DNA from: Thiocapsa rosea
GTDB lineage: Bacteria; Pseudomonadota; Gammaproteobacteria; Chromatiales; Chromatiaceae
Length of the DNA stretch: 64,000 nucleotides
Direction: 5' to 3'
Assembly (NCBI RefSeq): GCF_003634315.1
Contig: NZ_RBXL01000001.1
Span: 4,258,501-4,322,500 of the forward strand
The position numbers and the translations under genes were made by a program. Below are positions 1 through 64,000 of this stretch, one piece after another (positions within the stretch are counted from its first letter, which is position 1; each line of letters begins with the position of its first letter). The notes below the pieces were generated by a model. It saw nothing but the letters and a program-made list of their open reading frames with translations, was not told the DNA's origin and ran no database searches.

Positions 1-140
1 ATGGCGTAGTCGCGCTCGGCCTTGGTCTGGATCGCCTCGTAGAGGCCTTTCTCTTCCTTGGGCCACTGCACGAGTTCGGCAATCACCCCGTAGCGAAACA
101 GGGCGATGTCGTGCTGAAGATCGGTCTGCGGGTCACTCAT
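1..140 (-). CDS. Probable transposase, N-terminal fragment (runs off window)
   Basis: The first 46 codons of a minus-strand gene are visible, starting at an ATG at 140. The protein begins MSDPQTDLQHDIALFRYGVI and continues with a hydrophobic stretch and a charged segment. The ALFRYGVIA signature near residue 13 resembles the beginning of DDE/integrase-type transposases whose N-terminus precedes a helix-turn-helix. The gene follows the zinc-finger-like gene by 47 bases on the same strand. No catalytic region is in view, so the family cannot be assigned. An alternative is any DNA-binding protein with a similar start. Confidence 0.5.
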   Translation of the reverse strand, partial: MSDPQTDLQHDIALFRYGVIAELVQWPKEEKGLYEAIQTKAERDYA

Positions 141-187
141 GGACGCACTCCGCGGCTGACGCAGGCGGTTTGCCTGCGCCGCGGACC

Positions 188-808
188 CTATGCCGGGCAG
201 CCCGGCGGGTCAGGCCCCGCACGGTGTTGGAGGCGGGGGAGCGCACTGCGGCCCCGGCGGCGCCGGGGCGCGAATCCGAGCGGCTTGGGCAGCACGTCAA
301 GCCAGGCCGCGGCGATCCCGCGCAACGCCACCAGAACCGGCTCCACCTCCAGGTGGTCGGCGAACGCCGTCAGCGTCGGCGCCACGTTCGCGAACGTGTC
401 CCCGAGAACACCCTTGATACGATGCAACGCGCCGTGCACGTCCTGCACACGCCGACGGACCCAGCGCAACGCCCCGGGCAGTTCGATGTCCAGACGTTGG
501 TGCTTGCACAGCGCTTCCAGACTCGGCGCCTGCTCGGCCGCACGCACCACCGCCTCGACCTCGCTCAAGGTGCCCGAGAGGCGCGCCGCCAGACAGTCGG
601 GGAGCAGACTGAAGGTGCGATGCCCCTCGGGACAGTACCAGCGCGCCACCCGCGTGCCGGGCGGGGAGACGCGCTCATAGGTGCCGTGACGCGCAAAGCC
701 GCAATCGCCATGCGGATGCAGCGGACAGCACGGAAGCGTTGCGCTCAACCAGCCTTGTTGCGTAACGTAGTCCGCGCCGGTGAGATGACACTCGAAGCGT
801 AGTTGCAC
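188..808 (-). CDS. Zinc-finger-like accessory protein of an insertion element
   Basis: This is a 206-residue protein with a GTG start. The N-terminal third carries Cys/His-rich motifs (CCPLHPHGDCGF near residue 27, YCPEGH near residue 58) suggestive of a small zinc-binding fold. A helical middle follows, then an Arg/Pro-rich tail. Because it immediately precedes the probable transposase start on the same strand, it is likely the first gene of a two-gene transposable element, perhaps a DNA-end binding or regulatory subunit. I do not recognise a characterised family, so the function is inferred only from context. Confidence 0.5.
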   Translation of the reverse strand: MQLRFECHLTGADYVTQQGWLSATLPCCPLHPHGDCGFARHGTYERVSPPGTRVARWYCPEGHRTFSLLPDCLAARLSGTLSEVEAVVRAAEQAPSLEALCKHQRLDIELPGALRWVRRRVQDVHGALHRIKGVLGDTFANVAPTLTAFADHLEVEPVLVALRGIAAAWLDVLPKPLGFAPRRRRGRSALPRLQHRAGPDPPGCPA

Positions 809-1008
809 CGGCCATCGGCCCGCACGGTTGCACCCGTGGCGGGCCTTCTCATGTGGAGGAGGGTGAGGCGATTGTGCCGGGACGACCGCGAGGATGCACG
901 CCGGTGAAGCGTGCGGGACATCCGCGCTCCGCGCCTACCGCATTGCCTCACCGGAAAATGACATCACCGGTGGAATACTTCCTGCAAAAACTGCCGGTGG
1001 TTTGCGGA

Positions 1009-1164
1009 TCAGGATGGGAAACAACACTTGGTCTTGCGCGCACCCTTCCATTGTCTTTCGACGTTCAAGGTGCCATCGGCCCGCGCTTGGTTGACCATCT
1101 CCTGATGCCGATCCAGTGCCTTCTGAGTTGCGACAGGAAGGGCGCTGCGTGTGACCCGACGCAT
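1009..1164 (-). pseudogene. Truncated HNH-nuclease partner gene (PtuB/TIGR02646-like)
   Basis: An ATG at 1164 lies three bases after the stop of the AAA ATPase gene on the same strand. It opens a frame of only 51 codons starting MRRVTRSALPVATQKALDRH and containing ERQWKGARKTK. This resembles the N-terminus of the HNH nucleases that accompany AAA ATPases in Septu-like systems. After residue 46 the sequence departs to CCFPS and stops, long before any HNH motif, and the DNA beyond belongs to the presumed insertion element. I interpret it as a nuclease gene interrupted by insertion. The family assignment rests on my recognition of the N-terminus and the gene pairing. Confidence 0.5.
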
Positions 1165-1167
1165 CCG

Positions 1168-2475
1168 TCAGGGCTCCTCATCGCCGGTTGCGAAGAGTTC
1201 AAGCTGTTGTTCTTTAGTTTGTTCGTCCTTGGTGAGCTTTGCCCCTGCCCGCCGCTTGGCTTGTAGACCGGCCAACTCGGCGCGGCCGGCTACTGCGCGT
1301 GGCGAGCGCGTATTTTGCAGGCCGAAGGCCGGTGTTAGGAGGATGGTATCCGGCCGCGAGGCAATCACGGTGTTGTAGTCTTTCTCTGAGAGCGCCTTCG
1401 GTGGTGCAGCGCTGCCCGGCTCGGGCAACACGAACAGGCCGTTGGGATCGGCCGCCTGGCAAATGATGGGACTATGGGTGGTGACCAGGAATTGGATGTT
1501 GGGGAAGTGTCGCTTGAGCCAGAAGCCGATCTCCCGTTGCCACTCCGGGTGCAGGTGGGCATCGACCTCGTCGATGAGCACGACCCCGCTGCGCTTGATC
1601 CGGAGCTTTCCGTCCAGGCGTTCTTTCAGGTCATCGATGCCATAGGCATTGATTAGATGGCGCAGGATGTCGGTGAGCAGAGCTAGGGCGGCACGGTAGC
1701 CGTCGCTCATTTCCTCCCAAGAGAGTTGAACCCCGTTCCGATCTTTCAGCCAGAGCCCATCCGAGTCCACGCGATCGATGGTGATCTGATTCGGCATCAG
1801 TTCATCCCTCAGAATCTCCAGCAGAAGCTCCAGTTGGGCACTCTCTGCGGCTTTCTTCTCAAGCGCTTTGTGGTTGAGGTTACGCAGCCACTGATCGACC
1901 TCGGCCAAGGACGCCGCCTCTTGAAACATGGTGACGAAGCGCTCGGTGGAAGGGGCCACCATCTGGCGCGCCGCTTCGGGGGAGGCGCCGAAGACACGAC
2001 GGAATGGGCCATAGCCGCAGGAGAACCAGCCCTTCGCATCGCTAGCCCAGATGGTCCGTTCCGGGGTGGAGTCGTTTCTCTGATTCTGCTTCTCGTCCGG
2101 AATGGCCGACTGCAGCATCACTTCCCGGCCACCGTTCTTCAGGACCAGCTTTGCCGGAAAGCTACGAGAGGCCGATGGAGCGCGACCGCCTGTCGCGAGG
2201 GCGTCGTCCTCGCTGCTTCTGATGATCTCCAGCTGAATGGATGCCTCGCCGTCACCTCCGTCGCGAATCCAGCCGCGAAAGCTCGGCTGCAAGGCGCGCG
2301 CGGCATCCTTACCCGCAAGTCCGAGCGCAATCGCCTTCAGCAAGGTGCTCTTGCCGGAACCGTTGTCGCCGGTGAAGACCGTCCAGCCGCCATAACTGCC
2401 ATCCGGCCGCGCGAGGTCGAACTCCAGATCGGCAAAGCCGCGGATGTTCTTCAGGATCACCTTGCCGATGTACAT
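1168..2475 (-). CDS. AAA family ATPase (PtuA-like, Septu-type defence)
   Basis: This is a 435-residue ABC/SMC-type AAA ATPase. The Walker A motif GDNGSGKST is near residue 37 and Walker B VVLIDEVDAHLHP near residue 300, followed by the LVTTHSP H-loop. Between them are an aromatic-lined YGPFRR segment and helical regions typical of AAA_21/OLD-like proteins. The start is an ATG at 2475. Such ATPases act with an HNH nuclease encoded just downstream, and the remains of one begin three bases after this stop. The gene looks intact, but without its nuclease the system should be inactive unless a nuclease is supplied elsewhere. A role in phage defence is inferred from family and context. Confidence 0.75.
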   Translation of the reverse strand: MYIGKVILKNIRGFADLEFDLARPDGSYGGWTVFTGDNGSGKSTLLKAIALGLAGKDAARALQPSFRGWIRDGGDGEASIQLEIIRSSEDDALATGGRAPSASRSFPAKLVLKNGGREVMLQSAIPDEKQNQRNDSTPERTIWASDAKGWFSCGYGPFRRVFGASPEAARQMVAPSTERFVTMFQEAASLAEVDQWLRNLNHKALEKKAAESAQLELLLEILRDELMPNQITIDRVDSDGLWLKDRNGVQLSWEEMSDGYRAALALLTDILRHLINAYGIDDLKERLDGKLRIKRSGVVLIDEVDAHLHPEWQREIGFWLKRHFPNIQFLVTTHSPIICQAADPNGLFVLPEPGSAAPPKALSEKDYNTVIASRPDTILLTPAFGLQNTRSPRAVAGRAELAGLQAKRRAGAKLTKDEQTKEQQLELFATGDEEP

Positions 2476-2566
2476 GCCTGGTCCCCTCGTTATCTTGCGA
2501 TCAGCCGGGGCCGATCACTGACTGCCGCGCCCGATTTATCTCGTCCGCCAAGGCGGCGAAGCCCAA

Positions 2567-2887
2567 ATGATCCTCTCATTGGTCCATGGAATCCACGCCG
2601 AGCGCGAGGATCCGACCCCCCGCATCCCGCTCGGCGCCGAAACCACACAGGCGTCCCGGCGGGGAATTCGTGTTGTTCGGCGTCGAAGACAACTGCACGG
2701 GAAAACAATAACGGACATCGTCCGTTATCGCCTCGCGGTCGATCCGCACTCTGCAAAGCGCTTGGCGGGACCGCTCAAGGGATACTATTCGGCCCGATTG
2801 AGCTACCAGGATCGTATCCTTTACAGCATTCAGGATGATGAGCTCGTCGTCATCGTCGTGTGCGCCAGAACCCACTACGGCGACTGA
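2567..2887 (+). CDS. RelE/ParE-like toxin, N-terminus uncertain
   Basis: The last 55 residues (LAVDPHSAKRLAGPLKGYYS, then RILYSIQDDELVVIVVCART and HYGD) match the core of RelE-family mRNA interferases: an LKG turn, a central sheet with the R-x-x-Y-x-I pattern and a terminal HYGD. The first 45 residues from the ATG at 2567 are Arg-rich and unlike the family. Either the true start lies further in, at a non-standard codon, or the 5' end is degraded. No convincing antitoxin gene precedes it, since it lies head to head with the AAA gene. It may be a decayed toxin-antitoxin remnant. Confidence 0.5.
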   Translation: MILSLVHGIHAEREDPTPRIPLGAETTQASRRGIRVVRRRRQLHGKTITDIVRYRLAVDPHSAKRLAGPLKGYYSARLSYQDRILYSIQDDELVVIVVCARTHYGD

Positions 2888-3448
2888 CCGTCGTCGGCCG
2901 ACACACTCGAAGATGACCTTCCTCGGCGTCTAAACCGCGCCCAGCGCGGTTTGCGTCGTGTGTTTTCTCCGCAAGCCTGACTGCGATCGCCTTCAGCACG
3001 CGCTTGCCGGGAGCCAGATCGTCGCCTCCAAACCATGCTCGTCTTGTCCCTGTCGCCGAGACACATTGAACCGGACGGCAATGAGCGACGGGACAATCTG
3101 TCTCGCCGACCGGCGCTTCCTCTGAACCCAGGCCGACCGATGGTGGGGATGACTTGGGTCCCCTTCCGTCCTTCCAAAACGCCTTCCACTGGTCTCGACC
3201 GATATCCGTCCATGCCTGTTTTCACAATTGAAATCAGTAAGATCCGCTACACTCAAATCCCTCTTTAGCAACACCGCTCCGATTCCGAGCACAGCTCCCG
3301 CACGTCTCGATTTCCCTCTGGCATACCCGTTGCTGAATGGCTCTGCGTACGAGCCCCTCAATCCGAGTAAATCGCTCGGAGACAACAGCAGAGACCGCCG
3401 CATCAAGACGGGCGGCCCTGAGAACGGAGGATGAGGAGTGAAAACACC
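2888..3448. other. Intergenic region, no supported gene
   Basis: No reading frame here has convincing protein character. It contains one short copy of the intergenic repeat family (2931-2955) and, on the minus strand at about 2968-3045, a stretch resembling the Walker A region of the neighbouring ATPase (see findings). The 3' part precedes the nitrogen-oxide operon and should hold its promoter, but I found no clear FNR/DNR-type box in it. Confidence 0.5.
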
Positions 3449-4315
3449 ATGATCAACGAGGAGTCGCAGCGCGTGCGGGAGTTGCTCCGGGAGGTCAAGT
3501 ACCCCGGCTTCTCGCGCGACATCATCGCCTCGGGGTTTGTCGGGGACATTCTCGCCATCGGGCCGATGGTGGAGGTCGAGTTCAAGCCCGACACGCGCGA
3601 CGAGACCAAGGTGGCCACCATGGAGCGGCAGATTCGCGATGTGCTTCAACGCGCGGACTTCGCGGACGTGCAGATCCGTCGGATCGCGCCCTTCGTCCCG
3701 GATGTGCCGCTGCGCAGCGCCGAAGACCTCGCGAAGGAGCTCCGCAAGAAGCCCGAAGGCCCGAGCGCGACGATGAGCAGACTCATGACGCCGCTCCAGG
3801 CCGAGTTCTTGGAGGAAGGCGAGCTGCCGGAGCCGGATCTGCTCGCCATCGCGCTCGGACGCCATGACGTTGCGCCCGCAGCCGGCTATCGGCCGGGCGG
3901 TCCGAATCCGCTCAGCGGCCCGCGTGAATCCATCGACTACGACATCGGTATTCCCGTCCTGCAATGGGATATCGATCCGCACGATCCGCAAGCCAAGACC
4001 AGTCAACACGAGATCAAGGTGGGCGAGTGGGATTACCGCGTCTGGTGGCAGGCCCATCGCGACGGCGGGCTGCTGTACGTCTCCATGCAGGCGATGAAGG
4101 AGGACTGGGTCGACCACGACAACAACGCGGTCCCCCATCCGATCGGTCGATCCGAGGCGGTGAACCTCGTCTACGACGAGCGGCGCAATGCGGTGGTGGC
4201 GATCTACGGGACGGTCCGCGATTTCCGCCCGTTCGTCAAGGCTTTCGGGCTGGCCCATGCCAGCGAAACCGGTACTCAAGTCGGACCGGAAACCCAAGAG
4301 GCAGAACAGCAATGA
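3449..4315 (+). CDS. DUF59/MIP18-domain protein with unknown C-terminal domain, first gene of nar/nxr-like operon
   Basis: This is a 288-residue soluble protein. Residues 1-95 match the DUF59 (MIP18/SufT-like) iron-sulfur assembly fold: helix RVRELLREV, then SRDIIASGFVGDI, a strand VEVEF and a second helix and strand. The C-terminal part (about 165-288) has WDIDPHDPQ, WDYRVWWQAH and repeated aromatic strands and is unknown to me. ATG 3449 is preferred over 3431 because GAGGAG lies nine bases upstream of it. The stop overlaps the catalytic-subunit gene (ATGA), so it is translationally coupled. A role in maturing the iron-sulfur-rich NarG/NarH pair, or as an operon-specific chaperone, is inference. 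Confidence 0.75.
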   Translation: MINEESQRVRELLREVKYPGFSRDIIASGFVGDILAIGPMVEVEFKPDTRDETKVATMERQIRDVLQRADFADVQIRRIAPFVPDVPLRSAEDLAKELRKKPEGPSATMSRLMTPLQAEFLEEGELPEPDLLAIALGRHDVAPAAGYRPGGPNPLSGPRESIDYDIGIPVLQWDIDPHDPQAKTSQHEIKVGEWDYRVWWQAHRDGGLLYVSMQAMKEDWVDHDNNAVPHPIGRSEAVNLVYDERRNAVVAIYGTVRDFRPFVKAFGLAHASETGTQVGPETQEAEQQ

Positions 4316-7300
4316 GCAAGACCAAAGACGACGGCAACGGCAACGGTGGCTCCCGCTGGTTCCGCGAGCTCGACGAGCCGCGCAAATGGGAAGACTTCTA
4401 TCGCCGCCGCTGGCAATACGACAAGTCGGTGCGCACGAGCCATAGCGTCAATTGCTCCGGCTCCTGCTCTTGGGAGGTCTTCGTCAAGAACGGCATGATC
4501 ACCTGGGAGCTGCAGAAGACCGACTGGCCCCAGATCAACGACGAGACGCCCAACTACGAGCCGCGCGGCTGCCAGCGCGGGATCTCGGCGTCCTGGTATC
4601 CCTACAGTCCGGTGCGTCCGAAATATCCCTACGTCCGCGCGGTGCTGCTCGACTTCTGGAGGGCCGAGCGCGAAGCCGGGAAGGATCCGATCGCCGCCTG
4701 GGCCGCGATCGTCGAGAACCCCGAGCGTTCCAAAGCCTACCGCAACGCCCGCGGCAAGGCCGGCTGGCGTCGCACGAGCTGGGACGAGGCCACCGAGATC
4801 ATCGCCGCGGCGAAGATCTACACCATCAAGGAGCACGGCGCCGACCACCTGGCATCCTTCTCGCCGATTCCGGCGATGAGCATGGTGAGCTTCCTCTCCG
4901 GTCATCGCCTGTCGAATCTGCTCGGCGGGACCATGCTCAGCTTCTACGAGTGGTATCACGATCTGCCGCACGTCATGCCGATGATCTGGGGCGATCAGAC
5001 CGATGTGCATGAATCGGCCGACTGGTATCAGAGCGCCTATTGGATCGTGATGGGCTCGAACCTGCCGATGACCCGCACGGCGGATGCCCATTTTGCCTCC
5101 GAGCACAAATACAACGGCGGCAAGCTGGTGAATCTCTCGCCGGACTATTCCGACGTCACCAAGTTCGCGGACCTTTGGGTTCCGGTGCGCCCCGGTACGG
5201 ATACGGCATTCATTCTTTCCTGTATTCACGTCATCCTGCAGGAATTCCATGTCAATCGACGTTCCGAGTATTTCCACAGCTATGTGGCGCAATACACCAA
5301 TCTGCCCTTCTTGGTCATCCTGGACGAGGAGGGCGACCATTACGCGAGCGGTCGATTCCTGCGCGCCAGCGATGTCGCCGCCTATGCCGACGAAGAATTG
5401 GCCGACTGGAAGCTGCCTTGTTTCGACAAACAGGGCGAGCTGCGTCTGCCGGGCGGGACGCTGGGCTTCCGTTGGGAGGAGAAGAACACCGGGCGCTGGA
5501 ACCTCAAGAACGAGGACGCGGTGACGGCCCAGCCGTTCGATCCGCTGCTCACACTCATGGACGGCGACTTCGAAGAGGTCATCGTCGAGTACGCCGACTT
5601 CACGCACACCTTCAACGTCGAGTTCGGGACCACGGCGCTGCGGGGCGAGAAGGCGAGGCAGAGTCTCCGTGGCGTGCCGAGCCGCGTTCTGACCAAGAAG
5701 GACGGCACCAAGGTGCGCGTCGCCACGGCCTACGATCTGCTGCTCGCCAGCTTCGGCGTGAACCGCGGTCTCTCCGGCTCGGGCTACCCGAAGGACTACG
5801 ACGACGCCTCGGAGGCTTACACCCCGGCCTGGCAGGAGCAGGAGACGGGCGTGGACCGCAACCTCGCGATCCGCGTGGCGCGCGAGTGGGCCGACACCGC
5901 CGAGAAGACCAAAGGCAAGTGCCTCTTCATCACCGGTTCGGGCATCCTGCACTGGTACCACGGCGGGTCGCTGACCTATCGCTCCGAGGCCGTCATGGGG
6001 ATCCTCACCGGGTGTCAGGGGCGCAACGGCGGCGGGTTCGCGCACTACGTGGGCACCGAGAAGATCCGCAACGTGGCGGCCATCGGGACGATCGGCAATG
6101 CGGCCGACTGGGGCAACGTCGGGCGGCAGATGAACTCCACCTCCTATTTTTACTTCCACACGGATCAGTGGCGCTACGACGGCATGAGCCTGGATCCGCT
6201 CTGGGCGCCGCGTGCCAAGGAGATGCCCGCCAAGGCCAATCATGCCGCAGACATGAACGCGGTCGCGGTGCGCAACGGTTGGCTGCCGTTCTTCCCGCAG
6301 TTCGACGAGCGCAATCCCACGGATGTCATGCAGGACGCGCGCAAGGCCGGGTGCGAGAGCCTCGACGATGTGAAGACATGGGTCGCGCAGCAGTTCAAGG
6401 AGCGCAAGCTCAAGTTCGCCCTGCCCAATGTGGATGCGCCCAAGAACCACCCGAAGGTCCTCTGGATCTATCGCGGGAATCTCATCGGTACCAGCATGCG
6501 CGGGCATGAGCTCAATCTGAAGCACATGCTCGGCACGCACAACAATGTGCTCGGCGGCGAGACCCGCGCCAAGGACATGGTCAACGAGATCGACTGGACC
6601 GAGAACGCGCCGATCGGGAAGCTGGATCTCATCTACAACGTCAACCTGCGGATGGACTCCTCCGCGAACTACTCCGACATCGTGCTCCCCACCGCGCACT
6701 GGTACGAGAAGTTCGATCTGACCTGCACTGATCTGCATTCCTTCCTGCATCCCTTTACGCCGGCACACGACCCGGCCTATGAATCCAAGCACGACTGGGA
6801 GGCCTTCCGACTCATCGCCGAGAAGATCAGCGAGCTGGCCAAGGTCCATCTACCCGATCCGATCGAGGATCTGGTGATGACGGCACTGAGCACGGACACG
6901 CCCGACGAGATGGCGCAACCCATGGGCGAGCTGCGCGACTGGTGGACCGGCGAGAGCGAGCCGATTCCCGGCAAGACCTTCCCGAACGTCAGTGTCGTGA
7001 CGCGTGACTACACCAGGGTCCACGACATGTACACCACGTTGGGTCCGGCGGTCACCAAGCCGAACGGCTACGGCGCCAAGGGGGTCAAGGGCGACCTCGC
7101 CGAGGCGTACGAGCAGATGAAGGAGAGCTATCTGGTCGGCGAGAAGCAGGGCCGGCCGAACATGGAAACGGCCGCGAAGGTCTGCGAGGTGATCCTGCGG
7201 ATCTCGCCCGAGAGCGACGGCGAGCTGTCCTATCAGATGTTCAAGAAGCTCGAGGAGCGTTGCGGCGTGCCGCTTGCGCATATCGTCGAGCATGAGCGGG

Positions 7301-8091
7301 AGACCGCCTACCACTATCCCGATCTCATCTCTCAGCCGAGGCGGGCGTTGACCTCGCCGCATTGGTCCGCCATCGAGACCAAGGGGCGGACCTATTCGCC
7401 CTGGACGCTGAACATCGAGGCGCTCAAGCCCTTCCACACCCTCACCGGACGACAGGAGATCTATTACGACCACCGCATGTTCCGCGATCTGGGCGAGGAC
7501 TTCCCGGTCTACAAGCCGCCGGTGGACATGGTGTCGATCGGCGACGTGGCCCAGAAGGACATCAAGATGAAAGGGGCGAAGCTGTTCCGCTTCATCACCC
7601 CGCATCAGAAATGGGGCATTCACAGCATGTTCGGCGATTCATGGCAGATGCAGAACATGTTCCGCGGCGGGCCGACGGTCTGGATCAACGACGACGACGC
7701 GCGCGATATCGGTGTGAAGGACAACGACTGGGTGGAGATCTTCAACGAGAACGGGATCCAGGTCGCCCGAGCAGTGGTGAGCCATACGGTGCCGCGCGAC
7801 ATGTCGATCGTCTATCACCAGACCGAGCGTCACGTGAACGTACCCTTCTCGTCGTTGGCAAGGGAACGCGGGGCCAGCGATCTGCGCGGCGGCAACAACA
7901 ACGCCACCACCCGCATCATGATGAACCCCGCGACCATGGTCGGCGGCTACGCTAATTGGACCTATTGGCTCAATTACCAAGGGACCAGTCCATCGGAGCG
8001 CGATTGCGTGGTGCTCATCCGCAAGAAACCGATGGAGTCGCGCGGTCGCAAGGTCATTTACCAAGAGTCACAGCTGAGCGTCGGGGCATAA
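4312..8091 (+). CDS. narG: Nar/Nxr-type molybdopterin catalytic subunit (nitrate reductase or nitrite oxidoreductase alpha)
   Basis: At 1259 residues this is close to E. coli NarG (1247) and collinear with it throughout. It carries the FS0 ligands His44, Cys48, Cys52 and Cys87 (H-x3-C-x3-C...C) and Asp217 in YEWYHDLP, which matches the Mo-ligating Asp of NarG. NarG landmarks include HESADWYQS, LHWYHGG, HMNSTSYFY-type (here QMNSTSYFYF) and TPHQKWGIHS. There is no Tat signal, so it faces the cytoplasm. It catalyses nitrate/nitrite interconversion with electrons passing to NarH. The Nitrobacter-type NxrA is in the same family, so the direction cannot be read from motifs. It overlaps the preceding gene by ATGA and is followed after three bases by narH. 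Confidence 0.95.
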   Translation: MSKTKDDGNGNGGSRWFRELDEPRKWEDFYRRRWQYDKSVRTSHSVNCSGSCSWEVFVKNGMITWELQKTDWPQINDETPNYEPRGCQRGISASWYPYSPVRPKYPYVRAVLLDFWRAEREAGKDPIAAWAAIVENPERSKAYRNARGKAGWRRTSWDEATEIIAAAKIYTIKEHGADHLASFSPIPAMSMVSFLSGHRLSNLLGGTMLSFYEWYHDLPHVMPMIWGDQTDVHESADWYQSAYWIVMGSNLPMTRTADAHFASEHKYNGGKLVNLSPDYSDVTKFADLWVPVRPGTDTAFILSCIHVILQEFHVNRRSEYFHSYVAQYTNLPFLVILDEEGDHYASGRFLRASDVAAYADEELADWKLPCFDKQGELRLPGGTLGFRWEEKNTGRWNLKNEDAVTAQPFDPLLTLMDGDFEEVIVEYADFTHTFNVEFGTTALRGEKARQSLRGVPSRVLTKKDGTKVRVATAYDLLLASFGVNRGLSGSGYPKDYDDASEAYTPAWQEQETGVDRNLAIRVAREWADTAEKTKGKCLFITGSGILHWYHGGSLTYRSEAVMGILTGCQGRNGGGFAHYVGTEKIRNVAAIGTIGNAADWGNVGRQMNSTSYFYFHTDQWRYDGMSLDPLWAPRAKEMPAKANHAADMNAVAVRNGWLPFFPQFDERNPTDVMQDARKAGCESLDDVKTWVAQQFKERKLKFALPNVDAPKNHPKVLWIYRGNLIGTSMRGHELNLKHMLGTHNNVLGGETRAKDMVNEIDWTENAPIGKLDLIYNVNLRMDSSANYSDIVLPTAHWYEKFDLTCTDLHSFLHPFTPAHDPAYESKHDWEAFRLIAEKISELAKVHLPDPIEDLVMTALSTDTPDEMAQPMGELRDWWTGESEPIPGKTFPNVSVVTRDYTRVHDMYTTLGPAVTKPNGYGAKGVKGDLAEAYEQMKESYLVGEKQGRPNMETAAKVCEVILRISPESDGELSYQMFKKLEERCGVPLAHIVEHERETAYHYPDLISQPRRALTSPHWSAIETKGRTYSPWTLNIEALKPFHTLTGRQEIYYDHRMFRDLGEDFPVYKPPVDMVSIGDVAQKDIKMKGAKLFRFITPHQKWGIHSMFGDSWQMQNMFRGGPTVWINDDDARDIGVKDNDWVEIFNENGIQVARAVVSHTVPRDMSIVYHQTERHVNVPFSSLARERGASDLRGGNNNATTRIMMNPATMVGGYANWTYWLNYQGTSPSERDCVVLIRKKPMESRGRKVIYQESQLSVGA

Positions 8092-8094
8092 ACC

Positions 8095-9642
8095 ATGCGT
8101 ATCAAGCAACAGATGGGTATCGTCTTCAACCTGGATAAGTGTCTGGGTTGTCAAACCTGCACCATTGCGTGCAAGAACGTGTGGACCAACCGCGAAGGCG
8201 CGGAATACATGTTCTGGAACAATGTCGAGACCAAGCCGGGTGCGGGCTATCCCAAGCAATGGGAGAACCAAGACAAGTACCGCGGTGGTTGGAAGGAGGA
8301 TCCGGGTGCGGATGCGCCCAAGCTGAATCAGGCCTCGCGCTTTTGGGAGATGATCAGCCTCTTCTACAACCCTGTTCTGCCGCAGATGGACGACTATTAC
8401 GGCAAGGGCCCCTTCACCTTCACCTACGAGGATCTTCATTCGGAGCAGCCGACCAAGTATTCGCAACCGGTCGCACGCCCCAAGTCGCAGATTACCGGCG
8501 AGGAAGACATCGAGCTGACCTACGGCGTGAATTGGGAGGACAATGGCGCCGGCACCCATGAAGAGGGAACGGGCAAGCTCGATTACAACTTCATGGACAT
8601 GACGCCTGCGGCGCGTCAGGCGCTTCTGAAGTTCGAGAACTCCTTCATGATGTATCTGCCGCGCATCTGCAATCACTGCCTGAATCCGGCGTGCGTAGGC
8701 TCCTGCCCATCGGGTGCGAACTACAAGCGCGAAGAGGACGGCGTGGTCCTGATCGATCAGGATCGGTGCCGGGGTTGGCGCTATTGCGTCTCGGGTTGTC
8801 CTTACAAGAAGACCTATTACAACTGGCGCACGGGTAAGTCGGAGAAATGTATTCTCTGCTTCCCGCGGCTCGAAACCGGCCAGCCGCCGATGTGCTTCCA
8901 GGCGTGCGTGGGTCGTATTCGCTATCTCGGCCCGCTGCTCTACGATCTTGATCGGGTCGCCGAGACGGCGAATGCGCCTGAGCACGAGTTGGTGGATCGG
9001 CATCGCGACATCATCCTGAACCCCTTCGACCCGGAGATCATTGCCGAGGCGAAGCGTCAAGGCATCTCGGACAACTGGCTGGATGCCTGCCGCCGCTCGC
9101 CGGTCTACAAGATGGTCAAGGAATGGGAGATCGCGCTGCCGCTGCATCCGGAGTTCCGCACGCTGCCGAGCCTCTTCTATATCCCCCCGGAGAGTCCGGT
9201 GCAAACGGCCAAGCCGAATGATCGCGGCACGCTCGATATGGTCGACGGCGGCACGGTGCTGCCGGATCTGAAGGAGTTCCGCATTCCGATCGAATATCTG
9301 GCCCGACTGTTGGCTGCGGGCAATACGAAGCTGGTCGAGACGGCCCTGCTGCGCCAGCTCGCATTGCGCGAGTTCCGTCGCCAGGAGCGTGTGGAGGGTC
9401 GCACCGACGATACCGTCCTGAAGGCCGTCGGACTGACGATCGAGCAAGCACGGCATATGCATCGGCTGCTCTCGCTCGCGCACTTCCACGAACGGTTCGT
9501 TATCGCGACCTCGCGCACGGAAGACACCGACAACGCGCCTTACCTGGAGCGTGGTTTCACCGGGTACGACCTGCTCGCCCCCGAGCAGAGTCCGAAGCGG
9601 CGCACATCGTTCCACGGCAACAAGATGGGTGTGGGGAGCTGA
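8095..9642 (+). CDS. narH: Nar/Nxr beta subunit, iron-sulfur electron-transfer protein
   Basis: This 515-residue protein carries four ferredoxin-type cysteine groups: CLGCQTCTIAC near residue 19, CNHCLNPACVGSCP near 191, CRGWRYCVSGCPYKK near 223 and the CILCFPR/CFQAC pair near 260. The tryptophan in CRGW marks the [3Fe-4S] cluster, as in NarH and NxrB. It relays electrons between the alpha subunit and the membrane haems. The downstream overlap-free spacing (two bases to narJ) and common strand show one operon. It is full length and undamaged. Confidence 0.95.
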   Translation: MRIKQQMGIVFNLDKCLGCQTCTIACKNVWTNREGAEYMFWNNVETKPGAGYPKQWENQDKYRGGWKEDPGADAPKLNQASRFWEMISLFYNPVLPQMDDYYGKGPFTFTYEDLHSEQPTKYSQPVARPKSQITGEEDIELTYGVNWEDNGAGTHEEGTGKLDYNFMDMTPAARQALLKFENSFMMYLPRICNHCLNPACVGSCPSGANYKREEDGVVLIDQDRCRGWRYCVSGCPYKKTYYNWRTGKSEKCILCFPRLETGQPPMCFQACVGRIRYLGPLLYDLDRVAETANAPEHELVDRHRDIILNPFDPEIIAEAKRQGISDNWLDACRRSPVYKMVKEWEIALPLHPEFRTLPSLFYIPPESPVQTAKPNDRGTLDMVDGGTVLPDLKEFRIPIEYLARLLAAGNTKLVETALLRQLALREFRRQERVEGRTDDTVLKAVGLTIEQARHMHRLLSLAHFHERFVIATSRTEDTDNAPYLERGFTGYDLLAPEQSPKRRTSFHGNKMGVGS

Positions 9643-9644
9643 CC

Positions 9645-10394
9645 ATGAGCGCAGTCCAATCGACCGAAGCCTACGTATCGGGTCCGGGTGCGTCCGGAGC
9701 AGTCTCGACGGGGTCGGCCGGCTGGGATCTCGGGGCCATGTACGGGTTGATCGCAGAGCTTTTGCTCAATCCATCCGTCCGGGACGCCGGGCGGGTGGAG
9801 CGCTTCCTCCAGGCCATCCCGGAGACGCCGATGCGCGAGCGCATCGAGCGTTTCCTGGCATCCCCAGCCGCGCACAACGTCGACGAGTACACCGCCACCC
9901 TGGAGCTGACGCCGCCCTGTCCGCTCTACCTGGGGTCGCACATGTACGAGGAGCCCAACTCCTGCCGGGGCGCCGGTGCCTGCGGGCGCAATCAGTACAT
10001 GATCGAGCTGAAGGCGAGTTACGAGCATTTCGGGTTCGATCTCGCCATCACCGAGCTGCCTGATTTTTTGCCGGTGATGATCGAGTTCCTGGCCGTGAGC
10101 AGCGCGCATCCGGAACGCGACGGTATCGGGCTGCGACGCCGCTTCGTAGACCAATACCTGCAGCCCGGCATCCCGGCGATGCGCAAAGCGCTGCAGAAGT
10201 ACGAGAGCGTCTACGACCTGCTGATGGAAGCGCTCGAGTTTGTCGCGGAGGAGGATCTGGAGCGTCTCGCCGATGATCCCGTCTGGCTCGCTCCGGAGGT
10301 TCAAGCGACGATCCCGGTGCGCAAGGGTACCTCGTCGACGCCGGGGCTCTCGCCATCTCCTGAACTGTCCACCACCGGTTGGGGGCGCCAATGA
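9645..10394 (+). CDS. narJ: Nitrate reductase molybdenum cofactor assembly chaperone
   Basis: This 249-residue TorD/NarJ-family protein is an all-helical private chaperone that binds the apo-alpha subunit and gates cofactor insertion and membrane docking. Family features include YGLIAELLLNP near the N-terminus and the PDFLPVMIEFLA segment (NarJ DHLPVVLEFL) near residue 145. It begins two bases after narH and overlaps the next gene by ATGA. The Ser/Gly-rich start and Pro/Ser tail are probably disordered. The family call is firm; private pairing with this alpha subunit follows from operon position. Confidence 0.9.
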   Translation: MSAVQSTEAYVSGPGASGAVSTGSAGWDLGAMYGLIAELLLNPSVRDAGRVERFLQAIPETPMRERIERFLASPAAHNVDEYTATLELTPPCPLYLGSHMYEEPNSCRGAGACGRNQYMIELKASYEHFGFDLAITELPDFLPVMIEFLAVSSAHPERDGIGLRRRFVDQYLQPGIPAMRKALQKYESVYDLLMEALEFVAEEDLERLADDPVWLAPEVQATIPVRKGTSSTPGLSPSPELSTTGWGRQ

Positions 10395-11926
10395 ACAACA
10401 TCCTGTTTTCGAGTTATGTCATCTGGGGTGTCTTCCCCTACGTGGCACTGACGCTCTTCTTCGTCGTACCCTTTATTCGGATGGTCTATCGGCCGTTCGG
10501 GATGTCGACCCGCGCGAGCGGGATCTTCCATGGCCAGGGCATCCTCGGACTCGCCGCGCATCTTCTGCATTGGGGCATCTTCCTGGTCTTCTTTGGTCAT
10601 CTCGCCGGATTGATCGGCGGGATGCTGGGGTGGCGGAGTTGGGTCGGCGCCTTCTTTTGGTTGGCGACACTCGGTGGTTTGGTCGCGATCATCGGGTCGG
10701 TGATTGCACTGATCAGGCGGACTGTTGTTCCCGAGATGCGCGCGATGAGTCAGCCCGATGACTACATCGTGCATCTGTTCCTCATCGCGATTCTGGGCGT
10801 TGCCATCTATCAAGCGTTGGGGGATCGTATTTGGGGCGTCTCCTATACGGCAGCGCCTTGGTTCGCCAGCCTTTGGCGGCTTTCACCGCAGCCGGAGCTG
10901 ATGGCATCCGCGCCGCTGTTGTCGAAGGTCCATATCCTGCTCGCGTTCGCCTTCGCGGCCTATTTCCCCTTCACGAAGCTGATCCATGCCTGGACGCTGC
11001 CGGTCAACTATCTGGTGCGACCCTATCAGGTCTTGCGCACGACGGCGAAGAAGTTCCAGAACGGCTGGGTGTTGGGGTGCTGGGAGTTCAAAGGCGTCAC
11101 CGACAAGTCCTATATGACCTATCTGACCGCAGGTGTAGTCGGCGTCTTGGTCGTCATCGCCTTCGTCCTGCCTAGTCCGAAAGGCGATGGCCTGGTTCAA
11201 GCCGCGCATGCGGCGACATCGGTCGAGCCGACGGGGCCGGACTCGAGTCAAGCGCAGAAGGTTCTGGAAGGCTATCCGCTCTATGTCAGCCAATGCGCGC
11301 GCTGCCATGGTCTCCAGGGACACGGAGACGGTCCGGGCGCGAATTCTCCGACCTTCTCCGTCGTTCCCAGAAACCTCGCCGAAGGCCATTTTCAGTTCAT
11401 CTCGACATCGAACGGGGTCGCTTCGGACGAGGATATCCGGCATGCCATCGTCCACGGGCTGACCGGTTCCGGAATGCCCGGTTTCGCGGCACTCTCGGAG
11501 CGGCAGATCGACTCGCTGGTGCGTACGGTCGAGCAGTTCTGGAAGGACCGACCGACGCCGGGCGAGACGATCGAGGTTCCGGCGCGACCCGAGCCGACGG
11601 TCGCCATGATCAAGGAGGGCAAGGAGCTTTACGCCGGCATGTGCGCGGTCTGTCACGGCCCGACCGGCGCCGGCGACGGTGTCCTGACCGCGCTGCGAAC
11701 GGACGCGGCGGGTCGCACTGTGCCAACGCGCAATCTGCGTACCGAGCCGCTCAAGGGTGGATCGAGCGAGACACAGCTCTACTATCGCATCGCCGCGGGG
11801 CTGCCGAGAAACAAGGATGAATGGCTGATGCCCGCCTATGCGAATCTGGGCCCGGAGAAGATCTGGGCACTGATCACCTACCTGGAGTCGGAGGTGTTTC
11901 CGCAACGGCGCATCGCCGGACGCTGA
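10391..11926 (+). CDS. narI: NarI-type cytochrome b fused to di-haem cytochrome c
   Basis: Residues 1-230 are a NarI gamma subunit with all four haem b ligands conserved in position: His60/His70 and His181/His199, spaced exactly as in E. coli NarI (10 and 18). Unlike NarI, the chain then crosses the membrane once more (about 243-262). It enters the periplasm and carries two c-type haem sites, CARCH (302-306) and CAVCH (418-422), in tandem class-I-like domains. The extra helix explains how the C-terminus reaches the compartment where haem c is attached. The complex could therefore exchange electrons with periplasmic cytochromes as well as quinones. It is the last gene of the operon, overlapping narJ by ATGA. 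Confidence 0.93.
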   Translation: MNNILFSSYVIWGVFPYVALTLFFVVPFIRMVYRPFGMSTRASGIFHGQGILGLAAHLLHWGIFLVFFGHLAGLIGGMLGWRSWVGAFFWLATLGGLVAIIGSVIALIRRTVVPEMRAMSQPDDYIVHLFLIAILGVAIYQALGDRIWGVSYTAAPWFASLWRLSPQPELMASAPLLSKVHILLAFAFAAYFPFTKLIHAWTLPVNYLVRPYQVLRTTAKKFQNGWVLGCWEFKGVTDKSYMTYLTAGVVGVLVVIAFVLPSPKGDGLVQAAHAATSVEPTGPDSSQAQKVLEGYPLYVSQCARCHGLQGHGDGPGANSPTFSVVPRNLAEGHFQFISTSNGVASDEDIRHAIVHGLTGSGMPGFAALSERQIDSLVRTVEQFWKDRPTPGETIEVPARPEPTVAMIKEGKELYAGMCAVCHGPTGAGDGVLTALRTDAAGRTVPTRNLRTEPLKGGSSETQLYYRIAAGLPRNKDEWLMPAYANLGPEKIWALITYLESEVFPQRRIAGR

Positions 11927-12120
11927 TCGCCGCGACCGCATAGCCTCGGGTCGCCGTATGGCCCTCGGCGTGCGGTGCAGTGGCAACGGCACCCCATCGA
12001 AGAACCTCTGACAAACGCCGCAGGACGACTCGTCCGGCGCTGCGGCACCGCGGGTCATCCGTCCGGCGACGTCCGGGATCCGCGGGATCATCACTCCGAA
12101 TCCGAGGCGCCGGCGCAACG

Positions 12121-13209
12121 ATGGCATCTCCAACGCGCTCGCAGGCCGTCTCGACCGTGGCTCGGTATTGGATCGAGAAGCTGCCGCCGTCTTACTTTTC
12201 ATTGGTCATGGCGACGGGCATCCTCTCCATTGCGTGTGATCTGGTCGGCCTCGACTGGATCGCCATGCCCTTGCTCTGGGTCAACCTGCTGGCCTTCGGC
12301 GTCTTGTGGCTGATGACCGGCATTCGGGTCCTGGTCTGTCCCGCGCATCTCCTCGACGATCTCAGGGCGCATGCCTTGGGTCCGGGGTATTTTACGATCG
12401 TTGCGGGCACCTGTGTTCTGGGGGCACAGATCCTCACGTTGACGGGGAAGCAGGACCTTGCATTCGGGCTTTGGATCTTCGGCGCATGCCTGTGGCTCCT
12501 GATCACCTATGCCTTTTTTACCGCCATCATCGTTCATCCGAGCAAGCCGTCCTTGACGGATGGCCTCAGCGGTGTGTGGCTCATTGCATCGGTTGCCACG
12601 CAGTCCATTGCCGTACTGGGCACCATGCTCGCGTCCGGTTTTCCGGAGTATCAGCAGCTGATGCTCTTTCTCGGTCTGTTCTTTTATTTCATGGGGTGCA
12701 TGCTCTATATCAACATCATCGCGCTAGTCTTCTATCGCTTGACCTTCATGCAGTTGGAGCCGGCGAGCTTTACCCCGCCATACTGGGTCAGTATGGGCGC
12801 GACCGCGATCGCCACGCAGGCCGGGGCGACACTGATTCTCCATGCCGAGGAATCGCGCTTGCTTGGCGAGCTGATTCCGTTCCTCAAAGGTTTCACCCTC
12901 TTCTTTTGGGCCGCCGGGACCTGGTGGATACCGCTCCTCATAGCCCTGGGGATCTGGACGCATTGGCTCAGACGCGTGCCGATCGTCTACACACCGTTAT
13001 TCTGGGGCGCGGTGTTTCCCTTGGGCATGTATACGGCGAGCACCTCGTTGTTGGCGAAGGCATTGCCGCTGGACGGCCTGACCTGGATCCCGGCGATCAC
13101 CGTCTACATCGCGCTCGTAGCCTGGGGGCTGACCTTTTTCGGTCTTCTCAGGCGTTTGTCCAGAGCGATCGGGGCTTTGGTCAGAGTCTCCGTTTCCGCA
13201 GGGGGTTAA
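12121..13209 (+). CDS. TDT/SLAC1-family anion channel or transporter
   Basis: This is a 362-residue integral membrane protein with about ten hydrophobic helices. The opening LPPSYFSLVMATGILSIA matches the TehA/SLAC1/Mae1 (voltage-dependent anion channel) family. The chosen ATG 12121 puts the family start at the N-terminus; an upstream ATG at 11980 would add an Arg-rich, implausible leader. Family members move small anions such as nitrate, chloride, malate or sulfite. Next to a Nar/Nxr operon that lacks narK, a nitrate/nitrite channel is an attractive inference. The gap of 194 bases suggests its own promoter. Confidence 0.85.
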   Translation: MASPTRSQAVSTVARYWIEKLPPSYFSLVMATGILSIACDLVGLDWIAMPLLWVNLLAFGVLWLMTGIRVLVCPAHLLDDLRAHALGPGYFTIVAGTCVLGAQILTLTGKQDLAFGLWIFGACLWLLITYAFFTAIIVHPSKPSLTDGLSGVWLIASVATQSIAVLGTMLASGFPEYQQLMLFLGLFFYFMGCMLYINIIALVFYRLTFMQLEPASFTPPYWVSMGATAIATQAGATLILHAEESRLLGELIPFLKGFTLFFWAAGTWWIPLLIALGIWTHWLRRVPIVYTPLFWGAVFPLGMYTASTSLLAKALPLDGLTWIPAITVYIALVAWGLTFFGLLRRLSRAIGALVRVSVSAGG

Positions 13210-13212
13210 CGA

Positions 13213-13255
13213 ATCCCATCCAAGAACATCGCATACCGCGCCGGGTGCGGTTTAA
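13213..13255. repeat. Half copy of TTAAACCGCG repeat family
   Basis: The segment carries CCCATCCAAGAACATCGCAT and ends in GCGGTTTAA. It matches the right half of the copies at 44302-44388 and 48519-48604. It lies in the short gap between two convergent genes. Confidence 0.75.
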
Positions 13256-13303
13256 GGACGTGGAACATTCCGGATAATCGCCTCGCGTCGCGCCAAGCGC
13301 CCC

Positions 13304-13945
13304 TCATCGGATCGACTGCACATCGAGTTGGCAGGCAGCGAGAAAATCCTTGCGCATCAGGAGCCCGAGGAGACGACCGCGCTCGTCGACGACCGGCATG
13401 CTGCGCCCGCCGTGGCTCTTGAAGGCGGACATGATCTCCGAGAAGCCGGCGTGCTCGGGTACGCAGATCGCCGGGGATGTCATCATCGCGCTCGTCGCGG
13501 TTTCGTGACAGCAGTGGGCGAGTCGGTCGCATTGCTCGAGCAATCGCGGAAGCAGCTCCAAAAAACTCTCCGCTCCGAGTCGCTTGAGAATATCCGTCTC
13601 GGTCAGGATCCCCCTCACCAGACCACCGCCCACGACCACCGGCAGCGCCTTGACGCCTTGGCGGACGAACAATCCGGCCGCTTGGTGAAGCGGTGTCGTC
13701 GGCTGCAGCGGTTGGATCGGCGAGCGCATGAGGTTTCTCGCACACATGCGGCTATTCATGCGCTCGACGGCATGGGCATGGGCGAGGTGATAAATGGTTC
13801 TGAAGTCGGTCGTCGTAATGTCGATATAGCCCGGGATCTTCCGCATCGCATCCAGGATGTCGTCGTCGGAAAGTTCGAGCTCCCGGATCTCGTCGATGTC
13901 GGCGTGGTCCGGTTCCTGAAAGAGATGAAGATGGTTCTCTGTCAC
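13304..13945 (-). CDS. CBS-domain pair protein
   Basis: This 213-residue soluble protein has two CBS motifs. One begins near residue 69 (MRSPIQPLQPTTPLHQAAGLF...GILTETDIL) and the second near 153 (MTSPAICVPEHAGFSEIM...LGLLMRKDFL). CBS pairs bind adenine nucleotides and gate transporters or enzymes. In many HPP-family transporters a CBS pair is fused behind the membrane domain. Here an HPP protein without CBS lies nearby, so this may be its detached regulatory partner (inference). The start is GTG with GGGGG seven bases upstream. An FNR/DNR-like box lies about 75 bases upstream. Confidence 0.8.
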   Translation of the reverse strand: MTENHLHLFQEPDHADIDEIRELELSDDDILDAMRKIPGYIDITTTDFRTIYHLAHAHAVERMNSRMCARNLMRSPIQPLQPTTPLHQAAGLFVRQGVKALPVVVGGGLVRGILTETDILKRLGAESFLELLPRLLEQCDRLAHCCHETATSAMMTSPAICVPEHAGFSEIMSAFKSHGGRSMPVVDERGRLLGLLMRKDFLAACQLDVQSIR

Positions 13946-14016
13946 CTGATGCCCCCAATGATCGGTTTCAGCGCCGCTGGCCGAGCCTATTAGGCGTGGC
14001 TCATCCGCAGATCGCC

Positions 14017-14030
14017 TTGAGGCAGATCAA
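14017..14030 (-). promoter_or_regulatory. FNR/DNR-type operator upstream of the CBS gene
   Basis: The sequence TTGAGGCAGATCAA fits TTGAN-N4-NTCAA, the palindrome bound by FNR, ANR and DNR regulators. It lies 72-85 bases before the GTG start of the CBS gene, a usual activator distance. Two similar boxes occur in the same island. Binding is inferred, not shown. Confidence 0.6.
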
Positions 14031-14548
14031 TCGACGTGTTTCGGCTGATGCCCGAGCACCGGTGACTGCTCCGAGCGCATCGCCGTGCCGTCCATCCCGA
14101 GCACCTGTCCGAGGAGCTGTTGCGAGCGTTCGGCGATAAAGGCCGGGGAGAGGCGGCGCTCCGCGAACAAGAGCTCTCGAGTGGCCCGACGATCCTGGTA
14201 GAGGATCTGCTCGGGTGTCGGACTAAAGGGCCGCTCCAGGCAGATGCGTGCGATACGACCGAGATTCACGCCGCGACCGTCGTCGAGCAGGATCAGGTGT
14301 GGTGCGAGACCCCGAGCCGGATCCGGTCGAGGAAACTCCAGGACGTCGAGCAGGACGAAGGGCTGCCCGGTCTGGCGAATCCCGAGTTGGATCTCGGTGG
14401 GCTCGAGCTCGACGAGATAGACGGTCCCGCCCACGGCCTCGCGCAGTCGCTCGACCTGACGGGCATAGTCGGCGCTCGGCCAGAGTCGATCGTCGTCGTC
14501 GCTCGTCTCCTGTGCCGTCTGCTCGAAACGGGAGTCCTCCCTGTTCAT
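14027..14548 (-). CDS. Hypothetical protein, 173 residues
   Basis: I do not recognise a family. From ATG 14548, with GGAG upstream, the protein starts MNREDSRFEQ, has an acidic QETSDDDDR segment, and then a sheet-rich middle. A helical C-terminal part contains RRATRELLFAERRLSPAF. No signal peptide or membrane segment is visible. It is divergent from the HPP gene and shares with it a region containing an FNR/DNR-like box, so it may respond to the same nitrogen-oxide or oxygen signal. Codon use resembles the neighbours. Confidence 0.65.
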   Translation of the reverse strand: MNREDSRFEQTAQETSDDDDRLWPSADYARQVERLREAVGGTVYLVELEPTEIQLGIRQTGQPFVLLDVLEFPRPDPARGLAPHLILLDDGRGVNLGRIARICLERPFSPTPEQILYQDRRATRELLFAERRLSPAFIAERSQQLLGQVLGMDGTAMRSEQSPVLGHQPKHVD

Positions 14549-14605
14549 CGATCGCCTCGCTCTCCGTTTGTGTTGTATGACGTGCCGACAGATTTCATGC
14601 CCGGC

Positions 14606-14619
14606 TTGATATGGGTCAA
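14606..14619 (+). promoter_or_regulatory. FNR/DNR-type operator between divergent genes
   Basis: TTGATATGGGTCAA matches TTGAT-N4-GTCAA, the form common in denitrification promoters. It lies 58 bases before the hypothetical gene on the minus strand and about 115-135 bases before the HPP gene, so it could serve either or both. Confidence 0.65.
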
Positions 14620-14732
14620 GGTTCGGACCGAGCGGCAAGATTCAAATCCCGGTCAAGGGCTCGGTGCGGTGGTGGAACGGATCGGACGCGCGCCCGAACC
14701 GCCCTGCCGTCGCACCGGAGTCTCCGGTACGC

Positions 14733-15302
14733 ATGCCAATTGGAGGCAATGCCTTGAGCCTGATGGCCTACGTCCGAAAGATGCGCGGGACCACACGCGG
14801 AAGTCCGCCGCGAGTCAGCAATCAGGAGGTCTTCTGGTCGTGGATCGGTGCATTCCTCGGGATCGGCCTGGTTGGTTGGCTCAATCAGGCGTTCTTCTCG
14901 GGGACCGATCTTACCCTGACCGTCGGCTCGCTGGGTGCATCCGCGGTTCTGCTCTACGGGGCGGTGCGCAGTCCATTGGCGCAGCCCCGCAATCTGGTCG
15001 GCGGCCACGTCATCTCGGCGCTGGTCGGTGTGACCAGTTGGAAGCTCCTCTCGGCAGACCCCTGGCTGGCCCAAGCGGTGGCCGTGGCGACGGCCATCGC
15101 GCTGATGCATCTGAGCAAGACCCTGCACCCGCCGGGCGGGGCAACCGCGCTGATCGCGGTCATGGGCTCGGAGGAGATCCACGCGATGGGCTATGTCTAT
15201 GTGCTGATTCCGGCGACGCTCGGGCCGCTGATCCTGTTGGGCGTGGCCTTGATCGTCAACAACATCCCGGCAACCCGACGTTATCCGGAGAGCTGGATAT
15301 GA
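14733..15302 (+). CDS. HPP-family membrane protein, candidate nitrite transporter
   Basis: This is a small membrane protein of about 189 residues with several hydrophobic helices and the family signature LHPPGGATALIAV near residue 128. HPP proteins in cyanobacteria and chloroplasts are known nitrite transporters, which fits a Nar/Nxr neighbourhood. The start is uncertain. ATG 14733 is used here, but TTG 14754 has a better ribosome site (GGAGG seven bases upstream) and a GTG at 14664 would be longer. The stop overlaps the following cytochrome gene (ATGA). The family's usual CBS extension is absent; a separate CBS gene lies nearby. Confidence 0.82.
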   Translation: MPIGGNALSLMAYVRKMRGTTRGSPPRVSNQEVFWSWIGAFLGIGLVGWLNQAFFSGTDLTLTVGSLGASAVLLYGAVRSPLAQPRNLVGGHVISALVGVTSWKLLSADPWLAQAVAVATAIALMHLSKTLHPPGGATALIAVMGSEEIHAMGYVYVLIPATLGPLILLGVALIVNNIPATRRYPESWI

Positions 15303-16015
15303 GTCGAACCGGGTCGCGTGCTGCTCGATGCTTCGGCCTCGTCCTCGGCTGTCTGCTCGCCGTGCCGGTTGCGCTCGCCGAGGAGGTCGAGGATCGGTTC
15401 GCCGACGCCGACCTCGACAACGCCGTCGAGATCAACGAGGTCTGTGCCGGCTGCCACGGCGAGTACGGCCAAGGCGGAAAGGACGGCGAATATCCCCGGC
15501 TGGCCGGTCTCCCCGCCGCTTTCATCGCACGGCAGCTCGACCTGTTCCGAGTGCGCGAGCGCGAGAACCTCGCCATGGTGGAGCACACGGACCACCGGCA
15601 GATGCCGGACTCGGATATCCGCGATATCTCGGCCTTTCTCGCCGCGATCGAGCTGCCGAGTCGCCTCCCGCCGGTCGACGAGAACGCACCTGATTTCAAC
15701 GCCTACGAGCGGCTGATGGCCACCAAACAGATCGTCCAGATCCCGCGCGCGGAGGGCGATACGGTTGCCGGCGGGCGCCTTTACGACAAGGAGTGCGCCT
15801 CCTGCCACGGCCGCGACGGCCGGGGACGCGAGCGCGATGCCGTACCTGTGTTGGCCGGTCAGTACACCGGGTACATGCTGCGCCAGGTCGACAAATACAT
15901 CGACAAGAGGCGTGTCCATGACCCGTCCGACCCGGATGCCGAGGAGCTGCTCGCGGCCTTCACCGCCGAGGAACTGCGCGACATCTTCGCCTACATCTCG
16001 ATCCTGGACGATTGA
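15299..16015 (+). CDS. Exported di-haem cytochrome c (c4-like)
   Basis: This 238-residue protein has an N-terminal signal peptide (CFGLVLGCLLAVPVALAEE) and two class-I haem sites, CAGCH (49-53) and CASCH (166-170). Each is followed by a methionine-containing stretch that could give the sixth ligand (QMPDSDI after the first). Two fused c domains resemble cytochrome c4, a periplasmic electron carrier. It overlaps the HPP gene by ATGA. Its position suggests it takes electrons to or from the NarI-cytochrome c, possibly linking the island to an oxidase or photosynthetic reaction centre (inference). Confidence 0.88.
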   Translation: MSRTGSRAARCFGLVLGCLLAVPVALAEEVEDRFADADLDNAVEINEVCAGCHGEYGQGGKDGEYPRLAGLPAAFIARQLDLFRVRERENLAMVEHTDHRQMPDSDIRDISAFLAAIELPSRLPPVDENAPDFNAYERLMATKQIVQIPRAEGDTVAGGRLYDKECASCHGRDGRGRERDAVPVLAGQYTGYMLRQVDKYIDKRRVHDPSDPDAEELLAAFTAEELRDIFAYISILDD

Positions 16016-16056
16016 TCGTCGAGGCCCCGCTTTGCATCCGTACCCGAGGAAATCCA

Positions 16057-16437
16057 ATGCCGTTCGGCCGACGCATTGCACGCGAGAAGAAGACCATCAC
16101 CGCCATGATGGCGATCTACTGCCGGGATCATCACCCCGGCCCCAAAGGACTCTGCGTCGAGTGCGTGTCCTTGCTCGACTACGCGCATCGCCGTCTCGAC
16201 ACCTGTCCTTTCCAGGAAGAGAAGCCGGCCTGCAATCTCTGCGAGGTGCACTGCTACAGCGCCCTGATGCGCGAGCGGGTGCGCGAGGTCATGCGCTATT
16301 CCGGCCCCCGGATGCTCTGGCCCCATCCGATCCTGAGCCTCGGGCACATCCTCGATAAGCTCCGTCCGGCGCCTCAGTTGAAGAAGGCGACGCGTGGACA
16401 GACAAACAAAACGCCGTCGGACACGACGCCCGAGTGA
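16057..16437 (+). CDS. YgbA/nitrous-oxide-stimulated-promoter family protein
   Basis: This small cysteine-rich cytoplasmic protein of 126 residues has the family pattern EKKTITAMMAIYCRDHH, then CVECVSLLDYA, CPFQEEKPACNLCEVHCY and MRYSGPRM. The paired cysteines may bind metal. In E. coli the homologue YgbA belongs to the nitric-oxide response. ATG 16057 is chosen over 16012 because GAGGA lies just upstream and the protein then begins like the family. It is probably cotranscribed with HPP and the cytochrome from the DNR-like box at 14606. Confidence 0.85.
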   Translation: MPFGRRIAREKKTITAMMAIYCRDHHPGPKGLCVECVSLLDYAHRRLDTCPFQEEKPACNLCEVHCYSALMRERVREVMRYSGPRMLWPHPILSLGHILDKLRPAPQLKKATRGQTNKTPSDTTPE

Positions 16438-16468
16438 TCGCGTTTCCAAGCGATGCCCCGCGGCCGCA

Positions 16469-17650
16469 TCAGCCCGGGCGCCCGTCCGGCCGGGGCGCGA
16501 CCAGCATGGGTGCGTGAACCCAGAGAAAGAGCCCGAAGGCGAGGATCCAGCAGAGTCCGGCGCTCATCAGCCAGGCGTGATAGCCGGCCGGGTACATCAG
16601 AGGTGCGAGACCGCGCAGGCCCGCGGCGAGGTTGATCAGAACGAAGGCGAGGATGGTCAGGCGAGCGGCCTGCATCGCGCGACCCGTATGACCGATCGCG
16701 ACCCGCGCCATCATCCCGAGCGTCACCACGCCGATCGCCCCGATGGTCAGGGTGTGCAGCGCGCCGCGGGCGGGTAGGGTGGTGAAGGCGGGGAGCCCGT
16801 CCAGGATCAGGCCGAACGCGAGCCAGAGCAGACCCACATAGAGCACCGTCAACATGGGGGTTGTCCACACCCGTCGATCGTGCCAGCCGGCGATCCGCAC
16901 CAGAAGCACCAGGCCCAACGCGATCGCGAGGGCGCCCGACGGGGAACCGTGGGGCTGGATAAGGTCCGCGATCAGGAGTGCTCCGGCGAGCAGAAAGATC
17001 AGGCGCTCGACGAACTGGATGCTCTTGGGCTTGGCACCGGCGATCCCGCGCTCGATGAAGAAGGGCATCACCCGGCCCGAGACCAGAAGCATCGTCAGAA
17101 TCACCAGGTCCAGCATCATGCGGTGACCCCGCGCCACCCCGCCCGGAAGGATGCCGAGCACATCGAGATGGACCAGCGCACTTGCGAGGGTCATGCCGGC
17201 GAACAGCAGCAGGAACACGCGGTTCACCGGATTGGGGCCAAACCAGAGCGGCCGGCGCAGCGCGAACGCCAGGACCGGAAAGAAGGCGACATCCGTCAGC
17301 GCGACCAGCAGCGGCGGCAGTCCAAGCCAGGGCATCAGACGCGCGGCAAGCCAAAGCGCGACCAATCCCGCGAGTGCCGGGCCGGTCGGCGTGTCCATGC
17401 CGCTCCAGTTGCGTACGGCGGTGAGCAGGAACCCCGCGATGACGGCCGCCAGATAGCCGAACAGCATCTCATGGGCGTGCCAGGCCGGCCCCGCCAGATA
17501 GCCCGGCTGCGGGAAATGGCCCGTCAACATCGCCAGCCAGACCAGGACAGACAGTACGGCGGCGATCCCCGCCGCCAGAAAAAACGGCCGGAAGCCGAGC
17601 GCAAGGACGGCGATGCCCTGTTTCCTGTTGGTGCCGGACGCGATGCGCAT
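16469..17650 (-). CDS. nnrS: NnrS family haem/copper membrane protein, nitric oxide tolerance
   Basis: The roughly 393-residue protein has about twelve hydrophobic helices. It carries typical NnrS motifs: LGFRPFFLAAG near the start, WHAHEMLFGY, GRVMPFFIERG and LHTLTIGAIG with GMMARVAIGHTGR. NnrS proteins protect against nitric oxide and are controlled by NnrR/DNR in denitrifiers. ATG 17650 is used; a TTG further up would add only a short leader. A near-perfect FNR/DNR box lies 80 bases upstream. It is convergent with the YgbA gene. Confidence 0.9.
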   Translation of the reverse strand: MRIASGTNRKQGIAVLALGFRPFFLAAGIAAVLSVLVWLAMLTGHFPQPGYLAGPAWHAHEMLFGYLAAVIAGFLLTAVRNWSGMDTPTGPALAGLVALWLAARLMPWLGLPPLLVALTDVAFFPVLAFALRRPLWFGPNPVNRVFLLLFAGMTLASALVHLDVLGILPGGVARGHRMMLDLVILTMLLVSGRVMPFFIERGIAGAKPKSIQFVERLIFLLAGALLIADLIQPHGSPSGALAIALGLVLLVRIAGWHDRRVWTTPMLTVLYVGLLWLAFGLILDGLPAFTTLPARGALHTLTIGAIGVVTLGMMARVAIGHTGRAMQAARLTILAFVLINLAAGLRGLAPLMYPAGYHAWLMSAGLCWILAFGLFLWVHAPMLVAPRPDGRPG

Positions 17651-17729
17651 AGGGTGGGATCCGCTGTTGGTGGGTGCCGAGCTCAAGGCTGTTCGTCGCC
17701 TACGCTAACGACGGCATGGATACAGGGCC

Positions 17730-17743
17730 TTGACGTGCATCAA
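17730..17743 (-). promoter_or_regulatory. FNR/DNR-type operator upstream of nnrS
   Basis: TTGACGTGCATCAA is an almost ideal TTGAC-N4-ATCAA palindrome. It is centred about 86 bases before the nnrS ATG, a distance compatible with activation at about -41. It is the best of three such boxes in the island. Confidence 0.7.
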
Positions 17744-17867
17744 GGCGCCGCCCCGCGGCCGAAGGAGTCCGGGGGAACCCAGGCGGAGCCCGGGCGGAGC
17801 CGCGAAGAGTCCGGCGCCCGGGTGCCCGGTCTGGATCCGCGTCGGTCGTTTGCGCTCTAATCGGCAG

Positions 17868-19736
17868 ATGAACGACACCACCCCCGATCGAGATGCCGAG
17901 GAGGGTCCACCCGGACCCGAGATGCCCGCGCGAGCCCTCCTCGAGCGCATCCCCCAAAGTCCCGGCGTTTACCGCATGCTCGATGCCGAGTCTACCGTCC
18001 TCTATGTCGGCAAGGCCAAGAACCTCAAACGCCGGGTGTCGAGCTATTTCAGCCGGGCCCTGACACGCCGTCTGCAGGTGATGGTGAGCCAGATCGCCGA
18101 CATCGAGGTGACGGTGACCCGCACCGAGGGCGAGGCGCTGCTGCTCGAGAGCAACCTCATCAAGTCACTGCGTCCGCGCTTCAACGTCCTGCTGCGCGAC
18201 GACAAGAGCTACCCCTTCATCTATCTCAGCACGCAGGACGACTTCCCGAGACTGGCCTTCTATCGGGGGCCGCGCAAATCCAAAGGGCGCCTCTTCGGCC
18301 CCTATCCGAGCGCCTGGGCGGTGCGCGAGACACTGCAGTTGCTGCAGAAGCTGTTCCCGGTACGACAGTGCGAAGACAGCTTCTTCAACAACCGCTCGCG
18401 ACCCTGCCTGCAGTATCAGATCAAACGCTGCAGCGGCCCCTGTGTCGGACTCGTCAGCCTCGAGGCGTACGCCGAGGACGTCGCCCACACCATCCAGTTC
18501 CTCGACGGGCGCGCCGAGGAGGTGATCGCGGATCTGGGGCGCAGCATGGAGCAGGCCGCCGCCGCGCTCGAATTCGAGCGGGCCGCCGTGCTGCGCGATC
18601 AGATCGCGACCCTGAGTCGGATCCAGCAACGCCAATACGTGAGCGGGGAGGGCGGCGACCTCGACATCATCGCCTGCGCCCAGGAGGGCGGGACGAGCTG
18701 CGTGCAGGTCTTCTTCATCCGCGCCGGACGCAACCTCGGCAACAAGGCATTCTTTCCGAAGGCGCCCGACGACACGGACGACGCGACCCTCCTGGCCGGA
18801 TTCCTGGCTCAGTTCTATGCCGACAAGCAGATCCCGCCCGAGCTGGTCGTCAGCGTCGAGCCGGAAGAGTGCGCGCTCTTGGAGACGGCGCTCTCGCAAC
18901 GCGCCGAGCGGCGCGTACACATCAAATGGCGGGTGCGCGCCGAGCGTGCGCGTTGGCTCGAGATGGCCCGCGGCAATGCCGAGGTCGCGCTCAAGTCCAG
19001 GCTCGGCAGCCAGGCCGGTTACGGGCGGCGCATCGAGGCGCTGCGCGACGCACTGGATCTCCCCGAGCGGCCCCAACGCATGGAGTGCTTCGACATCAGT
19101 CACACCCAAGGCGAGCGCACCGTCGCCTCCTGCGTGGTCTTCGACGGGGAGGGGCCGCGCAAGTCGGATTATCGCCGCTTCAACATCGAGGGCATCACCC
19201 CCGGCGACGACTATGCGGCGCTGCAACAGGCCCTGAGCCGACGCTACACGCGGGTGAAGCAGGGCGAGTATCCGATCCCGGATATCCTCTTCATCGACGG
19301 CGGACGCGGACAGATCCGCGCGGTCGGAGATACGCTCCAAGAGCTCGGAATCGCCGGCCTGCAGGTGGTGGGTATTTCGAAGGGGCCTGATCGGCGTCCC
19401 GGCACCGAGCTGCTTTGGTTGTTGGACGTCGAGTCGCCGCTTATACTGCCGGGCGATTCCCCCGCCATGCATCTGATCGAGCAGATCCGCGACGAGGCCC
19501 ATCGGTTCGCCATCACCGGTCATCGCCAGCGCCGTGCCAAGGCACGTACCACCTCCACGCTGGAAGGGCTCGCCGGGATCGGACCGCGGCGCCGCCAGCG
19601 ACTTCTGAAGCAGTTCGGCGGCATCCGCGGCCTGGCCCGCGCAGGGGTCGAAGACATTGCCTGCGTCGACGGCATCGGCCGACAATTGGCACAACAGATC
19701 TACGATGCCTTTCACGAGGAGGCCGCGGGGCCCTGA
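17868..19736 (+). CDS. uvrC: Excinuclease ABC subunit C
   Basis: UvrC makes the dual incisions of nucleotide-excision repair after UvrA/UvrB recognition. From ATG 17868 the protein is 622 residues (E. coli 610). It has an N-terminal GIY-YIG nuclease (PGVYRMLD...LYVGKAKNLKRRVSSYF), an internal UvrB-binding (UVR) helix near 210 (ALEFERAAVLRDQIATL), a C-terminal RNase H-like domain (FDISHTQGE, FIDGGRGQ) and terminal helix-hairpin-helix repeats (LEGLAGIGPRRRQRLL). Upstream in-frame sequence to 17730 is Arg/Pro-rich and overlaps the nnrS operator, so it is unlikely to be coding. It is followed three bases later by pgsA, a common gammaproteobacterial order. Confidence 0.95.
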   Translation: MNDTTPDRDAEEGPPGPEMPARALLERIPQSPGVYRMLDAESTVLYVGKAKNLKRRVSSYFSRALTRRLQVMVSQIADIEVTVTRTEGEALLLESNLIKSLRPRFNVLLRDDKSYPFIYLSTQDDFPRLAFYRGPRKSKGRLFGPYPSAWAVRETLQLLQKLFPVRQCEDSFFNNRSRPCLQYQIKRCSGPCVGLVSLEAYAEDVAHTIQFLDGRAEEVIADLGRSMEQAAAALEFERAAVLRDQIATLSRIQQRQYVSGEGGDLDIIACAQEGGTSCVQVFFIRAGRNLGNKAFFPKAPDDTDDATLLAGFLAQFYADKQIPPELVVSVEPEECALLETALSQRAERRVHIKWRVRAERARWLEMARGNAEVALKSRLGSQAGYGRRIEALRDALDLPERPQRMECFDISHTQGERTVASCVVFDGEGPRKSDYRRFNIEGITPGDDYAALQQALSRRYTRVKQGEYPIPDILFIDGGRGQIRAVGDTLQELGIAGLQVVGISKGPDRRPGTELLWLLDVESPLILPGDSPAMHLIEQIRDEAHRFAITGHRQRRAKARTTSTLEGLAGIGPRRRQRLLKQFGGIRGLARAGVEDIACVDGIGRQLAQQIYDAFHEEAAGP

Positions 19737-19739
19737 CGT

Positions 19740-20315
19740 ATGTGGAATATCCCCAACCTTCTGACGATGCTCCGGATTGTCTTGATCCCGGTGTTCGTCG
19801 TCGTGTTCTATATCGAGGCACATTGGGCGCCCTATGTCGCTGCGGCGATCTTCGGCGCCGCGGCCTTTACGGACTGGCTGGACGGCTATCTCGCGCGTCT
19901 CTGGGAGCAGACCTCCCCGCTCGGCGCCTTCCTCGACCCGGTCGCCGACAAGCTGATGGTGGCGGTCGCGCTCGTACTGCTCGTGCAGTACGACCCCCGC
20001 ACCCTCTTGGCACTCCCGGCGATCGTCATCATCGGACGCGAGATCACGGTCTCCGCGCTGCGCGAGTGGATGGCCGAGATCGGCGCGCGTGCCAAGGTTG
20101 CGGTCTCGATGACCGGCAAGATCAAGACCACGGCGCAGATGATCTCGATCGTGCTCCTGATCCTGCACGATACGGTCTTCGGACCCTGGGTCTACGGACT
20201 GGGTGTCGTTCTTCTCTACGTCGCCGCCGTCCTGACGCTTTGGTCGATGATGCTCTATCTGCGCGCGGCGTGGCCGAGCCTGTCCGGACAGGTCGATGTC
20301 GAGGGGCGCGATTGA
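19740..20315 (+). CDS. pgsA: CDP-diacylglycerol-glycerol-3-phosphate 3-phosphatidyltransferase
   Basis: This inner-membrane enzyme makes phosphatidylglycerol phosphate from CDP-diacylglycerol. It is 191 residues long, with several helices and the CDP-alcohol transferase motif DWLDGYLAR-x8-GAFLDPVADK near residue 44. MWNIPNLLTMLRI is the classic start. It is placed directly after uvrC and before tRNA-Gly, as in many gammaproteobacteria. Confidence 0.93.
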   Translation: MWNIPNLLTMLRIVLIPVFVVVFYIEAHWAPYVAAAIFGAAAFTDWLDGYLARLWEQTSPLGAFLDPVADKLMVAVALVLLVQYDPRTLLALPAIVIIGREITVSALREWMAEIGARAKVAVSMTGKIKTTAQMISIVLLILHDTVFGPWVYGLGVVLLYVAAVLTLWSMMLYLRAAWPSLSGQVDVEGRD

Positions 20316-20390
20316 GCCCCTTTCGGAGCGGGTTTGGAGCGGTCAGCGCCGCGTTGTTCCTGCGTGATGCGCGTGGACGCCATCCAGGGG

Positions 20391-20418
20391 TTGACAGCAT
20401 CGAGAAAAACACTAAAAT
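20391..20418 (+). promoter_or_regulatory. Sigma-70 promoter of tRNA-Gly
   Basis: A consensus -35 TTGACA (20391-20396) and a TAAAAT -10 (20413-20418) are separated by 16 bases. The tRNA begins 14 bases after the -10. Confidence 0.8.
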
Positions 20419-20431
20419 ACGCGGCTCCAAA

Positions 20432-20506
20432 GCGGGAATAGCTCAGTGGTAGAGCACAACCTTGCCAAGGTTGGGGTCGCGAGTTCGAATCTCGTTTCCC
20501 GCTCCA
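20432..20506 (+). tRNA. tRNA-Gly (anticodon GCC)
   Basis: The 75-base cloverleaf includes an encoded CCA. The acceptor stem GCGGGAA pairs with TTCCCGC, the anticodon loop is TTGCCAA with GCC at 20464-20466, and the T-arm contains GTTCGAATC. It reads glycine GGC/GGU codons. Confidence 0.97.
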
Positions 20507-20522
20507 GATTACTCAAGACCTT

Positions 20523-20547
20523 AAAAGCCGGCCTCGCGCCGGCTTTT
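20523..20547 (+). terminator. Rho-independent terminator after tRNA-Gly
   Basis: A 10-bp stem AAAAGCCGGC / GCCGGCTTTT with a five-base loop ends in T residues, 16 bases after the tRNA. Confidence 0.85.
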
Positions 20548-20901
20548 GTTTGTGTGCCCAAACGGTGCCCTGGATGTTCAGCATGGGGTGCACTGCCTGG
20601 CGACTTCAAAAGGGACAGCATTTTACCCCCCACGACCCTCCTCGCGCTGCATCCAGTGCTCTCCACGGCTCCCCGCCTCGACTCCGTCGGGAACTCTCTG
20701 GAATGCATAATGAGCCCCCAAATAATGCCCGGAATCCTCGGCGATCGGGCCTTGAGGGGGCGAGATGTGGCTGAGAGCAGGAAGGTCGCGCCCGCGCCGC
20801 GGAGGCGCTGGGCTGGTTGCTCAGCGACAACCGGGTTAAGATCCCGCCTATCGCTCAAAAAAGCGTCTCAATATGAGCAATAGCGGCTCCCACTATGCAT
20901 C
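20548..20901. other. Intergenic region, no supported gene
   Basis: About 350 bases separate the tRNA terminator from the Fic gene. No frame looks protein-coding. A short AAAAGGGACAGCATTTTACC element near 20609 resembles sequences seen beside transposase remnants, but I cannot support a mobile element. I saw no duplicate of the tRNA 3' end. Confidence 0.4.
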
Positions 20902-22050
20902 ATGGTCTGGAACTGGCAACAATCCGACTGGCCCGATTTCGCCTACGACAGCGAGCGGCTTGCGGCCTTGGAGTCGCGCCTGCTGCATGAGTCCGGGCTC
21001 CTGTTCGGTGCCTTCGCGCATCTGAACGACTCCGAACAACGGGCGCTGACGGTCGACCTGATCGGCGACGAGGCCCTGATGACCGCGCGCATCGAGGGCG
21101 AGTATCTCGATCGCGACAGTCTTCAGTCGTCCCTTTTGCGCGAGTTTGGCCTGACCCAAGACCCGCGTCGCGTCGCCCCGGCCGAGGCGGGGATGGCGGA
21201 GTTGATGGTCGATCTCTATCGGCACTTCCAGGCTCCCCTGACCCATGCGATCCTGTGGGCCTGGCATCGAATGCTGATGGCAGGACGGCAGGACCTGCGT
21301 GATGTCGGGAGCTATCGCACCTTGGAAGAGCCGATGCAGGTGGTGTCCGGCGCCGTCTATGCACCCAGGATCCATTTCGAGGCGCCGCCCGCCCAGCGGG
21401 TGCCCGAGGAGATGGACCGCTTCGTCGCCTGGCTCGACCGCAGCGCCCCGACCGGCGAGCGCCCGCTGCCGACCCTGACACGCGCGGGTATTGCCCACCT
21501 CTATTTCGTCTCGATTCACCCGTTCGAGGACGGCAACGGCCGGATCGCGCGTGCCATTGCGGAACAGGTCCTAGCGCAGGGTCTCGGGCAACCCACCCTG
21601 ATCGCGCTATCGCACACCATCGAGCGGCACAAAAAGGCGTATTACGCCGCACTGGAGCGGGCGAACAAAGTCAATCGCATCGACGATTGGCTGGACTATT
21701 TCTCCCATACCGTCCTGGATGCGCTGGACTACACGCGCGCCCGGGTCATCTTTCTGATCGGCAAAGCCAAGCTCTACGACCGGCTTCGGGATCAGTTGAA
21801 CGCACGCCAGGATAAGGTGCTCGCCCGGGTGTTCCGGGCGGGGCCCGAGGGCTTCGTTGGGGGCTTGAGCGCCGAAAACTATATCGCCATCGCCCGTACG
21901 TCGCGCGCCACCGCGACCCGCGACCTCCAGGACCTGGTCGCCAAGGGCGCGCTCGTGCGCACCGGGCAGCGCAAGCATACCCGCTATGCCTTGAATCTAG
22001 GGACGGCTGGGACGTCGGGGCTACTCGACAGCACAGGCATCGCCTCATAG
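20902..22050 (+). CDS. Fic-domain protein (predicted AMP-transferase) with N-terminal inhibitory helix
   Basis: Fic enzymes attach AMP or other nucleotide parts to hydroxyl side chains of proteins. This 382-residue protein has the full active motif HPFEDGNGR (206-214). It also has an inhibitory-helix motif TARIEG (61-66, S/T-x3-E-G), which holds such enzymes silent until relieved (class II). The C-terminus looks like a winged-helix DNA-binding domain (RTSRATATRDLQDLVAKGAL), as in many Fic/DOC regulators. It stands alone, with no antitoxin gene. It is intact, and the target is unknown. Confidence 0.9.
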   Translation: MVWNWQQSDWPDFAYDSERLAALESRLLHESGLLFGAFAHLNDSEQRALTVDLIGDEALMTARIEGEYLDRDSLQSSLLREFGLTQDPRRVAPAEAGMAELMVDLYRHFQAPLTHAILWAWHRMLMAGRQDLRDVGSYRTLEEPMQVVSGAVYAPRIHFEAPPAQRVPEEMDRFVAWLDRSAPTGERPLPTLTRAGIAHLYFVSIHPFEDGNGRIARAIAEQVLAQGLGQPTLIALSHTIERHKKAYYAALERANKVNRIDDWLDYFSHTVLDALDYTRARVIFLIGKAKLYDRLRDQLNARQDKVLARVFRAGPEGFVGGLSAENYIAIARTSRATATRDLQDLVAKGALVRTGQRKHTRYALNLGTAGTSGLLDSTGIAS

Positions 22051-22085
22051 AGGCTGGATCAGGTCGGCGGGAGCGGGCCCGCGGT

Positions 22086-23375
22086 TCAGGACCGGATCGT
22101 CATGGACCCCGTCGGCCGTCGTCCCGACCCCTTCACTTGGGCTTCGGCATCCCGCCAGAACCGCACCAGGAGATAGTCCTCCGTCGCCTCGAACGCCGGA
22201 TCCACGCCGTTGTGTTGCCGCAACAGGGGAACGATCTTGCTTCGCACCCCCATGCCGCGTGCGTCGACATAGCCGTAGTCACGCAGCACGTCGACGATCA
22301 GGGGGTTGCGGGGCGAGCGCTGTCCGGCCAGCATCTTCTCCACGGTCATGGAATTCTGCAGGGCGCCCGGGCTGCGGATCTCCAACCGATCGGCGTAGGC
22401 CACGACCTCGACATCCTCGATGCGCGTCCAGTCCCGATGGGCGAGGGCGTTCACCAGTGCTTCGCGCAGTGCCGCCGGCGGATAGTGCCAGCGCCGTTCG
22501 CGGCGCACCCCGTCGACAAGCTCGGCGGACTCCGCGGACACGAACGGTCGCATCCGCTCGATGAGCGACTCCATGAGTCCCCCGCGCTCCAAGACCCGGC
22601 TGCCGTCGCGGGTGCGCCAAAGTCCCACCAGGGGCTCGTCCAGGATGTGATCGTCGCTTGCGGCATAGTCCATCGTGTCTCCCGGAAAGGCCATCCAGCG
22701 CACCCCGGCCTGACGCAGCGCCCAGCGGGGCCGACGCCCGAAGAGCAGGGTGCCGGCGATGGTGCACACCGGCTCGCCGCCCGCTCGCTCCGTCATGAAG
22801 CCCAGGCCCGTGAGGCGCTTCCCCCAAGCGGTCGGATCAGCGGGCACCTCCGGGTCATTGAGCACCCGGGCCAGGTAGTCGTGCAGTCGATCCAGGTCGA
22901 GATCCTGAAGCGCCGTTCCGGACACCGGCAGTAGTTCCGCGTGGAGCATGCCCCCGAGTGCAAAGAGCCGCGCCTGCTGCTCGCGCGATGCCTTGCGCGA
23001 CGTGCTCCCGGCGCGCACGTAAATTTCCTCGCGGCCCTTGTCGCGCACCACGTAGGGCTTGGCCGTGCCCTGCGTGAGCGAGATCACGGCCACCCGGCGA
23101 CTGGCGTCCATCTGCACCGTCTCGAAGAACGGCAGGATCATCGGATGGACGTAACGCCCGAAGACGGTATCCAGCACCCACTCCTCGAGATGCTCACGTT
23201 GGATGCCGGTGATGGCCCCGTCGTCCTCCACTCCGAGGAGGATCACGCCGCCCTGAAAGTTGGCAAGGGCCACGATCTCCTTGGCGAGCTGCTCCGGGCG
23301 AACGTCGTCGCGTTTGAACTCCACGCCGGAGCTCTCGCCGTTCTTGATCAATTCGAGCAGTTCGGTTTTGGTCAT
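22086..23375 (-). CDS. Schlafen/AlbA_2-domain ATP-binding regulator (COG2865-like)
   Basis: This is a 429-residue cytoplasmic protein. Residues 10-130 form the AlbA_2/AAA_4 domain (ESSGVEFKRD, LANFQGGVILLGVEDDG). A later part holds the HATPase-like motif PPAALREALVNALAHRDW and IRSPGALQNSMT. Such proteins are predicted transcriptional regulators or RecG-related and frequently occur in accessory regions. ATG 23375 is chosen; sequence further upstream falls in an intergenic repeat. Its ribosome site AAAAGG abuts the edge of that repeat. It is convergent with the Fic gene, and the two may form one small acquired module. Confidence 0.82.
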   Translation of the reverse strand: MTKTELLELIKNGESSGVEFKRDDVRPEQLAKEIVALANFQGGVILLGVEDDGAITGIQREHLEEWVLDTVFGRYVHPMILPFFETVQMDASRRVAVISLTQGTAKPYVVRDKGREEIYVRAGSTSRKASREQQARLFALGGMLHAELLPVSGTALQDLDLDRLHDYLARVLNDPEVPADPTAWGKRLTGLGFMTERAGGEPVCTIAGTLLFGRRPRWALRQAGVRWMAFPGDTMDYAASDDHILDEPLVGLWRTRDGSRVLERGGLMESLIERMRPFVSAESAELVDGVRRERRWHYPPAALREALVNALAHRDWTRIEDVEVVAYADRLEIRSPGALQNSMTVEKMLAGQRSPRNPLIVDVLRDYGYVDARGMGVRSKIVPLLRQHNGVDPAFEATEDYLLVRFWRDAEAQVKGSGRRPTGSMTIRS

Positions 23376-23386
23376 GCCGATGCCTT

Positions 23387-23474
23387 TTAAACCGCGCCCG
23401 GTGCGGTAAGCGTAGTTTGTTGGATTGGCTTGGCCGCGCCGGCTTCGACGACCGTCGGAGCCGGCGCGGTTTAA
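23387..23474. repeat. Full TTAAACCGCG family repeat
   Basis: This 88-bp copy is bounded by TTAAACCGCG and CGCGGTTTAA. It contains a strong internal palindrome, GCCGGCTTCGACGA / CGTCGGAGCCGGC. It lies directly against the ribosome site of the Schlafen/AlbA gene. Confidence 0.85.
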
Positions 23475-23705
23475 TGCGAACCATGAAGGACCTGATAAGG
23501 GTGGTGCTCTTTCGAGGTGACGTGATCGTGCCTCGCTGCGCGAGCGTCCGCCTTGCCAACGCACTGGTCTACCCTGGTGGGTAGTGTACGTGCGCGCCCC
23601 GAGACCGGCACCCTTATCGATGTCCTCCGTGCAACCATCCCCGCAATCATGGTCAAACTCCGCAATGCTCGAGTCCGCTCGGCGGACGGTACCTGGAGCT
23701 TGTCT

Positions 23706-24638
23706 ATGGATCGATCTTGCGTCTCGAGTCGGCGTGCCTTCCTTGCGGCTCTCGCGGTCGCGCCTCTGTCCTTCCTAACGCTGCCGGGCAACAGCCGGGC
23801 GGTGGATGGGCAGCCCTACTCCAAACCCATCCCCTCGACCGGTGAGCCCTTGCCCGTCGTCGGCATGGGGACCTGGATCACCTTCAACGTCGGGGACGAC
23901 CCGGTGGCGCAAGATGTGCGTACCGACGTCCTGCGTGCCTTCTTTGACGCCGGCGGCGGCATGATCGACTCCTCGCCCATGTACGGGACGGCCGAGGCAG
24001 TCGTCGGCAGTTGCTTGGCGAGACTGGATCGCCCCGAGGGTTTGTTCTCGGCGACCAAGGTTTGGACCTCCTCGACCGCGGAGGGTGTCGAGCAGATCGC
24101 CACGTCCGAGCGGCTTTGGGGTCTTCCGCGGCTGGATCTTCTGCAGGTCCACAACCTGCTGAATTGGAGTGGCCATCTGGAGACCCTGTCGGCGATGAAG
24201 GCCGACGGTGAGGTACGCTATATCGGCATCACCACCTCGCACGGGCGCCGTCACGCCGAGCTTGCGCAGATCATGGAGACGCAACCCATCGATTTCGTGC
24301 AGTTGACCTACAACATCGCGGATCGCGAGGCCGAGACACGGCTGCTTCCGTTGGCCGCGGAACGCGGGATCGCGGTGATCGCCAATCGGCCCTTTCAGGG
24401 CGGTCCCCTGGTCGATCGCGTCAAGCGTCACCCCTTGCCGGGTTGGGCGCGCGAGATCGATTGCACCGCCTGGTCGCAGGTCCTGCTGAAGTTCATCGTC
24501 TCGCACCCGGCGGTGACCTGTGCCATCCCGGCGACCAGCCGGGTGGATCACATGGAGGAGAACATGGCGGCCGCACGCGGGGCCATGCCGGATGCGGCGC
24601 TGCGGCGACGGATGGCCGCCGATGTCGCCGCGCTCTGA
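23706..24638 (+). CDS. Tat-exported aldo/keto reductase
   Basis: From ATG 23706 (TGGAG seven bases before) the 310-residue protein starts with a twin-arginine signal, SSRRAFLAALAVAPLSFL. A reductase barrel of the aldo/keto type follows: GMGTWITFNVG, DSSPMYGTAEAVVG with the catalytic Asp/Tyr, ATKVW, then LQVHNLLNW. The catalytic Lys and His appear to be present in ATKVW and VHN. A Tat signal implies folding with cofactor before export, so it probably acts in the periplasm; the substrate is unknown. It overlaps the next gene by TGATG. Confidence 0.85.
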   Translation: MDRSCVSSRRAFLAALAVAPLSFLTLPGNSRAVDGQPYSKPIPSTGEPLPVVGMGTWITFNVGDDPVAQDVRTDVLRAFFDAGGGMIDSSPMYGTAEAVVGSCLARLDRPEGLFSATKVWTSSTAEGVEQIATSERLWGLPRLDLLQVHNLLNWSGHLETLSAMKADGEVRYIGITTSHGRRHAELAQIMETQPIDFVQLTYNIADREAETRLLPLAAERGIAVIANRPFQGGPLVDRVKRHPLPGWAREIDCTAWSQVLLKFIVSHPAVTCAIPATSRVDHMEENMAAARGAMPDAALRRRMAADVAAL

Positions 24639-25324
24639 TGGACCTCTTGAGCTATTCGCTCGTCGACCTGATTCCGTTTTCGCGCGAGACCTATTTCAGG
24701 CTGTTCGAGCGCTACAACATCGGCGTCTGGCCGGCTCCGATCATCGGGCTGGCGATGGGGCTCACGGCGCTGTTCACGGCGCGGCGGGCAGATGGATGGG
24801 TACTCCGGGCGCCGTTTCTCCTGACCGCGGCCTGCTGGGTATGGGTCGGCTGGGTTTTTCAGATCCACTGGTACGCGCCCTTGAGCTGGCCGGGGATCTA
24901 TTTCGGGATCGGCTTCCTGCTGCAGGGCCTGATGATGGCTGTCGTGCTCGGGCGGCGTCCGCTCGCTGGCTCGCCCGAGGGCGTGGCTCGGGATCCCGGC
25001 CCGGGGCTCTGGATCCTCGTCTTCGCACTGGCGCTGCAGCCCCTGCTCGGACTTCTTTCCGGTCGACCCTGGTACGGTTTGGAGGTCTTCGGCAGCGCAC
25101 CGGATCCGACCGTCGTTGCGACGCTGGGATTTTTGCTGCTCGTGCGCCATCCGCTGCGCTGGTTTCTGTCGATCATCCCGCTCGCGTGGTGTTTGATCAG
25201 CGGGGCGACCCTTTGGGTCTTGGGGGTTCCAACCTGGTCGGTCATGCCGCTCGCCGCTGCGCTCTACCTGGGCGTCGTTGCTTGGCCGCGGGTGTCCGGG
25301 CGAAGGCAGCTCAAAGACTCGTAA
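24638..25324 (+). CDS. DUF6064-family membrane protein
   Basis: This 228-residue membrane protein has six to seven hydrophobic helices and the family opening IPFSRETYFRLFERYN. The function is unknown. It is translationally coupled (TGATG) to the exported aldo/keto reductase. Confidence 0.75.
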   Translation: MDLLSYSLVDLIPFSRETYFRLFERYNIGVWPAPIIGLAMGLTALFTARRADGWVLRAPFLLTAACWVWVGWVFQIHWYAPLSWPGIYFGIGFLLQGLMMAVVLGRRPLAGSPEGVARDPGPGLWILVFALALQPLLGLLSGRPWYGLEVFGSAPDPTVVATLGFLLLVRHPLRWFLSIIPLAWCLISGATLWVLGVPTWSVMPLAAALYLGVVAWPRVSGRRQLKDS

Positions 25325-25360
25325 GGTGAATTCCGGGAAAAGATTTACCGGGCATACAAG

Positions 25361-25382
25361 GGGCGAATACATTCGCCTCTAC
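25361..25382. repeat. Short palindrome with GGCGAATACATTCGCC core
   Basis: A 16-bp near-perfect palindrome lies between two convergent genes. It has the form of a small REP-like element. A second inverted motif, GGTTGCGCC...GGCACAACC, follows about 50 bases later. Confidence 0.5.
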
Positions 25383-25507
25383 AGGCGCTGCTGGTTTTTC
25401 GGGCATTACGCAGGCTGTAGGTTGCGCCGAGCCGTGCGAGGAGGCACAACCAAATGTCGGCGGACACGCAAGACCGGGCGCGACGGGCGGACCCGGGTCC
25501 GACGGAT

Positions 25508-25942
25508 TCAGTGCATCCGCGGCTTCGGGGTCTCGGGCGTCGCCGTTTCGGGCCGCCTGCGCATGAGCGGCAAGGAGGCGTGATGGGCGGTCATCCGCCA
25601 GCCCTCTGCCGTCTGACGGTAGACGTTCGTCGCCAGGATCCGGTTGGGCTCCTCGCGCGAACGGCTCGGGCGGATCAGCTCCTCGACCAGATGCACGGCA
25701 AGCCCGGCGGTCGCCGTGCGTTGGATCATGCGGTAGTGCAGCTCGGGGCGCTCGGCCCCGGTCATCACCTCGCGCCAACTCTGTAGGACTTCGCTGCGAC
25801 CCTGCAGGAGATCGCCGCCGGGGTGGACGCAGACGGGGCTGGGCTGCTCCGACCAGACCTCTCCCATCAAGGCGATGTCGAGTGCCTGGAAGGCGGCATA
25901 GAAGGCGGCTTCGACCTCGTCCGGGGTCTGGAATCGGCTCAT
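25508..25942 (-). CDS. SnoaL-like/DUF4440 protein
   Basis: A 144-residue cone-shaped SnoaL/NTF2-like protein, with TPDEVEAAFYAAFQALDI as first helices, VWSEQPSPVCVHPGG and YRQTAEGWRMTAHHAS as family landmarks. Such small folds act as enzymes or ligand-binding subunits; no function can be given. It overlaps the upstream Uma2 gene by ATGA, so the two are coupled. Confidence 0.8.
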   Translation of the reverse strand: MSRFQTPDEVEAAFYAAFQALDIALMGEVWSEQPSPVCVHPGGDLLQGRSEVLQSWREVMTGAERPELHYRMIQRTATAGLAVHLVEELIRPSRSREEPNRILATNVYRQTAEGWRMTAHHASLPLMRRRPETATPETPKPRMH

Positions 25943-26574
25943 CGATCGGAGTCCGGCGCCGCCGCGGTGCCGAGCAGCGCGGTACGCAACGCCCGGATCG
26001 CGCGTGTCTGGGTGGGCTCGGCCATGCAGCGGACGATGAGCGCGGGATCGAGATCCGGCAGTGCTCGGCTGCGCGTCGCGGCGAGAAAGGTCTCCTCCTG
26101 CAGCACGAAGAAGCGCAGCGTGCCGTCCTCCCAAAACCAGACCTCGGGCACGCCGAGCCCGCGATAGACCGCGAGCTTGTCCACACCGCCGCTGGTCCAG
26201 ACGACCTCGATTGCGATATCCGGAACCTTCGGTGCCCTGCGGATCGGGCCGACCAGATAACACTCGTCGGCCTCGGCGCCGAGCTGCTTCGCCTTTTCCT
26301 TCAGGGTCCAGGAGCCGTAGCCTTCAAGCTCGATGTCCCTGATCTCGGCGTAGGTTTCGATCAGACGGGCGAGCCGCGTCTTGAGTGATTCGTGATCGAC
26401 GGAAGGTGTCATCAGCTCCAGCTCGCCGTTGAAATACGTGATTCGCACCCCGCCGTCGTCGCCGCGGGCGGAGAGGATGGCCTCGTAGTCGTCCCAGCCG
26501 ACGTCGCGCAGGACAACGCGCTGATCGACATGGTCGAGGTCGCAGACGGCCGAAGGATGGTGGGCGGGCATCAT
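25939..26574 (-). CDS. Uma2-family putative PD-(D/E)XK endonuclease
   Basis: This 211-residue DUF820 protein has the restriction-like core. E in MTPSVDHESLK, PDIAIEVVW (D...E-x-V) and DKLAVYRGLGVPEVWFW form the family's active-site pattern. Uma2 proteins are abundant in cyanobacteria and purple bacteria and are of unclear function. It is coupled to the SnoaL-like gene. Confidence 0.82.
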   Translation of the reverse strand: MMPAHHPSAVCDLDHVDQRVVLRDVGWDDYEAILSARGDDGGVRITYFNGELELMTPSVDHESLKTRLARLIETYAEIRDIELEGYGSWTLKEKAKQLGAEADECYLVGPIRRAPKVPDIAIEVVWTSGGVDKLAVYRGLGVPEVWFWEDGTLRFFVLQEETFLAATRSRALPDLDPALIVRCMAEPTQTRAIRALRTALLGTAAAPDSDR

Positions 26575-26675
26575 GGCTGTGGTCGCTCTCGGTGAGATCG
26601 CATGCGGTGCGCGAGCCGCTGTCGCTTCGACAGTTTAGTCGCCTGTTCGAGCCGCGGGAAGGACACGCGGCACGC

Positions 26676-28298
26676 TCAAGCCCGGGGTCTTTCGGGATCG
26701 GGATCCGCGTCTGTCCTGACCCCATCCGTCGGTTTCAACCGCAGCCCGCGCGGCACCACCCAGCGCTCGGCAAACTCGAATAGCCCTTGGAGCCCAAGCG
26801 CGAGCAGTGCGGCCGGGACGGCGCCCTGCATGATGAGTGCGGTGTCGTCCAGGCGGATCCCGGTGAGGATCGGCTGGCCGTAGCCGCCGGCGCCGATGAG
26901 TGCCGCGACGGTGGCGGTGCCGACATTGAGCACGGCGGAGGTCTTGATCCCGGCCAGGATGGTGTTGGCGGCCAGCGGCAGCTCGATCAGGCGCAGGCGC
27001 GCGCCGCGGGTCAACCCGAGGACATCGGCCGATTCGCGGATCGGCACCGGGATGTCCATCAATCCGGCGTGGGTGTTGCGCACGATCGGGAGCAGGCTGT
27101 ACAGAAAGAGTGCGACCACGGTCGGCAGCCAGCCGATCCCGAGCCAGGGGATGAGGAAGACGAAGAGGGCGAGCGAGGGGATGGTCTGGATCATCCCGGT
27201 GATCCCGAGGATCAGATGACCGAGCCGTGCCTGCTGTGCAGCCAACACCCCGAGCGGCACGGCGAAGAGGATGGCCGCACCGAGCGAGACCCCGACCAAG
27301 CCCAGATGCTCCAGCGTGCGCTGGCCCAATTGGCTCCAAAAGCCCTGACCGGAGACCGTGACCTCAAGCCCGAGGCCCTCCGATAAGAGGCGTGCGGCGA
27401 CCGTCTGCTCGGAGTCGCCCTCCAGCTTCACCGCCCCGTTCATGCCCGCCATGGTGGGCGCGTCGATCGCGCCTTCGAGACGGCGGAAGGCGGCGACGGC
27501 GGCCGGTGCCTCCTCGGCCAGCTCCGCGCGGTAGAGCAGGATTGCTTGGTAGTCCTCGAAATAGCCCAGATCGTCGTCGAGCATGCGCAGCCCGTAGCGC
27601 GCGATCTCGGCATCCGTGGTGTAGACCACCGTCACGTCCAGATGCCCGGCGGCGATGCCCCGATAGACCAGGTCGTGATCCAGGCCCTGTACGCGCGTCT
27701 GCGGAAGCCGATAGCGCTGGCGCAGCCCCGGCCAGCCGTCGGCGCGCTCCAGAAACTCGCTGCTGAAGCCGAGTCGCAGATCCGGATGCTCGCGCAGGTC
27801 GGAGATGCGTCGCAGGCCGAGCTGCTGCGCCAAGGGCTCGGGCACTGCGATCGCGTAGGTGTTCTCGAATCCCAGCGACGCCGAGGATCGCACCCCGCGG
27901 GCCGAGAGCGCCGCCTCCAGGCGCTCGGGCGAGGACAGATCCTCGCCGGCCAGGATCTCGCGGACCAGCGTGCCGCTGTATTCCGGATAGATGTCGATCT
28001 CGCCGCTCAGCAGGGCGCCCCAGAGGATGCGCGTCCCGCCCAGCTCGGCGCGATGACGCGACGGATGACCCGCGTCGAGTGCCAACAGACGCAGCGTTTC
28101 GCCCAGGATGACCGACTCGGTGAACTTCTTCGAGCCGATGGTGACGGGGCGGGGTGTGGATTCCTCGGCGCGCGGCTCGGGCGACCAAGCGGCGAGTCCA
28201 ATCGCGAGCAATAACGCGACGACCGGCGCGAGCGCAAGGGCAAGCCCGGTGGCTGGAAGCTGGCGGCTGGAGGCCCTTCGTGACATGCCGCGCCTCAT
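26676..28298 (-). CDS. Quaternary-ammonium ABC transporter, fused binding protein and permease
   Basis: Residues 1-40 hold a signal/membrane anchor. Residues 45-310 are an OpuAC/OsmF-type binding protein (TIGSKKFTESVILGE, EIDIYPEYSGTL, YRGIAAGHLDVTVVYTTDAEI). Residues 330-520 are a permease (LGVSLGAAILFAVPLGVLAA, then the EAA-like ADVLGLTRGARLRLIELPLA). It imports betaine, choline or a related osmolyte. The ATG at 28298 overlaps the ATPase stop (ATGA), which fixes the start. The fused order binding-permease occurs in some OsmU/OpuF-like systems. The substrate is not determinable from sequence. Confidence 0.88.
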   Translation of the reverse strand: MRRGMSRRASSRQLPATGLALALAPVVALLLAIGLAAWSPEPRAEESTPRPVTIGSKKFTESVILGETLRLLALDAGHPSRHRAELGGTRILWGALLSGEIDIYPEYSGTLVREILAGEDLSSPERLEAALSARGVRSSASLGFENTYAIAVPEPLAQQLGLRRISDLREHPDLRLGFSSEFLERADGWPGLRQRYRLPQTRVQGLDHDLVYRGIAAGHLDVTVVYTTDAEIARYGLRMLDDDLGYFEDYQAILLYRAELAEEAPAAVAAFRRLEGAIDAPTMAGMNGAVKLEGDSEQTVAARLLSEGLGLEVTVSGQGFWSQLGQRTLEHLGLVGVSLGAAILFAVPLGVLAAQQARLGHLILGITGMIQTIPSLALFVFLIPWLGIGWLPTVVALFLYSLLPIVRNTHAGLMDIPVPIRESADVLGLTRGARLRLIELPLAANTILAGIKTSAVLNVGTATVAALIGAGGYGQPILTGIRLDDTALIMQGAVPAALLALGLQGLFEFAERWVVPRGLRLKPTDGVRTDADPDPERPRA

Positions 28299-29047
28299 CC
28301 TACTGCTCCTAGCAACACCCGCTGCGGCTCGCGCTGCGCGGCCACGAACTGCGCGACGAAGGGCTCGGCGGGACTGTCGAGGAGCACCCGCGGCTCGGCC
28401 TGCTGGACGATGCAACCGGCACGCAGCAGGACGATCCGATGTCCGAAGAAGACCGCCTCGGCCAAGTCATGCGTCACCATCAGCACCGTCTTGCCGAGTC
28501 GGGCGAAGATCGCCTTGAGCTCGCGCTGCAGCTCGAAACGGATCATGGGGTCAAGTGCCCCGAGCGGCTCGTCGAGCAGCAACAGATCGGGGTCGAGCAT
28601 GAGTGCACGCATCAGGGCGACGCGCTGTCGCTGGCCGCCGGAAAGCTCGATCGGATAGCGTGCCAGCATCGCCGTCGGGAGTTGCACCAGGTCCGCAAGC
28701 TCGGCTAGACGCTGCTCGCGACGCTCGCGCGGCCAGTCCAGCCGGCGTGCCATCAGGGTGACGTTGTCGTGAACGCTCAGGTGCGGAAACAGTCCGCCGT
28801 CCTGGATCATGTAACCCATGCGCAGCCGGGCAGGACGCAGGCTGGCCGTATCCAGCCGGGCGCCCTCGAACCACACCTGGCCGCGATCGGGTCGGATCAG
28901 GCCGGCGGCGAGGCGCAGCAGCGTAGATTTGCCGCAGCCGCTCGGGCCGATCAGAACCGTCGTTTGCGCCTCCGATACATCCAGATCGACACCCGCAAGC
29001 GCGGGTGTCCCGCCGTAGTCCTTGAAGACCCCTTCGAATCGCAGCAT
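28295..29047 (-). CDS. Quaternary-ammonium ABC transporter ATPase
   Basis: This 250-residue nucleotide-binding subunit has Walker A GPSGCGKST, Q-loop (MIQDGGLFPHL), signature LSGGQRQR, Walker B LLLLDEPLGALDP and the H-loop VTHD. It energises the fused permease encoded directly downstream with an ATGA overlap. It is short compared with ProV (no CBS pair), like OsmV-type proteins without the regulatory tail. Confidence 0.9.
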   Translation of the reverse strand: MLRFEGVFKDYGGTPALAGVDLDVSEAQTTVLIGPSGCGKSTLLRLAAGLIRPDRGQVWFEGARLDTASLRPARLRMGYMIQDGGLFPHLSVHDNVTLMARRLDWPRERREQRLAELADLVQLPTAMLARYPIELSGGQRQRVALMRALMLDPDLLLLDEPLGALDPMIRFELQRELKAIFARLGKTVLMVTHDLAEAVFFGHRIVLLRAGCIVQQAEPRVLLDSPAEPFVAQFVAAQREPQRVLLGAVG

Positions 29048-29145
29048 CGGTTGCTTCCCGTCGACTGTGCATGAGCCGCTTGAATTCGTGCCTATCGGCT
29101 CGAATTCCAGGGCATCGTCAAAAGGAGCTTCAGGATTACCGTCGT

Positions 29146-31224
29146 ATGTCGTGGAAAACCAGTACCTGTTACGAGTGTGATGCCAACTGCGGGATTCAGG
29201 TCGAGCTCGACGACGACGGCGAGCCGATCCGCGTCCAAGGCCCCGATTGTCCGCGCTGTTACGTGCAGCTGGATCGGCGCAACCATCCCGACCGCATCCT
29301 CTATCCGCTCAAGCGCGTCGGGCTGCGCGGGAGCGGCGAGTTCGAGCGCGTGTCCTGGGACGAGGCGCTCGACACCATCGCCGAGCGCCTGAGCGCCGCG
29401 AAGGCCGAGCACGGCGCACCGGCAGTAGGCTTCTTCGCCGGCTATACCAAGGAGGCGCGGCCTCAGTTGCAGCGTCTGGCACATGCCTTCGGCTCGCCCA
29501 ACTACCTGACCGAGAGCGGTTGCTGCTTCTCCGCGACCATGGTGGCGGAGAAAGTGACCTTCGGCTACAAGATCAAAACCACGTCCACGGTGGTCTCGCC
29601 GAAGACGCGCTGTCATCTCATCTGGTCGACCAACCCGCGCGGCTCGATCCCGCCCTTCGACACCCATCCGTTGGTACTGCGCCGGCCAGGCAAGACCCTC
29701 ATCGTGGTCGATCCGCGCCGCACACCGCTCGCCGAGGAGGCCGATGTCCATCTGGCGATCCGCCCGGGGACCGACGGTGCCCTGGCGCTCGGCTTCCATC
29801 ATCTGATCTTCGAGAACGGCTGGCAGGATCAAGCCTTTCTAGATGAGTGGGCCAACGGTGTCGAGGGCTTCCGAGACTATGTCCGCGACTTCACGCCCGC
29901 GCGTGTCGCCGAGATCTGCGGCGTCGCGGAGCAGGATCTGCGCACCGCCGTCGAGCTGTTCGCGACGACCCCGCCGGCCCAGATCACACTCTCGCCCACC
30001 GCGACGGTCCAGCACAGCAACGGCTTCCAGAACCACCGCGCGGTCATCCTGCTCTCGGCGGTGACCGGCAACCTGGACCGCGAGGGTGGCAACCGTTTCT
30101 TCAACGACAAGGCCGCGCCCAAACCGATCGAGCTGTTCGACTACTGTCGCACGCATCTGCCGCCGCGCATCGGCGACGAGGTTTATCCGGTCTGGACCCG
30201 CTATTGGCCGGCGGCGCAGAGCATGCTGCTGCCCGACTGCATCCTGGACGGGCGCCCCCAGCGCATCCGCGCCCTGCTGGCGATGGGCATCAACACCGCC
30301 ATGTGGCCCAACTCCAAGCGGATGGAGCGCGCGCTCGGCGCGCTGGACTTCTTCGTTGCGACCGACTTCTTCCACAACCCGGCCACGCTCATGGCGGACT
30401 TCGTGCTGCCGGCGGCGACCAGTCTGGAGCGTCCCGCGCTGATCGCCTATCCCGGCTGCGCCTATCAGGGCGAGCTGCGCTATCGCCGGCCGATCGTCGC
30501 GCCCAAGGGCGAGGCGCGTCCGGACGGCGAGATCTTCCTGCAGCTCGGTGTACGACTCGGCATGGCCGATCAATTTTGGAATGGTGACCTCGCGGCCTCC
30601 TGGGCCGAAGCGGCCGAGGGCATCCCGGAGGAGATCCGCCGGGAGGTTTACGACAACCCTGACGGCGTGGTCGTCTACGCCGAGGCGATCGAGGATCTGG
30701 TCGAGAACGGGTTTATGGACGCCGATCGGCTCTACCGGCTGCGCGGTTTCCGCACACGTTCGGGAAAAGTGGAATTCGACTCGATCGAGCTTCGCGAGGC
30801 CGGTCACGACGGACTTCCGATCTATCGCGAGCCGCCCGAGAGCCCGATCTCCACACCCGCACTGGCGGTCGATTACCCGTTGGTCCTGACCAGCGGGGCG
30901 CGAACCAAGTTCGACACCCATTCGCAGCACAACTATATCGACCGGATGCGCCGCGCGATCCCCCACCCGTTGGCCGAGATCCACCCGGACGATGCCGCGC
31001 CGCGCGGTATCGAGAACGGTGATTCGGTCGTGGTCAGCTCCCCGCGCGGGGCGGTGCGTTTCATCGCCAAGGTCACGGACCGAATCAAGTCGGGCGTCGT
31101 GCATTGCACCCACGGTCGCAACGACGCCAACATCAACGAGCTGACCGACGACCGGCACCTGGATCCCATCAGCGGGTTTCCACCGTTCAAGTCGCTGTTG
31201 TGTCAGGTGGAGCGGGTGGGGTAG
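29146..31224 (+). CDS. Cytoplasmic molybdopterin oxidoreductase, function unknown
   Basis: This 692-residue DMSO-reductase-superfamily enzyme has an N-terminal [4Fe-4S] site formed by Cys8, Cys11, Cys15 and a Cys at 35 or 38. The Mo/W ligand region reads TESGCCFSATM, with Cys126-Cys127, suggesting cysteine coordination. The C-terminal cofactor domain (LTSGARTKFDTHSQHNYIDR, CTHGRNDANINELTDD) is complete. There is no signal peptide, and no small or membrane subunit nearby. It could be a formate-, polysulfide- or acetylene-hydratase-like enzyme. The start at 29146 follows the conserved N-terminus; AGGA lies ten bases upstream. Confidence 0.85.
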   Translation: MSWKTSTCYECDANCGIQVELDDDGEPIRVQGPDCPRCYVQLDRRNHPDRILYPLKRVGLRGSGEFERVSWDEALDTIAERLSAAKAEHGAPAVGFFAGYTKEARPQLQRLAHAFGSPNYLTESGCCFSATMVAEKVTFGYKIKTTSTVVSPKTRCHLIWSTNPRGSIPPFDTHPLVLRRPGKTLIVVDPRRTPLAEEADVHLAIRPGTDGALALGFHHLIFENGWQDQAFLDEWANGVEGFRDYVRDFTPARVAEICGVAEQDLRTAVELFATTPPAQITLSPTATVQHSNGFQNHRAVILLSAVTGNLDREGGNRFFNDKAAPKPIELFDYCRTHLPPRIGDEVYPVWTRYWPAAQSMLLPDCILDGRPQRIRALLAMGINTAMWPNSKRMERALGALDFFVATDFFHNPATLMADFVLPAATSLERPALIAYPGCAYQGELRYRRPIVAPKGEARPDGEIFLQLGVRLGMADQFWNGDLAASWAEAAEGIPEEIRREVYDNPDGVVVYAEAIEDLVENGFMDADRLYRLRGFRTRSGKVEFDSIELREAGHDGLPIYREPPESPISTPALAVDYPLVLTSGARTKFDTHSQHNYIDRMRRAIPHPLAEIHPDDAAPRGIENGDSVVVSSPRGAVRFIAKVTDRIKSGVVHCTHGRNDANINELTDDRHLDPISGFPPFKSLLCQVERVG

Positions 31225-31230
31225 AGCTTC

Positions 31231-31272
31231 CAGCCTCCAGCCTCCAGCCTCCTGCCTCCTGCCTCCTGCCTC
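31231..31272 (+). repeat. Heptamer array A: (CAGCCTC/CTGCCTC)x6
   Basis: Six exact 7-bp units run head to tail: three CAGCCTC then three CTGCCTC. It begins seven bases after the molybdoenzyme stop. Confidence 0.95.
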
Positions 31273-31335
31273 CAGCCGGGAGTACGCTAGGCTGGAGGCG
31301 TTAGCCCTCAAGTGCGAAGGTTTTTTGATTTCGAA

Positions 31336-31370
31336 TAGCTGATAGCTGATAGCTGAAAGCTGATAGCTGG
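31336..31370 (+). repeat. Heptamer array B: (TAGCTGA)x5
   Basis: There are five 7-bp units: three perfect TAGCTGA, one AAGCTGA and one TAGCTGG. Confidence 0.9.
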
Positions 31371-31371
31371 T

Positions 31372-31406
31372 GGCAGGAGGCAGGAGGCAGGAGGCAGGAG
31401 GCAGGA
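31372..31406 (+). repeat. Heptamer array C: (GGCAGGA)x5
   Basis: Five perfect units are the reverse complement phase of the CTGCCTC units in array A, so the two arrays can pair over about 20 bases. Confidence 0.95.
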
Positions 31407-31415
31407 GGCTAACCC

Positions 31416-31471
31416 GAACCCCGAACCCCGAACCCCGAACCCCGAACCCCGAACCCCGAACCCCGAACCCC
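31416..31471 (+). repeat. Heptamer array D: (GAACCCC)x8
   Basis: Eight perfect 7-bp units end 19 bases before the GTG start of the next gene. The antisense frame through this DNA spells an artificial GFGVRGS repeat and is not a gene. Confidence 0.95.
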
Positions 31472-31490
31472 AACCCGAGATCCCCGAATC

Positions 31491-32333
31491 GTGCCTTTCA
31501 TCGGCGTCTTACCCGACCGTGAGCATCTGTTTCAGCCATCGCCCCGACGCGATGTCGGGGTGAACGACGCCGCTGCTTGGCGTCTTAACCCGGCGCATCA
31601 ACAGGTCTACGACAAGCTCTGGCTCGCGCTCGATGCGGGTCTGCGCGCGGCGCCCTGCGGTGTCGACCCGCGCGACTGCGGGATTGCGGAGGATGAGCAG
31701 GTCTTCGTCAAACCCATCGTCAACCTCGCCGGTATGGCGGTGCGTGCGCGTGCCGTTCCGGCCGATGCCGTCCCGAAAGAGGCGGGCAGCTTCTGGTGCG
31801 AGCGGCTCGAAGGTCCGCATACCAGCAGCGATTGTTTGGTGCAGGACGGACGTGCGGTCTGGTTTGCCCACACGCGCGGCTCGGACGTCAAAGATCGGGA
31901 ACGCCCGGTTTACTGGGAGATCGGGGCCGCGCTCCCCGACCTGGAGCCGTCGATCGCGGAATGGGTCGCCCGCCGCCTGGAGGGTTACAGCGGTCTGTGC
32001 AACCTGGAGATGATCGGCGGACGACCGATCGAGGTGCATCTGCGGGGCTCGAACGGTTTCTTCGATTTCTACGGTCCCGACTTCATCCCGGCCTGGGTCG
32101 CGCTGATCGACGGGTCCGCATTCACACCGCCGCCGCCGATCCCGGGCGGTTTCGTGATCTCGGTCTTCGGCGAGGCCATGATCGACGAGGCGCAATGCGA
32201 GGCGGCAGCGCAGCAGGGTGTCCGGATCGACATCGACACCCATACGGCCGATCGCGCGGCTATCCTGCGCTGCTCGGACAAGGATGCCGGACTGGACGTC
32301 CTGCGGAGGTTGACCGGACTCACCCTGGCTTAG
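31491..32333 (+). CDS. Hypothetical protein, possibly ATP-grasp-like
   Basis: This 280-residue protein starts with GTG. I do not recognise it with certainty. The segments VFVKPIVNLAGMAVRARAV and LCNLEMIGGRPIEVHLRGSN resemble, in order and residue type (lysine strand, then E-x2-G...E-x-H), the nucleotide- and metal-binding parts of ATP-grasp enzymes. No membrane segment is visible. The ribosome binding region lies inside or just after the GAACCCC array, so repeat number might affect expression (inference). Confidence 0.6.
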   Translation: MPFIGVLPDREHLFQPSPRRDVGVNDAAAWRLNPAHQQVYDKLWLALDAGLRAAPCGVDPRDCGIAEDEQVFVKPIVNLAGMAVRARAVPADAVPKEAGSFWCERLEGPHTSSDCLVQDGRAVWFAHTRGSDVKDRERPVYWEIGAALPDLEPSIAEWVARRLEGYSGLCNLEMIGGRPIEVHLRGSNGFFDFYGPDFIPAWVALIDGSAFTPPPPIPGGFVISVFGEAMIDEAQCEAAAQQGVRIDIDTHTADRAAILRCSDKDAGLDVLRRLTGLTLA

Positions 32334-32400
32334 GCGATCTTCGGGAATAAGGCGAATTTCGAAACGACAACGACAACGAGCAGAGCCTTACGATTAACCC

Positions 32401-32424
32401 GTGACACCCGCTCTGCGGTGTCAC
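32401..32424. repeat. 8-bp inverted repeat (hairpin 1)
   Basis: GTGACACC and GGTGTCAC are separated by eight bases. It lies between convergent genes, immediately before a stronger hairpin. Confidence 0.7.
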
Positions 32425-32459
32425 GCGTGCCCCGTGGCGCTCTGCGCCACGGGGCACGC
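32425..32459. terminator. Perfect 16-bp hairpin between convergent genes
   Basis: The arms GCGTGCCCCGTGGCGC and GCGCCACGGGGCACGC pair without mismatch across a TCT loop. No T tract follows. A transcript-blocking or RNA-processing role between two convergent genes is inferred; it could equally be a mobile palindrome. Confidence 0.55.
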
Positions 32460-32479
32460 TGGCCGGAGTTACGTGCAAA

Positions 32480-32526
32480 GCCAAACGCAACGTGAAAATG
32501 ACGCATTTCGCTCTGAACGCGGTTTA
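32480..32526. repeat. Half TTAAACCGCG repeat (type with CGCAACGTGAAAATGACGC)
   Basis: It reads CCAAACGCAACGTGAAAATG on to GCGGTTTA and matches the right half of the copy at 37754-37838. Its last bases give the stop codon of the minus-strand hydrolase gene. Confidence 0.8.
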
Positions 32527-33486
32527 CCGCGGCCCTGTCTCGCTCAGACCTCGGATGATCCGGTCTTCGAGCCAGTAGCGAGCACGCCACGGCCAGGGGC
32601 CGTCGATGAAGCCGACGTGACCGCCATGATCGGCGAGTTCCAAAGTGATGCCGGGGCCGAGTTCGTGCTCCCAAGGGATGGTGGTCGGGAACATGAAGGG
32701 ATCATCGACGGCCTGGATGATGAGCGTCGGCGTGCGGATGGTCGGCAGATACTGCCGGCAGCTCGCCCGACTGTAGTAGTCGAAGACGCCCTCGAACCCG
32801 TTCAGCGGTGCCGTGACCCGGTCGTCGAAGGCGTTGAAATCCCCGATGGCGTCGAGGTCGACGTCGAGGGGGAAGCGCCGCCCGGCGAACTTTCGCCGCA
32901 GGCTCACCTTGAGCTTTCCAAGCAGATAGCGCCGATAGATCTTCGAGAATCCGATATCGAGCCTCAGCATGGCATCGCGCAGGACAAAGGGGACCGACAC
33001 CGCGATGGCCGATCCGACGCCGGGCTGCTCGGTCTCGCCGAGATATTTCAGCAGCAGGTTTGCGCCGAGCGAGAAGCCGATCGCGGCGGTCGGCGGACCC
33101 TCGGGGTCTGCACCGAGGACGGCGAGGACCTCCGCCAGGTCTTCCGTGGCCCCCGAATGGTAGGCGCGCTCGAGGCGGTTCGGCTCCTCGGAGCATCCGC
33201 GCAGGAACATGAAGATCGGTTGATAGCCCTCGCGCTCCAAGCGATCGACCAGGCTCGCGGCATAGTGCGACTCGAGCCCGCCCTCCAGCCCGTGGATCAC
33301 CACGACGCGCGGCCCGGCAGCATGGCCGATCGCCAGATCGATGAAATCGCCGTCCGCCAGCTCGATGCGTCGACGCGCAAGATCGGGTCGCGGACGGGGT
33401 CGCGACAGACTCGGCCAAAGTGTCTGCAGATGCGCCCCGGGAAGCCACCAGGCCGGTCGGAAGGTGCTGCGTGTGATCAAGCCCAT
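32524..33486 (-). CDS. YheT-family alpha/beta hydrolase
   Basis: This 320-residue cytosolic esterase-like protein has the YheT opening FRPAWWLPGAHLQTLWPSL, an HGLEGG oxyanion region, nucleophile GFSLGANLLLKYLG, an Asp in IQAVDDPF and a catalytic His in DHGGHVGF. Substrates of the family are poorly known. ATG 33486 is used; a TTG six codons upstream is the alternative. The stop codon TAA is supplied by an intergenic repeat. Confidence 0.9.
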   Translation of the reverse strand: MGLITRSTFRPAWWLPGAHLQTLWPSLSRPRPRPDLARRRIELADGDFIDLAIGHAAGPRVVVIHGLEGGLESHYAASLVDRLEREGYQPIFMFLRGCSEEPNRLERAYHSGATEDLAEVLAVLGADPEGPPTAAIGFSLGANLLLKYLGETEQPGVGSAIAVSVPFVLRDAMLRLDIGFSKIYRRYLLGKLKVSLRRKFAGRRFPLDVDLDAIGDFNAFDDRVTAPLNGFEGVFDYYSRASCRQYLPTIRTPTLIIQAVDDPFMFPTTIPWEHELGPGITLELADHGGHVGFIDGPWPWRARYWLEDRIIRGLSETGPR

Positions 33487-33551
33487 AGCCCGCGAAATCT
33501 CCAATGATCCAAACTATCCGCCATCCGCTCGAAACCAACGGAGCAACAGCC

Positions 33552-33711
33552 GATGGGTAGAGCGCAGCGAAACCCATCCACGAAGCGCCTACGGCTACGA
33601 CAGCCACCCCAAAAGCGCAGCGAAACCCATCCTCCGCACCGCGATGTCTTCCGGCTTTTGCCTGTTCAGAGCGGTGCGGGGAGGATGGGTTTCGCTGCGC
33701 TCTACCCATCC
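33552..33711. repeat. Inverted repeat set with AGCGCAGCGAAACCCATCC
   Basis: Two direct copies of AGCGCAGCGAAACCCATCC (33552-33579 with flanks, and 33614-33632) are followed by the inverted copy at 33683-33711. The second and the inverted copy, with adjoining GCACCGC/GCGGTGC, can form a long stem. It fills most of the 338-base gap between the YheT gene and tolC. Confidence 0.85.
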
Positions 33712-33824
33712 TCTCGGTTTGGGTGGTTCGAGGGTCCGTAGATTGAGAGGCGGCCCCGTTGTCCCCTATACTGACGGCCTTCAGGGTATCACCTGACCCC
33801 GCGAGCCCGACCAAGGAATCCAAC

Positions 33825-35192
33825 ATGCGAACACGCCTTTCGACCCTGATCGCCGCATTACTCTGCGGTCTGGCATCGGCGAGCCAAGCCGAGGATCTCC
33901 TGCAGATCTACGACTTGGCGGTTCAGAGCGACCCCCAGATCCGTCAAGCCGAGCAGAACCTGTTCGCAACGCGCGAGGTCAAGCCTCAAGCGCGCTCCCT
34001 TTTGCTGCCCAACCTGAGCGTGGTCGGCGACGTCGACTACCAGACCTTGGACGCGAGCGGGACCTCCAGCGGAGGTGGGTCGGGGCAAGGTATAGGCTTC
34101 AGTCGCTCCGATTCGTTCAGCACCTACGGTGCCCAAGCCGTCGTCAGCCAAACGGTGTATAACCGAGCCAGCTGGATGACCCTGCAACAGACCGACAACA
34201 TCATCGCGCAGGCCGAGGCTCAATACCGCGACGCCCAGATCACCCTGATGGTCGACACGGCGGATCGCTACTTCGGGGTCTTGCGTGCCGCCGATGCGGT
34301 GACCGTCCAGGAAGCACTCGTAAGGGCCGACGAGCGTCAGCTCGAGCAATCCCGGCAGCGCTTCGAGGTCGGCTTGGTGGCCATCACGGATGTGAACGAC
34401 AGCCAGGCCGCATACGACCGCTCGCGTGCCAACCTGATCACGGCGAAGAACAACCTCGACAACGCCTGGCAAGCGCTCCTCACCATCGTCGGCCCGATCC
34501 AGGTTCCGCTGGCGCGACTCGGCGATACGCTGCCGCTCACCCCGCCCGAGCCCAACAACATCGAGATCTGGGCCGATACCGCAGCACGCTCCAACTACGG
34601 CATCATCGCCGCCAGCGAGGCGGTGAGTGCGGCCAAGAAGGGGATCCAGATCGAGCGCTCGGGATATTACCCGTCGGTCAACCTGCAGGCCGGCTACGAC
34701 GTCGCCCGCTCGGGGGCCGAATTCAACACCGATACCGACACCGGCTTCGTCGGACTCACGCTCAACGTGCCTATCTATCAGGGCGGCGCGGTCGCCTCGA
34801 GGACACGCCAGGCCGGGTTCAACTTCCGCGCCTCGCAGGATCAGCTCGACGCGACACGCCGGCAGGTCGATCAACAGGTGAAGGACGCGTTTCGCGGCGT
34901 CATCTCGAGCATCGAGGACGTGAAGGCACGACAAGCCGCGGTCGTCTCGGCGAGGTCGTCGCTCGAATCCACGGAAGCAGGTCAGGAGGTCGGTACCCGT
35001 ACCCAAGTGGACGTCCTGAATGCACAACGTCAGTTGTTCCAGGCGGAGTTCGATTACTTGAGTTCGCGGTACGACTACATCCTCAACGGCGTCCGACTGC
35101 ACCAAGCCACCAGCACGCTGACACGGGAGATCCTGGGGCGCGGCAATGCCTGGCTCAATCCCGAAGACACGATCGCCCCGCTGGCGTACTGA
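33825..35192 (+). CDS. tolC: TolC-family outer membrane efflux channel
   Basis: This 455-residue outer-membrane factor starts with a signal peptide (LSTLIAALLCGLASASQA). Two repeated TolC halves follow, with the usual EVKPQARSLLLPNLS near residue 55 and YYPSVNLQAGYD near 285. TolC makes the outer-membrane duct for tripartite drug pumps and type I secretion. Its start, ATG 33825, follows AAGGAA. It is followed three bases later by aroC, an unusual pairing. No pump partner lies nearby, so it probably serves several pumps. Confidence 0.92.
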   Translation: MRTRLSTLIAALLCGLASASQAEDLLQIYDLAVQSDPQIRQAEQNLFATREVKPQARSLLLPNLSVVGDVDYQTLDASGTSSGGGSGQGIGFSRSDSFSTYGAQAVVSQTVYNRASWMTLQQTDNIIAQAEAQYRDAQITLMVDTADRYFGVLRAADAVTVQEALVRADERQLEQSRQRFEVGLVAITDVNDSQAAYDRSRANLITAKNNLDNAWQALLTIVGPIQVPLARLGDTLPLTPPEPNNIEIWADTAARSNYGIIAASEAVSAAKKGIQIERSGYYPSVNLQAGYDVARSGAEFNTDTDTGFVGLTLNVPIYQGGAVASRTRQAGFNFRASQDQLDATRRQVDQQVKDAFRGVISSIEDVKARQAAVVSARSSLESTEAGQEVGTRTQVDVLNAQRQLFQAEFDYLSSRYDYILNGVRLHQATSTLTREILGRGNAWLNPEDTIAPLAY

Positions 35193-35195
35193 ATC

Positions 35196-36287
35196 ATGTC
35201 CGGCAACAGCTTCGGGCGGGTCTTCGTCTTCACCAGTTTCGGCGAAAGTCACGGTCCGGCCATCGGCGGTGTCGTCGACGGCTGTCCTCCGGGGCTCGCG
35301 CTTGAAGCCGCGGATCTGCAGCGTGATCTGGATCGGCGCAAGCCCGGCCAGTCGCGTCACACCACCCAGCGGCGCGAGTCCGATACGGTCGAGATCCTCT
35401 CGGGTGTGTTCGAGGGCCGCACCACGGGTGCTCCGATCGGTCTACTGATCCGCAACGAAGATCAGCGCTCGAAGGATTACTCCGAGATCGCCGCGCGTTA
35501 TCGCCCGGGACACGCCGACTACACCTACGACCAGAAATACGGCCGACGCGACTATCGCGGCGGCGGGCGCTCCTCGGCGCGCGAGACCGCCGTGCGGGTC
35601 GCGGCCGGGGCGATCGCCAAGAAATACTTGGCCGAGCACGCCGGCATCTCGGTGCGCGGTTATCTGTCGCAGCTCGGCCCGATTCGTCCCGCGAGACTCG
35701 ACTGGGATCAGGTCGAGCGCAATCCCTTCTTCTGTCCCTGCGCCGAGACGGTGCCGCGTCTCGAGGCGTACATGGACGACCTGCGCAAAGAGGGCAACTC
35801 GATCGGCGCAGCCATCACGGTCGTGGCGAGCGGCATGCCGACGGGTCTCGGCGAGCCGGTCTTCGATCGGCTCGATGCCGACATCGCCCACGCCATGATG
35901 AGCATCAACGCCGTCAAAGCGGTGGAGATCGGCGCCGGCTTCGCCTGCGTCGAGCAGAAGGGCACCGAGCACCGCGACGAGATGACACCCGAGGGGTTTC
36001 TCTCCAACCATGCCGGCGGCATCCTCGGCGGGATCTCCTCGGGTCAGGACGTGCTGGTGCGCATCGCGCTGAAACCGACCTCCAGCATTCGGCTGCCGGG
36101 TCGGACCATCGACACCTCAGGTCATGCGACGGAGGTGGTCACCAAGGGACGACACGACCCCTGCGTCGGTATTCGGGCCACACCCATCGCCGAGGCCATG
36201 CTCGCATTGGTCCTGATGGATCACCTGCTGCGGCACCGCGGCCAAAACGCCGGCGTTGTGCCGCCCACCCCGCCTATCGCCGCCTGA
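35196..36287 (+). CDS. aroC: Chorismate synthase
   Basis: It catalyses the last step of the shikimate pathway, making chorismate from EPSP using reduced FMN. It is 363 residues (E. coli 361). Signatures are [18 protein letters not shown] near the start, [27 protein letters not shown] and [17 protein letters not shown]. It is intact and set three bases after tolC. Confidence 0.96.
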
Positions 36288-36459
36288 ACCGGTTCCGCGG
36301 CGACAGGAGGCGATTTCGCACCTGTCTCGCGTCTCGCGTTATTCCCGGCCCGACGTTGGCGCAGCGCAACGCGGTGCGGTCAAGAATCCAATGAACTGAA
36401 CCGAGTCGACGACGGCCCCGATGGGCCGGCGCAAGGTCGATCCAGGACGCAAAGAAAGC

Positions 36460-37650
36460 ATGTTGAAGCGGACGCGGTTCAGCACTGGGCCAGACGCGAT
36501 GCCGTATTGGCGACTCTCCGGCTATTACTTCTTCTATTTCGCCGCGCTCGGCGCACTGGTGCCCTTTTGGGGGCCTTATCTGCAATCGAAGGGGTTCGAT
36601 GCGCTGGCGATCGGTCAGCTCATGGCGATCCTGGTGGGCACCAAGATCGTCGCACCGATGCTGTGGGGTCATATCGTCGACATCACCGGGCGGCGCATGC
36701 CGATCGTGCGCTTCGGCGCACTGGTCTCGGCGGTGACCTTCCTCGGCGTCTTCCCGGCCGACGGCTTCTGGACCATCGCCGCGGCCATGATCCTCTTCAG
36801 CTTCTTCTGGAATGCCTCGCTTCCGCAGATGGAGGCGGTCACCTTCAATCATCTGCGCCACCGGCCTGCGGGTTATGCCCTGATCCGGCTGTGGGGCTCG
36901 GTCGGGTTTATCCTGGTGGTCGCCATCCTGGGCGTGCAGTTGGAGTCCGCCCCGATGAGCGTCGTGCCGATCTGGGTGCTTATCCTCTTCGTCGCCATCT
37001 GGCTCTCGACCCTGACCGTCCCGGACAGCGCGCCCGTCACGGGGGATCATGCCACGCCCGGGTTGCGCGTGCTTTTGGCACGACCCGAGGTGATGGCGTT
37101 CTTCGCCGCCTGCTTTCTCATGCAGGCGAGTCACGGGATCTATTACGCCTTCTTCTCGATCCATCTCGCGGAGGTGGGATACGCGACCTCTGCGATCGGC
37201 GCGCTTTGGGCACTCGGCGTCGTGGCCGAGGTGCTGGTGTTTCTCGTGATGCGCAACCTGCTCGAGCGTTTCGGTGCGCGTCATGTCCTGATCTGGAGTC
37301 TGGCGATCGCGGTCGTACGCTGGTTGCTGATCGGAACCTTCGTCGCGATCCCTGCTGTGGCGATCGTTGCCCAACTCATGCATGCCGCCACCTTCGGGAC
37401 CTTCCATGCGGCTGCGATCCATCTCGTCCATCAGTATTTTCGCGGACGCACGCAGGGACGCGGGCAGGCGCTCTACAACAGCCTGAGCTTCGGCGCGGGC
37501 GGGGCGCTCGGCAGTCTCATCGGTGGTTTGCTGTGGAGCGCCGAGGGTGCGGGGGTCACCTTCGGGATCGCATCCGGTGCTGCTGCGCTTGGACTGATCG
37601 CCGCCTGGCGCTGGGTGGATCGTCCCCCGAGGGAGGTTGCCGGCCATTAA
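36460..37650 (+). CDS. Major facilitator superfamily permease (HcaT/NupG-like)
   Basis: The roughly 396-residue, 12-helix transporter has the MFS_1-like opening MPYWRLSGYYFFYFAALGAL and VPFWGPYLQSKGFDALAIGQ, like HcaT and related permeases. The substrate is unknown. ATG 36460 is used; ATG 36499 would start exactly at the conserved MPYW and may be the true start. Its TAA stop is the first part of an intergenic repeat. Confidence 0.85.
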   Translation: MLKRTRFSTGPDAMPYWRLSGYYFFYFAALGALVPFWGPYLQSKGFDALAIGQLMAILVGTKIVAPMLWGHIVDITGRRMPIVRFGALVSAVTFLGVFPADGFWTIAAAMILFSFFWNASLPQMEAVTFNHLRHRPAGYALIRLWGSVGFILVVAILGVQLESAPMSVVPIWVLILFVAIWLSTLTVPDSAPVTGDHATPGLRVLLARPEVMAFFAACFLMQASHGIYYAFFSIHLAEVGYATSAIGALWALGVVAEVLVFLVMRNLLERFGARHVLIWSLAIAVVRWLLIGTFVAIPAVAIVAQLMHAATFGTFHAAAIHLVHQYFRGRTQGRGQALYNSLSFGAGGALGSLIGGLLWSAEGAGVTFGIASGAAALGLIAAWRWVDRPPREVAGH

Positions 37651-37733
37651 ACCGCGCCCGTGCGGTATGCGTTGTTTGTTGAAATGGATTGGCCGCGCCA
37701 GCTCCGACGAATGCCGGAACTGGCGCGGTTTAA
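37647..37733. repeat. Full TTAAACCGCG family repeat
   Basis: An 87-bp copy has terminal TTAAACCGCG/CGCGGTTTAA and an internal palindrome GCGCCAGCTCCGACGA / GCCGGAACTGGCGC. The left edge supplies the stop of the MFS gene. Confidence 0.88.
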
Positions 37734-37753
37734 AATCTTGAAAAAATTAAATT

Positions 37754-37838
37754 TTAAACCGCGTCTCACCGAGATCGAGGATATCTCCAAAACCAAACGC
37801 AACGTGAAAATGACGCCTATCGCTCTGGACGCGGTTTA
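37754..37838. repeat. TTAAACCGCG family repeat, CAACGTGAAAATG type
   Basis: It is bounded by TTAAACCGCG and CGCGGTTTA but with a different interior (CCAAACGCAACGTGAAAATG). It is separated by an AT-rich 20-base spacer from the preceding copy, making a pair of unlike elements. Confidence 0.85.
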
Positions 37839-37960
37839 GTGGACGGGACTCATCACGGATCCGGGTTAACGGGCCGCGTGTTATTCTATTTTCTTTCGCG
37901 GGTCCGCCGACGCCGCCAACCCTGCCGAGCTTGCTCGGTTTGACCTCAGCCATTACAGCC

Positions 37961-40051
37961 ATGCCAGTCGATCAAGGTCCTTTTCAGATCCTTCCGGGTC
38001 GACGCTACCCCAACGGGGCGAGCGTCGAAGACGACGGGGTCAACTTCTCCGTGTTCAGTCGCCATGCCTGCGGAGCCGAGCTGCTGCTCTATCGCAGCGC
38101 GGACAGCGCGGAGCCCTTCCAGATCATCCGGCTGGATCCGGAGGTCAACCACACCTTCTTCTACTGGCACGTTCTGGTCGTGGATCTGCCGCCCGGGACG
38201 CACTACACCTGGCGCATGGAGGGTCCGTTCGAGCCTCGTGCCCACGGCTGGCGTTTCGATGCCGGCACCGAACTGCTCGATCCTTGGGCACGCGCCGTGA
38301 ATCTCTCGCATTGGGATCGCTGGAATCGCCTGAACAACGGGGTGAAGCCGCATGACTCGCCCCGCGGCTTGGTCCTCGCCGAGGAGTACGACTGGGAAGG
38401 CGACACGCCGATCCGCCGCCCCACCGAGCAGACCATCATCTACGAGCTCCATGTCGGCGGCTTTACGCGGCATGCCAGCTCGGGCGTGCATCATCCCGGA
38501 ACCTTCCTCGGTCTGATCGAAAAGATCCCCTATCTGCAGGATCTCGGCATTACCCATGTCGAGCTGATGCCGGTCATGGCGTTCGACGAGCAGGACGTCC
38601 CGCCGGGTGTCTGGGAGGCGGGGCTGCGCAACTTCTGGGGCTACAGCAGCTTCGGCTTCTTCTCGCCCCATCCCGGTTACTGTGTCACCCCCGAGCAGGG
38701 CACGCATCGGCGCGAGTTCCGCGACATGGTCAAGGCCCTGCACAAGGCCGGCATCGGCGTCATCCTGGATGTGGTGTTCAACCACACCAGCGAGGGCGGC
38801 AACGGCGGTCCGACCATGAGCTTCAAAGGGCTCGGAAACGAGACCTTCTATTGCCTGGATACCCTCGACAAGAGCATCTATCTGGATTTCACGGGCTGCG
38901 GCAATACGGTCAACGCAAATCACCCCGTCGTGTCTCGTTTCATCATCGACGCGCTTGAGTATTGGGTCCGCGAGATGCACGTGGACGGGTTCCGTTTCGA
39001 TCTCGCCAGCGCCATGGCGCGGGACGCGGACGGCCGGCCGATGGCCAATCCGCCCGTGCTCTGGGCAATCGAGCTCTCCGATACGCTCAACGCCTCCAAA
39101 ATCATCGCCGAGGCATGGGACGCCGCCGGTCTTTATCAGGTCGGCAGCTTTCCCGGCTATCGCTGGATGGAATGGAACGGCTGCTTTCGCGACAGCGTGC
39201 GGCGGTTCGTTCGCGGCGACCCGGGACTGGTTCCGGAGATCGCGACCCGGCTCGCGGGCAGCAGCGACCTCTATCAGGCCAACCTGCGTCAGCCCATCAA
39301 CAGCGTGAATTTCGTCACCTGCCACGACGGCTTCACCCTCTGGGACCTCGTCTCCTACGAGCGTAAGTACAACCGCGCCAACCGCGAGGAGAATCGCGAC
39401 GGGACCGACAACAACCTGAGCTGGAACTGCGGTGTCGAGGGCGAGACCGAAAATCCCGAGATCCTCGCGCTGCGCCGGCGTCAGGCCAAGAACCTCTTGA
39501 CCCTCATGTTCATGAGCCAGGGTATCCCGATGCTCTTGGCCGGGGACGAGGTGCTGCGCACCCAGCAGGGCAACAACAACACCTGGTGCCAGGACAACCC
39601 TCTGGGCTGGTTCGACTGGTCGTTGGTCGAGCGCAATGGCGACATGCTGCGGTTCGTGCGCGGATTGATCGCCTTGCGCAAGCGTCATGCGAGTCTGCGT
39701 CGCCGCCACTTCCTGTCCGGCCAGCCGCGCAACGGCAGCGATCTTCCGGACGTGGTCTGGCACGGAACCACGCCGGGCGATCCGCCCTGGGAGGACCCGG
39801 ACGCACGGGTGCTCGCCTTCACCTTGGCGCGTGCGCGCCAAGACGACGACGTGCTGTGTGTACTCATCAACATGGATGCGGAGGCGAAACGGTTCGAGAT
39901 CCCGGCAATCGAGCAATGTCGTTGGTACACCGCCCTCGACACCGGACGTGCCAGCCCGACCGATCTCATCCCGCCCGAGGATCAGATCGCGCTCGAAACA
40001 GCCTCCGTGCTGGTGCGCTCGCGCAGTATTCAGATCTTCGAGGGGCGCTAA
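37961..40051 (+). CDS. glgX: Glycogen debranching enzyme (GlgX/isoamylase type)
   Basis: It hydrolyses alpha-1,6 branches of glycogen or limit dextrin. The 696-residue protein has an N-terminal CBM48 (GVNFSVFSRHACGAELLLY) and a GH13 barrel with DVVFNHT, the nucleophile region GFRFDLAS, the acid in IIAEAWDAAG and FVTCHDG before the last Asp. The start at ATG 37961 places CBM48 at the usual distance; the TTG further upstream adds nothing. A GH57 enzyme and a DUF4912 protein follow. The stop TAA is the first bases of an intergenic repeat. Confidence 0.9.
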   Translation: MPVDQGPFQILPGRRYPNGASVEDDGVNFSVFSRHACGAELLLYRSADSAEPFQIIRLDPEVNHTFFYWHVLVVDLPPGTHYTWRMEGPFEPRAHGWRFDAGTELLDPWARAVNLSHWDRWNRLNNGVKPHDSPRGLVLAEEYDWEGDTPIRRPTEQTIIYELHVGGFTRHASSGVHHPGTFLGLIEKIPYLQDLGITHVELMPVMAFDEQDVPPGVWEAGLRNFWGYSSFGFFSPHPGYCVTPEQGTHRREFRDMVKALHKAGIGVILDVVFNHTSEGGNGGPTMSFKGLGNETFYCLDTLDKSIYLDFTGCGNTVNANHPVVSRFIIDALEYWVREMHVDGFRFDLASAMARDADGRPMANPPVLWAIELSDTLNASKIIAEAWDAAGLYQVGSFPGYRWMEWNGCFRDSVRRFVRGDPGLVPEIATRLAGSSDLYQANLRQPINSVNFVTCHDGFTLWDLVSYERKYNRANREENRDGTDNNLSWNCGVEGETENPEILALRRRQAKNLLTLMFMSQGIPMLLAGDEVLRTQQGNNNTWCQDNPLGWFDWSLVERNGDMLRFVRGLIALRKRHASLRRRHFLSGQPRNGSDLPDVVWHGTTPGDPPWEDPDARVLAFTLARARQDDDVLCVLINMDAEAKRFEIPAIEQCRWYTALDTGRASPTDLIPPEDQIALETASVLVRSRSIQIFEGR

Positions 40052-40161
40052 ACCGCGTCCAGAGCGAGATGCTCACTTTCGCGCCAGCTCCGACAGTTGT
40101 CGGAGCTGGCGCAGCCAAGCTAATCCAACACACTACGCATATCGCACCGGGCGCGGTTTAA
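40049..40161. repeat. Composite TTAAACCGCG family repeat
   Basis: This 113-bp mosaic has a left part of the GTCCAGAGCGA type joined to the palindrome GCCAGCTCCGAC / GTCGGAGCTGGC and a right part CATATCGCACCGGGCGCGGT ending in TTAA. It shows that the interior modules are exchangeable. Confidence 0.85.
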
Positions 40162-40205
40162 GGCGCCGACGATTCATACAGGCATCCCCCTGACTGTGGT
40201 GATCC

Positions 40206-41435
40206 ATGACTCGGACCGACATCCATCACGCCCTCGGGTTGCACATGCACCAGCCCCCCGGCAACCTGCGGCTCCTGATCGATACCAATCCTTGGGAGGC
40301 CGAGGAGATCATCCGCTGCTACGAGCGTGTGCCGCGCTATGCCTTGCAGTATCGCGATGTCGCACGACTGCATGTCGGGTTTTCAGGTGTCTTGCTCGAG
40401 CAGCTTCTCGACCCCGAGATCGTCGACCGGTATCGTCACATCGTCGACATCCCGGCGATGCTCCAGGGCTATCGCGAGGCCGACAACATCGAGCTGATCG
40501 GCATGGGCTACTCCCATCCGATCTTCCCCTTGATCCCGTATGCCGATTGGTCCGAGCAGCTTGCCTTGGGGCGAGCACGGATGGAGCAGGTCTTCGGCCG
40601 GGCGCCACGCGGCTTTTGGCCCCCGGAGATGGCCTTCACCATGGCGATGATCCCGGCGCTGGTGCAAGCCGGCTACGACTACGTCGTTGTCGACGGCGTG
40701 CATGTCCGCCCGGAGGACGGCATCAGCGACATCTTTCGCCCTTACATCGCGTGCCATGAAGGTGTGTGCATCAACGTTGTCCCGCGCGATCGCGATGTCT
40801 CCAACGCCCAGGAGAGTGGACTGAATCCACGTTGGTTTCGCGACGAGGTCCTGTGGCGGACCGCTGGCTCGCCGCGGCCGGACGAGAGACGCCTCGTGAC
40901 GACCTGGTCGGACGGCGAAAACGGCGGCTGGTTTCGCCAAACCCACGAGCCATCCGGATTCTTCGGTCACTTCTTCGCCCCTTACATGGGACAGGTGCGC
41001 GACGGGACCTGCCCGATCATCCCGGTGCGTCTGGCGGACTATCTCGGTCGGGTCGCGCCGACGGCCTACGCGCAGGTCCAAACCGGTGCCTGGAATGTCG
41101 GCTCCACCTCCGGGGAGGATCTCTCTCAGTGGGCGGGCAGCGAGCGCCAACGCGAAGCCGTTGCGGAGATCGCACGGCTCAGTGCCCGCTATTGGCAGCT
41201 CATGCGTGGATCTGCGGACGCGACCGCTCGGTGCGCCGAGCCCCTGTCGCGTGCCCGTCGTTTGATCCTCGAGGCCGAGACCAGCTGTTTTCTCTTTTGG
41301 GGTGATTCCTGGATCCCGCACCTGCATGCACGGACCCATGAGGCATCCCTCGCATTGGACGAGGCGGAGATCGCGATCGTGCAGCCGTCCCGTGCCGATG
41401 CGATCGGGCTTGGTTTGGACGGCCTCGCGGAGTGA
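40206..41435 (+). CDS. Glycoside hydrolase family 57 protein
   Basis: This 409-residue alpha-glucan enzyme of the GH57 type has HHALGLHMHQPPGNLR, GMGYSHPIFPLIP, then FWPPEMAFTMAMIPAL with the presumed catalytic Glu, and LVTTWSDGENGGW near residue 240. GH57 includes alpha-amylases, branching enzymes and 4-glucanotransferases; which one cannot be settled here. The next gene starts inside its stop codon (GTGA). Clustered with glgX, it suggests glycogen handling. Confidence 0.85.
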   Translation: MTRTDIHHALGLHMHQPPGNLRLLIDTNPWEAEEIIRCYERVPRYALQYRDVARLHVGFSGVLLEQLLDPEIVDRYRHIVDIPAMLQGYREADNIELIGMGYSHPIFPLIPYADWSEQLALGRARMEQVFGRAPRGFWPPEMAFTMAMIPALVQAGYDYVVVDGVHVRPEDGISDIFRPYIACHEGVCINVVPRDRDVSNAQESGLNPRWFRDEVLWRTAGSPRPDERRLVTTWSDGENGGWFRQTHEPSGFFGHFFAPYMGQVRDGTCPIIPVRLADYLGRVAPTAYAQVQTGAWNVGSTSGEDLSQWAGSERQREAVAEIARLSARYWQLMRGSADATARCAEPLSRARRLILEAETSCFLFWGDSWIPHLHARTHEASLALDEAEIAIVQPSRADAIGLGLDGLAE

Positions 41436-42505
41436 AGCGGACGCTCGTTCCACGGTTCCCTTTACGAGAACGCGGGACGCATCTCGTGCTCGCGAGCGCA
41501 GGGGACGGCGGTCTCCGCGCCTTCTGGCACCTCTCGGGCGACGACGTCATCCCCGCCGCGGCCGGTTTCCGGCCCGACGGTCCCAAGCCGGTGCCCGTGC
41601 TGCGTCTGAGGTGTCTTCATGCCGGGGGTGCAACGCAGGTTCAGGAAATCACCCTGCAGCTGCGTAGCCCGGGCGGTCACGGGGAGCAGGTCTTTTCGGT
41701 CGATGCACGGCCCGCACGTTACGACGCCGAGCTGGGTCTGAGCGATGCGGCGGGCGGTTGGGTGATGCTCGCCCGATCCAACGTCCTTGATCACGGCGCG
41801 CGGGTCGATGTCCGCTTGCCGACCGCCGAGAGTGTCGGGGCATCCTCCGATGGGTTGAGCAAGGCTCCGGCGCCCGCTGCCACACCGCAGACCGATCCTC
41901 CGAAGTCGGGATCGGCAGCGACGCCGTCGCCAACGGTGCAAGAGCCGCTTGGCTCGATCTCTATCGTTCCCGAGCAGACCGGAATCCGCGCCATCGACGT
42001 CTTGGCCCAACGCGGCGCGCGCCTTGGTCTCGGTGCCGGTCGCGATCCGGACCTTGTACCCGATCGCGAGTCAACGCCGGCCGCCGAGATCCCGGTCCAG
42101 CCCGATCATGCCGATCATGCCGATCAATCGCCGACCAGGTTCCGGGATTCCGAATCCGACGCTCCACTCTCGCGCGACGCCGTACCGTCATCGCAGAGCG
42201 AAGTTACCGAAGTTGCCATGCCCGAGCCGGCTGACTCCCCCGAGCGGCGTTCGAGCCCATCGCCGACTGCACCGATGCGTTACGGCCAGCCGACGCCTGG
42301 CGGAGTCGAGCTGTTGATCGAGGCCGAGCTGCGCATCAACGGCTGTGCTGCACCCGGCACGCTGATCGATCTCTTCGGACAGCCTTACCGTGTCGGACCG
42401 GGAGGCCGGTTTCAGCTCGTCATTCGGGTCGATGATCCGGAATTGATCAAGCGGGCCTTCGAGCTGAATCCGCCGGACCTGCCCGATCGCCCCGCCGACG
42501 CCTGA
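41432..42505 (+). CDS. DUF4912-domain protein with low-complexity linker
   Basis: This 357-residue protein starts at GTG, overlapping the GH57 stop by GTGA. The N-terminal 120 residues form a DUF4912-like domain (LRAFWHLSGDD, LRCLHAGG). A Pro/Ser/Asp-rich disordered stretch of about 140 residues follows, including a DHADHADQ repeat. A C-terminal sheet domain ends the chain (ELLIEAELRINGCAAPGTLI, FGQPYRVGPGGRFQL). DUF4912 proteins often accompany GH57 and glucan enzymes. The function is unknown. Confidence 0.75.
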   Translation: MKRTLVPRFPLRERGTHLVLASAGDGGLRAFWHLSGDDVIPAAAGFRPDGPKPVPVLRLRCLHAGGATQVQEITLQLRSPGGHGEQVFSVDARPARYDAELGLSDAAGGWVMLARSNVLDHGARVDVRLPTAESVGASSDGLSKAPAPAATPQTDPPKSGSAATPSPTVQEPLGSISIVPEQTGIRAIDVLAQRGARLGLGAGRDPDLVPDRESTPAAEIPVQPDHADHADQSPTRFRDSESDAPLSRDAVPSSQSEVTEVAMPEPADSPERRSSPSPTAPMRYGQPTPGGVELLIEAELRINGCAAPGTLIDLFGQPYRVGPGGRFQLVIRVDDPELIKRAFELNPPDLPDRPADA

Positions 42506-42690
42506 ATGCGGCGGCGGGGCGGTCATACGGCCGAGCGTTGCCGAGTGGCTGGTCGGCCCGGGAATGCCGAGTGACACGCGTCTTTGCCTCCTGTCGTCGT
42601 CGACCTTCTCCTTCTCGCCCACGCCTCCATGTTTCACCTCGAACCCGATGTCGACACCGATGTCGAAACCGTGAACACGGGGTAGCTTTC

Positions 42691-43368
42691 ATGATCGGAT
42701 CAAGATCCACCACTCGGCGCGAGATAACGACACTGGTCTGCGCCTTTCTCATGTTGTTCGGAGGGACCGAAGCGATGGCCGTCGAGGAACCGGATTACAG
42801 GGTTGTTCGAACCTTTTCCGATTTCGAGCTTCGTCGTTATCCGTCGTATGCGGTGGCTGAAACCGAGGTCGCCGGCCCCTTCGACGAGGCAGGGAATCAG
42901 GCGTTCCGCATCCTTGCGGGCTACATCTTCGGAGATAACCGCGCGGACACCAAGATCGAGATGACGGCGCCGGTCACCCAGCGGCCGGCGGCGGGCGAGG
43001 GTGAGCGCATCGAGATGACCGCGCCCGTGGTGCAGCGCCCGGCGAGCGGTACCGAGGGCGAGACCTTTGTGGTCAGCTTCGTCATGCCGGATCGGTTTAC
43101 GCTGGACACCCTGCCCGAGCCCGTCGACCCGCGGGTGCGGTTGCGTGAAGAGCCCGGCAAGCTGATGGCGGTGCGGCGCTATTCCGGACGCTGGACCGAG
43201 ACGCGTTATCGCGAGAACGAGGCTCAACTCCTGCGTGCCGTCGAGGAGGCCGGACTGAAGCCCCTCGCCGCGCCCGTCTATGCGCGCTACAACTCGCCCT
43301 TCTCGCTCTGGCTCATGCGGCGTAACGAGGTCATGGTCGAGGTCGCGGAGACCGGGACGAATCCCTGA
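42691..43368 (+). CDS. SOUL-family haem-binding protein, exported
   Basis: The 225-residue protein from ATG 42691 starts with a signal peptide (LVCAFLMLFGGTEAMAVE). The SOUL/HBP fold follows: YRVVRTFSDFELRRYPSYAVAE, AFRILAGYIFGDN, KIEMTAPVTQRP repeated as IEMTAPVVQRP, and VSFVMPDRFTLDTLPEP. SOUL proteins bind tetrapyrroles or act as chaperone-like carriers. Periplasmic location is inferred. Confidence 0.9.
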   Translation: MIGSRSTTRREITTLVCAFLMLFGGTEAMAVEEPDYRVVRTFSDFELRRYPSYAVAETEVAGPFDEAGNQAFRILAGYIFGDNRADTKIEMTAPVTQRPAAGEGERIEMTAPVVQRPASGTEGETFVVSFVMPDRFTLDTLPEPVDPRVRLREEPGKLMAVRRYSGRWTETRYRENEAQLLRAVEEAGLKPLAAPVYARYNSPFSLWLMRRNEVMVEVAETGTNP

Positions 43369-43417
43369 TCGAGTGCGACGCGCATCTGTGCGCACTCGAC
43401 CTGCCTCGACGCGGTTT

Positions 43418-43606
43418 TCAACGGGTCTCGATGGATTGCTCCGAGAGCATCGGCGCCGCGCCGGACGTCCCGGCCTGTTCCTTTTCGCGTGCCTCGGCGT
43501 CCTCGCGCCGGATGCGGCGGATCACGGCGAGCTGCCACAGACAAAAGCCCATGGCGCTGCCGAAAAAGAGGAGCGCCTGGAGTGATTTGAAGGTGGAGTA
43601 TTCCAT
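43418..43606 (-). CDS. Small single-helix membrane protein
   Basis: This 62-residue protein has one hydrophobic helix (LQALLFFGSAMGFCLWQLAV), a basic RRIRRED patch and a polar tail. ATG 43606 has GGAGG upstream, so translation is likely. The family is unknown. Confidence 0.6.
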   Translation of the reverse strand: MEYSTFKSLQALLFFGSAMGFCLWQLAVIRRIRREDAEAREKEQAGTSGAAPMLSEQSIETR

Positions 43607-43771
43607 CTGGCCTCCGTTTGGCTGAATTGCGGTTTGATGGTTGGTGATCGATCCGACGCCGTGCTCCGGCTTGCGCAGATCGCACCGCGTGGCTCCTCGA
43701 AGATCGTTTCAACCGGACCGCCGCTCAACGCTGTCCTTTACATGGAATTCCGAAACCGCGTCGGGCGCGCT

Positions 43772-44095
43772 TCAGTCCCACATCACATAGGCGTCGTCCG
43801 CCGCCGCCGCGGTCAGCAGCTCGATCAAGGGCAGCGCCCGATGCGCGAGACTGACGTACTGGCCGTCTTTGCCGTCTCGCGGAGCCGCTTGAGAGCCGCT
43901 CGGAGTCGGGTCGAGCGGCGTTTCCGCATGCTCCTCCACCGCGGCCTTGAGTTTCGTCAGGGCGGCGGGGATGTCCTCCGGCATGAGCGCCCCGGGGACC
44001 GCACCGCTGTGTCCCATCAGCTTGAGGAGCGTGACGGCCACGTCCCCGAACATGGTGATATCGGCATACGCCTTGGTTCGAAATGTAACCAGCAT
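43772..44095 (-). CDS. DUF1840 family protein
   Basis: This 107-residue protein has the family opening MLVTFRTKAYADITMFGDVA and MGHSGAVPGALMPEDIPAAL. It is common in gamma- and betaproteobacteria with no assigned role. The Pro/Ser-rich middle is probably a linker between two helical parts. Confidence 0.88.
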   Translation of the reverse strand: MLVTFRTKAYADITMFGDVAVTLLKLMGHSGAVPGALMPEDIPAALTKLKAAVEEHAETPLDPTPSGSQAAPRDGKDGQYVSLAHRALPLIELLTAAAADDAYVMWD

Positions 44096-44301
44096 GAACG
44101 ATGACCTCGACCTGGCTGAGTGTGTCCCGGGCGGACGGCAGACCAGAATAGCGCAACTCGCTCCGGCAGGTGCGACCTCAGCGCGAAGGTCGCGGGGGGC
44201 GATCCCGAGCCGTCGACGACCCTTTCAATCCGGCCGGCAAGCGCTAGAATGCGGTGCTCGGGCCCGCTTCGGGGATCGCACGGCCCACTCGCCGATCTCA
44301 G

Positions 44302-44388
44302 TTAAACCGCGCCAGCCCCAGCGGTCGTCACGTCTGCCGGGGCCGATCCCATCCAAAAACATCGCATACCGCGCCGGGCGCGGTTTAA
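44302..44388. repeat. Full TTAAACCGCG family repeat
   Basis: An 87-bp copy of the type CATCCAAAAACATCGCATAC, almost identical to that at 48519-48604. It ends seven bases before the glnS ATG, so the gene's AAGGG ribosome site begins inside its last base pairs. Confidence 0.88.
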
Positions 44389-44395
44389 GGGCACT

Positions 44396-46069
44396 ATGAG
44401 CGACACCGTCGAGACGCCACGCACCAACTTTATCCGCCAGATCATCGAGGCCGATCTGGCCGCCGGCAAGCACACGCACATCGTCACGCGCTTCCCGCCG
44501 GAGCCGAACGGTTATCTGCATATCGGGCACGCCAAGTCCATCGTTCTGAACTTCGGTCTTGCGCAGGCGTTCGGCGGCACCTGCAATCTGCGCTTCGACG
44601 ATACCAACCCGCACAAGGAAAACGTCGAGTTCGTCGACTCCATCAAAGCGGATGTGCGTTGGCTCGGTTTCGACTGGGGCGATCGGGTCTATTTCGCATC
44701 GGATTACTTCGAGCAACTCTACGGGTTTGCGATCGAGCTGATCGAGAAGGGCCTCGCCTATGTCTGCGATCTGAACGCCGAGGAGACGCGCAACTACCGC
44801 GGGACCCTCACCGAGCCCGGCCGCGACAGCCCCTACCGCGATCGCACGGTCGAAGAGAATCTGGACCTCTTCAGGCGGATGCGCGCCGGCGAGTTCCCGG
44901 ACGGCGCCCGCACCCTGCGTGCGCGCATCGACATGGCCTCCCCGAACATCAACCTGCGAGACCCGGTGCTCTATCGGATCAAGCACGGGGTCGTCCATCA
45001 TCAGACTGGCTCCGCCTGGTGTCTCTATCCGACCTACGACTACACGCATCCCATCTCCGATGCGCTCGAAGGCATCACGCACTCGCTGTGCACGCTCGAG
45101 TTCGAGGACCATCGCCCGCTCTACGACTGGTGCGTGAACAACGTCTCGGTGCCCTGCAAGCCGCGTCAGATCGAGTTCAGCCGGCTGAATCTCGAATACA
45201 CGGTCATGAGCAAGCGCCGCCTGACCGAGCTGGTCGGCGAGCGTCATGTCCATGGCTGGGACGACCCGCGCATGCCGACCGTCGCCGGCTTGCGACGCCG
45301 CGGCTACACGCCGGGTGCGATCCGCGACTTCTGCGAGCGGGTCGGGATCACCAAATCGGACAATCTGGTCGAGATGGCGTTGCTCGAGAGCACGATCCGC
45401 GAAGACCTGGATGCGACCGCGCCGCGTCGGATGGCCGTGCTGCGGCCGCTGAAGGTGGTCATCACCAACTATCCGGAGGGTCGAACCGAGTCGATCGAGG
45501 CACGCAATCATCCCAAGGATGCTGAGATGGGCGAGCGCGCGGTCCCGTTCGGTCGCGAGATCTATATCGACCGGACCGACTTCGAAGAGATCCCTCCGAA
45601 GGGGTTCAAGCGTTTGGTGCCCGGCGGCGAGGTCCGCTTGCGCAACGGTTATGTGATTCGCTGCGACGAGGTCGTGAAGGATGCCGAGGGTGCGGTCGTC
45701 GCCTTGCATGCGAGCGCGGATCTCGACACGCTCGGCCGCGATCCTCAGGGCCGCAAGGTGAAAGGCGTCATTCATTGGGTCTCGGCCGAGCACGGGATTC
45801 GGGCCGAGATCAGGCTTTACGACCGTCTGTTCCGCGTTCCGGTACCGGGCGGCGGTGGAGCGGATTTCCGCGGCGACATCAATCCCGAGTCCTTGCGCAT
45901 CCTGACCGACGCGGTCCTCGAGCCCGCCTTGCAGGGCGCGGCGCCCGGCGAGCGCTTCCAGTTCGAGCGCGAGGGTTATTTCGTGGTCGATGCCGATGCG
46001 ACGCCCGAGCGGCCGGTCTTCAACCTGACCGTCGGGCTGCGCGACACCTGGGGCAAGGGCCGATCATGA
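44396..46069 (+). CDS. glnS: Glutaminyl-tRNA synthetase
   Basis: It charges tRNA-Gln directly with glutamine. At 557 residues (E. coli 554) it is a class I enzyme with [15 protein letters not shown] (HIGH motif), [10 protein letters not shown] and the KMSKS variant VMSKRRL near residue 266. The C-terminal anticodon-binding barrel is complete. Its direct presence argues for a gamma/betaproteobacterial lineage. It starts just after an intergenic repeat and overlaps the next gene by ATGA. Confidence 0.97.
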
Positions 46070-46650
46070 GGGGAGGCGCACCGGACAACCTCGACCCGCT
46101 GCGCGCCCTGATCCCTTGGCACGAGCGTCGTGCCGCGGATCTCGGTCTGCGTCTTTACGCGTCGTTCGTCTCCCCGGCAGCGATCCTGCGGGCGTTCCGA
46201 CGCGATGCGCTGCAGGCCAGAACGCTCGCGCAAGGTCTCTCCGAAGAGCAGGGGAGGGCTCGGATCCGGATCGCGCGCTTTCCGGGGATCGAGGAGAGCA
46301 GCCGCGACTGGTCCGTCTACATGACGCTCGACCACCTCGTCATGGTCAATACCGCCGTCATGGTCCTGATCCACGCGATCTGCACCGATCACAATCACGG
46401 TGCCGAGATCGTTTTGGAGGACGTCCGGCCGCATGATGATGCCGGACCGGACAGGATCACGGCGTTGGGGGCGGCGGTCGAGCGCTACACGGACGTGGTC
46501 CAGCGATTGGGCACGCTGCGATCGCGCGAGCGGCACCCGCATCCTTGGTTCGGTCCGCTTAATGCACGTCAGTGGCACGCCGTGGCCGCGATCCACAATC
46601 GCACGCATCGCGCTCAGATCGAAAAGATCCTGCGGCGTCTTCGGGCATGA
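46066..46650 (+). CDS. DinB-like helical protein
   Basis: This 194-residue helical protein has the spaced histidines of a DinB four-helix bundle: [10 protein letters not shown] near residue 85 and [12 protein letters not shown] near the end. Members bind metal and act in thiol transfer or stay uncharacterised. It overlaps glnS and the following gene by ATGA at both ends, so it is cotranslated with them. Confidence 0.7.
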
Positions 46651-47324
46651 GCTCGGGCGAGAGGATGCAAGGCATCGACGCGCTCGGTCACCTGTATCGC
46701 GATCTGGTCGACTGTCGGCGTTGCCCCGGGATGCAGGGGCCGCCCGTGCACGGTCAGGCGGTCGTCTCGCCGGTCATGATGGTCGGCCAAGCCCCGGGCA
46801 CGCGCGAGATCCTGCAGGGCATTCCGTTTTGCTGGACCGCGGGCAAGACGCTCTTTCGTTGGTTCGAGTCCATCGGGATCGACGAGTCGACCTTTCGCAG
46901 CCGCGCCCTCATGAGCGCGGTCTGCCGCTGTTTTCCCGGCAAAGCCCCGAAAGGCGGCGACCGCGTTCCCGATGCCGCCGAAGTCGAGCGCTGCAGCGGC
47001 TGGTGGCGCACGGAGGTCGAGCTTTCGCGGCCCCGATTGATCATCCCGGTCGGCAAGCTCGCCATCGTCCAGTTCATGGCGTCCAAGCGTCTGAACGATG
47101 TTGTCGGAGCCCAATGGTCTTATCGCTCCCCGAGTGGGTTGGAGGCCGACCTCATCCCGCTCCCGCACCCCTCGGGCGCCTCGACCTGGTTCAAGATGGA
47201 GCCGGGTAAGACCCTGCTGGAGGTGGCGTTGTCCCTCATCGACGCGCACCCGGCCTGGCAAGAGATTCGGACTGGGTCTGCCATGGGGCGTGCGTCGCCC
47301 GCCCATCGGGGCGGCGCTGCCTAA
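46647..47324 (+). CDS. Uracil-DNA glycosylase superfamily protein
   Basis: This 225-residue protein belongs to the UDG-like fold: CRRCPGM in the N-terminal part, MMVGQAPGTREILQGIPFC resembling motif 1 (GQAPG-x-E), LIIPVGKLAIVQF and the C-terminal PHPSGASTWF (motif H-P-S-G). The cysteines could support an iron-sulfur cluster as in family 4/5 enzymes, but I count fewer than expected. Uracil removal is plausible, not certain. It ends in a repeat-derived TAA. Confidence 0.8.
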   Translation: MSSGERMQGIDALGHLYRDLVDCRRCPGMQGPPVHGQAVVSPVMMVGQAPGTREILQGIPFCWTAGKTLFRWFESIGIDESTFRSRALMSAVCRCFPGKAPKGGDRVPDAAEVERCSGWWRTEVELSRPRLIIPVGKLAIVQFMASKRLNDVVGAQWSYRSPSGLEADLIPLPHPSGASTWFKMEPGKTLLEVALSLIDAHPAWQEIRTGSAMGRASPAHRGGAA

Positions 47325-47357
47325 ACCGCGTCCAGAGCGAAACGCGTCATTTTCACG
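47322..47357. repeat. Half TTAAACCGCG repeat, left end only
   Basis: It reads TAAACCGCGTCCAGAGCGAA followed by CGCGTCATTTTCACG, and matches the left end of the copies at 40049 and 50271. No right terminus follows. It supplies the stop of the glycosylase gene. Confidence 0.75.
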
Positions 47358-47411
47358 ATCCTGTGTCGCACCCGCGCCGTCCCATTCCGCCGATCACCTC
47401 CGGAGAGCACC

Positions 47412-48521
47412 ATGAAAGCAAGAGCCGCCGTCGCTTGGGAGCCCGCAAAGCCCCTGTCCATCGAGGAGATCGAGGTCGAGGGTCCGAAGGAGGGCGAGGT
47501 CCTGCTCAAGGTCATCGCCTCGGGCGTCTGCCATACGGATGCCTTCACGCTGTCCGGCCAGGATCCGGAGGGTGCCTTCCCCTGCGTGCTCGGTCACGAG
47601 GGCGGCTGCGAGGTGGTGGAATGCGGGCCGGGCGTGAAGGGTCTGAAGCCGGGGGACCATGTCATCCCGCTCTATATCCCGGAGTGCGGCGACTGCGAAT
47701 ACTGCAACTCGACCAAGTCCAACCTCTGCCAATCCATCGCCTCGACGGTCTGGACCGGCTACATGCCGGACGGCACACGTCGCTTCTCGCACAAGGGCAA
47801 GCCGATCTTCCACTACATGGGCTGCTCGACCTTCTCCGAATATACGGTCGTGCCCGAGATCGCCCTGGCGAAGATCAATCCCGCGGCACCGCTCGACAAG
47901 GTCTGCCTGCTCGGCTGCGGTATCACCACCGGCATCGGTGCGGTCTTGAACACGGCCAAGGTGGAGGCCGGCTCGACGGTTGCCGTCTTCGGCCTCGGCG
48001 GGATCGGCCTGTCCGTCATCCAGGGCGCGGTGATGGCGAAGGCGGCCCGCATCATCGCGGTGGATCTCAACTCGGCCAAGTTCGAGATGGCGCGAGCGCT
48101 CGGCGCCACCGACTGCATCAACCCGAGTGAGCTGACCGGCAGCGTCACCGAGGCGATCGTCGAGATGACCCACGGCGGTGTGGATTACTCCTTCGAATGC
48201 ATCGGCAACGTGGACGTGATGCGACAGGCGCTTGAGTGCTGCCGTATGGGCTGGGGTGTCTCGACCATCATCGGTGTCGCCGGCGCCGGACAGGAGATCC
48301 GCACCCGGCCGTTTCAACTGGTGACCGGCCGCACCTGGAAGGGCAGCGCCTTCGGCGGGGTCAAGGGCCGCACCCAGCTGCCGGGCTATGTCGAGCAATA
48401 CCTGGCCGGCGAGATCGAGGTGGACCGCATGGTGACCCACACCATGCCGCTGGACGACATCAACCGCGCATTCGATCTCATGCACAGCGGCGAAAGCATC
48501 CGCTCCGTGATCCTGTTCTAA
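47412..48521 (+). CDS. frmA: S-(hydroxymethyl)glutathione dehydrogenase (class III alcohol dehydrogenase)
   Basis: It oxidises the glutathione-formaldehyde adduct with NAD. The 369-residue enzyme has catalytic zinc ligands in SGVCHTDAF and [10 protein letters not shown], the structural-zinc cysteines in [15 protein letters not shown], and the NAD fold [17 protein letters not shown]. It is paired with the esterase that completes formaldehyde detoxification, although a full intergenic repeat lies between them. The TAA stop is the repeat's left edge. Confidence 0.95.
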
Positions 48522-48604
48522 ACCGCGCCGGCTCCAGCGGGCGTCAAATCTGCCGGGGCCGATCCCATCCAAAAACATCGCATACCGCGCTGGGCGCGGT
48601 TTAA
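48519..48604. repeat. Full TTAAACCGCG family repeat between frmA and frmB
   Basis: An 86-bp copy with interior CATCCAAAAACATCGCATAC. The left edge is the frmA stop; the right edge TTTAA runs straight into the GGAGG ribosome site of frmB. Confidence 0.9.
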
Positions 48605-48614
48605 GGAGGTCACG

Positions 48615-49460
48615 ATGGAGCGCATCGAACGCATTCGCGAATTCGGCGGCTGGTTGGAGCGCTACACCCACGACTCCACCGTCTGCAACTGCCGCATGAC
48701 CTTCTCGGTCTACCTGCCGCCGCAGGCCGAGGCCGCCGCGGTCCCGTCCGTGTATTTTCTCTCCGGGCTGACCTGCACCGACGACAACTTTCGGGTCAAG
48801 GCCGGCGCCCAACGCTATGCCGCGGAGCTGGGTCTGGCGCTCGTGATGCCGGACACCAGTCCGCGCGGCGAGCAGGTGGCCGATGCGCCGGACCGTTACG
48901 ATCTTGGGCAGGGCGCCGGCTTCTACATCAACGCCGCACATGAGCCTTGGGCCGCGCACTATCGGATGTTCGACTATGTGAATCTGGAGCTGCCGGCCTT
49001 GGTGGAGCGCACGCTGCCGCTGATCCCCGGGCGGCGCTCCATCACCGGGCATTCGATGGGCGGGCACGGCGCCTTGATCAGCGCACTGAAGAACCCCGGC
49101 CTCTACCGCTCGGTGTCCGCCTTCGCGCCCATCTGCAACCCGGTCGAATCCGGCTGGGGTCGCGGTTGCTTCGCGGCCTATCTGGGCGACGACCCTGCGT
49201 GCTGGAAGGACTGGGACGCCACCGAGCTGATCCGCGCGGGTGCGGAGCCGATGCCCTTGTTCATCGATCAAGGCACTGACGACGAGTTTTTGCTCGAAGG
49301 CCAGCTCAGACCCGAGGCATTGTCACAAGCCTGCAAGGAACGCGGCATCCCGCTGATCCTGCGGATGCAGCCCGATTACGACCACAGCTACCACTTCATC
49401 GGGACCTTCATCGGGGAGCACCTGGCCTACCACGCGCGCGCCCTGACGGCCCGGAGCTGA
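48615..49460 (+). CDS. frmB: S-formylglutathione hydrolase
   Basis: This esterase of 281 residues hydrolyses S-formylglutathione to formate and glutathione, the second step after frmA. It has YFLSGLTCTDDNF and MPDTSPRGEQVAD, nucleophile GHSMGGHGALI, acid QGTDDEFL and catalytic His in DHSYHFI. ATG 48615 follows AAGGAGGT. It is probably cotranscribed with frmA across the repeat, which could tune the ratio of the two proteins. Confidence 0.95.
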   Translation: MERIERIREFGGWLERYTHDSTVCNCRMTFSVYLPPQAEAAAVPSVYFLSGLTCTDDNFRVKAGAQRYAAELGLALVMPDTSPRGEQVADAPDRYDLGQGAGFYINAAHEPWAAHYRMFDYVNLELPALVERTLPLIPGRRSITGHSMGGHGALISALKNPGLYRSVSAFAPICNPVESGWGRGCFAAYLGDDPACWKDWDATELIRAGAEPMPLFIDQGTDDEFLLEGQLRPEALSQACKERGIPLILRMQPDYDHSYHFIGTFIGEHLAYHARALTARS

Positions 49461-49488
49461 GCTCGCGCGTCCGCCCGATCGGCCCGTG

Positions 49489-49656
49489 TCATAGCCCGCC
49501 GACGCGCACGTAGATCAGACACCCCGCATCCGAAAACGGGGTGTGCTGGCTCATGTGTGGACTACGGATCCAGGTCCCTTCCGGATAGCGGCCGTGCTCG
49601 TCGGCGAATTCGCCCTCGAGGATCGGTCGAGGTGCGTCGCCGCCGTCGAAGGACAT
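49489..49656 (-). pseudogene. C-terminal fragment of a ChrR-like cupin
   Basis: The frame FDGGDAPRPILEGEFADEHG, then YPEGTWIRSPHMSQHTPFSD and GCLIYVRVGGL, is the C-terminal half of the cupin domain found in ChrR-type anti-sigma factors and related proteins. No N-terminal half precedes it in frame. The ATG at 49656 is not preceded by a ribosome site. It is likely a remnant. Confidence 0.6.
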
Positions 49657-49835
49657 GTTGCGACGGTCGATGCCCGCGTCAACGCACCCGTGAGGCCGAG
49701 CGCGTGATCCGTGGTCGGTCCAAGGGGTTTTCCGAAAATTTTTGACTCCCGAGGTTGTGCTGAGGCCAGGAGGCACAACTTCCCCCGCGTGCGCTCGTTA
49801 CATCACGTGAGCAGTTCAAAAAGGAGCTTATTCTC

Positions 49836-50273
49836 ATGTCCGTTCTTCGATCCGTCCGACACCACGCAGTCGCTGTGCTCGCCGCCCTCTCCCTCATCGG
49901 CGGGGCGGCGCAAGCCGACTCGACCCTGACCGCAGCCGAGGCGCTGGAGAAGTCCCGCGCCGGCGAGATCACCTTCATTGATATCCGCACCCCGGCCGAA
50001 TGGCGACAGACCGGAATCGCGACCGGCGCGCTTACGATCGATATGACCGCGCCGACCTTCGTGCAGGATCTCCTGAAAGCCGTCGAGGGTGATCGGAACG
50101 CCCCCATTGTTCTCATTTGTCGTACCGGAAACCGGACCGGCTACACTCGAGACGCCCTCGAGAAGCTGGGGTTCACCAACGTCTCGCATGTTCCGGAAGG
50201 CATGGCGGGAAGTCGGGCGGGTCCGGGCTGGGTGCGCCGAGGGCTACCGGTGGAAAGCTGCAAGACCTGTTGA
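49836..50273 (+). CDS. Exported rhodanese-domain protein
   Basis: The 145-residue protein has a signal peptide (VAVLAALSLIGGAAQA) and a rhodanese core with FIDIRTPAEWRQTGI and the active-loop Cys in ICRTGNRT. Periplasmic rhodaneses transfer or carry sulfane sulfur; the role here is not known, but fits a sulfur-oxidising host (inference). AAGGAG precedes the start. The stop TGA is the first bases of a repeat variant (TGAACCGCG). Confidence 0.88.
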   Translation: MSVLRSVRHHAVAVLAALSLIGGAAQADSTLTAAEALEKSRAGEITFIDIRTPAEWRQTGIATGALTIDMTAPTFVQDLLKAVEGDRNAPIVLICRTGNRTGYTRDALEKLGFTNVSHVPEGMAGSRAGPGWVRRGLPVESCKTC

Positions 50274-50354
50274 ACCGCGTCCAGAGCGAAATGCGTCACT
50301 TTCAGTTTGTGTTCAGCGTCGGAGGCTTCCTCGATCTTGGCGAGACGCGGTTTA
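50271..50354. repeat. TTAAACCGCG family repeat, GTCCAGAGCGA type
   Basis: It runs from TGAACCGCG to GACGCGGTTTAAA and has the sequence GTCCAGAGCGAAATGCGTCA near its left end. It provides the rhodanese gene's stop codon. Confidence 0.82.
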
Positions 50355-50375
50355 AAATTTAACCTTCTCAATCCA

Positions 50376-50461
50376 TCAAGCCGCGCCAGCTCCGTCAGTC
50401 GTCGGAGCTGGCGCGGCCAAGCCATCCAACACATGACGCATACCGCACCGGGCGCGGTTTA
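50376..50461. repeat. Full TTAAACCGCG family repeat, right end in kefB stop
   Basis: The palindrome GCGCCAGCTCCGTCAGTCGT / CGGAGCTGGCGCGGCC is followed by CATACCGCACCGGGCGCGGT and TTA. The last three bases are the stop of the antiporter on the minus strand. Confidence 0.85.
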
Positions 50462-52120
50462 GGACGTTGCATCGGCTTCGCTTCGGCGACGTATGATGGC
50501 CATGATGTTGTCCGCGGCAAAATCCACCGCGTCGCGGAAGGGGTACAGAATGACAGGGGCCCCCATCTGCCAGAGTTGCGCGCCTTGTGCGTCGTCGCGT
50601 GCGACGACGGCAATCTCGCCGGAGAACCGACGCTCGGCCAACGCATAGAGCAGGACGCGGTTTGAATCCAGTTCCGGCAGGGTGCTGATGGCCCAGCGCA
50701 GTCCATCCATGGGGAGACTATCCAAAAAGGCGGCGTCGTGACCATCGCCGAAGCGCACGTTCAAGTCGGTTTCGGCTAAGCGACGCACGACGTCCGGATC
50801 ACTATCCACACCGATCACCTGCAGGCCCTCGTCGCTCAGCCGTCGTGCCAAGCGGAGTCCGTAGCGGCCAAGCCCGATCACCAGTACCTCCGGCTGCGCC
50901 TCGTCCGAAGTGGTATCTTCATCGCCGAGTTCGCGGTAGGGTCGGCGTCGCTCGAACACCCCGAGCAGAGGCGCGAGCGTGCGGTACAAGGGATGCGAGT
51001 ACAGGATCATGTAGGTCGACAGTGTGATGGTGATCAGCCCGACCAAGGTTGTCAGCCCGAGTGCCTCCACCCCGACATGCCCTAGGCTGATGCCCATCGC
51101 CACGAAGACGATCGAGAATTCGCTGATCTGGGCCACCGTCAGACCCGCCAAAAACCCCGTTCGCTTGCGATAGCCCATCCCGCCCATGATGGCCATCACG
51201 ATCAACGGATTGCCGATCAGCACGAACAACGACAGCCAGATCGCGGGCCAGACCTCGGCACCGAGGGTCGTCATGTCAAGCTCGGCGCCGAGATGGATAA
51301 AAAAGAACAACAGCAGAAAGTCGCGGATGCCCGTCAGGCGCGCGCTGATGACCTCGCGATAGGCCGTCGATGCCAACGAGAAACCGGCCAGGAAGGCACC
51401 GGCTTCTTTGGAGAAGCCAACCCACTCGCCAAGGGCCGCGAGCCCGGTTCCCCACGCGATTGCGAAGATCAGGAGCAACTCCTGCGAGCGCGCGATGCGA
51501 TGCAGGAGATCCGGGAGCACGTAGCGCATCAGCACGAACATCAGCAGCGCTGCGGCCGCGATGCGCCCCACCAGCGCGATCGCGACGATCCAGGCCGACG
51601 CGTCGGCGCCCGTGCCGAGCGAACTCATCGCCATCATCGCCAGCACGACGGCGATATCCTGCACGATCAGGAAACCGATCGCGATGCGCCCGTGCAGCGC
51701 GTCGAGCTCGCCCTTGTCGGAGAGCAGCTTGACGATGATGATGGTGCTCGAGAAGGTCAGTGCGACCGCGACGTAGAGCGATTCGACCAGTCCCTTGCCC
51801 AGGGCCAGGATGATCAGGAAGCCGAAGACGATCGTAAAGGCGAGCTGGCCCAATCCGGTGGCCAAGGCGACCGGGCCGATGTCGCGCACCCGGGTGAGGT
51901 CGAGCTTCAGTCCCACCACGAACAGGAGCACCGCCACGCCGACCTGGGCGAGCACCTCGATCTGATCGTGGGAACTGACCAACGCGAATCCCGCCGGGCC
52001 GACCGCGATGCCGACGACGATGTAGGCGATCAGCAGGGGCTGTTTCAGGCTCACCGCAATCGCGCCCGCAACGGCCGCGATCACCATGAGGAGCGACAGC
52101 TCCGCAAAGGCATCGGTCAT
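50459..52120 (-). CDS. Kef-type (CPA2) cation/proton antiporter with RCK domain
   Basis: This 553-residue protein has about 11-13 membrane helices of the CPA2 family (GIAVGPAGFALVSSHDQI, LFVVGLKLDLTRV, FSSTIIIVKLLSDKGELD). A cytosolic RCK/TrkA-N domain starts near residue 405 (EVLVIGLGRYGLRLARRLSD). It resembles KefB/KefC, which release K+ in exchange for H+ during electrophile stress. ATG 52120 overlaps the small upstream ORF stop (ATGA). Aldehyde detoxification genes nearby would fit such a stress role, but this is inference. Confidence 0.92.
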   Translation of the reverse strand: MTDAFAELSLLMVIAAVAGAIAVSLKQPLLIAYIVVGIAVGPAGFALVSSHDQIEVLAQVGVAVLLFVVGLKLDLTRVRDIGPVALATGLGQLAFTIVFGFLIILALGKGLVESLYVAVALTFSSTIIIVKLLSDKGELDALHGRIAIGFLIVQDIAVVLAMMAMSSLGTGADASAWIVAIALVGRIAAAALLMFVLMRYVLPDLLHRIARSQELLLIFAIAWGTGLAALGEWVGFSKEAGAFLAGFSLASTAYREVISARLTGIRDFLLLFFFIHLGAELDMTTLGAEVWPAIWLSLFVLIGNPLIVMAIMGGMGYRKRTGFLAGLTVAQISEFSIVFVAMGISLGHVGVEALGLTTLVGLITITLSTYMILYSHPLYRTLAPLLGVFERRRPYRELGDEDTTSDEAQPEVLVIGLGRYGLRLARRLSDEGLQVIGVDSDPDVVRRLAETDLNVRFGDGHDAAFLDSLPMDGLRWAISTLPELDSNRVLLYALAERRFSGEIAVVARDDAQGAQLWQMGAPVILYPFRDAVDFAADNIMAIIRRRSEADATS

Positions 52121-52311
52121 CGCAACCCCGCCCATCGCGCATCCACGGTCACCGCATCGGCTCGCGCGGCCAACCAAATCGCGTCACGGCCCGTGTGCCT
52201 GGCCAAGCGCCGCGCCGAACCCTCTGTAACGCAGCCCGCCTGCTCGATCAGGACGCCGTGAGGCGATGTCCCGTAGGCGACGTCGGTATCGGCGTTGCGC
52301 TCGTTCCACAT
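52117..52311 (-). CDS. Small protein upstream of the Kef-type antiporter
   Basis: This 64-residue protein begins MWNERNADTDVAYGTSPHGV. It has GGAG upstream of ATG 52311 and overlaps the antiporter gene by ATGA, which supports translation. No membrane helix or family is recognised. It may be an ancillary subunit or a leader peptide. Confidence 0.5.
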   Translation of the reverse strand: MWNERNADTDVAYGTSPHGVLIEQAGCVTEGSARRLARHTGRDAIWLAARADAVTVDARWAGLR

Positions 52312-52545
52312 GTGCTCTCTGCTCCTCGTGTGGTGTCGTCGCAGTCCGGGGGATGATGCGACATCGTCGATCGAGATCGCAGTGCGCTCGGGCAAATCGG
52401 CAGGATCTCGGGAATTCGAACTCTCGTTGGGCGCATATCATCCTTGTGATGGCCGGAAGCCGCTGTGACTCAGCGGCTCCCGGTGGCTTTGCCGCATCCC
52501 GACGACGCCTCGCAGGCGGCGCGGGAGGCGATGCCGGATCTTAGG

Positions 52546-54879
<2,334 letters not shown>

Positions 54880-55005
54880 TTAGTTTTGGCGGCAATGCTG
54901 TGTCAGTCTGCTGTATCGGTCTGCTCCGTCGGTCGGGTGTGCTCCGCGAGGCACGGCACACCCCGGGCAGGGTCCGAGCGGGATGAGGCCGGGGGGTGAC
55001 CTCCT

Positions 55006-56256
55006 CTAAAGAATCACGGCAACGATCGCCCCCGTCGACAGCGTCGCCATGGTCCCGGCAAGGACTGATTTCAGCCCGAGCGCGACGATCTCGTCGCGCC
55101 GTTCCCGTGCCATGGCTCCGAGGCCGCCGATCATGATGCCGAGGCTCCCGAGATTGGCGAAGCCGCACAGTGCATAGGTCATGATTAGTCGGCTGCGCTC
55201 GCTGAGCTCGGCACTCGGGGTGCCGGCGAGCTCCAGGTAGGCAATCAACTCGTTGAGGATGGTCTTGACACCCATAAGGGAGCCGGCAACCTGCGCCTCG
55301 GACCAGGGGATGCCGATCAACCAGACGACCGGAGCCATGGCCCAACCGAGGATACGCTGTGCGGTCAAGGGCTCGCCGGCCACCGTCGGTAGGAGAGCCA
55401 GTAGTTGGTTGGCGAGGCTCACCAGTGCGACCATCACGATCAACATCGCCAGGATGTTGAGCCAGAGCGGGATGGCATCGAGTGTTCCGCGGGTGATGGC
55501 GTCCATGCTGCTGCGTGACGCGTTCGGGATGGCGACGATCGCCCGATCCGCCTCGTCCGCCTGCTCCGGCACCAGGATGCCGGCGATCATCAAGGCCGCG
55601 GGTGCGCTGATCAGGGATGCGGTGAGGATGTGTCCCATGGCATCCGGCACGGTGTCTGCGAGGATCCCGGCGTAGAGCACCATGACGGTCCCGGCGACGG
55701 TCGCCATGCCGCAGGTCATGAGTGCGAAGAGTGCCGAGCGCGACAGTCCCGCCAAGTAGGGCCGGATCAAGAGTGGCGCTTCGGTCATGCCGACGAAGAC
55801 GTTCGCCGCAGCCCCGAGCCCGAGCGCCCCTCCTGTTCCCATGGTCCGTCGCAACAGCCAGGCGAAGCCGCGCACCAGCAGCGGCAGCACGCGCCAATAA
55901 AAGAGCAGGGCGGAGACTGCACTCATCACCAGGATCAGCGGCAGGGCCTGGAAGGCGAGCACGAAGCTGTTCTGAGGATAGCGCGTCTCGAAGGGTGCCG
56001 CGCCCCCGCCGAGGAAGCCGAAGACCAGCTCGGTGCCGGCTTGGGTGGCGCGCTGCACCGCGAGCACCAGGTCGGTCAGCCCCAGAAAGGCCGTCTGGGC
56101 GAGCGGCAGCTTCAGTAACAAGAGCGCAAGGGCGATCTGGAGCGCCAAGCCCGCGAGGACCAGGCGAGGACTGACCGCGCGTCGGCGCTCGCTCGCGAGC
56201 CAGGCCAGACCGAGGATGACGCCCAGCCCGAGCAGGGGCTGCAGGGTGCTCAGCAT
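55006..56256 (-). CDS. CNT-family concentrative nucleoside transporter
   Basis: The 416-residue membrane protein has the NupC-type pattern: an FGFLGG re-entrant segment in the first third (ELVFGFLGGGAAPF), LVMSAVSALLFYW and VGMTEAPLLIRPYL. A C-terminal gate segment GVKTILNELIAYLELA is followed by CGFANLGSLGIMIGGLGAM. It imports nucleosides with H+ or Na+. It is set 14 bases after hslO on the same strand. Confidence 0.92.
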   Translation of the reverse strand: MLSTLQPLLGLGVILGLAWLASERRRAVSPRLVLAGLALQIALALLLLKLPLAQTAFLGLTDLVLAVQRATQAGTELVFGFLGGGAAPFETRYPQNSFVLAFQALPLILVMSAVSALLFYWRVLPLLVRGFAWLLRRTMGTGGALGLGAAANVFVGMTEAPLLIRPYLAGLSRSALFALMTCGMATVAGTVMVLYAGILADTVPDAMGHILTASLISAPAALMIAGILVPEQADEADRAIVAIPNASRSSMDAITRGTLDAIPLWLNILAMLIVMVALVSLANQLLALLPTVAGEPLTAQRILGWAMAPVVWLIGIPWSEAQVAGSLMGVKTILNELIAYLELAGTPSAELSERSRLIMTYALCGFANLGSLGIMIGGLGAMARERRDEIVALGLKSVLAGTMATLSTGAIVAVIL

Positions 56257-56270
56257 ACGCCCGGACCGGA

Positions 56271-57143
56271 TCAGTGCTGCGAGGGCGAGGGCTCGTGACG
56301 AGTCAGCTCGGCGAAGAGCTGTTTGGCGTCCACCGCGTCGAAGGCGTAGTTGCGGTTGCAGAACTCGCAGGTGACGCTGACCGCGCCCTCCTCGGCGAGG
56401 ATGTCGTCCACCTCGGCCGGGCCGAGGAGCTTGAGGGTCTCCTCGATCCGGGTGCGCGAGCAGCCGCACCGAAAGGCGATCGGTTCGGGCTCGAAGAGCC
56501 GGATCGACTCCTCGTTGAAGAGCCGATACAGAAGATCGCCCGTGGATTGGCCGGTCAGTTCCTCGCGTGTCAGTGTGCCGGCCAGCATCCCGATGCGCTC
56601 CCAGTCTTCGTCGCTCAGACCCTCGCCGGGGAGGCGCTGCAACAGCAGCCCGGCAGCGCGGTGCTCTCCGGCCGTGAGCCAGAGTCGCGTCGGGAGCTGC
56701 TCGGAGTCAACGAAATAACGCTCGATCGCTGCGGAGAGATCTGCCCCTTCCAGCGGCACGATTCCCTGATAGGGCTCGGCGCCGCGCCGCTCGATCGTCA
56801 AGGCCAAATGGCCCCCTCCGAAGCGCGCCGCGAGCGTTCCGTCGGCGGGCACCTCGCCTTCCCAGCGGGCAAGCCCGCGAATCTTGTGCTCGTGAGTCGC
56901 CTGCGCAACCAGGGTGCGGATGGGCCCTTTCCCTTGTGCCTGTAGGATCAGCGAGCCCTCGAACTTGATCGTCGAGGCGAGCAGCGTCACGGCGGCCAGC
57001 GACTCCCCGAGCGGATCGCGAACCGCCTCCGGGTAGGGATGTGCGCCGAGGACGGCACGCCAGGCTGCATCCAGATGGACGAGGTTGCCGCGAATCCCGA
57101 TGTTCTCGAAGGTGAAGCGGTAAAGACGATCCGAGTCGCTCAT
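56271..57143 (-). CDS. hslO: Hsp33 redox-switch chaperone
   Basis: This 290-residue holdase is active when oxidised. The zinc switch is intact: C-G-C near residue 233 and CEFC near residue 266. N-terminal parts (GIRGNLVHLDAAWR, LLASTIKFEGSLILQAQGKG) match the family. ATG 57143 has GGAG seven bases upstream and is preferred over an upstream TTG. With katG nearby the region deals with oxidative stress. Confidence 0.95.
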   Translation of the reverse strand: MSDSDRLYRFTFENIGIRGNLVHLDAAWRAVLGAHPYPEAVRDPLGESLAAVTLLASTIKFEGSLILQAQGKGPIRTLVAQATHEHKIRGLARWEGEVPADGTLAARFGGGHLALTIERRGAEPYQGIVPLEGADLSAAIERYFVDSEQLPTRLWLTAGEHRAAGLLLQRLPGEGLSDEDWERIGMLAGTLTREELTGQSTGDLLYRLFNEESIRLFEPEPIAFRCGCSRTRIEETLKLLGPAEVDDILAEEGAVSVTCEFCNRNYAFDAVDAKQLFAELTRHEPSPSQH

Positions 57144-57409
57144 CTCATACTCCAAGGGCGGTACTCCAAAGGGCCGATTGTTGCCCTGTTACATCTTGTT
57201 GCAATTTGTCATCGATCACGTCGTTTGTCCGATCCGCAGCGTCGGATGCTTCGGAACACCCCGATCGCACCTGTTGTCGCTCTTGGTTTCAATCCGTTAC
57301 ATGCGCCGCCCGGATGCGTCATCGGCGCCGGGTGAGGCTGGAGGAGGCTTGTAACTAATTAAGGAAACGCTAATATTGGAGTCAACGTTGTAGCTAAAAG
57401 GAAACAATC

Positions 57410-57580
57410 ATGATGCCCCTTATCCTAAGTCTGATCACGGCAACCCTCTTCTTGATCTTGGCCGGCGCGACCTACGGAGCCGAGGCGCTCCTGAGCAAGG
57501 CATGGATCCCGATGGTGTTCTGGGGGCTGCTCGGGTCCGGGGTCACCGTCTACATCCTGAGCGAGCAAGCCAAGCAGTGA
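57410..57580 (+). CDS. Small two-helix membrane protein
   Basis: This is a 56-residue protein with two hydrophobic helices (LILSLITATLFLILAGATY and MVFWGLLGSGVTVYIL) joined by GAEALLSKAWIP. AAAAGGAAAC precedes ATG 57410, and the codon use is like that of the neighbours. The preceding DNA is AT-rich, consistent with a promoter. I do not recognise the family; helix size suits a small subunit of an oxidase or transporter, but no partner is nearby. Confidence 0.6.
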   Translation: MMPLILSLITATLFLILAGATYGAEALLSKAWIPMVFWGLLGSGVTVYILSEQAKQ

Positions 57581-57636
57581 CCGTCATGACATCCATCGAA
57601 CCCCGGTGCGCCTCTGCGCACCGGCGCTTGACCCGA

Positions 57637-58479
57637 TCAAACGTGACCTGAATCCCGCAGGAATTCTTCGACAGATCCAGCGAGGTCGCGCTCTCCAGCG
57701 AGAACGGCCGGCTCGAAGCCTCGTCTCCAATAGGGCATCAACAGACGTGCCTGACGCCACTCCTCGAAGAGAATGCGCGCCAAGGGTCCGCCCTCCTCGA
57801 TAAAGCCCGAATCACGGAAATCCCGCTCCGCGCGAGCACGGTCGTAGTCGAACCGCACGATCTCCCACGTCCACCGCCCCCGACGCTCTTCGAGCAAGGC
57901 ATAGCTTCCGCGCATATCGCCGTCGAACGGCGAGCCGACCGAGCCGACGTTCAGGATGGGTGTGCCGTCCAGCTCGCGGTGCAGGGGTCGATGCGTGTGC
58001 GCCGTCACGAACAGGGCGACATCCACCGGGAGATTGCCGCGGATCTCCTCGTCGGAAACACCGGCCGAGATCCCGAAGCGGTTCCCGGCCATGGTCCCGT
58101 GCGTGACATGCACCCAGCTGGAATCGCGCTCGCCGTGGAAACACAGATGATCCGGCCAGCCTTCAAGTGCCGCGAGACGCTCGCGGACCTGCTCGTAGGT
58201 CCAGTCGGCAAACCGCCGCATCTGTCCCTCGAGCTCGGTGCGGGGCGGTTCCCGAGAGCAGCGCAGGATCCAAGCCTCGTGATTGCCCTTCACCGGCAAC
58301 CAGCCGCGTGTCCGGCGCAGCTCGTCGAACAGCTCGACACAGGCAAGGCTGCTCGGCCCGCGATTGACCAGGTCCCCGTCCATCACCACCAGATCCGGAT
58401 TCCAGTCGAGGATCCGCTCGACCGCGACCTCCATCGCCGGCAGGTTGGCTTGAACATCGGAAAAGATCGCAACCTTCAT
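57637..58479 (-). CDS. Calcineurin-like metallophosphoesterase
   Basis: This 280-residue protein has the phosphoesterase metal motifs DGDLVNRG, GNHEAW and TAHTHRP, with the first motif altered. The usual D-x-H reads FSDVQANLP, Gln replacing His. This may change metal use or activity. The family hydrolyses phosphoesters of varied substrates. The start is ATG 58479. Confidence 0.85.
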   Translation of the reverse strand: MKVAIFSDVQANLPAMEVAVERILDWNPDLVVMDGDLVNRGPSSLACVELFDELRRTRGWLPVKGNHEAWILRCSREPPRTELEGQMRRFADWTYEQVRERLAALEGWPDHLCFHGERDSSWVHVTHGTMAGNRFGISAGVSDEEIRGNLPVDVALFVTAHTHRPLHRELDGTPILNVGSVGSPFDGDMRGSYALLEERRGRWTWEIVRFDYDRARAERDFRDSGFIEEGGPLARILFEEWRQARLLMPYWRRGFEPAVLAGERDLAGSVEEFLRDSGHV

Positions 58480-58494
58480 AAACCATGTCTCGTT

Positions 58495-58917
58495 TTAAAC
58501 CGCGTCCGGCGCGGTGAGGTGAGTGGTGGGTGGTGAGCCGCAGCTTGACATCCCTTTGCGATGTTGCGTCGACGCGGTTTAAACCGCGCCCGGCCCGGTA
58601 TGCGATGTTTTGGGATGGGATCGGCCCCGGCAGACTTGACAACCGCTGGAGCCTGCGCGGTTTAAAATCATAAAAAATATATCATTTTAAACTGCGTCCC
58701 CGCTAAGGGCTGTGGCTACACCAAACGCTGAACTCACTCGAATATGAGTATCTCGCTCTGGACTCAGTTTAAGTATCTAATTGAAGTTAATGCCATAACT
58801 GAATAACTTTTAGATCATAAAAATTCCTGAACCGCGTCAAGCTCCGCCCGCCGATCGTGGCCACTGGCCCCATCAGCCCCGCGAACCCTCCATATCGTGC
58901 CGGACGGACGCGGTTCA
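58495..58917. repeat. Cluster of four TTAAACCGCG family repeats
   Basis: Copies lie at 58495-58583, 58579-58665 (sharing one TTTAAACC joint), 58687-58772 (degenerate, TTAAACTGCG...CAGTTTAA) and 58828-58917 (TGAACCGCG variant). The last supplies the TGA of the thiamine-binding gene. The cluster fills the whole gap between two convergently or tail-oriented genes and includes AT-rich spacers; no gene lies in it. Confidence 0.85.
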
Positions 58918-59229
58918 GCAGGCGACCTGCCCGATCTGCCTCCGCACCGACTCGACCTTCCCCTCTATGCGTCCGGTTTGCCCCGGCCGGATGTCGAGCT
59001 TGGCCGTGGCATAGACGCGCTCGCAGCCTGCCGCCTCGAGGATCGCGTAGGCGCGCTCCATCAACGCGAGTGCCTCGGGCAGGGTGTCGGTTTCGACGAC
59101 GGTGCCCATCGGCGAGAGTCGGTAGTCGTGGCCACTGTCACGGATCATGGCGATGACGGGGGCGACGAAGCCGCTCACACCGGCGCCTCGGTCCACGGGA
59201 AAGATGCTGAGATCGAGAAGAACGGACAT
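58915..59229 (-). CDS. MTH1187/YkoF-type thiamine-binding protein
   Basis: This 104-residue single-domain protein has the family start MSVLLDLSIFPVDRGAGVSG and SPMGTVVETDTLPEALALM. Members bind thiamine or hydroxymethylpyrimidine. No transporter genes are adjacent. The stop lies in an intergenic repeat. Confidence 0.88.
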   Translation of the reverse strand: MSVLLDLSIFPVDRGAGVSGFVAPVIAMIRDSGHDYRLSPMGTVVETDTLPEALALMERAYAILEAAGCERVYATAKLDIRPGQTGRIEGKVESVRRQIGQVAC

Positions 59230-59378
59230 GATAAAACCTCAGGAATGCACCTGGTCCTGCCGAGGGCCGAGGCATGGAAACCGAACGAGGATTGCCCTGC
59301 GGCGGACCTGAACTATAGACTGACGCGCATTAGACGCCCTGCATCCGCCGGGAACAAGTCGACCGTAAAGGATTTGCA

Positions 59379-59858
59379 ATGGCCACCCAGACCGACACCG
59401 AGATCCCGACCGATGCCGCCGAGCCGGATTGGGAAACCCCCTTGTCGCTCACACTGACCCCGTCACTCCTCATTCACTCCTTAATGGGGACAGCCAGCGC
59501 GGTCCACACGGCTTGGACCAGCTGTGTCGACGATTCTTTGGTCATTTCCGACCTGGTCTCGATGGAGGATCGCGCCGGCAACTATGTTCGACTGGCCGAG
59601 CAGGAGTTCGTCGAGGACGATCAGCCCGGCACCGTCTGGCATGACTGGACGCTAGAGGTGCGCATCGGCACCGTGCTGACGACCGGGCACTGGCAGTTCC
59701 CGGTCACCGCGCATCCTTCCGAGTGGGAGTGGAACGCACGCGAGGCCGCTCGCGCATTCGAGCGCGCCTGTCTCTTGGTCGGGCGCCGGGTGCGCCGCAC
59801 CATGGCCGTGGAGGATCCCGCGCCGACCGACTCGGTCCCGCGCGCGAGTCGGCACTAA
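59379..59858 (+). CDS. Hypothetical acidic protein
   Basis: This 159-residue, partly acidic protein has no signal or membrane helix clearly visible. It has LSLTLTPSLLIHSLMGTASA, VISDLVSMEDRAGNYVRLAE and the C-terminal helix EWEWNAREAARAFERACLLV. AAAGGA precedes ATG 59379. I do not recognise the family. Its TAA stop is the edge of a repeat. Confidence 0.65.
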   Translation: MATQTDTEIPTDAAEPDWETPLSLTLTPSLLIHSLMGTASAVHTAWTSCVDDSLVISDLVSMEDRAGNYVRLAEQEFVEDDQPGTVWHDWTLEVRIGTVLTTGHWQFPVTAHPSEWEWNAREAARAFERACLLVGRRVRRTMAVEDPAPTDSVPRASRH

Positions 59859-59880
59859 ACCGCGCCCGGTGCGGTATGCG
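59856..59880. repeat. Half TTAAACCGCG repeat, left end only
   Basis: TAAACCGCGCCCGGTGCGGT then ATGCG. The interior breaks off after about 25 bases. It supplies the stop codon of the preceding gene. Confidence 0.7.
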
Positions 59881-59998
59881 GATCGGCCGGGAGTGACGCC
59901 CACGGTCGTTGCGAAGCGTCTTGATTCAGCCCGCGTCATCGTCCAGAGTTATCGGGCAGGCGGGGCAACGTGCCGCGCCGCGCTCCAAGGAGAGAGGC

Positions 59999-60289
59999 AT
60001 GAAGATGAGTTTCGATGTCGAGATGACGCCGGAAGAAATGCGCAAGCTGTTGGGTTTGCCGGATGTCGAAGCCTTTCAACGCCAGTTGATGGACGACATC
60101 CGCGAGCGCATGGTCGCCGGCACCGAGGGTTACGACCCGATCAAGCTCTTCCAGCCCTACGTGACCGGGACCATGGCCTCGTGGGACATGTTCCAGAAAA
60201 TGCTGACGAATGCGACGAGCATGTCCTCGGGCGCAGCGGGCTCGGGCAGCGACAGCTCGGACACCGAGTCTAAGACGCGACGAAAATAG
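59999..60289 (+). CDS. DUF6489-like small protein
   Basis: This 96-residue protein begins MKMSFDVEMTPEEMRKLLGL and ends in a Ser/Gly/Asp-rich tail. It is a family of unknown function I associate with marine and purple bacteria. AAGGAG lies just before ATG 59999. It is followed by a small membrane protein on the same strand. Confidence 0.65.
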   Translation: MKMSFDVEMTPEEMRKLLGLPDVEAFQRQLMDDIRERMVAGTEGYDPIKLFQPYVTGTMASWDMFQKMLTNATSMSSGAAGSGSDSSDTESKTRRK

Positions 60290-60318
60290 TGCGCACGACA
60301 CCGCGGAGGAGATGACGA

Positions 60319-60573
60319 ATGGTTCACCGATTGCTGATCCTCGGCTGCAGAACCATGCGCGACGGGGTGGTCGTTTCCGCTATCTTTTTCGTCGCGGCTC
60401 TGTTGCTCTTCACGGCCGTGCGTTATGTCCTGCCCGACCTGGCCTACCTGCAGCAGATCGTCCTGTTCTTCGCGCTCGTGCTCATCATCCTCGCGCCGGT
60501 CGTGCTCATCTCGACCTTTCTCCTGTCGGTGATCCCGGGCGCTCGCGAGAGGCTCGACAAGTGTGAGCATTGA
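60319..60573 (+). CDS. Small two-helix membrane protein
   Basis: The 84-residue protein has two long hydrophobic helices (VVVSAIFFVAALLLFTAV and QIVLFFALVLIILAPVVLIS). CGGAGGAG precedes ATG 60319. No family is recognised. It is near the DUF6489-like gene and may share its transcript. Confidence 0.65.
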   Translation: MVHRLLILGCRTMRDGVVVSAIFFVAALLLFTAVRYVLPDLAYLQQIVLFFALVLIILAPVVLISTFLLSVIPGARERLDKCEH

Positions 60574-60601
60574 TGGATCGGACCGAGACCGGTGTGTGCT
60601 T

Positions 60602-61408
60602 TTAGCGGTTAATCGTAAAATAGTTGGATAAATGATCTGCGATCGGCTGAAATTGCTCCAGCACTGTCTCGGGCGAGACCATCCAGAGACTCCAAAAACC
60701 GACATGGAGCACGACGATGAGCCAGAAGGTCACCTGATAGCTCGTTTTGACGGTCTTGTGACGCATCATCTGCTGGGCGATATAAGCCCCTGGCCATCCG
60801 CCCGCCGCCTCGACCAGATGGAGCGAGGACTCCGGAATGCGCCAGTTGCCTCGGATCGCACGGAGCTTATCGCGGGCGTACATCAGAAAGGCAAGTGAGC
60901 TGAAGACCGGGTAGGCGATGAAAGGGAGAGGCGTCAGCGGCGCCATCGTGGCGGCAGCGACGAGACACACCAGCGCTAGAAGGGCGACCATGGCGGTCTG
61001 GGCATTGAGCGGGAGCGGTTTGAGCGTCTGGTCGCGCGTGCTTCGAGCGCGCGACGGAAGCACGCGGCCGACATGCCTTCGACTGCCGTCGACGCGACCT
61101 CCGGCTCTCTCCTTGCGGAAGTGGTCCGGTTTCGTCCTGACCTCGGGAGCAGCCTGCGCCGCTGCCCTGCCTGCGTCACCTGCTGCAACCGCTTTGATCA
61201 CCCGCTGACCGCGCCCCCGCGGGTCGTCGCTGGCGCTGAAGACGAGGTACGTGCCGATGTTGGGGGTCAAGCCTGCAGGGAGCGCACTGACGTGGACGAA
61301 GACGTCCTTGCCGCCATCGTTCGGCCGGATGAATCCGAACCCCTTGGCCCCGTCCCATCGAGCCAACGTCCCTTCGCGCAAGCGGTTTCTGTCCGTTTGA
61401 ATTTCCAT
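60602..61408 (-). CDS. Cold-shock domain fused to DUF1294 membrane domain
   Basis: This 268-residue protein starts with a cold-shock fold (GTLARWDGAKGFGFIRPNDG, then VFVHVSALP). A basic linker of about 45 residues follows. Last comes a DUF1294 domain of four helices (LPFIAYPVFSSLAFLMYARD and HLVEAAGGWPGAYIAQQMMR). This fusion is known in several proteobacteria. It likely binds RNA or DNA near the membrane; the function is not established. The start ATG 61408 is used; the TTG at 61435 is unlikely. Confidence 0.88.
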   Translation of the reverse strand: MEIQTDRNRLREGTLARWDGAKGFGFIRPNDGGKDVFVHVSALPAGLTPNIGTYLVFSASDDPRGRGQRVIKAVAAGDAGRAAAQAAPEVRTKPDHFRKERAGGRVDGSRRHVGRVLPSRARSTRDQTLKPLPLNAQTAMVALLALVCLVAAATMAPLTPLPFIAYPVFSSLAFLMYARDKLRAIRGNWRIPESSLHLVEAAGGWPGAYIAQQMMRHKTVKTSYQVTFWLIVVLHVGFWSLWMVSPETVLEQFQPIADHLSNYFTINR

Positions 61409-61468
61409 TTCGGTCTCTTTGGCTTGTTGCAACAATGTCCCCGGTTCCGGGGATCGCGAGTCAATCGA

Positions 61469-62188
61469 TCATCTTGTCCGCGCCGCGCGCACTTGGGGAG
61501 ACTCGTCGCCCGTTCCGAAACCATCGGAGCCGGTCGCGGTATCGATCATGATCGGCGACATCAGCGGCGCGCCGTCCAACCACGGCCGGCCATCCTCCTC
61601 CAATCGCAGGCGCCCTTGCGCGAACCAGCCGACCGCCCGTGGATAGATGATGTGCTCCTGCGCGAGCACCCGTTGCGCCAATGTCGCGGCGTCCTCTCTC
61701 GGATGGATTGCAAGTCGAGCCTGAATGACGACCGGTCCGCCGTCGAGCTCGGGTGTGACAAAGTGGACGCTGGCGCCATGCTCGCGCTCCTCGGCGTCCA
61801 AAGCGCGCTGATGGGTCTGGAGCCCCCGGAATTTGGGTAAGAGCGAGGGATGAATGTTGAGCATTCGTCCGGCATAGTGCTCGACGAAAGCGGGCGTGAG
61901 GATGCGCATGAAGCCGGCCAGGATGACCAAGTCGGGCGCATAGCGATCGATCAGGTCGCGCAGCTCCGCCTCGTAAGGCTCGCGCCCCGCATAATCGCGA
62001 TGGTCCAGCACCTCGGCCGGGATGCCCGCGCGGCGAGCCCGTTCCAGGCCGAAGGCATCCGCGCGGTTGCTGATGACGGCGACGATCTCGAAGGCCCCGC
62101 CGTCTGCCGCTTCGTCCATCAAGGCTTGCAGGTTGCTGCCGCTGCCCGAAATCAAGGCGACGACGCGCAGGCGTACGCCATCAGACAT
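61469..62188 (-). CDS. purN: Phosphoribosylglycinamide formyltransferase
   Basis: The folate-dependent third step of purine synthesis. The 239-residue enzyme has [33 protein letters not shown] with the catalytic Asn-His, and [11 protein letters not shown] with the Asp. The final 30 residues are an extra Gly/Ser-rich tail. ATG 62188 overlaps the purM stop by eight bases. Confidence 0.95.
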
Positions 62189-63254
62189 GCGCGGCCTCGC
62201 CGACATAGCGCACCGACGAGGGTCCTTGACCCGCCTCGACCTGTCCAATCACCCGGGCATCCTCGCCGCCGGCGCGCAACAGCTCGAGCGCCTGATCCAA
62301 ATCGGCTGCGTCGACGGCTACCACCATCCCGATCCCGCAGTTGAAGGTGCGCAGCATCTCGGCATCGTCGATGCCGCCCTTGGACTGGAGCCAATCGAAC
62401 ACCGACGGGCGGGTCCAGCTCGCGACATCCAGGACGGCGCGCGTGTCGTCCGGCAGCACCCGCGGCAGATTCTCGGTCAGTCCGCCGCCCGTGATGTGGG
62501 CGAGGGCGTGCACCCGGATGGCCCGGGTCAAGGGCAGAACCGACCTGACATAGATGCGAGTCGGTGCCAGCAGCCGCTCGCCGAGGCTGGCGCCGTCTAG
62601 GTCCTCGCCGAGATCCGCGCCGCTGACCTCGATCACCTTGCGGATCAGCGAGTAGCCGTTGGAGTGCGGACCGGATGCGGCAAGACCGATTAGGAGGTCG
62701 CCCGGTCGAACGCGGTCCGGGACGATGAGATCGTCCTTCTCCGCGATCCCGACACAGAAGCCGGCGAGGTCGTAGTCTCCGGGGCGATAGATACCCGGCA
62801 TCTCGGCCGTCTCGCCGCCGGTCAAGGCGCAGCCGGCGAACTCGCAGCCGCGCGCGATGCCCGAGATGACGGACGCGGCGACCTCGACATCGAGCTGGCC
62901 TGTGGCGTAATAGTCGAGAAAAAACAAGGGTTCGGCGCCGCTGACCAGGATGTCGTTCGCGCACATGGCGACCAGATCGATGCCGATGCTGTCGTGCCGA
63001 CCCAGCTCGATCGCGAGTTTGAGCTTGGTGCCCACGCCGTCCGTGCCCGAGACCAGCACGGGTTGCCGATAATCGGCGAGCGGGAGCTCGAAGAGCGCCC
63101 CGAATCCGCCCAAACCAGTGATGACGCCGGGTCGAGTGGTGGCGGCGGCAAGCGGTTTGATGCGCTCGACAAGCCGGGCGCCGGCGTCGATGTCGACACC
63201 GGCGTCGCGATAACTGAGGGATGGCGATGAGGGCGGGGCGGAATCCTGCGTCAC
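62181..63254 (-). CDS. purM: Phosphoribosylformylglycinamidine cyclo-ligase
   Basis: It makes aminoimidazole ribotide in the purine pathway. The 357-residue enzyme begins with GTG (63254), with TTGGAG eight bases upstream; the longer open frame to 63446 has no family similarity. Landmarks are [44 protein letters not shown] and [14 protein letters not shown]. It is cotranslated with purN. Confidence 0.95.
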
Positions 63255-63481
63255 GCTTTGGCTCCAAGGGAGGGTTCGGCCGTTTATTCTAGCAGTCCGG
63301 CCGGGCACGCAGTACGGGCGATGGACTTTGTCGGCGTCGCCGGGCGGGTCGATCGCAACGGCGAGGGTGCACCGCGGTAGGGCAGTAGGGCATTCGGCTT
63401 GGACAGGCGCCACAGACCCGGCTAGCATCAACCGCATAGGCATCAAGGTTTGGTGCCGCCCCCGGCGACCGGAGTCTGTGC

Positions 63482-64000
63482 GTGAAGCTCAGGGATATTC
63501 CAAACATCATCAGCGTCCTGCGACTTGTCGCGGTCGCACCCACTATGTATCTCCTCGCGGCCGGCGAATACGGCTGGGCCTTGGCATTGTTTGCCGCAGC
63601 CGGCGTGTCGGACGGCCTGGACGGCTATCTGGCGAAACGTTTCGACTGGCGTACGCGCTTGGGCGGGATTCTGGACCCGCTCGCCGACAAGGCATTGCTG
63701 GTCGGGTGTTTTCTGGTCCTGGGCTGGCAGGGGCTGGTTCCGGTCTGGCTCGTGATCGCCGTGATCCTGCGGGATCTCGTGATCGTAACGGGAGCAGTCG
63801 TCTACAACTATCGCGTCGAGGCGGTCGAGGCCGCGCCCTTGCCGATCAGTAAGCTCAACACCGTGCTCCAGATTGTGCTGGTGGTGATGGTCATCATGGC
63901 TGCGGGTCCGTTCCATCTGCCGGAAGTGTGGATCGAGACGATGATCTGGGCCTGTTTCGTGACCGTCGTCGTCAGCGGCGCGCAGTATGTGTGGATCTGG
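63482..64000 (+). CDS. CDP-alcohol phosphatidyltransferase (PgsA-like), 3' end outside window
   Basis: From GTG 63482 the visible 173 codons start [20 protein letters not shown] and contain the active-site motif [10 protein letters not shown]-x8[10 protein letters not shown]. Five membrane helices are visible. It is a second member of the family in the window, divergent from purM. It may make phosphatidylglycerol phosphate or cardiolipin-type lipids; the exact substrate is open. The coding sequence continues past 64000. Confidence 0.85.

What the first reader, a model, noticed from the sequence alone, without database searches (positions are those of the whole stretch)
3449..17743. Nitrogen-oxide island whose Nar-type enzyme may reduce nitrate or oxidise nitrite
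A single 14-kb block holds a Nar/Nxr operon, two candidate nitrite/nitrate anion transporters, an extra haem c protein, YgbA and NnrS, but no NarK and no NarXL-type sensor. Established: cytoplasmic Nitrobacter-type NxrA/B are close NarG/H relatives, and some Thiocapsa strains use nitrite as photosynthetic electron donor. If the host is a purple sulfur bacterium, this could be a nitrite-oxidising phototroph or a lineage intermediate between Nar and Nxr.
Basis: partly seen in the sequence, partly recalled or inferred. Interest (0 to 1): 0.8.

Follow-up and report, generated by a model that had tools for sequence, protein, structure and literature searches.

The report
Thiocapsa nitrite-oxidising enzyme operon (KS1 type)
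A purple sulfur bacterium carries the gene set for an enzyme that very probably takes electrons from nitrite, making nitrate, to feed its light-driven metabolism; the enzyme is nearly identical to one known from a cultured nitrite-oxidising relative.

Summary
The Nar/Nxr operon is real (3449-13209). Its 1259-aa alpha subunit is 98% identical to that of Thiocapsa sp. KS1, a cultured phototrophic nitrite oxidiser, and the host genome has two reaction-centre genes. In the tree it falls with KS1 (100/100), apart from 19 NarG rows and from Nitrobacter NxrA (one clade with Nitrobacter: AU p 1.7e-45). So it is a KS1-type NXR, not a Nar-Nxr intermediate.

The gamma subunit is fused to a two-haem cytochrome c domain: 24 of 26 KS1-type loci, 0 of 26 control NarI. 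A protein precedes nxrA whose C-terminal domain is in 26 of 26 KS1-type loci and 0 of 29 controls; its DUF59 half was detected in 18 of 26. The fusion suits electron exit from nitrite to periplasmic cytochrome c.

The 14-kb "island" is two units: HPP, cytochrome c, YgbA and NnrS persist, whole or in part, in nxr-less Thiocapsa genomes. A NarK lies about 23 kb upstream. KS1-type operons also occur in Rhodovulum, Halochromatium, Bauldia, Planctomycetota and Deinococcota. The direction of catalysis is inferred, not measured.

The parts
3449..4315 (+). 288-aa operon protein: N-terminal DUF59/MIP18-like (Fe-S assembly-like) domain plus a C-terminal domain of no family found; overlaps nxrA by 4 bases
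   Evidence: Foldseek best hit 3lno, DUF59, E 4e-4; profile hit 2cu6 E 4e-4; PF01883 E 0.0028, under its cut-off; C-terminal domain in 26 of 26 KS1-type loci that hold the upstream DNA, 0 of 29 controls; DUF59 half detected in 18 of 26
4312..8091 (+). nxrA/narG-like alpha subunit, 1259 aa, KS1 type
   Evidence: TIGR01580; 98% identity to KS1 and T. roseopersicina DSM 217; tree; His, Cys and Asp at the places recalled as FS0 and Mo ligands are conserved
8095..9642 (+). nxrB/narH-like beta subunit, 515 aa
   Evidence: TIGR01660 655.8 bits; 98-99% to KS1 and DSM 217
9645..10394 (+). nxrJ/narJ-like assembly chaperone
   Evidence: PF02613 over cut-off; TIGR00684 just under cut-off
10391..11926 (+). 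nxrI/narI-like gamma subunit, 511 aa, with a sixth hydrophobic helix and two class-I cytochrome c domains (CARCH at 302, CAVCH at 418)
   Evidence: PF02665 156 bits, PF13442 and PF00034 two stretches each; haem-b His conserved; Met 362 and 480 invariant in 15 of 15 aligned; six hydrophobic helices; Foldseek on a weak model hits NarI and a cytochrome c subunit of a Kuenenia complex
12121..13209 (+). SLAC1/TDT anion channel, likely nitrite/nitrate passage (inferred)
   Evidence: PF03595 149 bits; follows NxrI in 13 of 13 loci of Chromatiales-like hosts and Rhodovulum; also in the Nitrobacter locus L211
13304..13945 (-). CBS-domain pair protein: neighbour, not part of the operon
   Evidence: PF00571; present in 4 nxr-less Thiocapsa genomes, in G001 as a partial match
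14763..15302 (+). HPP-family membrane protein: neighbour module
   Evidence: PF04982 201.6 bits; present without nxr in G004, G005, G008, a fragment in G001
15299..16015 (+). two-haem cytochrome c with a hydrophobic, signal-like N-terminus (by eye): neighbour module
   Evidence: PF00034; CXXCH at 49 and 166; present in nxr-less G005 and G008, not found in G001 and G004
16057..16437 (+). YgbA: neighbour module
   Evidence: PF11756 148 bits; present without nxr in G004, G005, G008, a fragment in G001 and G007
16469..17650 (-). NnrS: neighbour module
   Evidence: PF05940 351 bits; 9 of 11 genus genomes have a match, 4 of 11 have nxr

Best explanation
The operon 3449-13209 encodes a KS1-type cytoplasmic nitrite oxidoreductase. 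Nitrite enters through the SLAC1/TDT channel and/or the NarK outside the window (inferred). NxrA oxidises it to nitrate at the Mo centre on the cytoplasmic side, and electrons pass through the Fe-S clusters of NxrA and NxrB to the two haems b of NxrI (inferred from conserved ligands). From there they do not go to quinone: they leave through the two haem-c domains that NxrI carries on the periplasmic side of an extra membrane helix, then to a soluble cytochrome c or HiPIP and the photosynthetic reaction centre (inferred). The 288-aa protein probably helps put Fe-S clusters or cofactor into NxrAB (inferred). Shown here: the genes, their kinship, the fusion and its conservation, and a phototrophic host. 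Not shown here: direction, rates, expression.
For: 98% alpha identity and 89-99% identity of subunits B, J and I to KS1 and DSM 217; KS1 is reported to oxidise nitrite phototrophically (PMC4041230 passages; PMC6050957 section 9). KS1-type clade 100/100, split from 19 NarG rows. Cytochrome c fusion in 24 of 26 KS1-type loci with a whole NarI against 0 of 26 control NarI, a Met invariant in each haem-c domain in 15 of 15, and an even number of helices that puts them on the side of the N-terminus, periplasmic in E. coli NarI (recalled). One NarG-type alpha in the genome and two Photo_RC genes.
Against: No activity, expression or knock-out data. The metal ligands are those of NarG, so they do not fix the direction; NXRs are called bidirectional in PMC6050957. 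A figure legend in PMC8387239 calls the KS1 enzyme a NAR, though it calls the Nitrobacter enzymes nitrate reductases too. E. coli NarI Lys86 (quinol site, recalled) is not kept in KS1-type NxrI, but nor is it in most other NarI aligned. L023 and L024, of KS1 type, lack the cytochrome c part. A c-type cytochrome gene also stands in the Thermus nar cluster, so cytochrome c alone does not prove the direction.
Confidence: 0.8

Rival explanations
1. It is a nitrate reductase in use: quinol or periplasmic cytochrome c gives electrons to NxrI and NxrA reduces nitrate to nitrite.
For: Alpha and beta pass the NCBIfam narG and narH cut-offs; NarI haem-b ligands intact; the Thermus enzyme, in the neighbouring clade of the tree, has a c-type cytochrome gene beside it and is annotated as nitrate reductase.
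Against: Near-identity to the enzyme of a known nitrite oxidiser and a clade split from 19 NarG rows; a fused haem-c domain would serve no purpose if quinol were the donor (inference).
Confidence: 0.1
2. A two-way enzyme: nitrite oxidation in light, nitrate reduction in the dark, set by the redox state of periplasmic cytochrome c. It overlaps with the best explanation, which concerns the main direction.
For: NXRs are described as bidirectional (PMC6050957 section 9); a cytochrome c link is reversible (inference); no second NarG-type alpha in the genome.
Against: Nothing here shows growth on nitrate; not testable with these tools.
Confidence: 0.25
3. A single nitrogen-oxide island acquired together, with HPP, cytochrome c, YgbA and NnrS serving the NXR.
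For: They follow nxr in the window and in L027/L244, and CBS and HPP follow nxr, after two further genes, in L004 and L029.
Against: CBS, HPP, YgbA, NnrS and UvrC are present in nxr-less G004, G005 and G008 and in broken form in G001, with the cytochrome c in G005 and G008; in these four, genes that look like MoaB/MoeA/MoaD by eye stand upstream of CBS.
Confidence: 0.08

Closest known systems
NXR of Thiocapsa sp. KS1 (Hemp et al. 2016, not held, recalled; named in PMC6050957 section 9 as the second cytoplasmic NXR type)
   Same: 98% alpha identity and the same gene order, 288-aa-type protein, A, B, J, I with cytochrome c, TDT
   Different: KS1 has a 776-aa Mo-oxidoreductase and a 208-aa protein after TDT; DSM 217, Halochromatium and probably Thiocystis have the Mo-protein too, by eye. 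In the window and in L027 TDT is followed directly by CBS
Nitrobacter-type cytoplasmic NXR (L211, L212 of genome G873, taken as N. winogradskyi)
   Same: NarG-like A and B, a TDT channel nearby
   Different: 44-45% alpha identity; separate cytochrome c gene before nxrA and an FKBP-type gene between A and B; not one clade with the KS1 type
Thermus nar cluster (L210)
   Same: c-type cytochrome and a metal-sulfur assembly factor in the cluster; 50% alpha identity
   Different: Cytochrome is a separate gene, NarI of 229 aa without haem c
E. coli respiratory NarGHI
   Same: Metal ligands of alpha and haem ligands of NarI
   Different: 44% alpha identity, no fused cytochrome c; other side of a 100/100 branch

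Membership tests
KS1-type NXR | Alpha in one clade with KS1 NxrA | tested here: met
   21 rows, 100/100
KS1-type NXR | 288-aa-type protein before A and NxrI-cytochrome c fusion (signature proposed here) | tested here: met
   window; other loci:
KS1-type NXR | Nitrite-oxidising activity | not testable with these tools
   reported for KS1 itself (passages)
Nitrobacter-type NXR | Alpha in one clade with Nitrobacter NxrA | tested here: not met
   AU p 1.73e-45; Nitrococcus and Nitrolancea not in the tree
Nitrobacter-type NXR | FKBP-type gene (NxrX, name recalled) between A and B | tested here: not met
   A ends at 8091, B starts at 8095; L211 has it
Respiratory NarGHI | narG and narH model scores over cut-off | tested here: met
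   KS1 and Nitrobacter proteins were not scored, so whether the models part NarG from NxrA was not tested
Respiratory NarGHI | Alpha among the respiratory NarG rows | tested here: not met
   split from 19 NarG rows at 100/100; the same branch has SH-aLRT 92, not starred, in the quick tree with an outgroup row
Respiratory NarGHI | Plain NarI taking electrons from quinol | tested here: inconclusive
   fused haem c, but the residue aligned to Lys86 is not diagnostic

The most novel reading that the evidence does not exclude
The KS1-type operon is a further, widely transferred lineage of cytoplasmic nitrite oxidation, marked by a gamma subunit that carries its own haem-c exit and by a dedicated maturation protein. 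It would make nitrite oxidisers of other purple bacteria (Rhodovulum imhoffii, Halochromatium, Thiocystis, Thiorhodococcus) and of uncultured Bauldia, Kordiimonadaceae, Planctomycetota and Deinococcota, and the fusion would be a sequence mark of NXR direction.
Probability: 0.35. Interest if true: 0.7.

Novelty: new member of a known kind. Interest (0 to 1): 0.45.

Why it matters
NarG and NxrA share a KEGG ortholog (PMC12361377 passages), so annotation alone cannot tell nitrate reducers from nitrite oxidisers. Here a fused cytochrome c and an operon protein were found in nearly all KS1-type loci and in none of the controls, which gives a testable marker. They also point to KS1-type operons in phototrophs beyond Thiocapsa and in lineages (Bauldia, Phycisphaerales, Deinococcota) for which I know of no nitrite-oxidising culture (recalled, not searched). 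The separate origin of the KS1 and Nitrobacter types, which PMC6050957 also describes, is recovered with other sequences.

Tried and rejected
Rejected: a lineage intermediate between Nar and Nitrobacter Nxr; one 14-kb functional island; absence of NarK as a clue (a NarK homologue of 449 aa, 38% identical to that of L013, lies in L249 about 23 kb upstream of nxr; in L005 the NarK gene 4322-5722 lies about 3.4 kb upstream of the operon, and in L027 a NarK match begins at 4130, about 5 kb upstream); the residue at Lys86 of NarI as a direction mark; alpha residues as a direction mark: the ligands are conserved, and 35 columns set the KS1 type apart from NarG, but their role is unknown; host = T. 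bogorovii BBS, taken to be G004 (contig of 5,649,927 bases, as in PMC10892978), which has no NarG-type alpha beyond one weak 25% match.

Led nowhere: the Nitrobacter plasmid aconitase as a kinship probe; the structure model of NxrI is weak (mean pLDDT 64) and used only for its Foldseek hits; the model of the 288-aa protein has a mean pLDDT of 69 with long stretches under 50. No Nitrococcus or Nitrolancea reference was identified.
Full report
What is there. The operon runs 3449-13209 on the + strand: a 288-aa protein, NxrA (1259 aa), NxrB, NxrJ, NxrI and a SLAC1/TDT channel; from the first gene to NxrI the genes overlap by 4 bases or stand 2-3 bases apart. Family scans put alpha and beta above the narG and narH cut-offs, NarJ and NarI above the Pfam ones. 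The window lies in a 6.11-Mb genome of two contigs in which a search with the alpha found itself and two weak matches (29-37% identity over part of the protein). Two Photo_RC genes were found.

Kinship. One scan of genome contigs gave 72 loci: 28 at 68-98% identity (L004-L029, L032, L057) and 44 at 43-48%, with none between. The closest are T. roseopersicina DSM 217 and Thiocapsa sp. KS1 (98%). In 112 related genomes, 6 have a match of 85% or more: 4 of 11 in the genus (own genome included) and 2 of 58 others in the family. In 397 genomes drawn from the order of Bauldia G112, 3 carry the type, G112 included (75-79%); in 301 drawn from the phylum of G117 (Chloroflexota), 2 carry a distant form at 60-61%.

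References. CbbL of a named N. hamburgensis plasmid was used to choose a centre, G292. In 391 genomes drawn from its family the five best-matching genomes (G928, G894, G957, G836, G873) have two alpha matches each, of 45-48% identity (one of them partial). In three, CbbL is 97-98% identical to that of N. hamburgensis (in G957 over 295 residues only); G928 and G836 gave only a 58% form, so they are called Nitrobacter-like by their alpha alone. G873 has a contig of 3,402,093 bases, which I recall as the size of N. winogradskyi Nb-255. Its locus L211 has a two-haem cytochrome c, NxrA of 1214 aa, an FKBP-type protein, NxrB, NarI, a weak NarK match and a TDT channel.

Tree. Of 76 alpha rows extracted, 52 were used in a quick tree with one very long outgroup row and 51, without it, in a careful one; 24 were left out for size (6 KS1-type, 1 Nitrobacter, 17 NarG). 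The KS1 type (21 rows) has 100/100, also without the distant Chloroflexota row L218. The KS1 type together with 4 Nitrobacter, 2 Thermus and 5 Chloroflexota rows is split from the 19 other NarG rows at 100/100 in the careful tree; in the quick tree with the outgroup this branch has SH-aLRT 92, under its star. Nitrobacter lies inside the Thermus and Chloroflexota rows. Holding the KS1 type and Nitrobacter together costs 211 log-likelihood units, AU p 1.73e-45. PMC6050957 (section 9 read) also lists the KS1 enzyme as a second cytoplasmic type; PMC8387239 (passages) instead puts KS1, Nitrolancea and the Nitrobacter type in one group, near E. coli Nar.

Gamma subunit. The four haem-b His of E. coli NarI (recalled) are kept in 31 of 31 sequences aligned; L213 and L038 gave no NarI. 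KS1-type NxrI adds a helix (242-260) and two class-I cytochrome c domains: 24 of 26 loci with a whole NarI have them, L023 and L024 do not, L021 and L026 are cut short; 0 of 26 NarI ORFs from 29 control loci, picked for having flanks, and not L218. Met362 and Met480 are invariant in the 15 sequences aligned, all of which were chosen for having the fusion, so both haems are likely His/Met, usual for high-potential cytochromes c (established knowledge). Foldseek on the weak model finds NarI of E. coli and chain B of the Kuenenia Kustc0457/Kustc0458 complex.

The 288-aa protein. Its first 80 or so residues are DUF59/MIP18-like by fold and by profile, under the Pfam cut-off by sequence. The invariant columns lie in the C-terminal part, many of them Trp, His and Arg. 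In NCBIfam the window protein has no match at E 0.01; of the 19 aligned relatives, one or two match Fe-S assembly families such as SufT and PaaD. The C-terminal domain is in 26 of 26 KS1-type loci whose contig reaches that far (L032 and L057 are cut), 0 of 29 controls and neither of L218 and L219; the DUF59 half was detected in 18 of the 26, and L017 and L023 seem to lack it as called here.

Transport. TDT follows NxrI in the 13 loci from Chromatiales-like hosts (some of them MAGs) and Rhodovulum, and in L014; ten other KS1-type loci have NarK-type proteins downstream; L024 and three cut loci have neither. Five of 29 controls also have a TDT, so it is not specific.

Neighbours. Of seven genus genomes without nxr, G004, G005 and G008 have CBS, HPP, YgbA, NnrS and UvrC (cytochrome c in G005 and G008, not found in G004), G001 has the stretch in broken form without the cytochrome c, G007 has a 66% NnrS and a YgbA fragment only, and G006 and G010 have no NnrS match. 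Upstream of CBS, G001, G004, G005 and G008 have genes that look like MoaB/MoeA/MoaD by eye; they were not found in the stretches fetched around nxr in Thiocapsa, apart from a MoaD-like match in Halochromatium L008. Upstream of nxr the window genome has what look like IS and restriction-modification genes, by eye (L245). Whether the operon was gained or lost at this place is not shown.

Literature. The listings of searches (13, 34 and 84 capped: 25 of 103, 20 of 56, 15 of 35) showed no title or abstract on the NxrI-cytochrome c fusion, the 288-aa protein or this operon in Rhodovulum, Halochromatium or Thiocystis; Hemp et al. 2016 (not held) and Schott et al. 2010 were not seen and may describe part of it. 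I recall from the Schott abstract that T. roseopersicina DSM 217 also oxidised nitrite, and from the Hemp abstract that KS1 NXR came from another nitrate reductase clade than other NXRs. PMC12361377 (passages) reports a Verrucomicrobiota single-cell genome with an NxrA 70.8% similar to that of KS1. Of PMC3578206, PMC8767323, PMC10892978 and PMC4041230 passages were seen.

Noticed in passing
window 29071-31221: A second molybdopterin oxidoreductase (717 aa), closest to formate dehydrogenase, PhsA and NasC models but far under every cut-off listed.
   Followed up: partly
L029 18980-21957; L004 18960-21940; L008 18979-21354: In KS1 a 776-aa Mo-oxidoreductase of no clear family and a 208-aa Urate_ox_N-like protein follow TDT; L004 has both and L008 the first, by eye. 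In the window and L027 there is no room for them.
   Followed up: partly
L024 10013-23757: The Kordiimonadaceae MAG holds a KS1-type operon and, on the other strand about 1 kb beyond it, what looks like a second Nar operon.
   Followed up: no
L023, L024: KS1-type gamma subunits that keep a sixth hydrophobic stretch but lack the cytochrome c part.
   Followed up: partly
window 20902-22047: A Fic/DOC protein with DUF4172, near the tRNA-Gly at 20432-20506.
   Followed up: no
window 1168-2475: An AAA ATPase (AAA_21, SMC_N matches) on the minus strand upstream of the operon.
   Followed up: no
G009 / G118 (Thiocapsa KS1): Listed genome size is 10.4 Mb against 3.3-6.1 Mb for the other genus genomes, so the assembly may hold a second organism.
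   Followed up: no
PMC10892978: LT988_06635, given there as respiratory nitrate reductase gamma subunit of T. bogorovii BBS, is matched to DsrM in the same paper's table; with no NarG-type alpha in G004 that part of the claimed nitrate reduction looks doubtful. Its other gene, a cytochrome c-type subunit, was not checked.
   Followed up: partly
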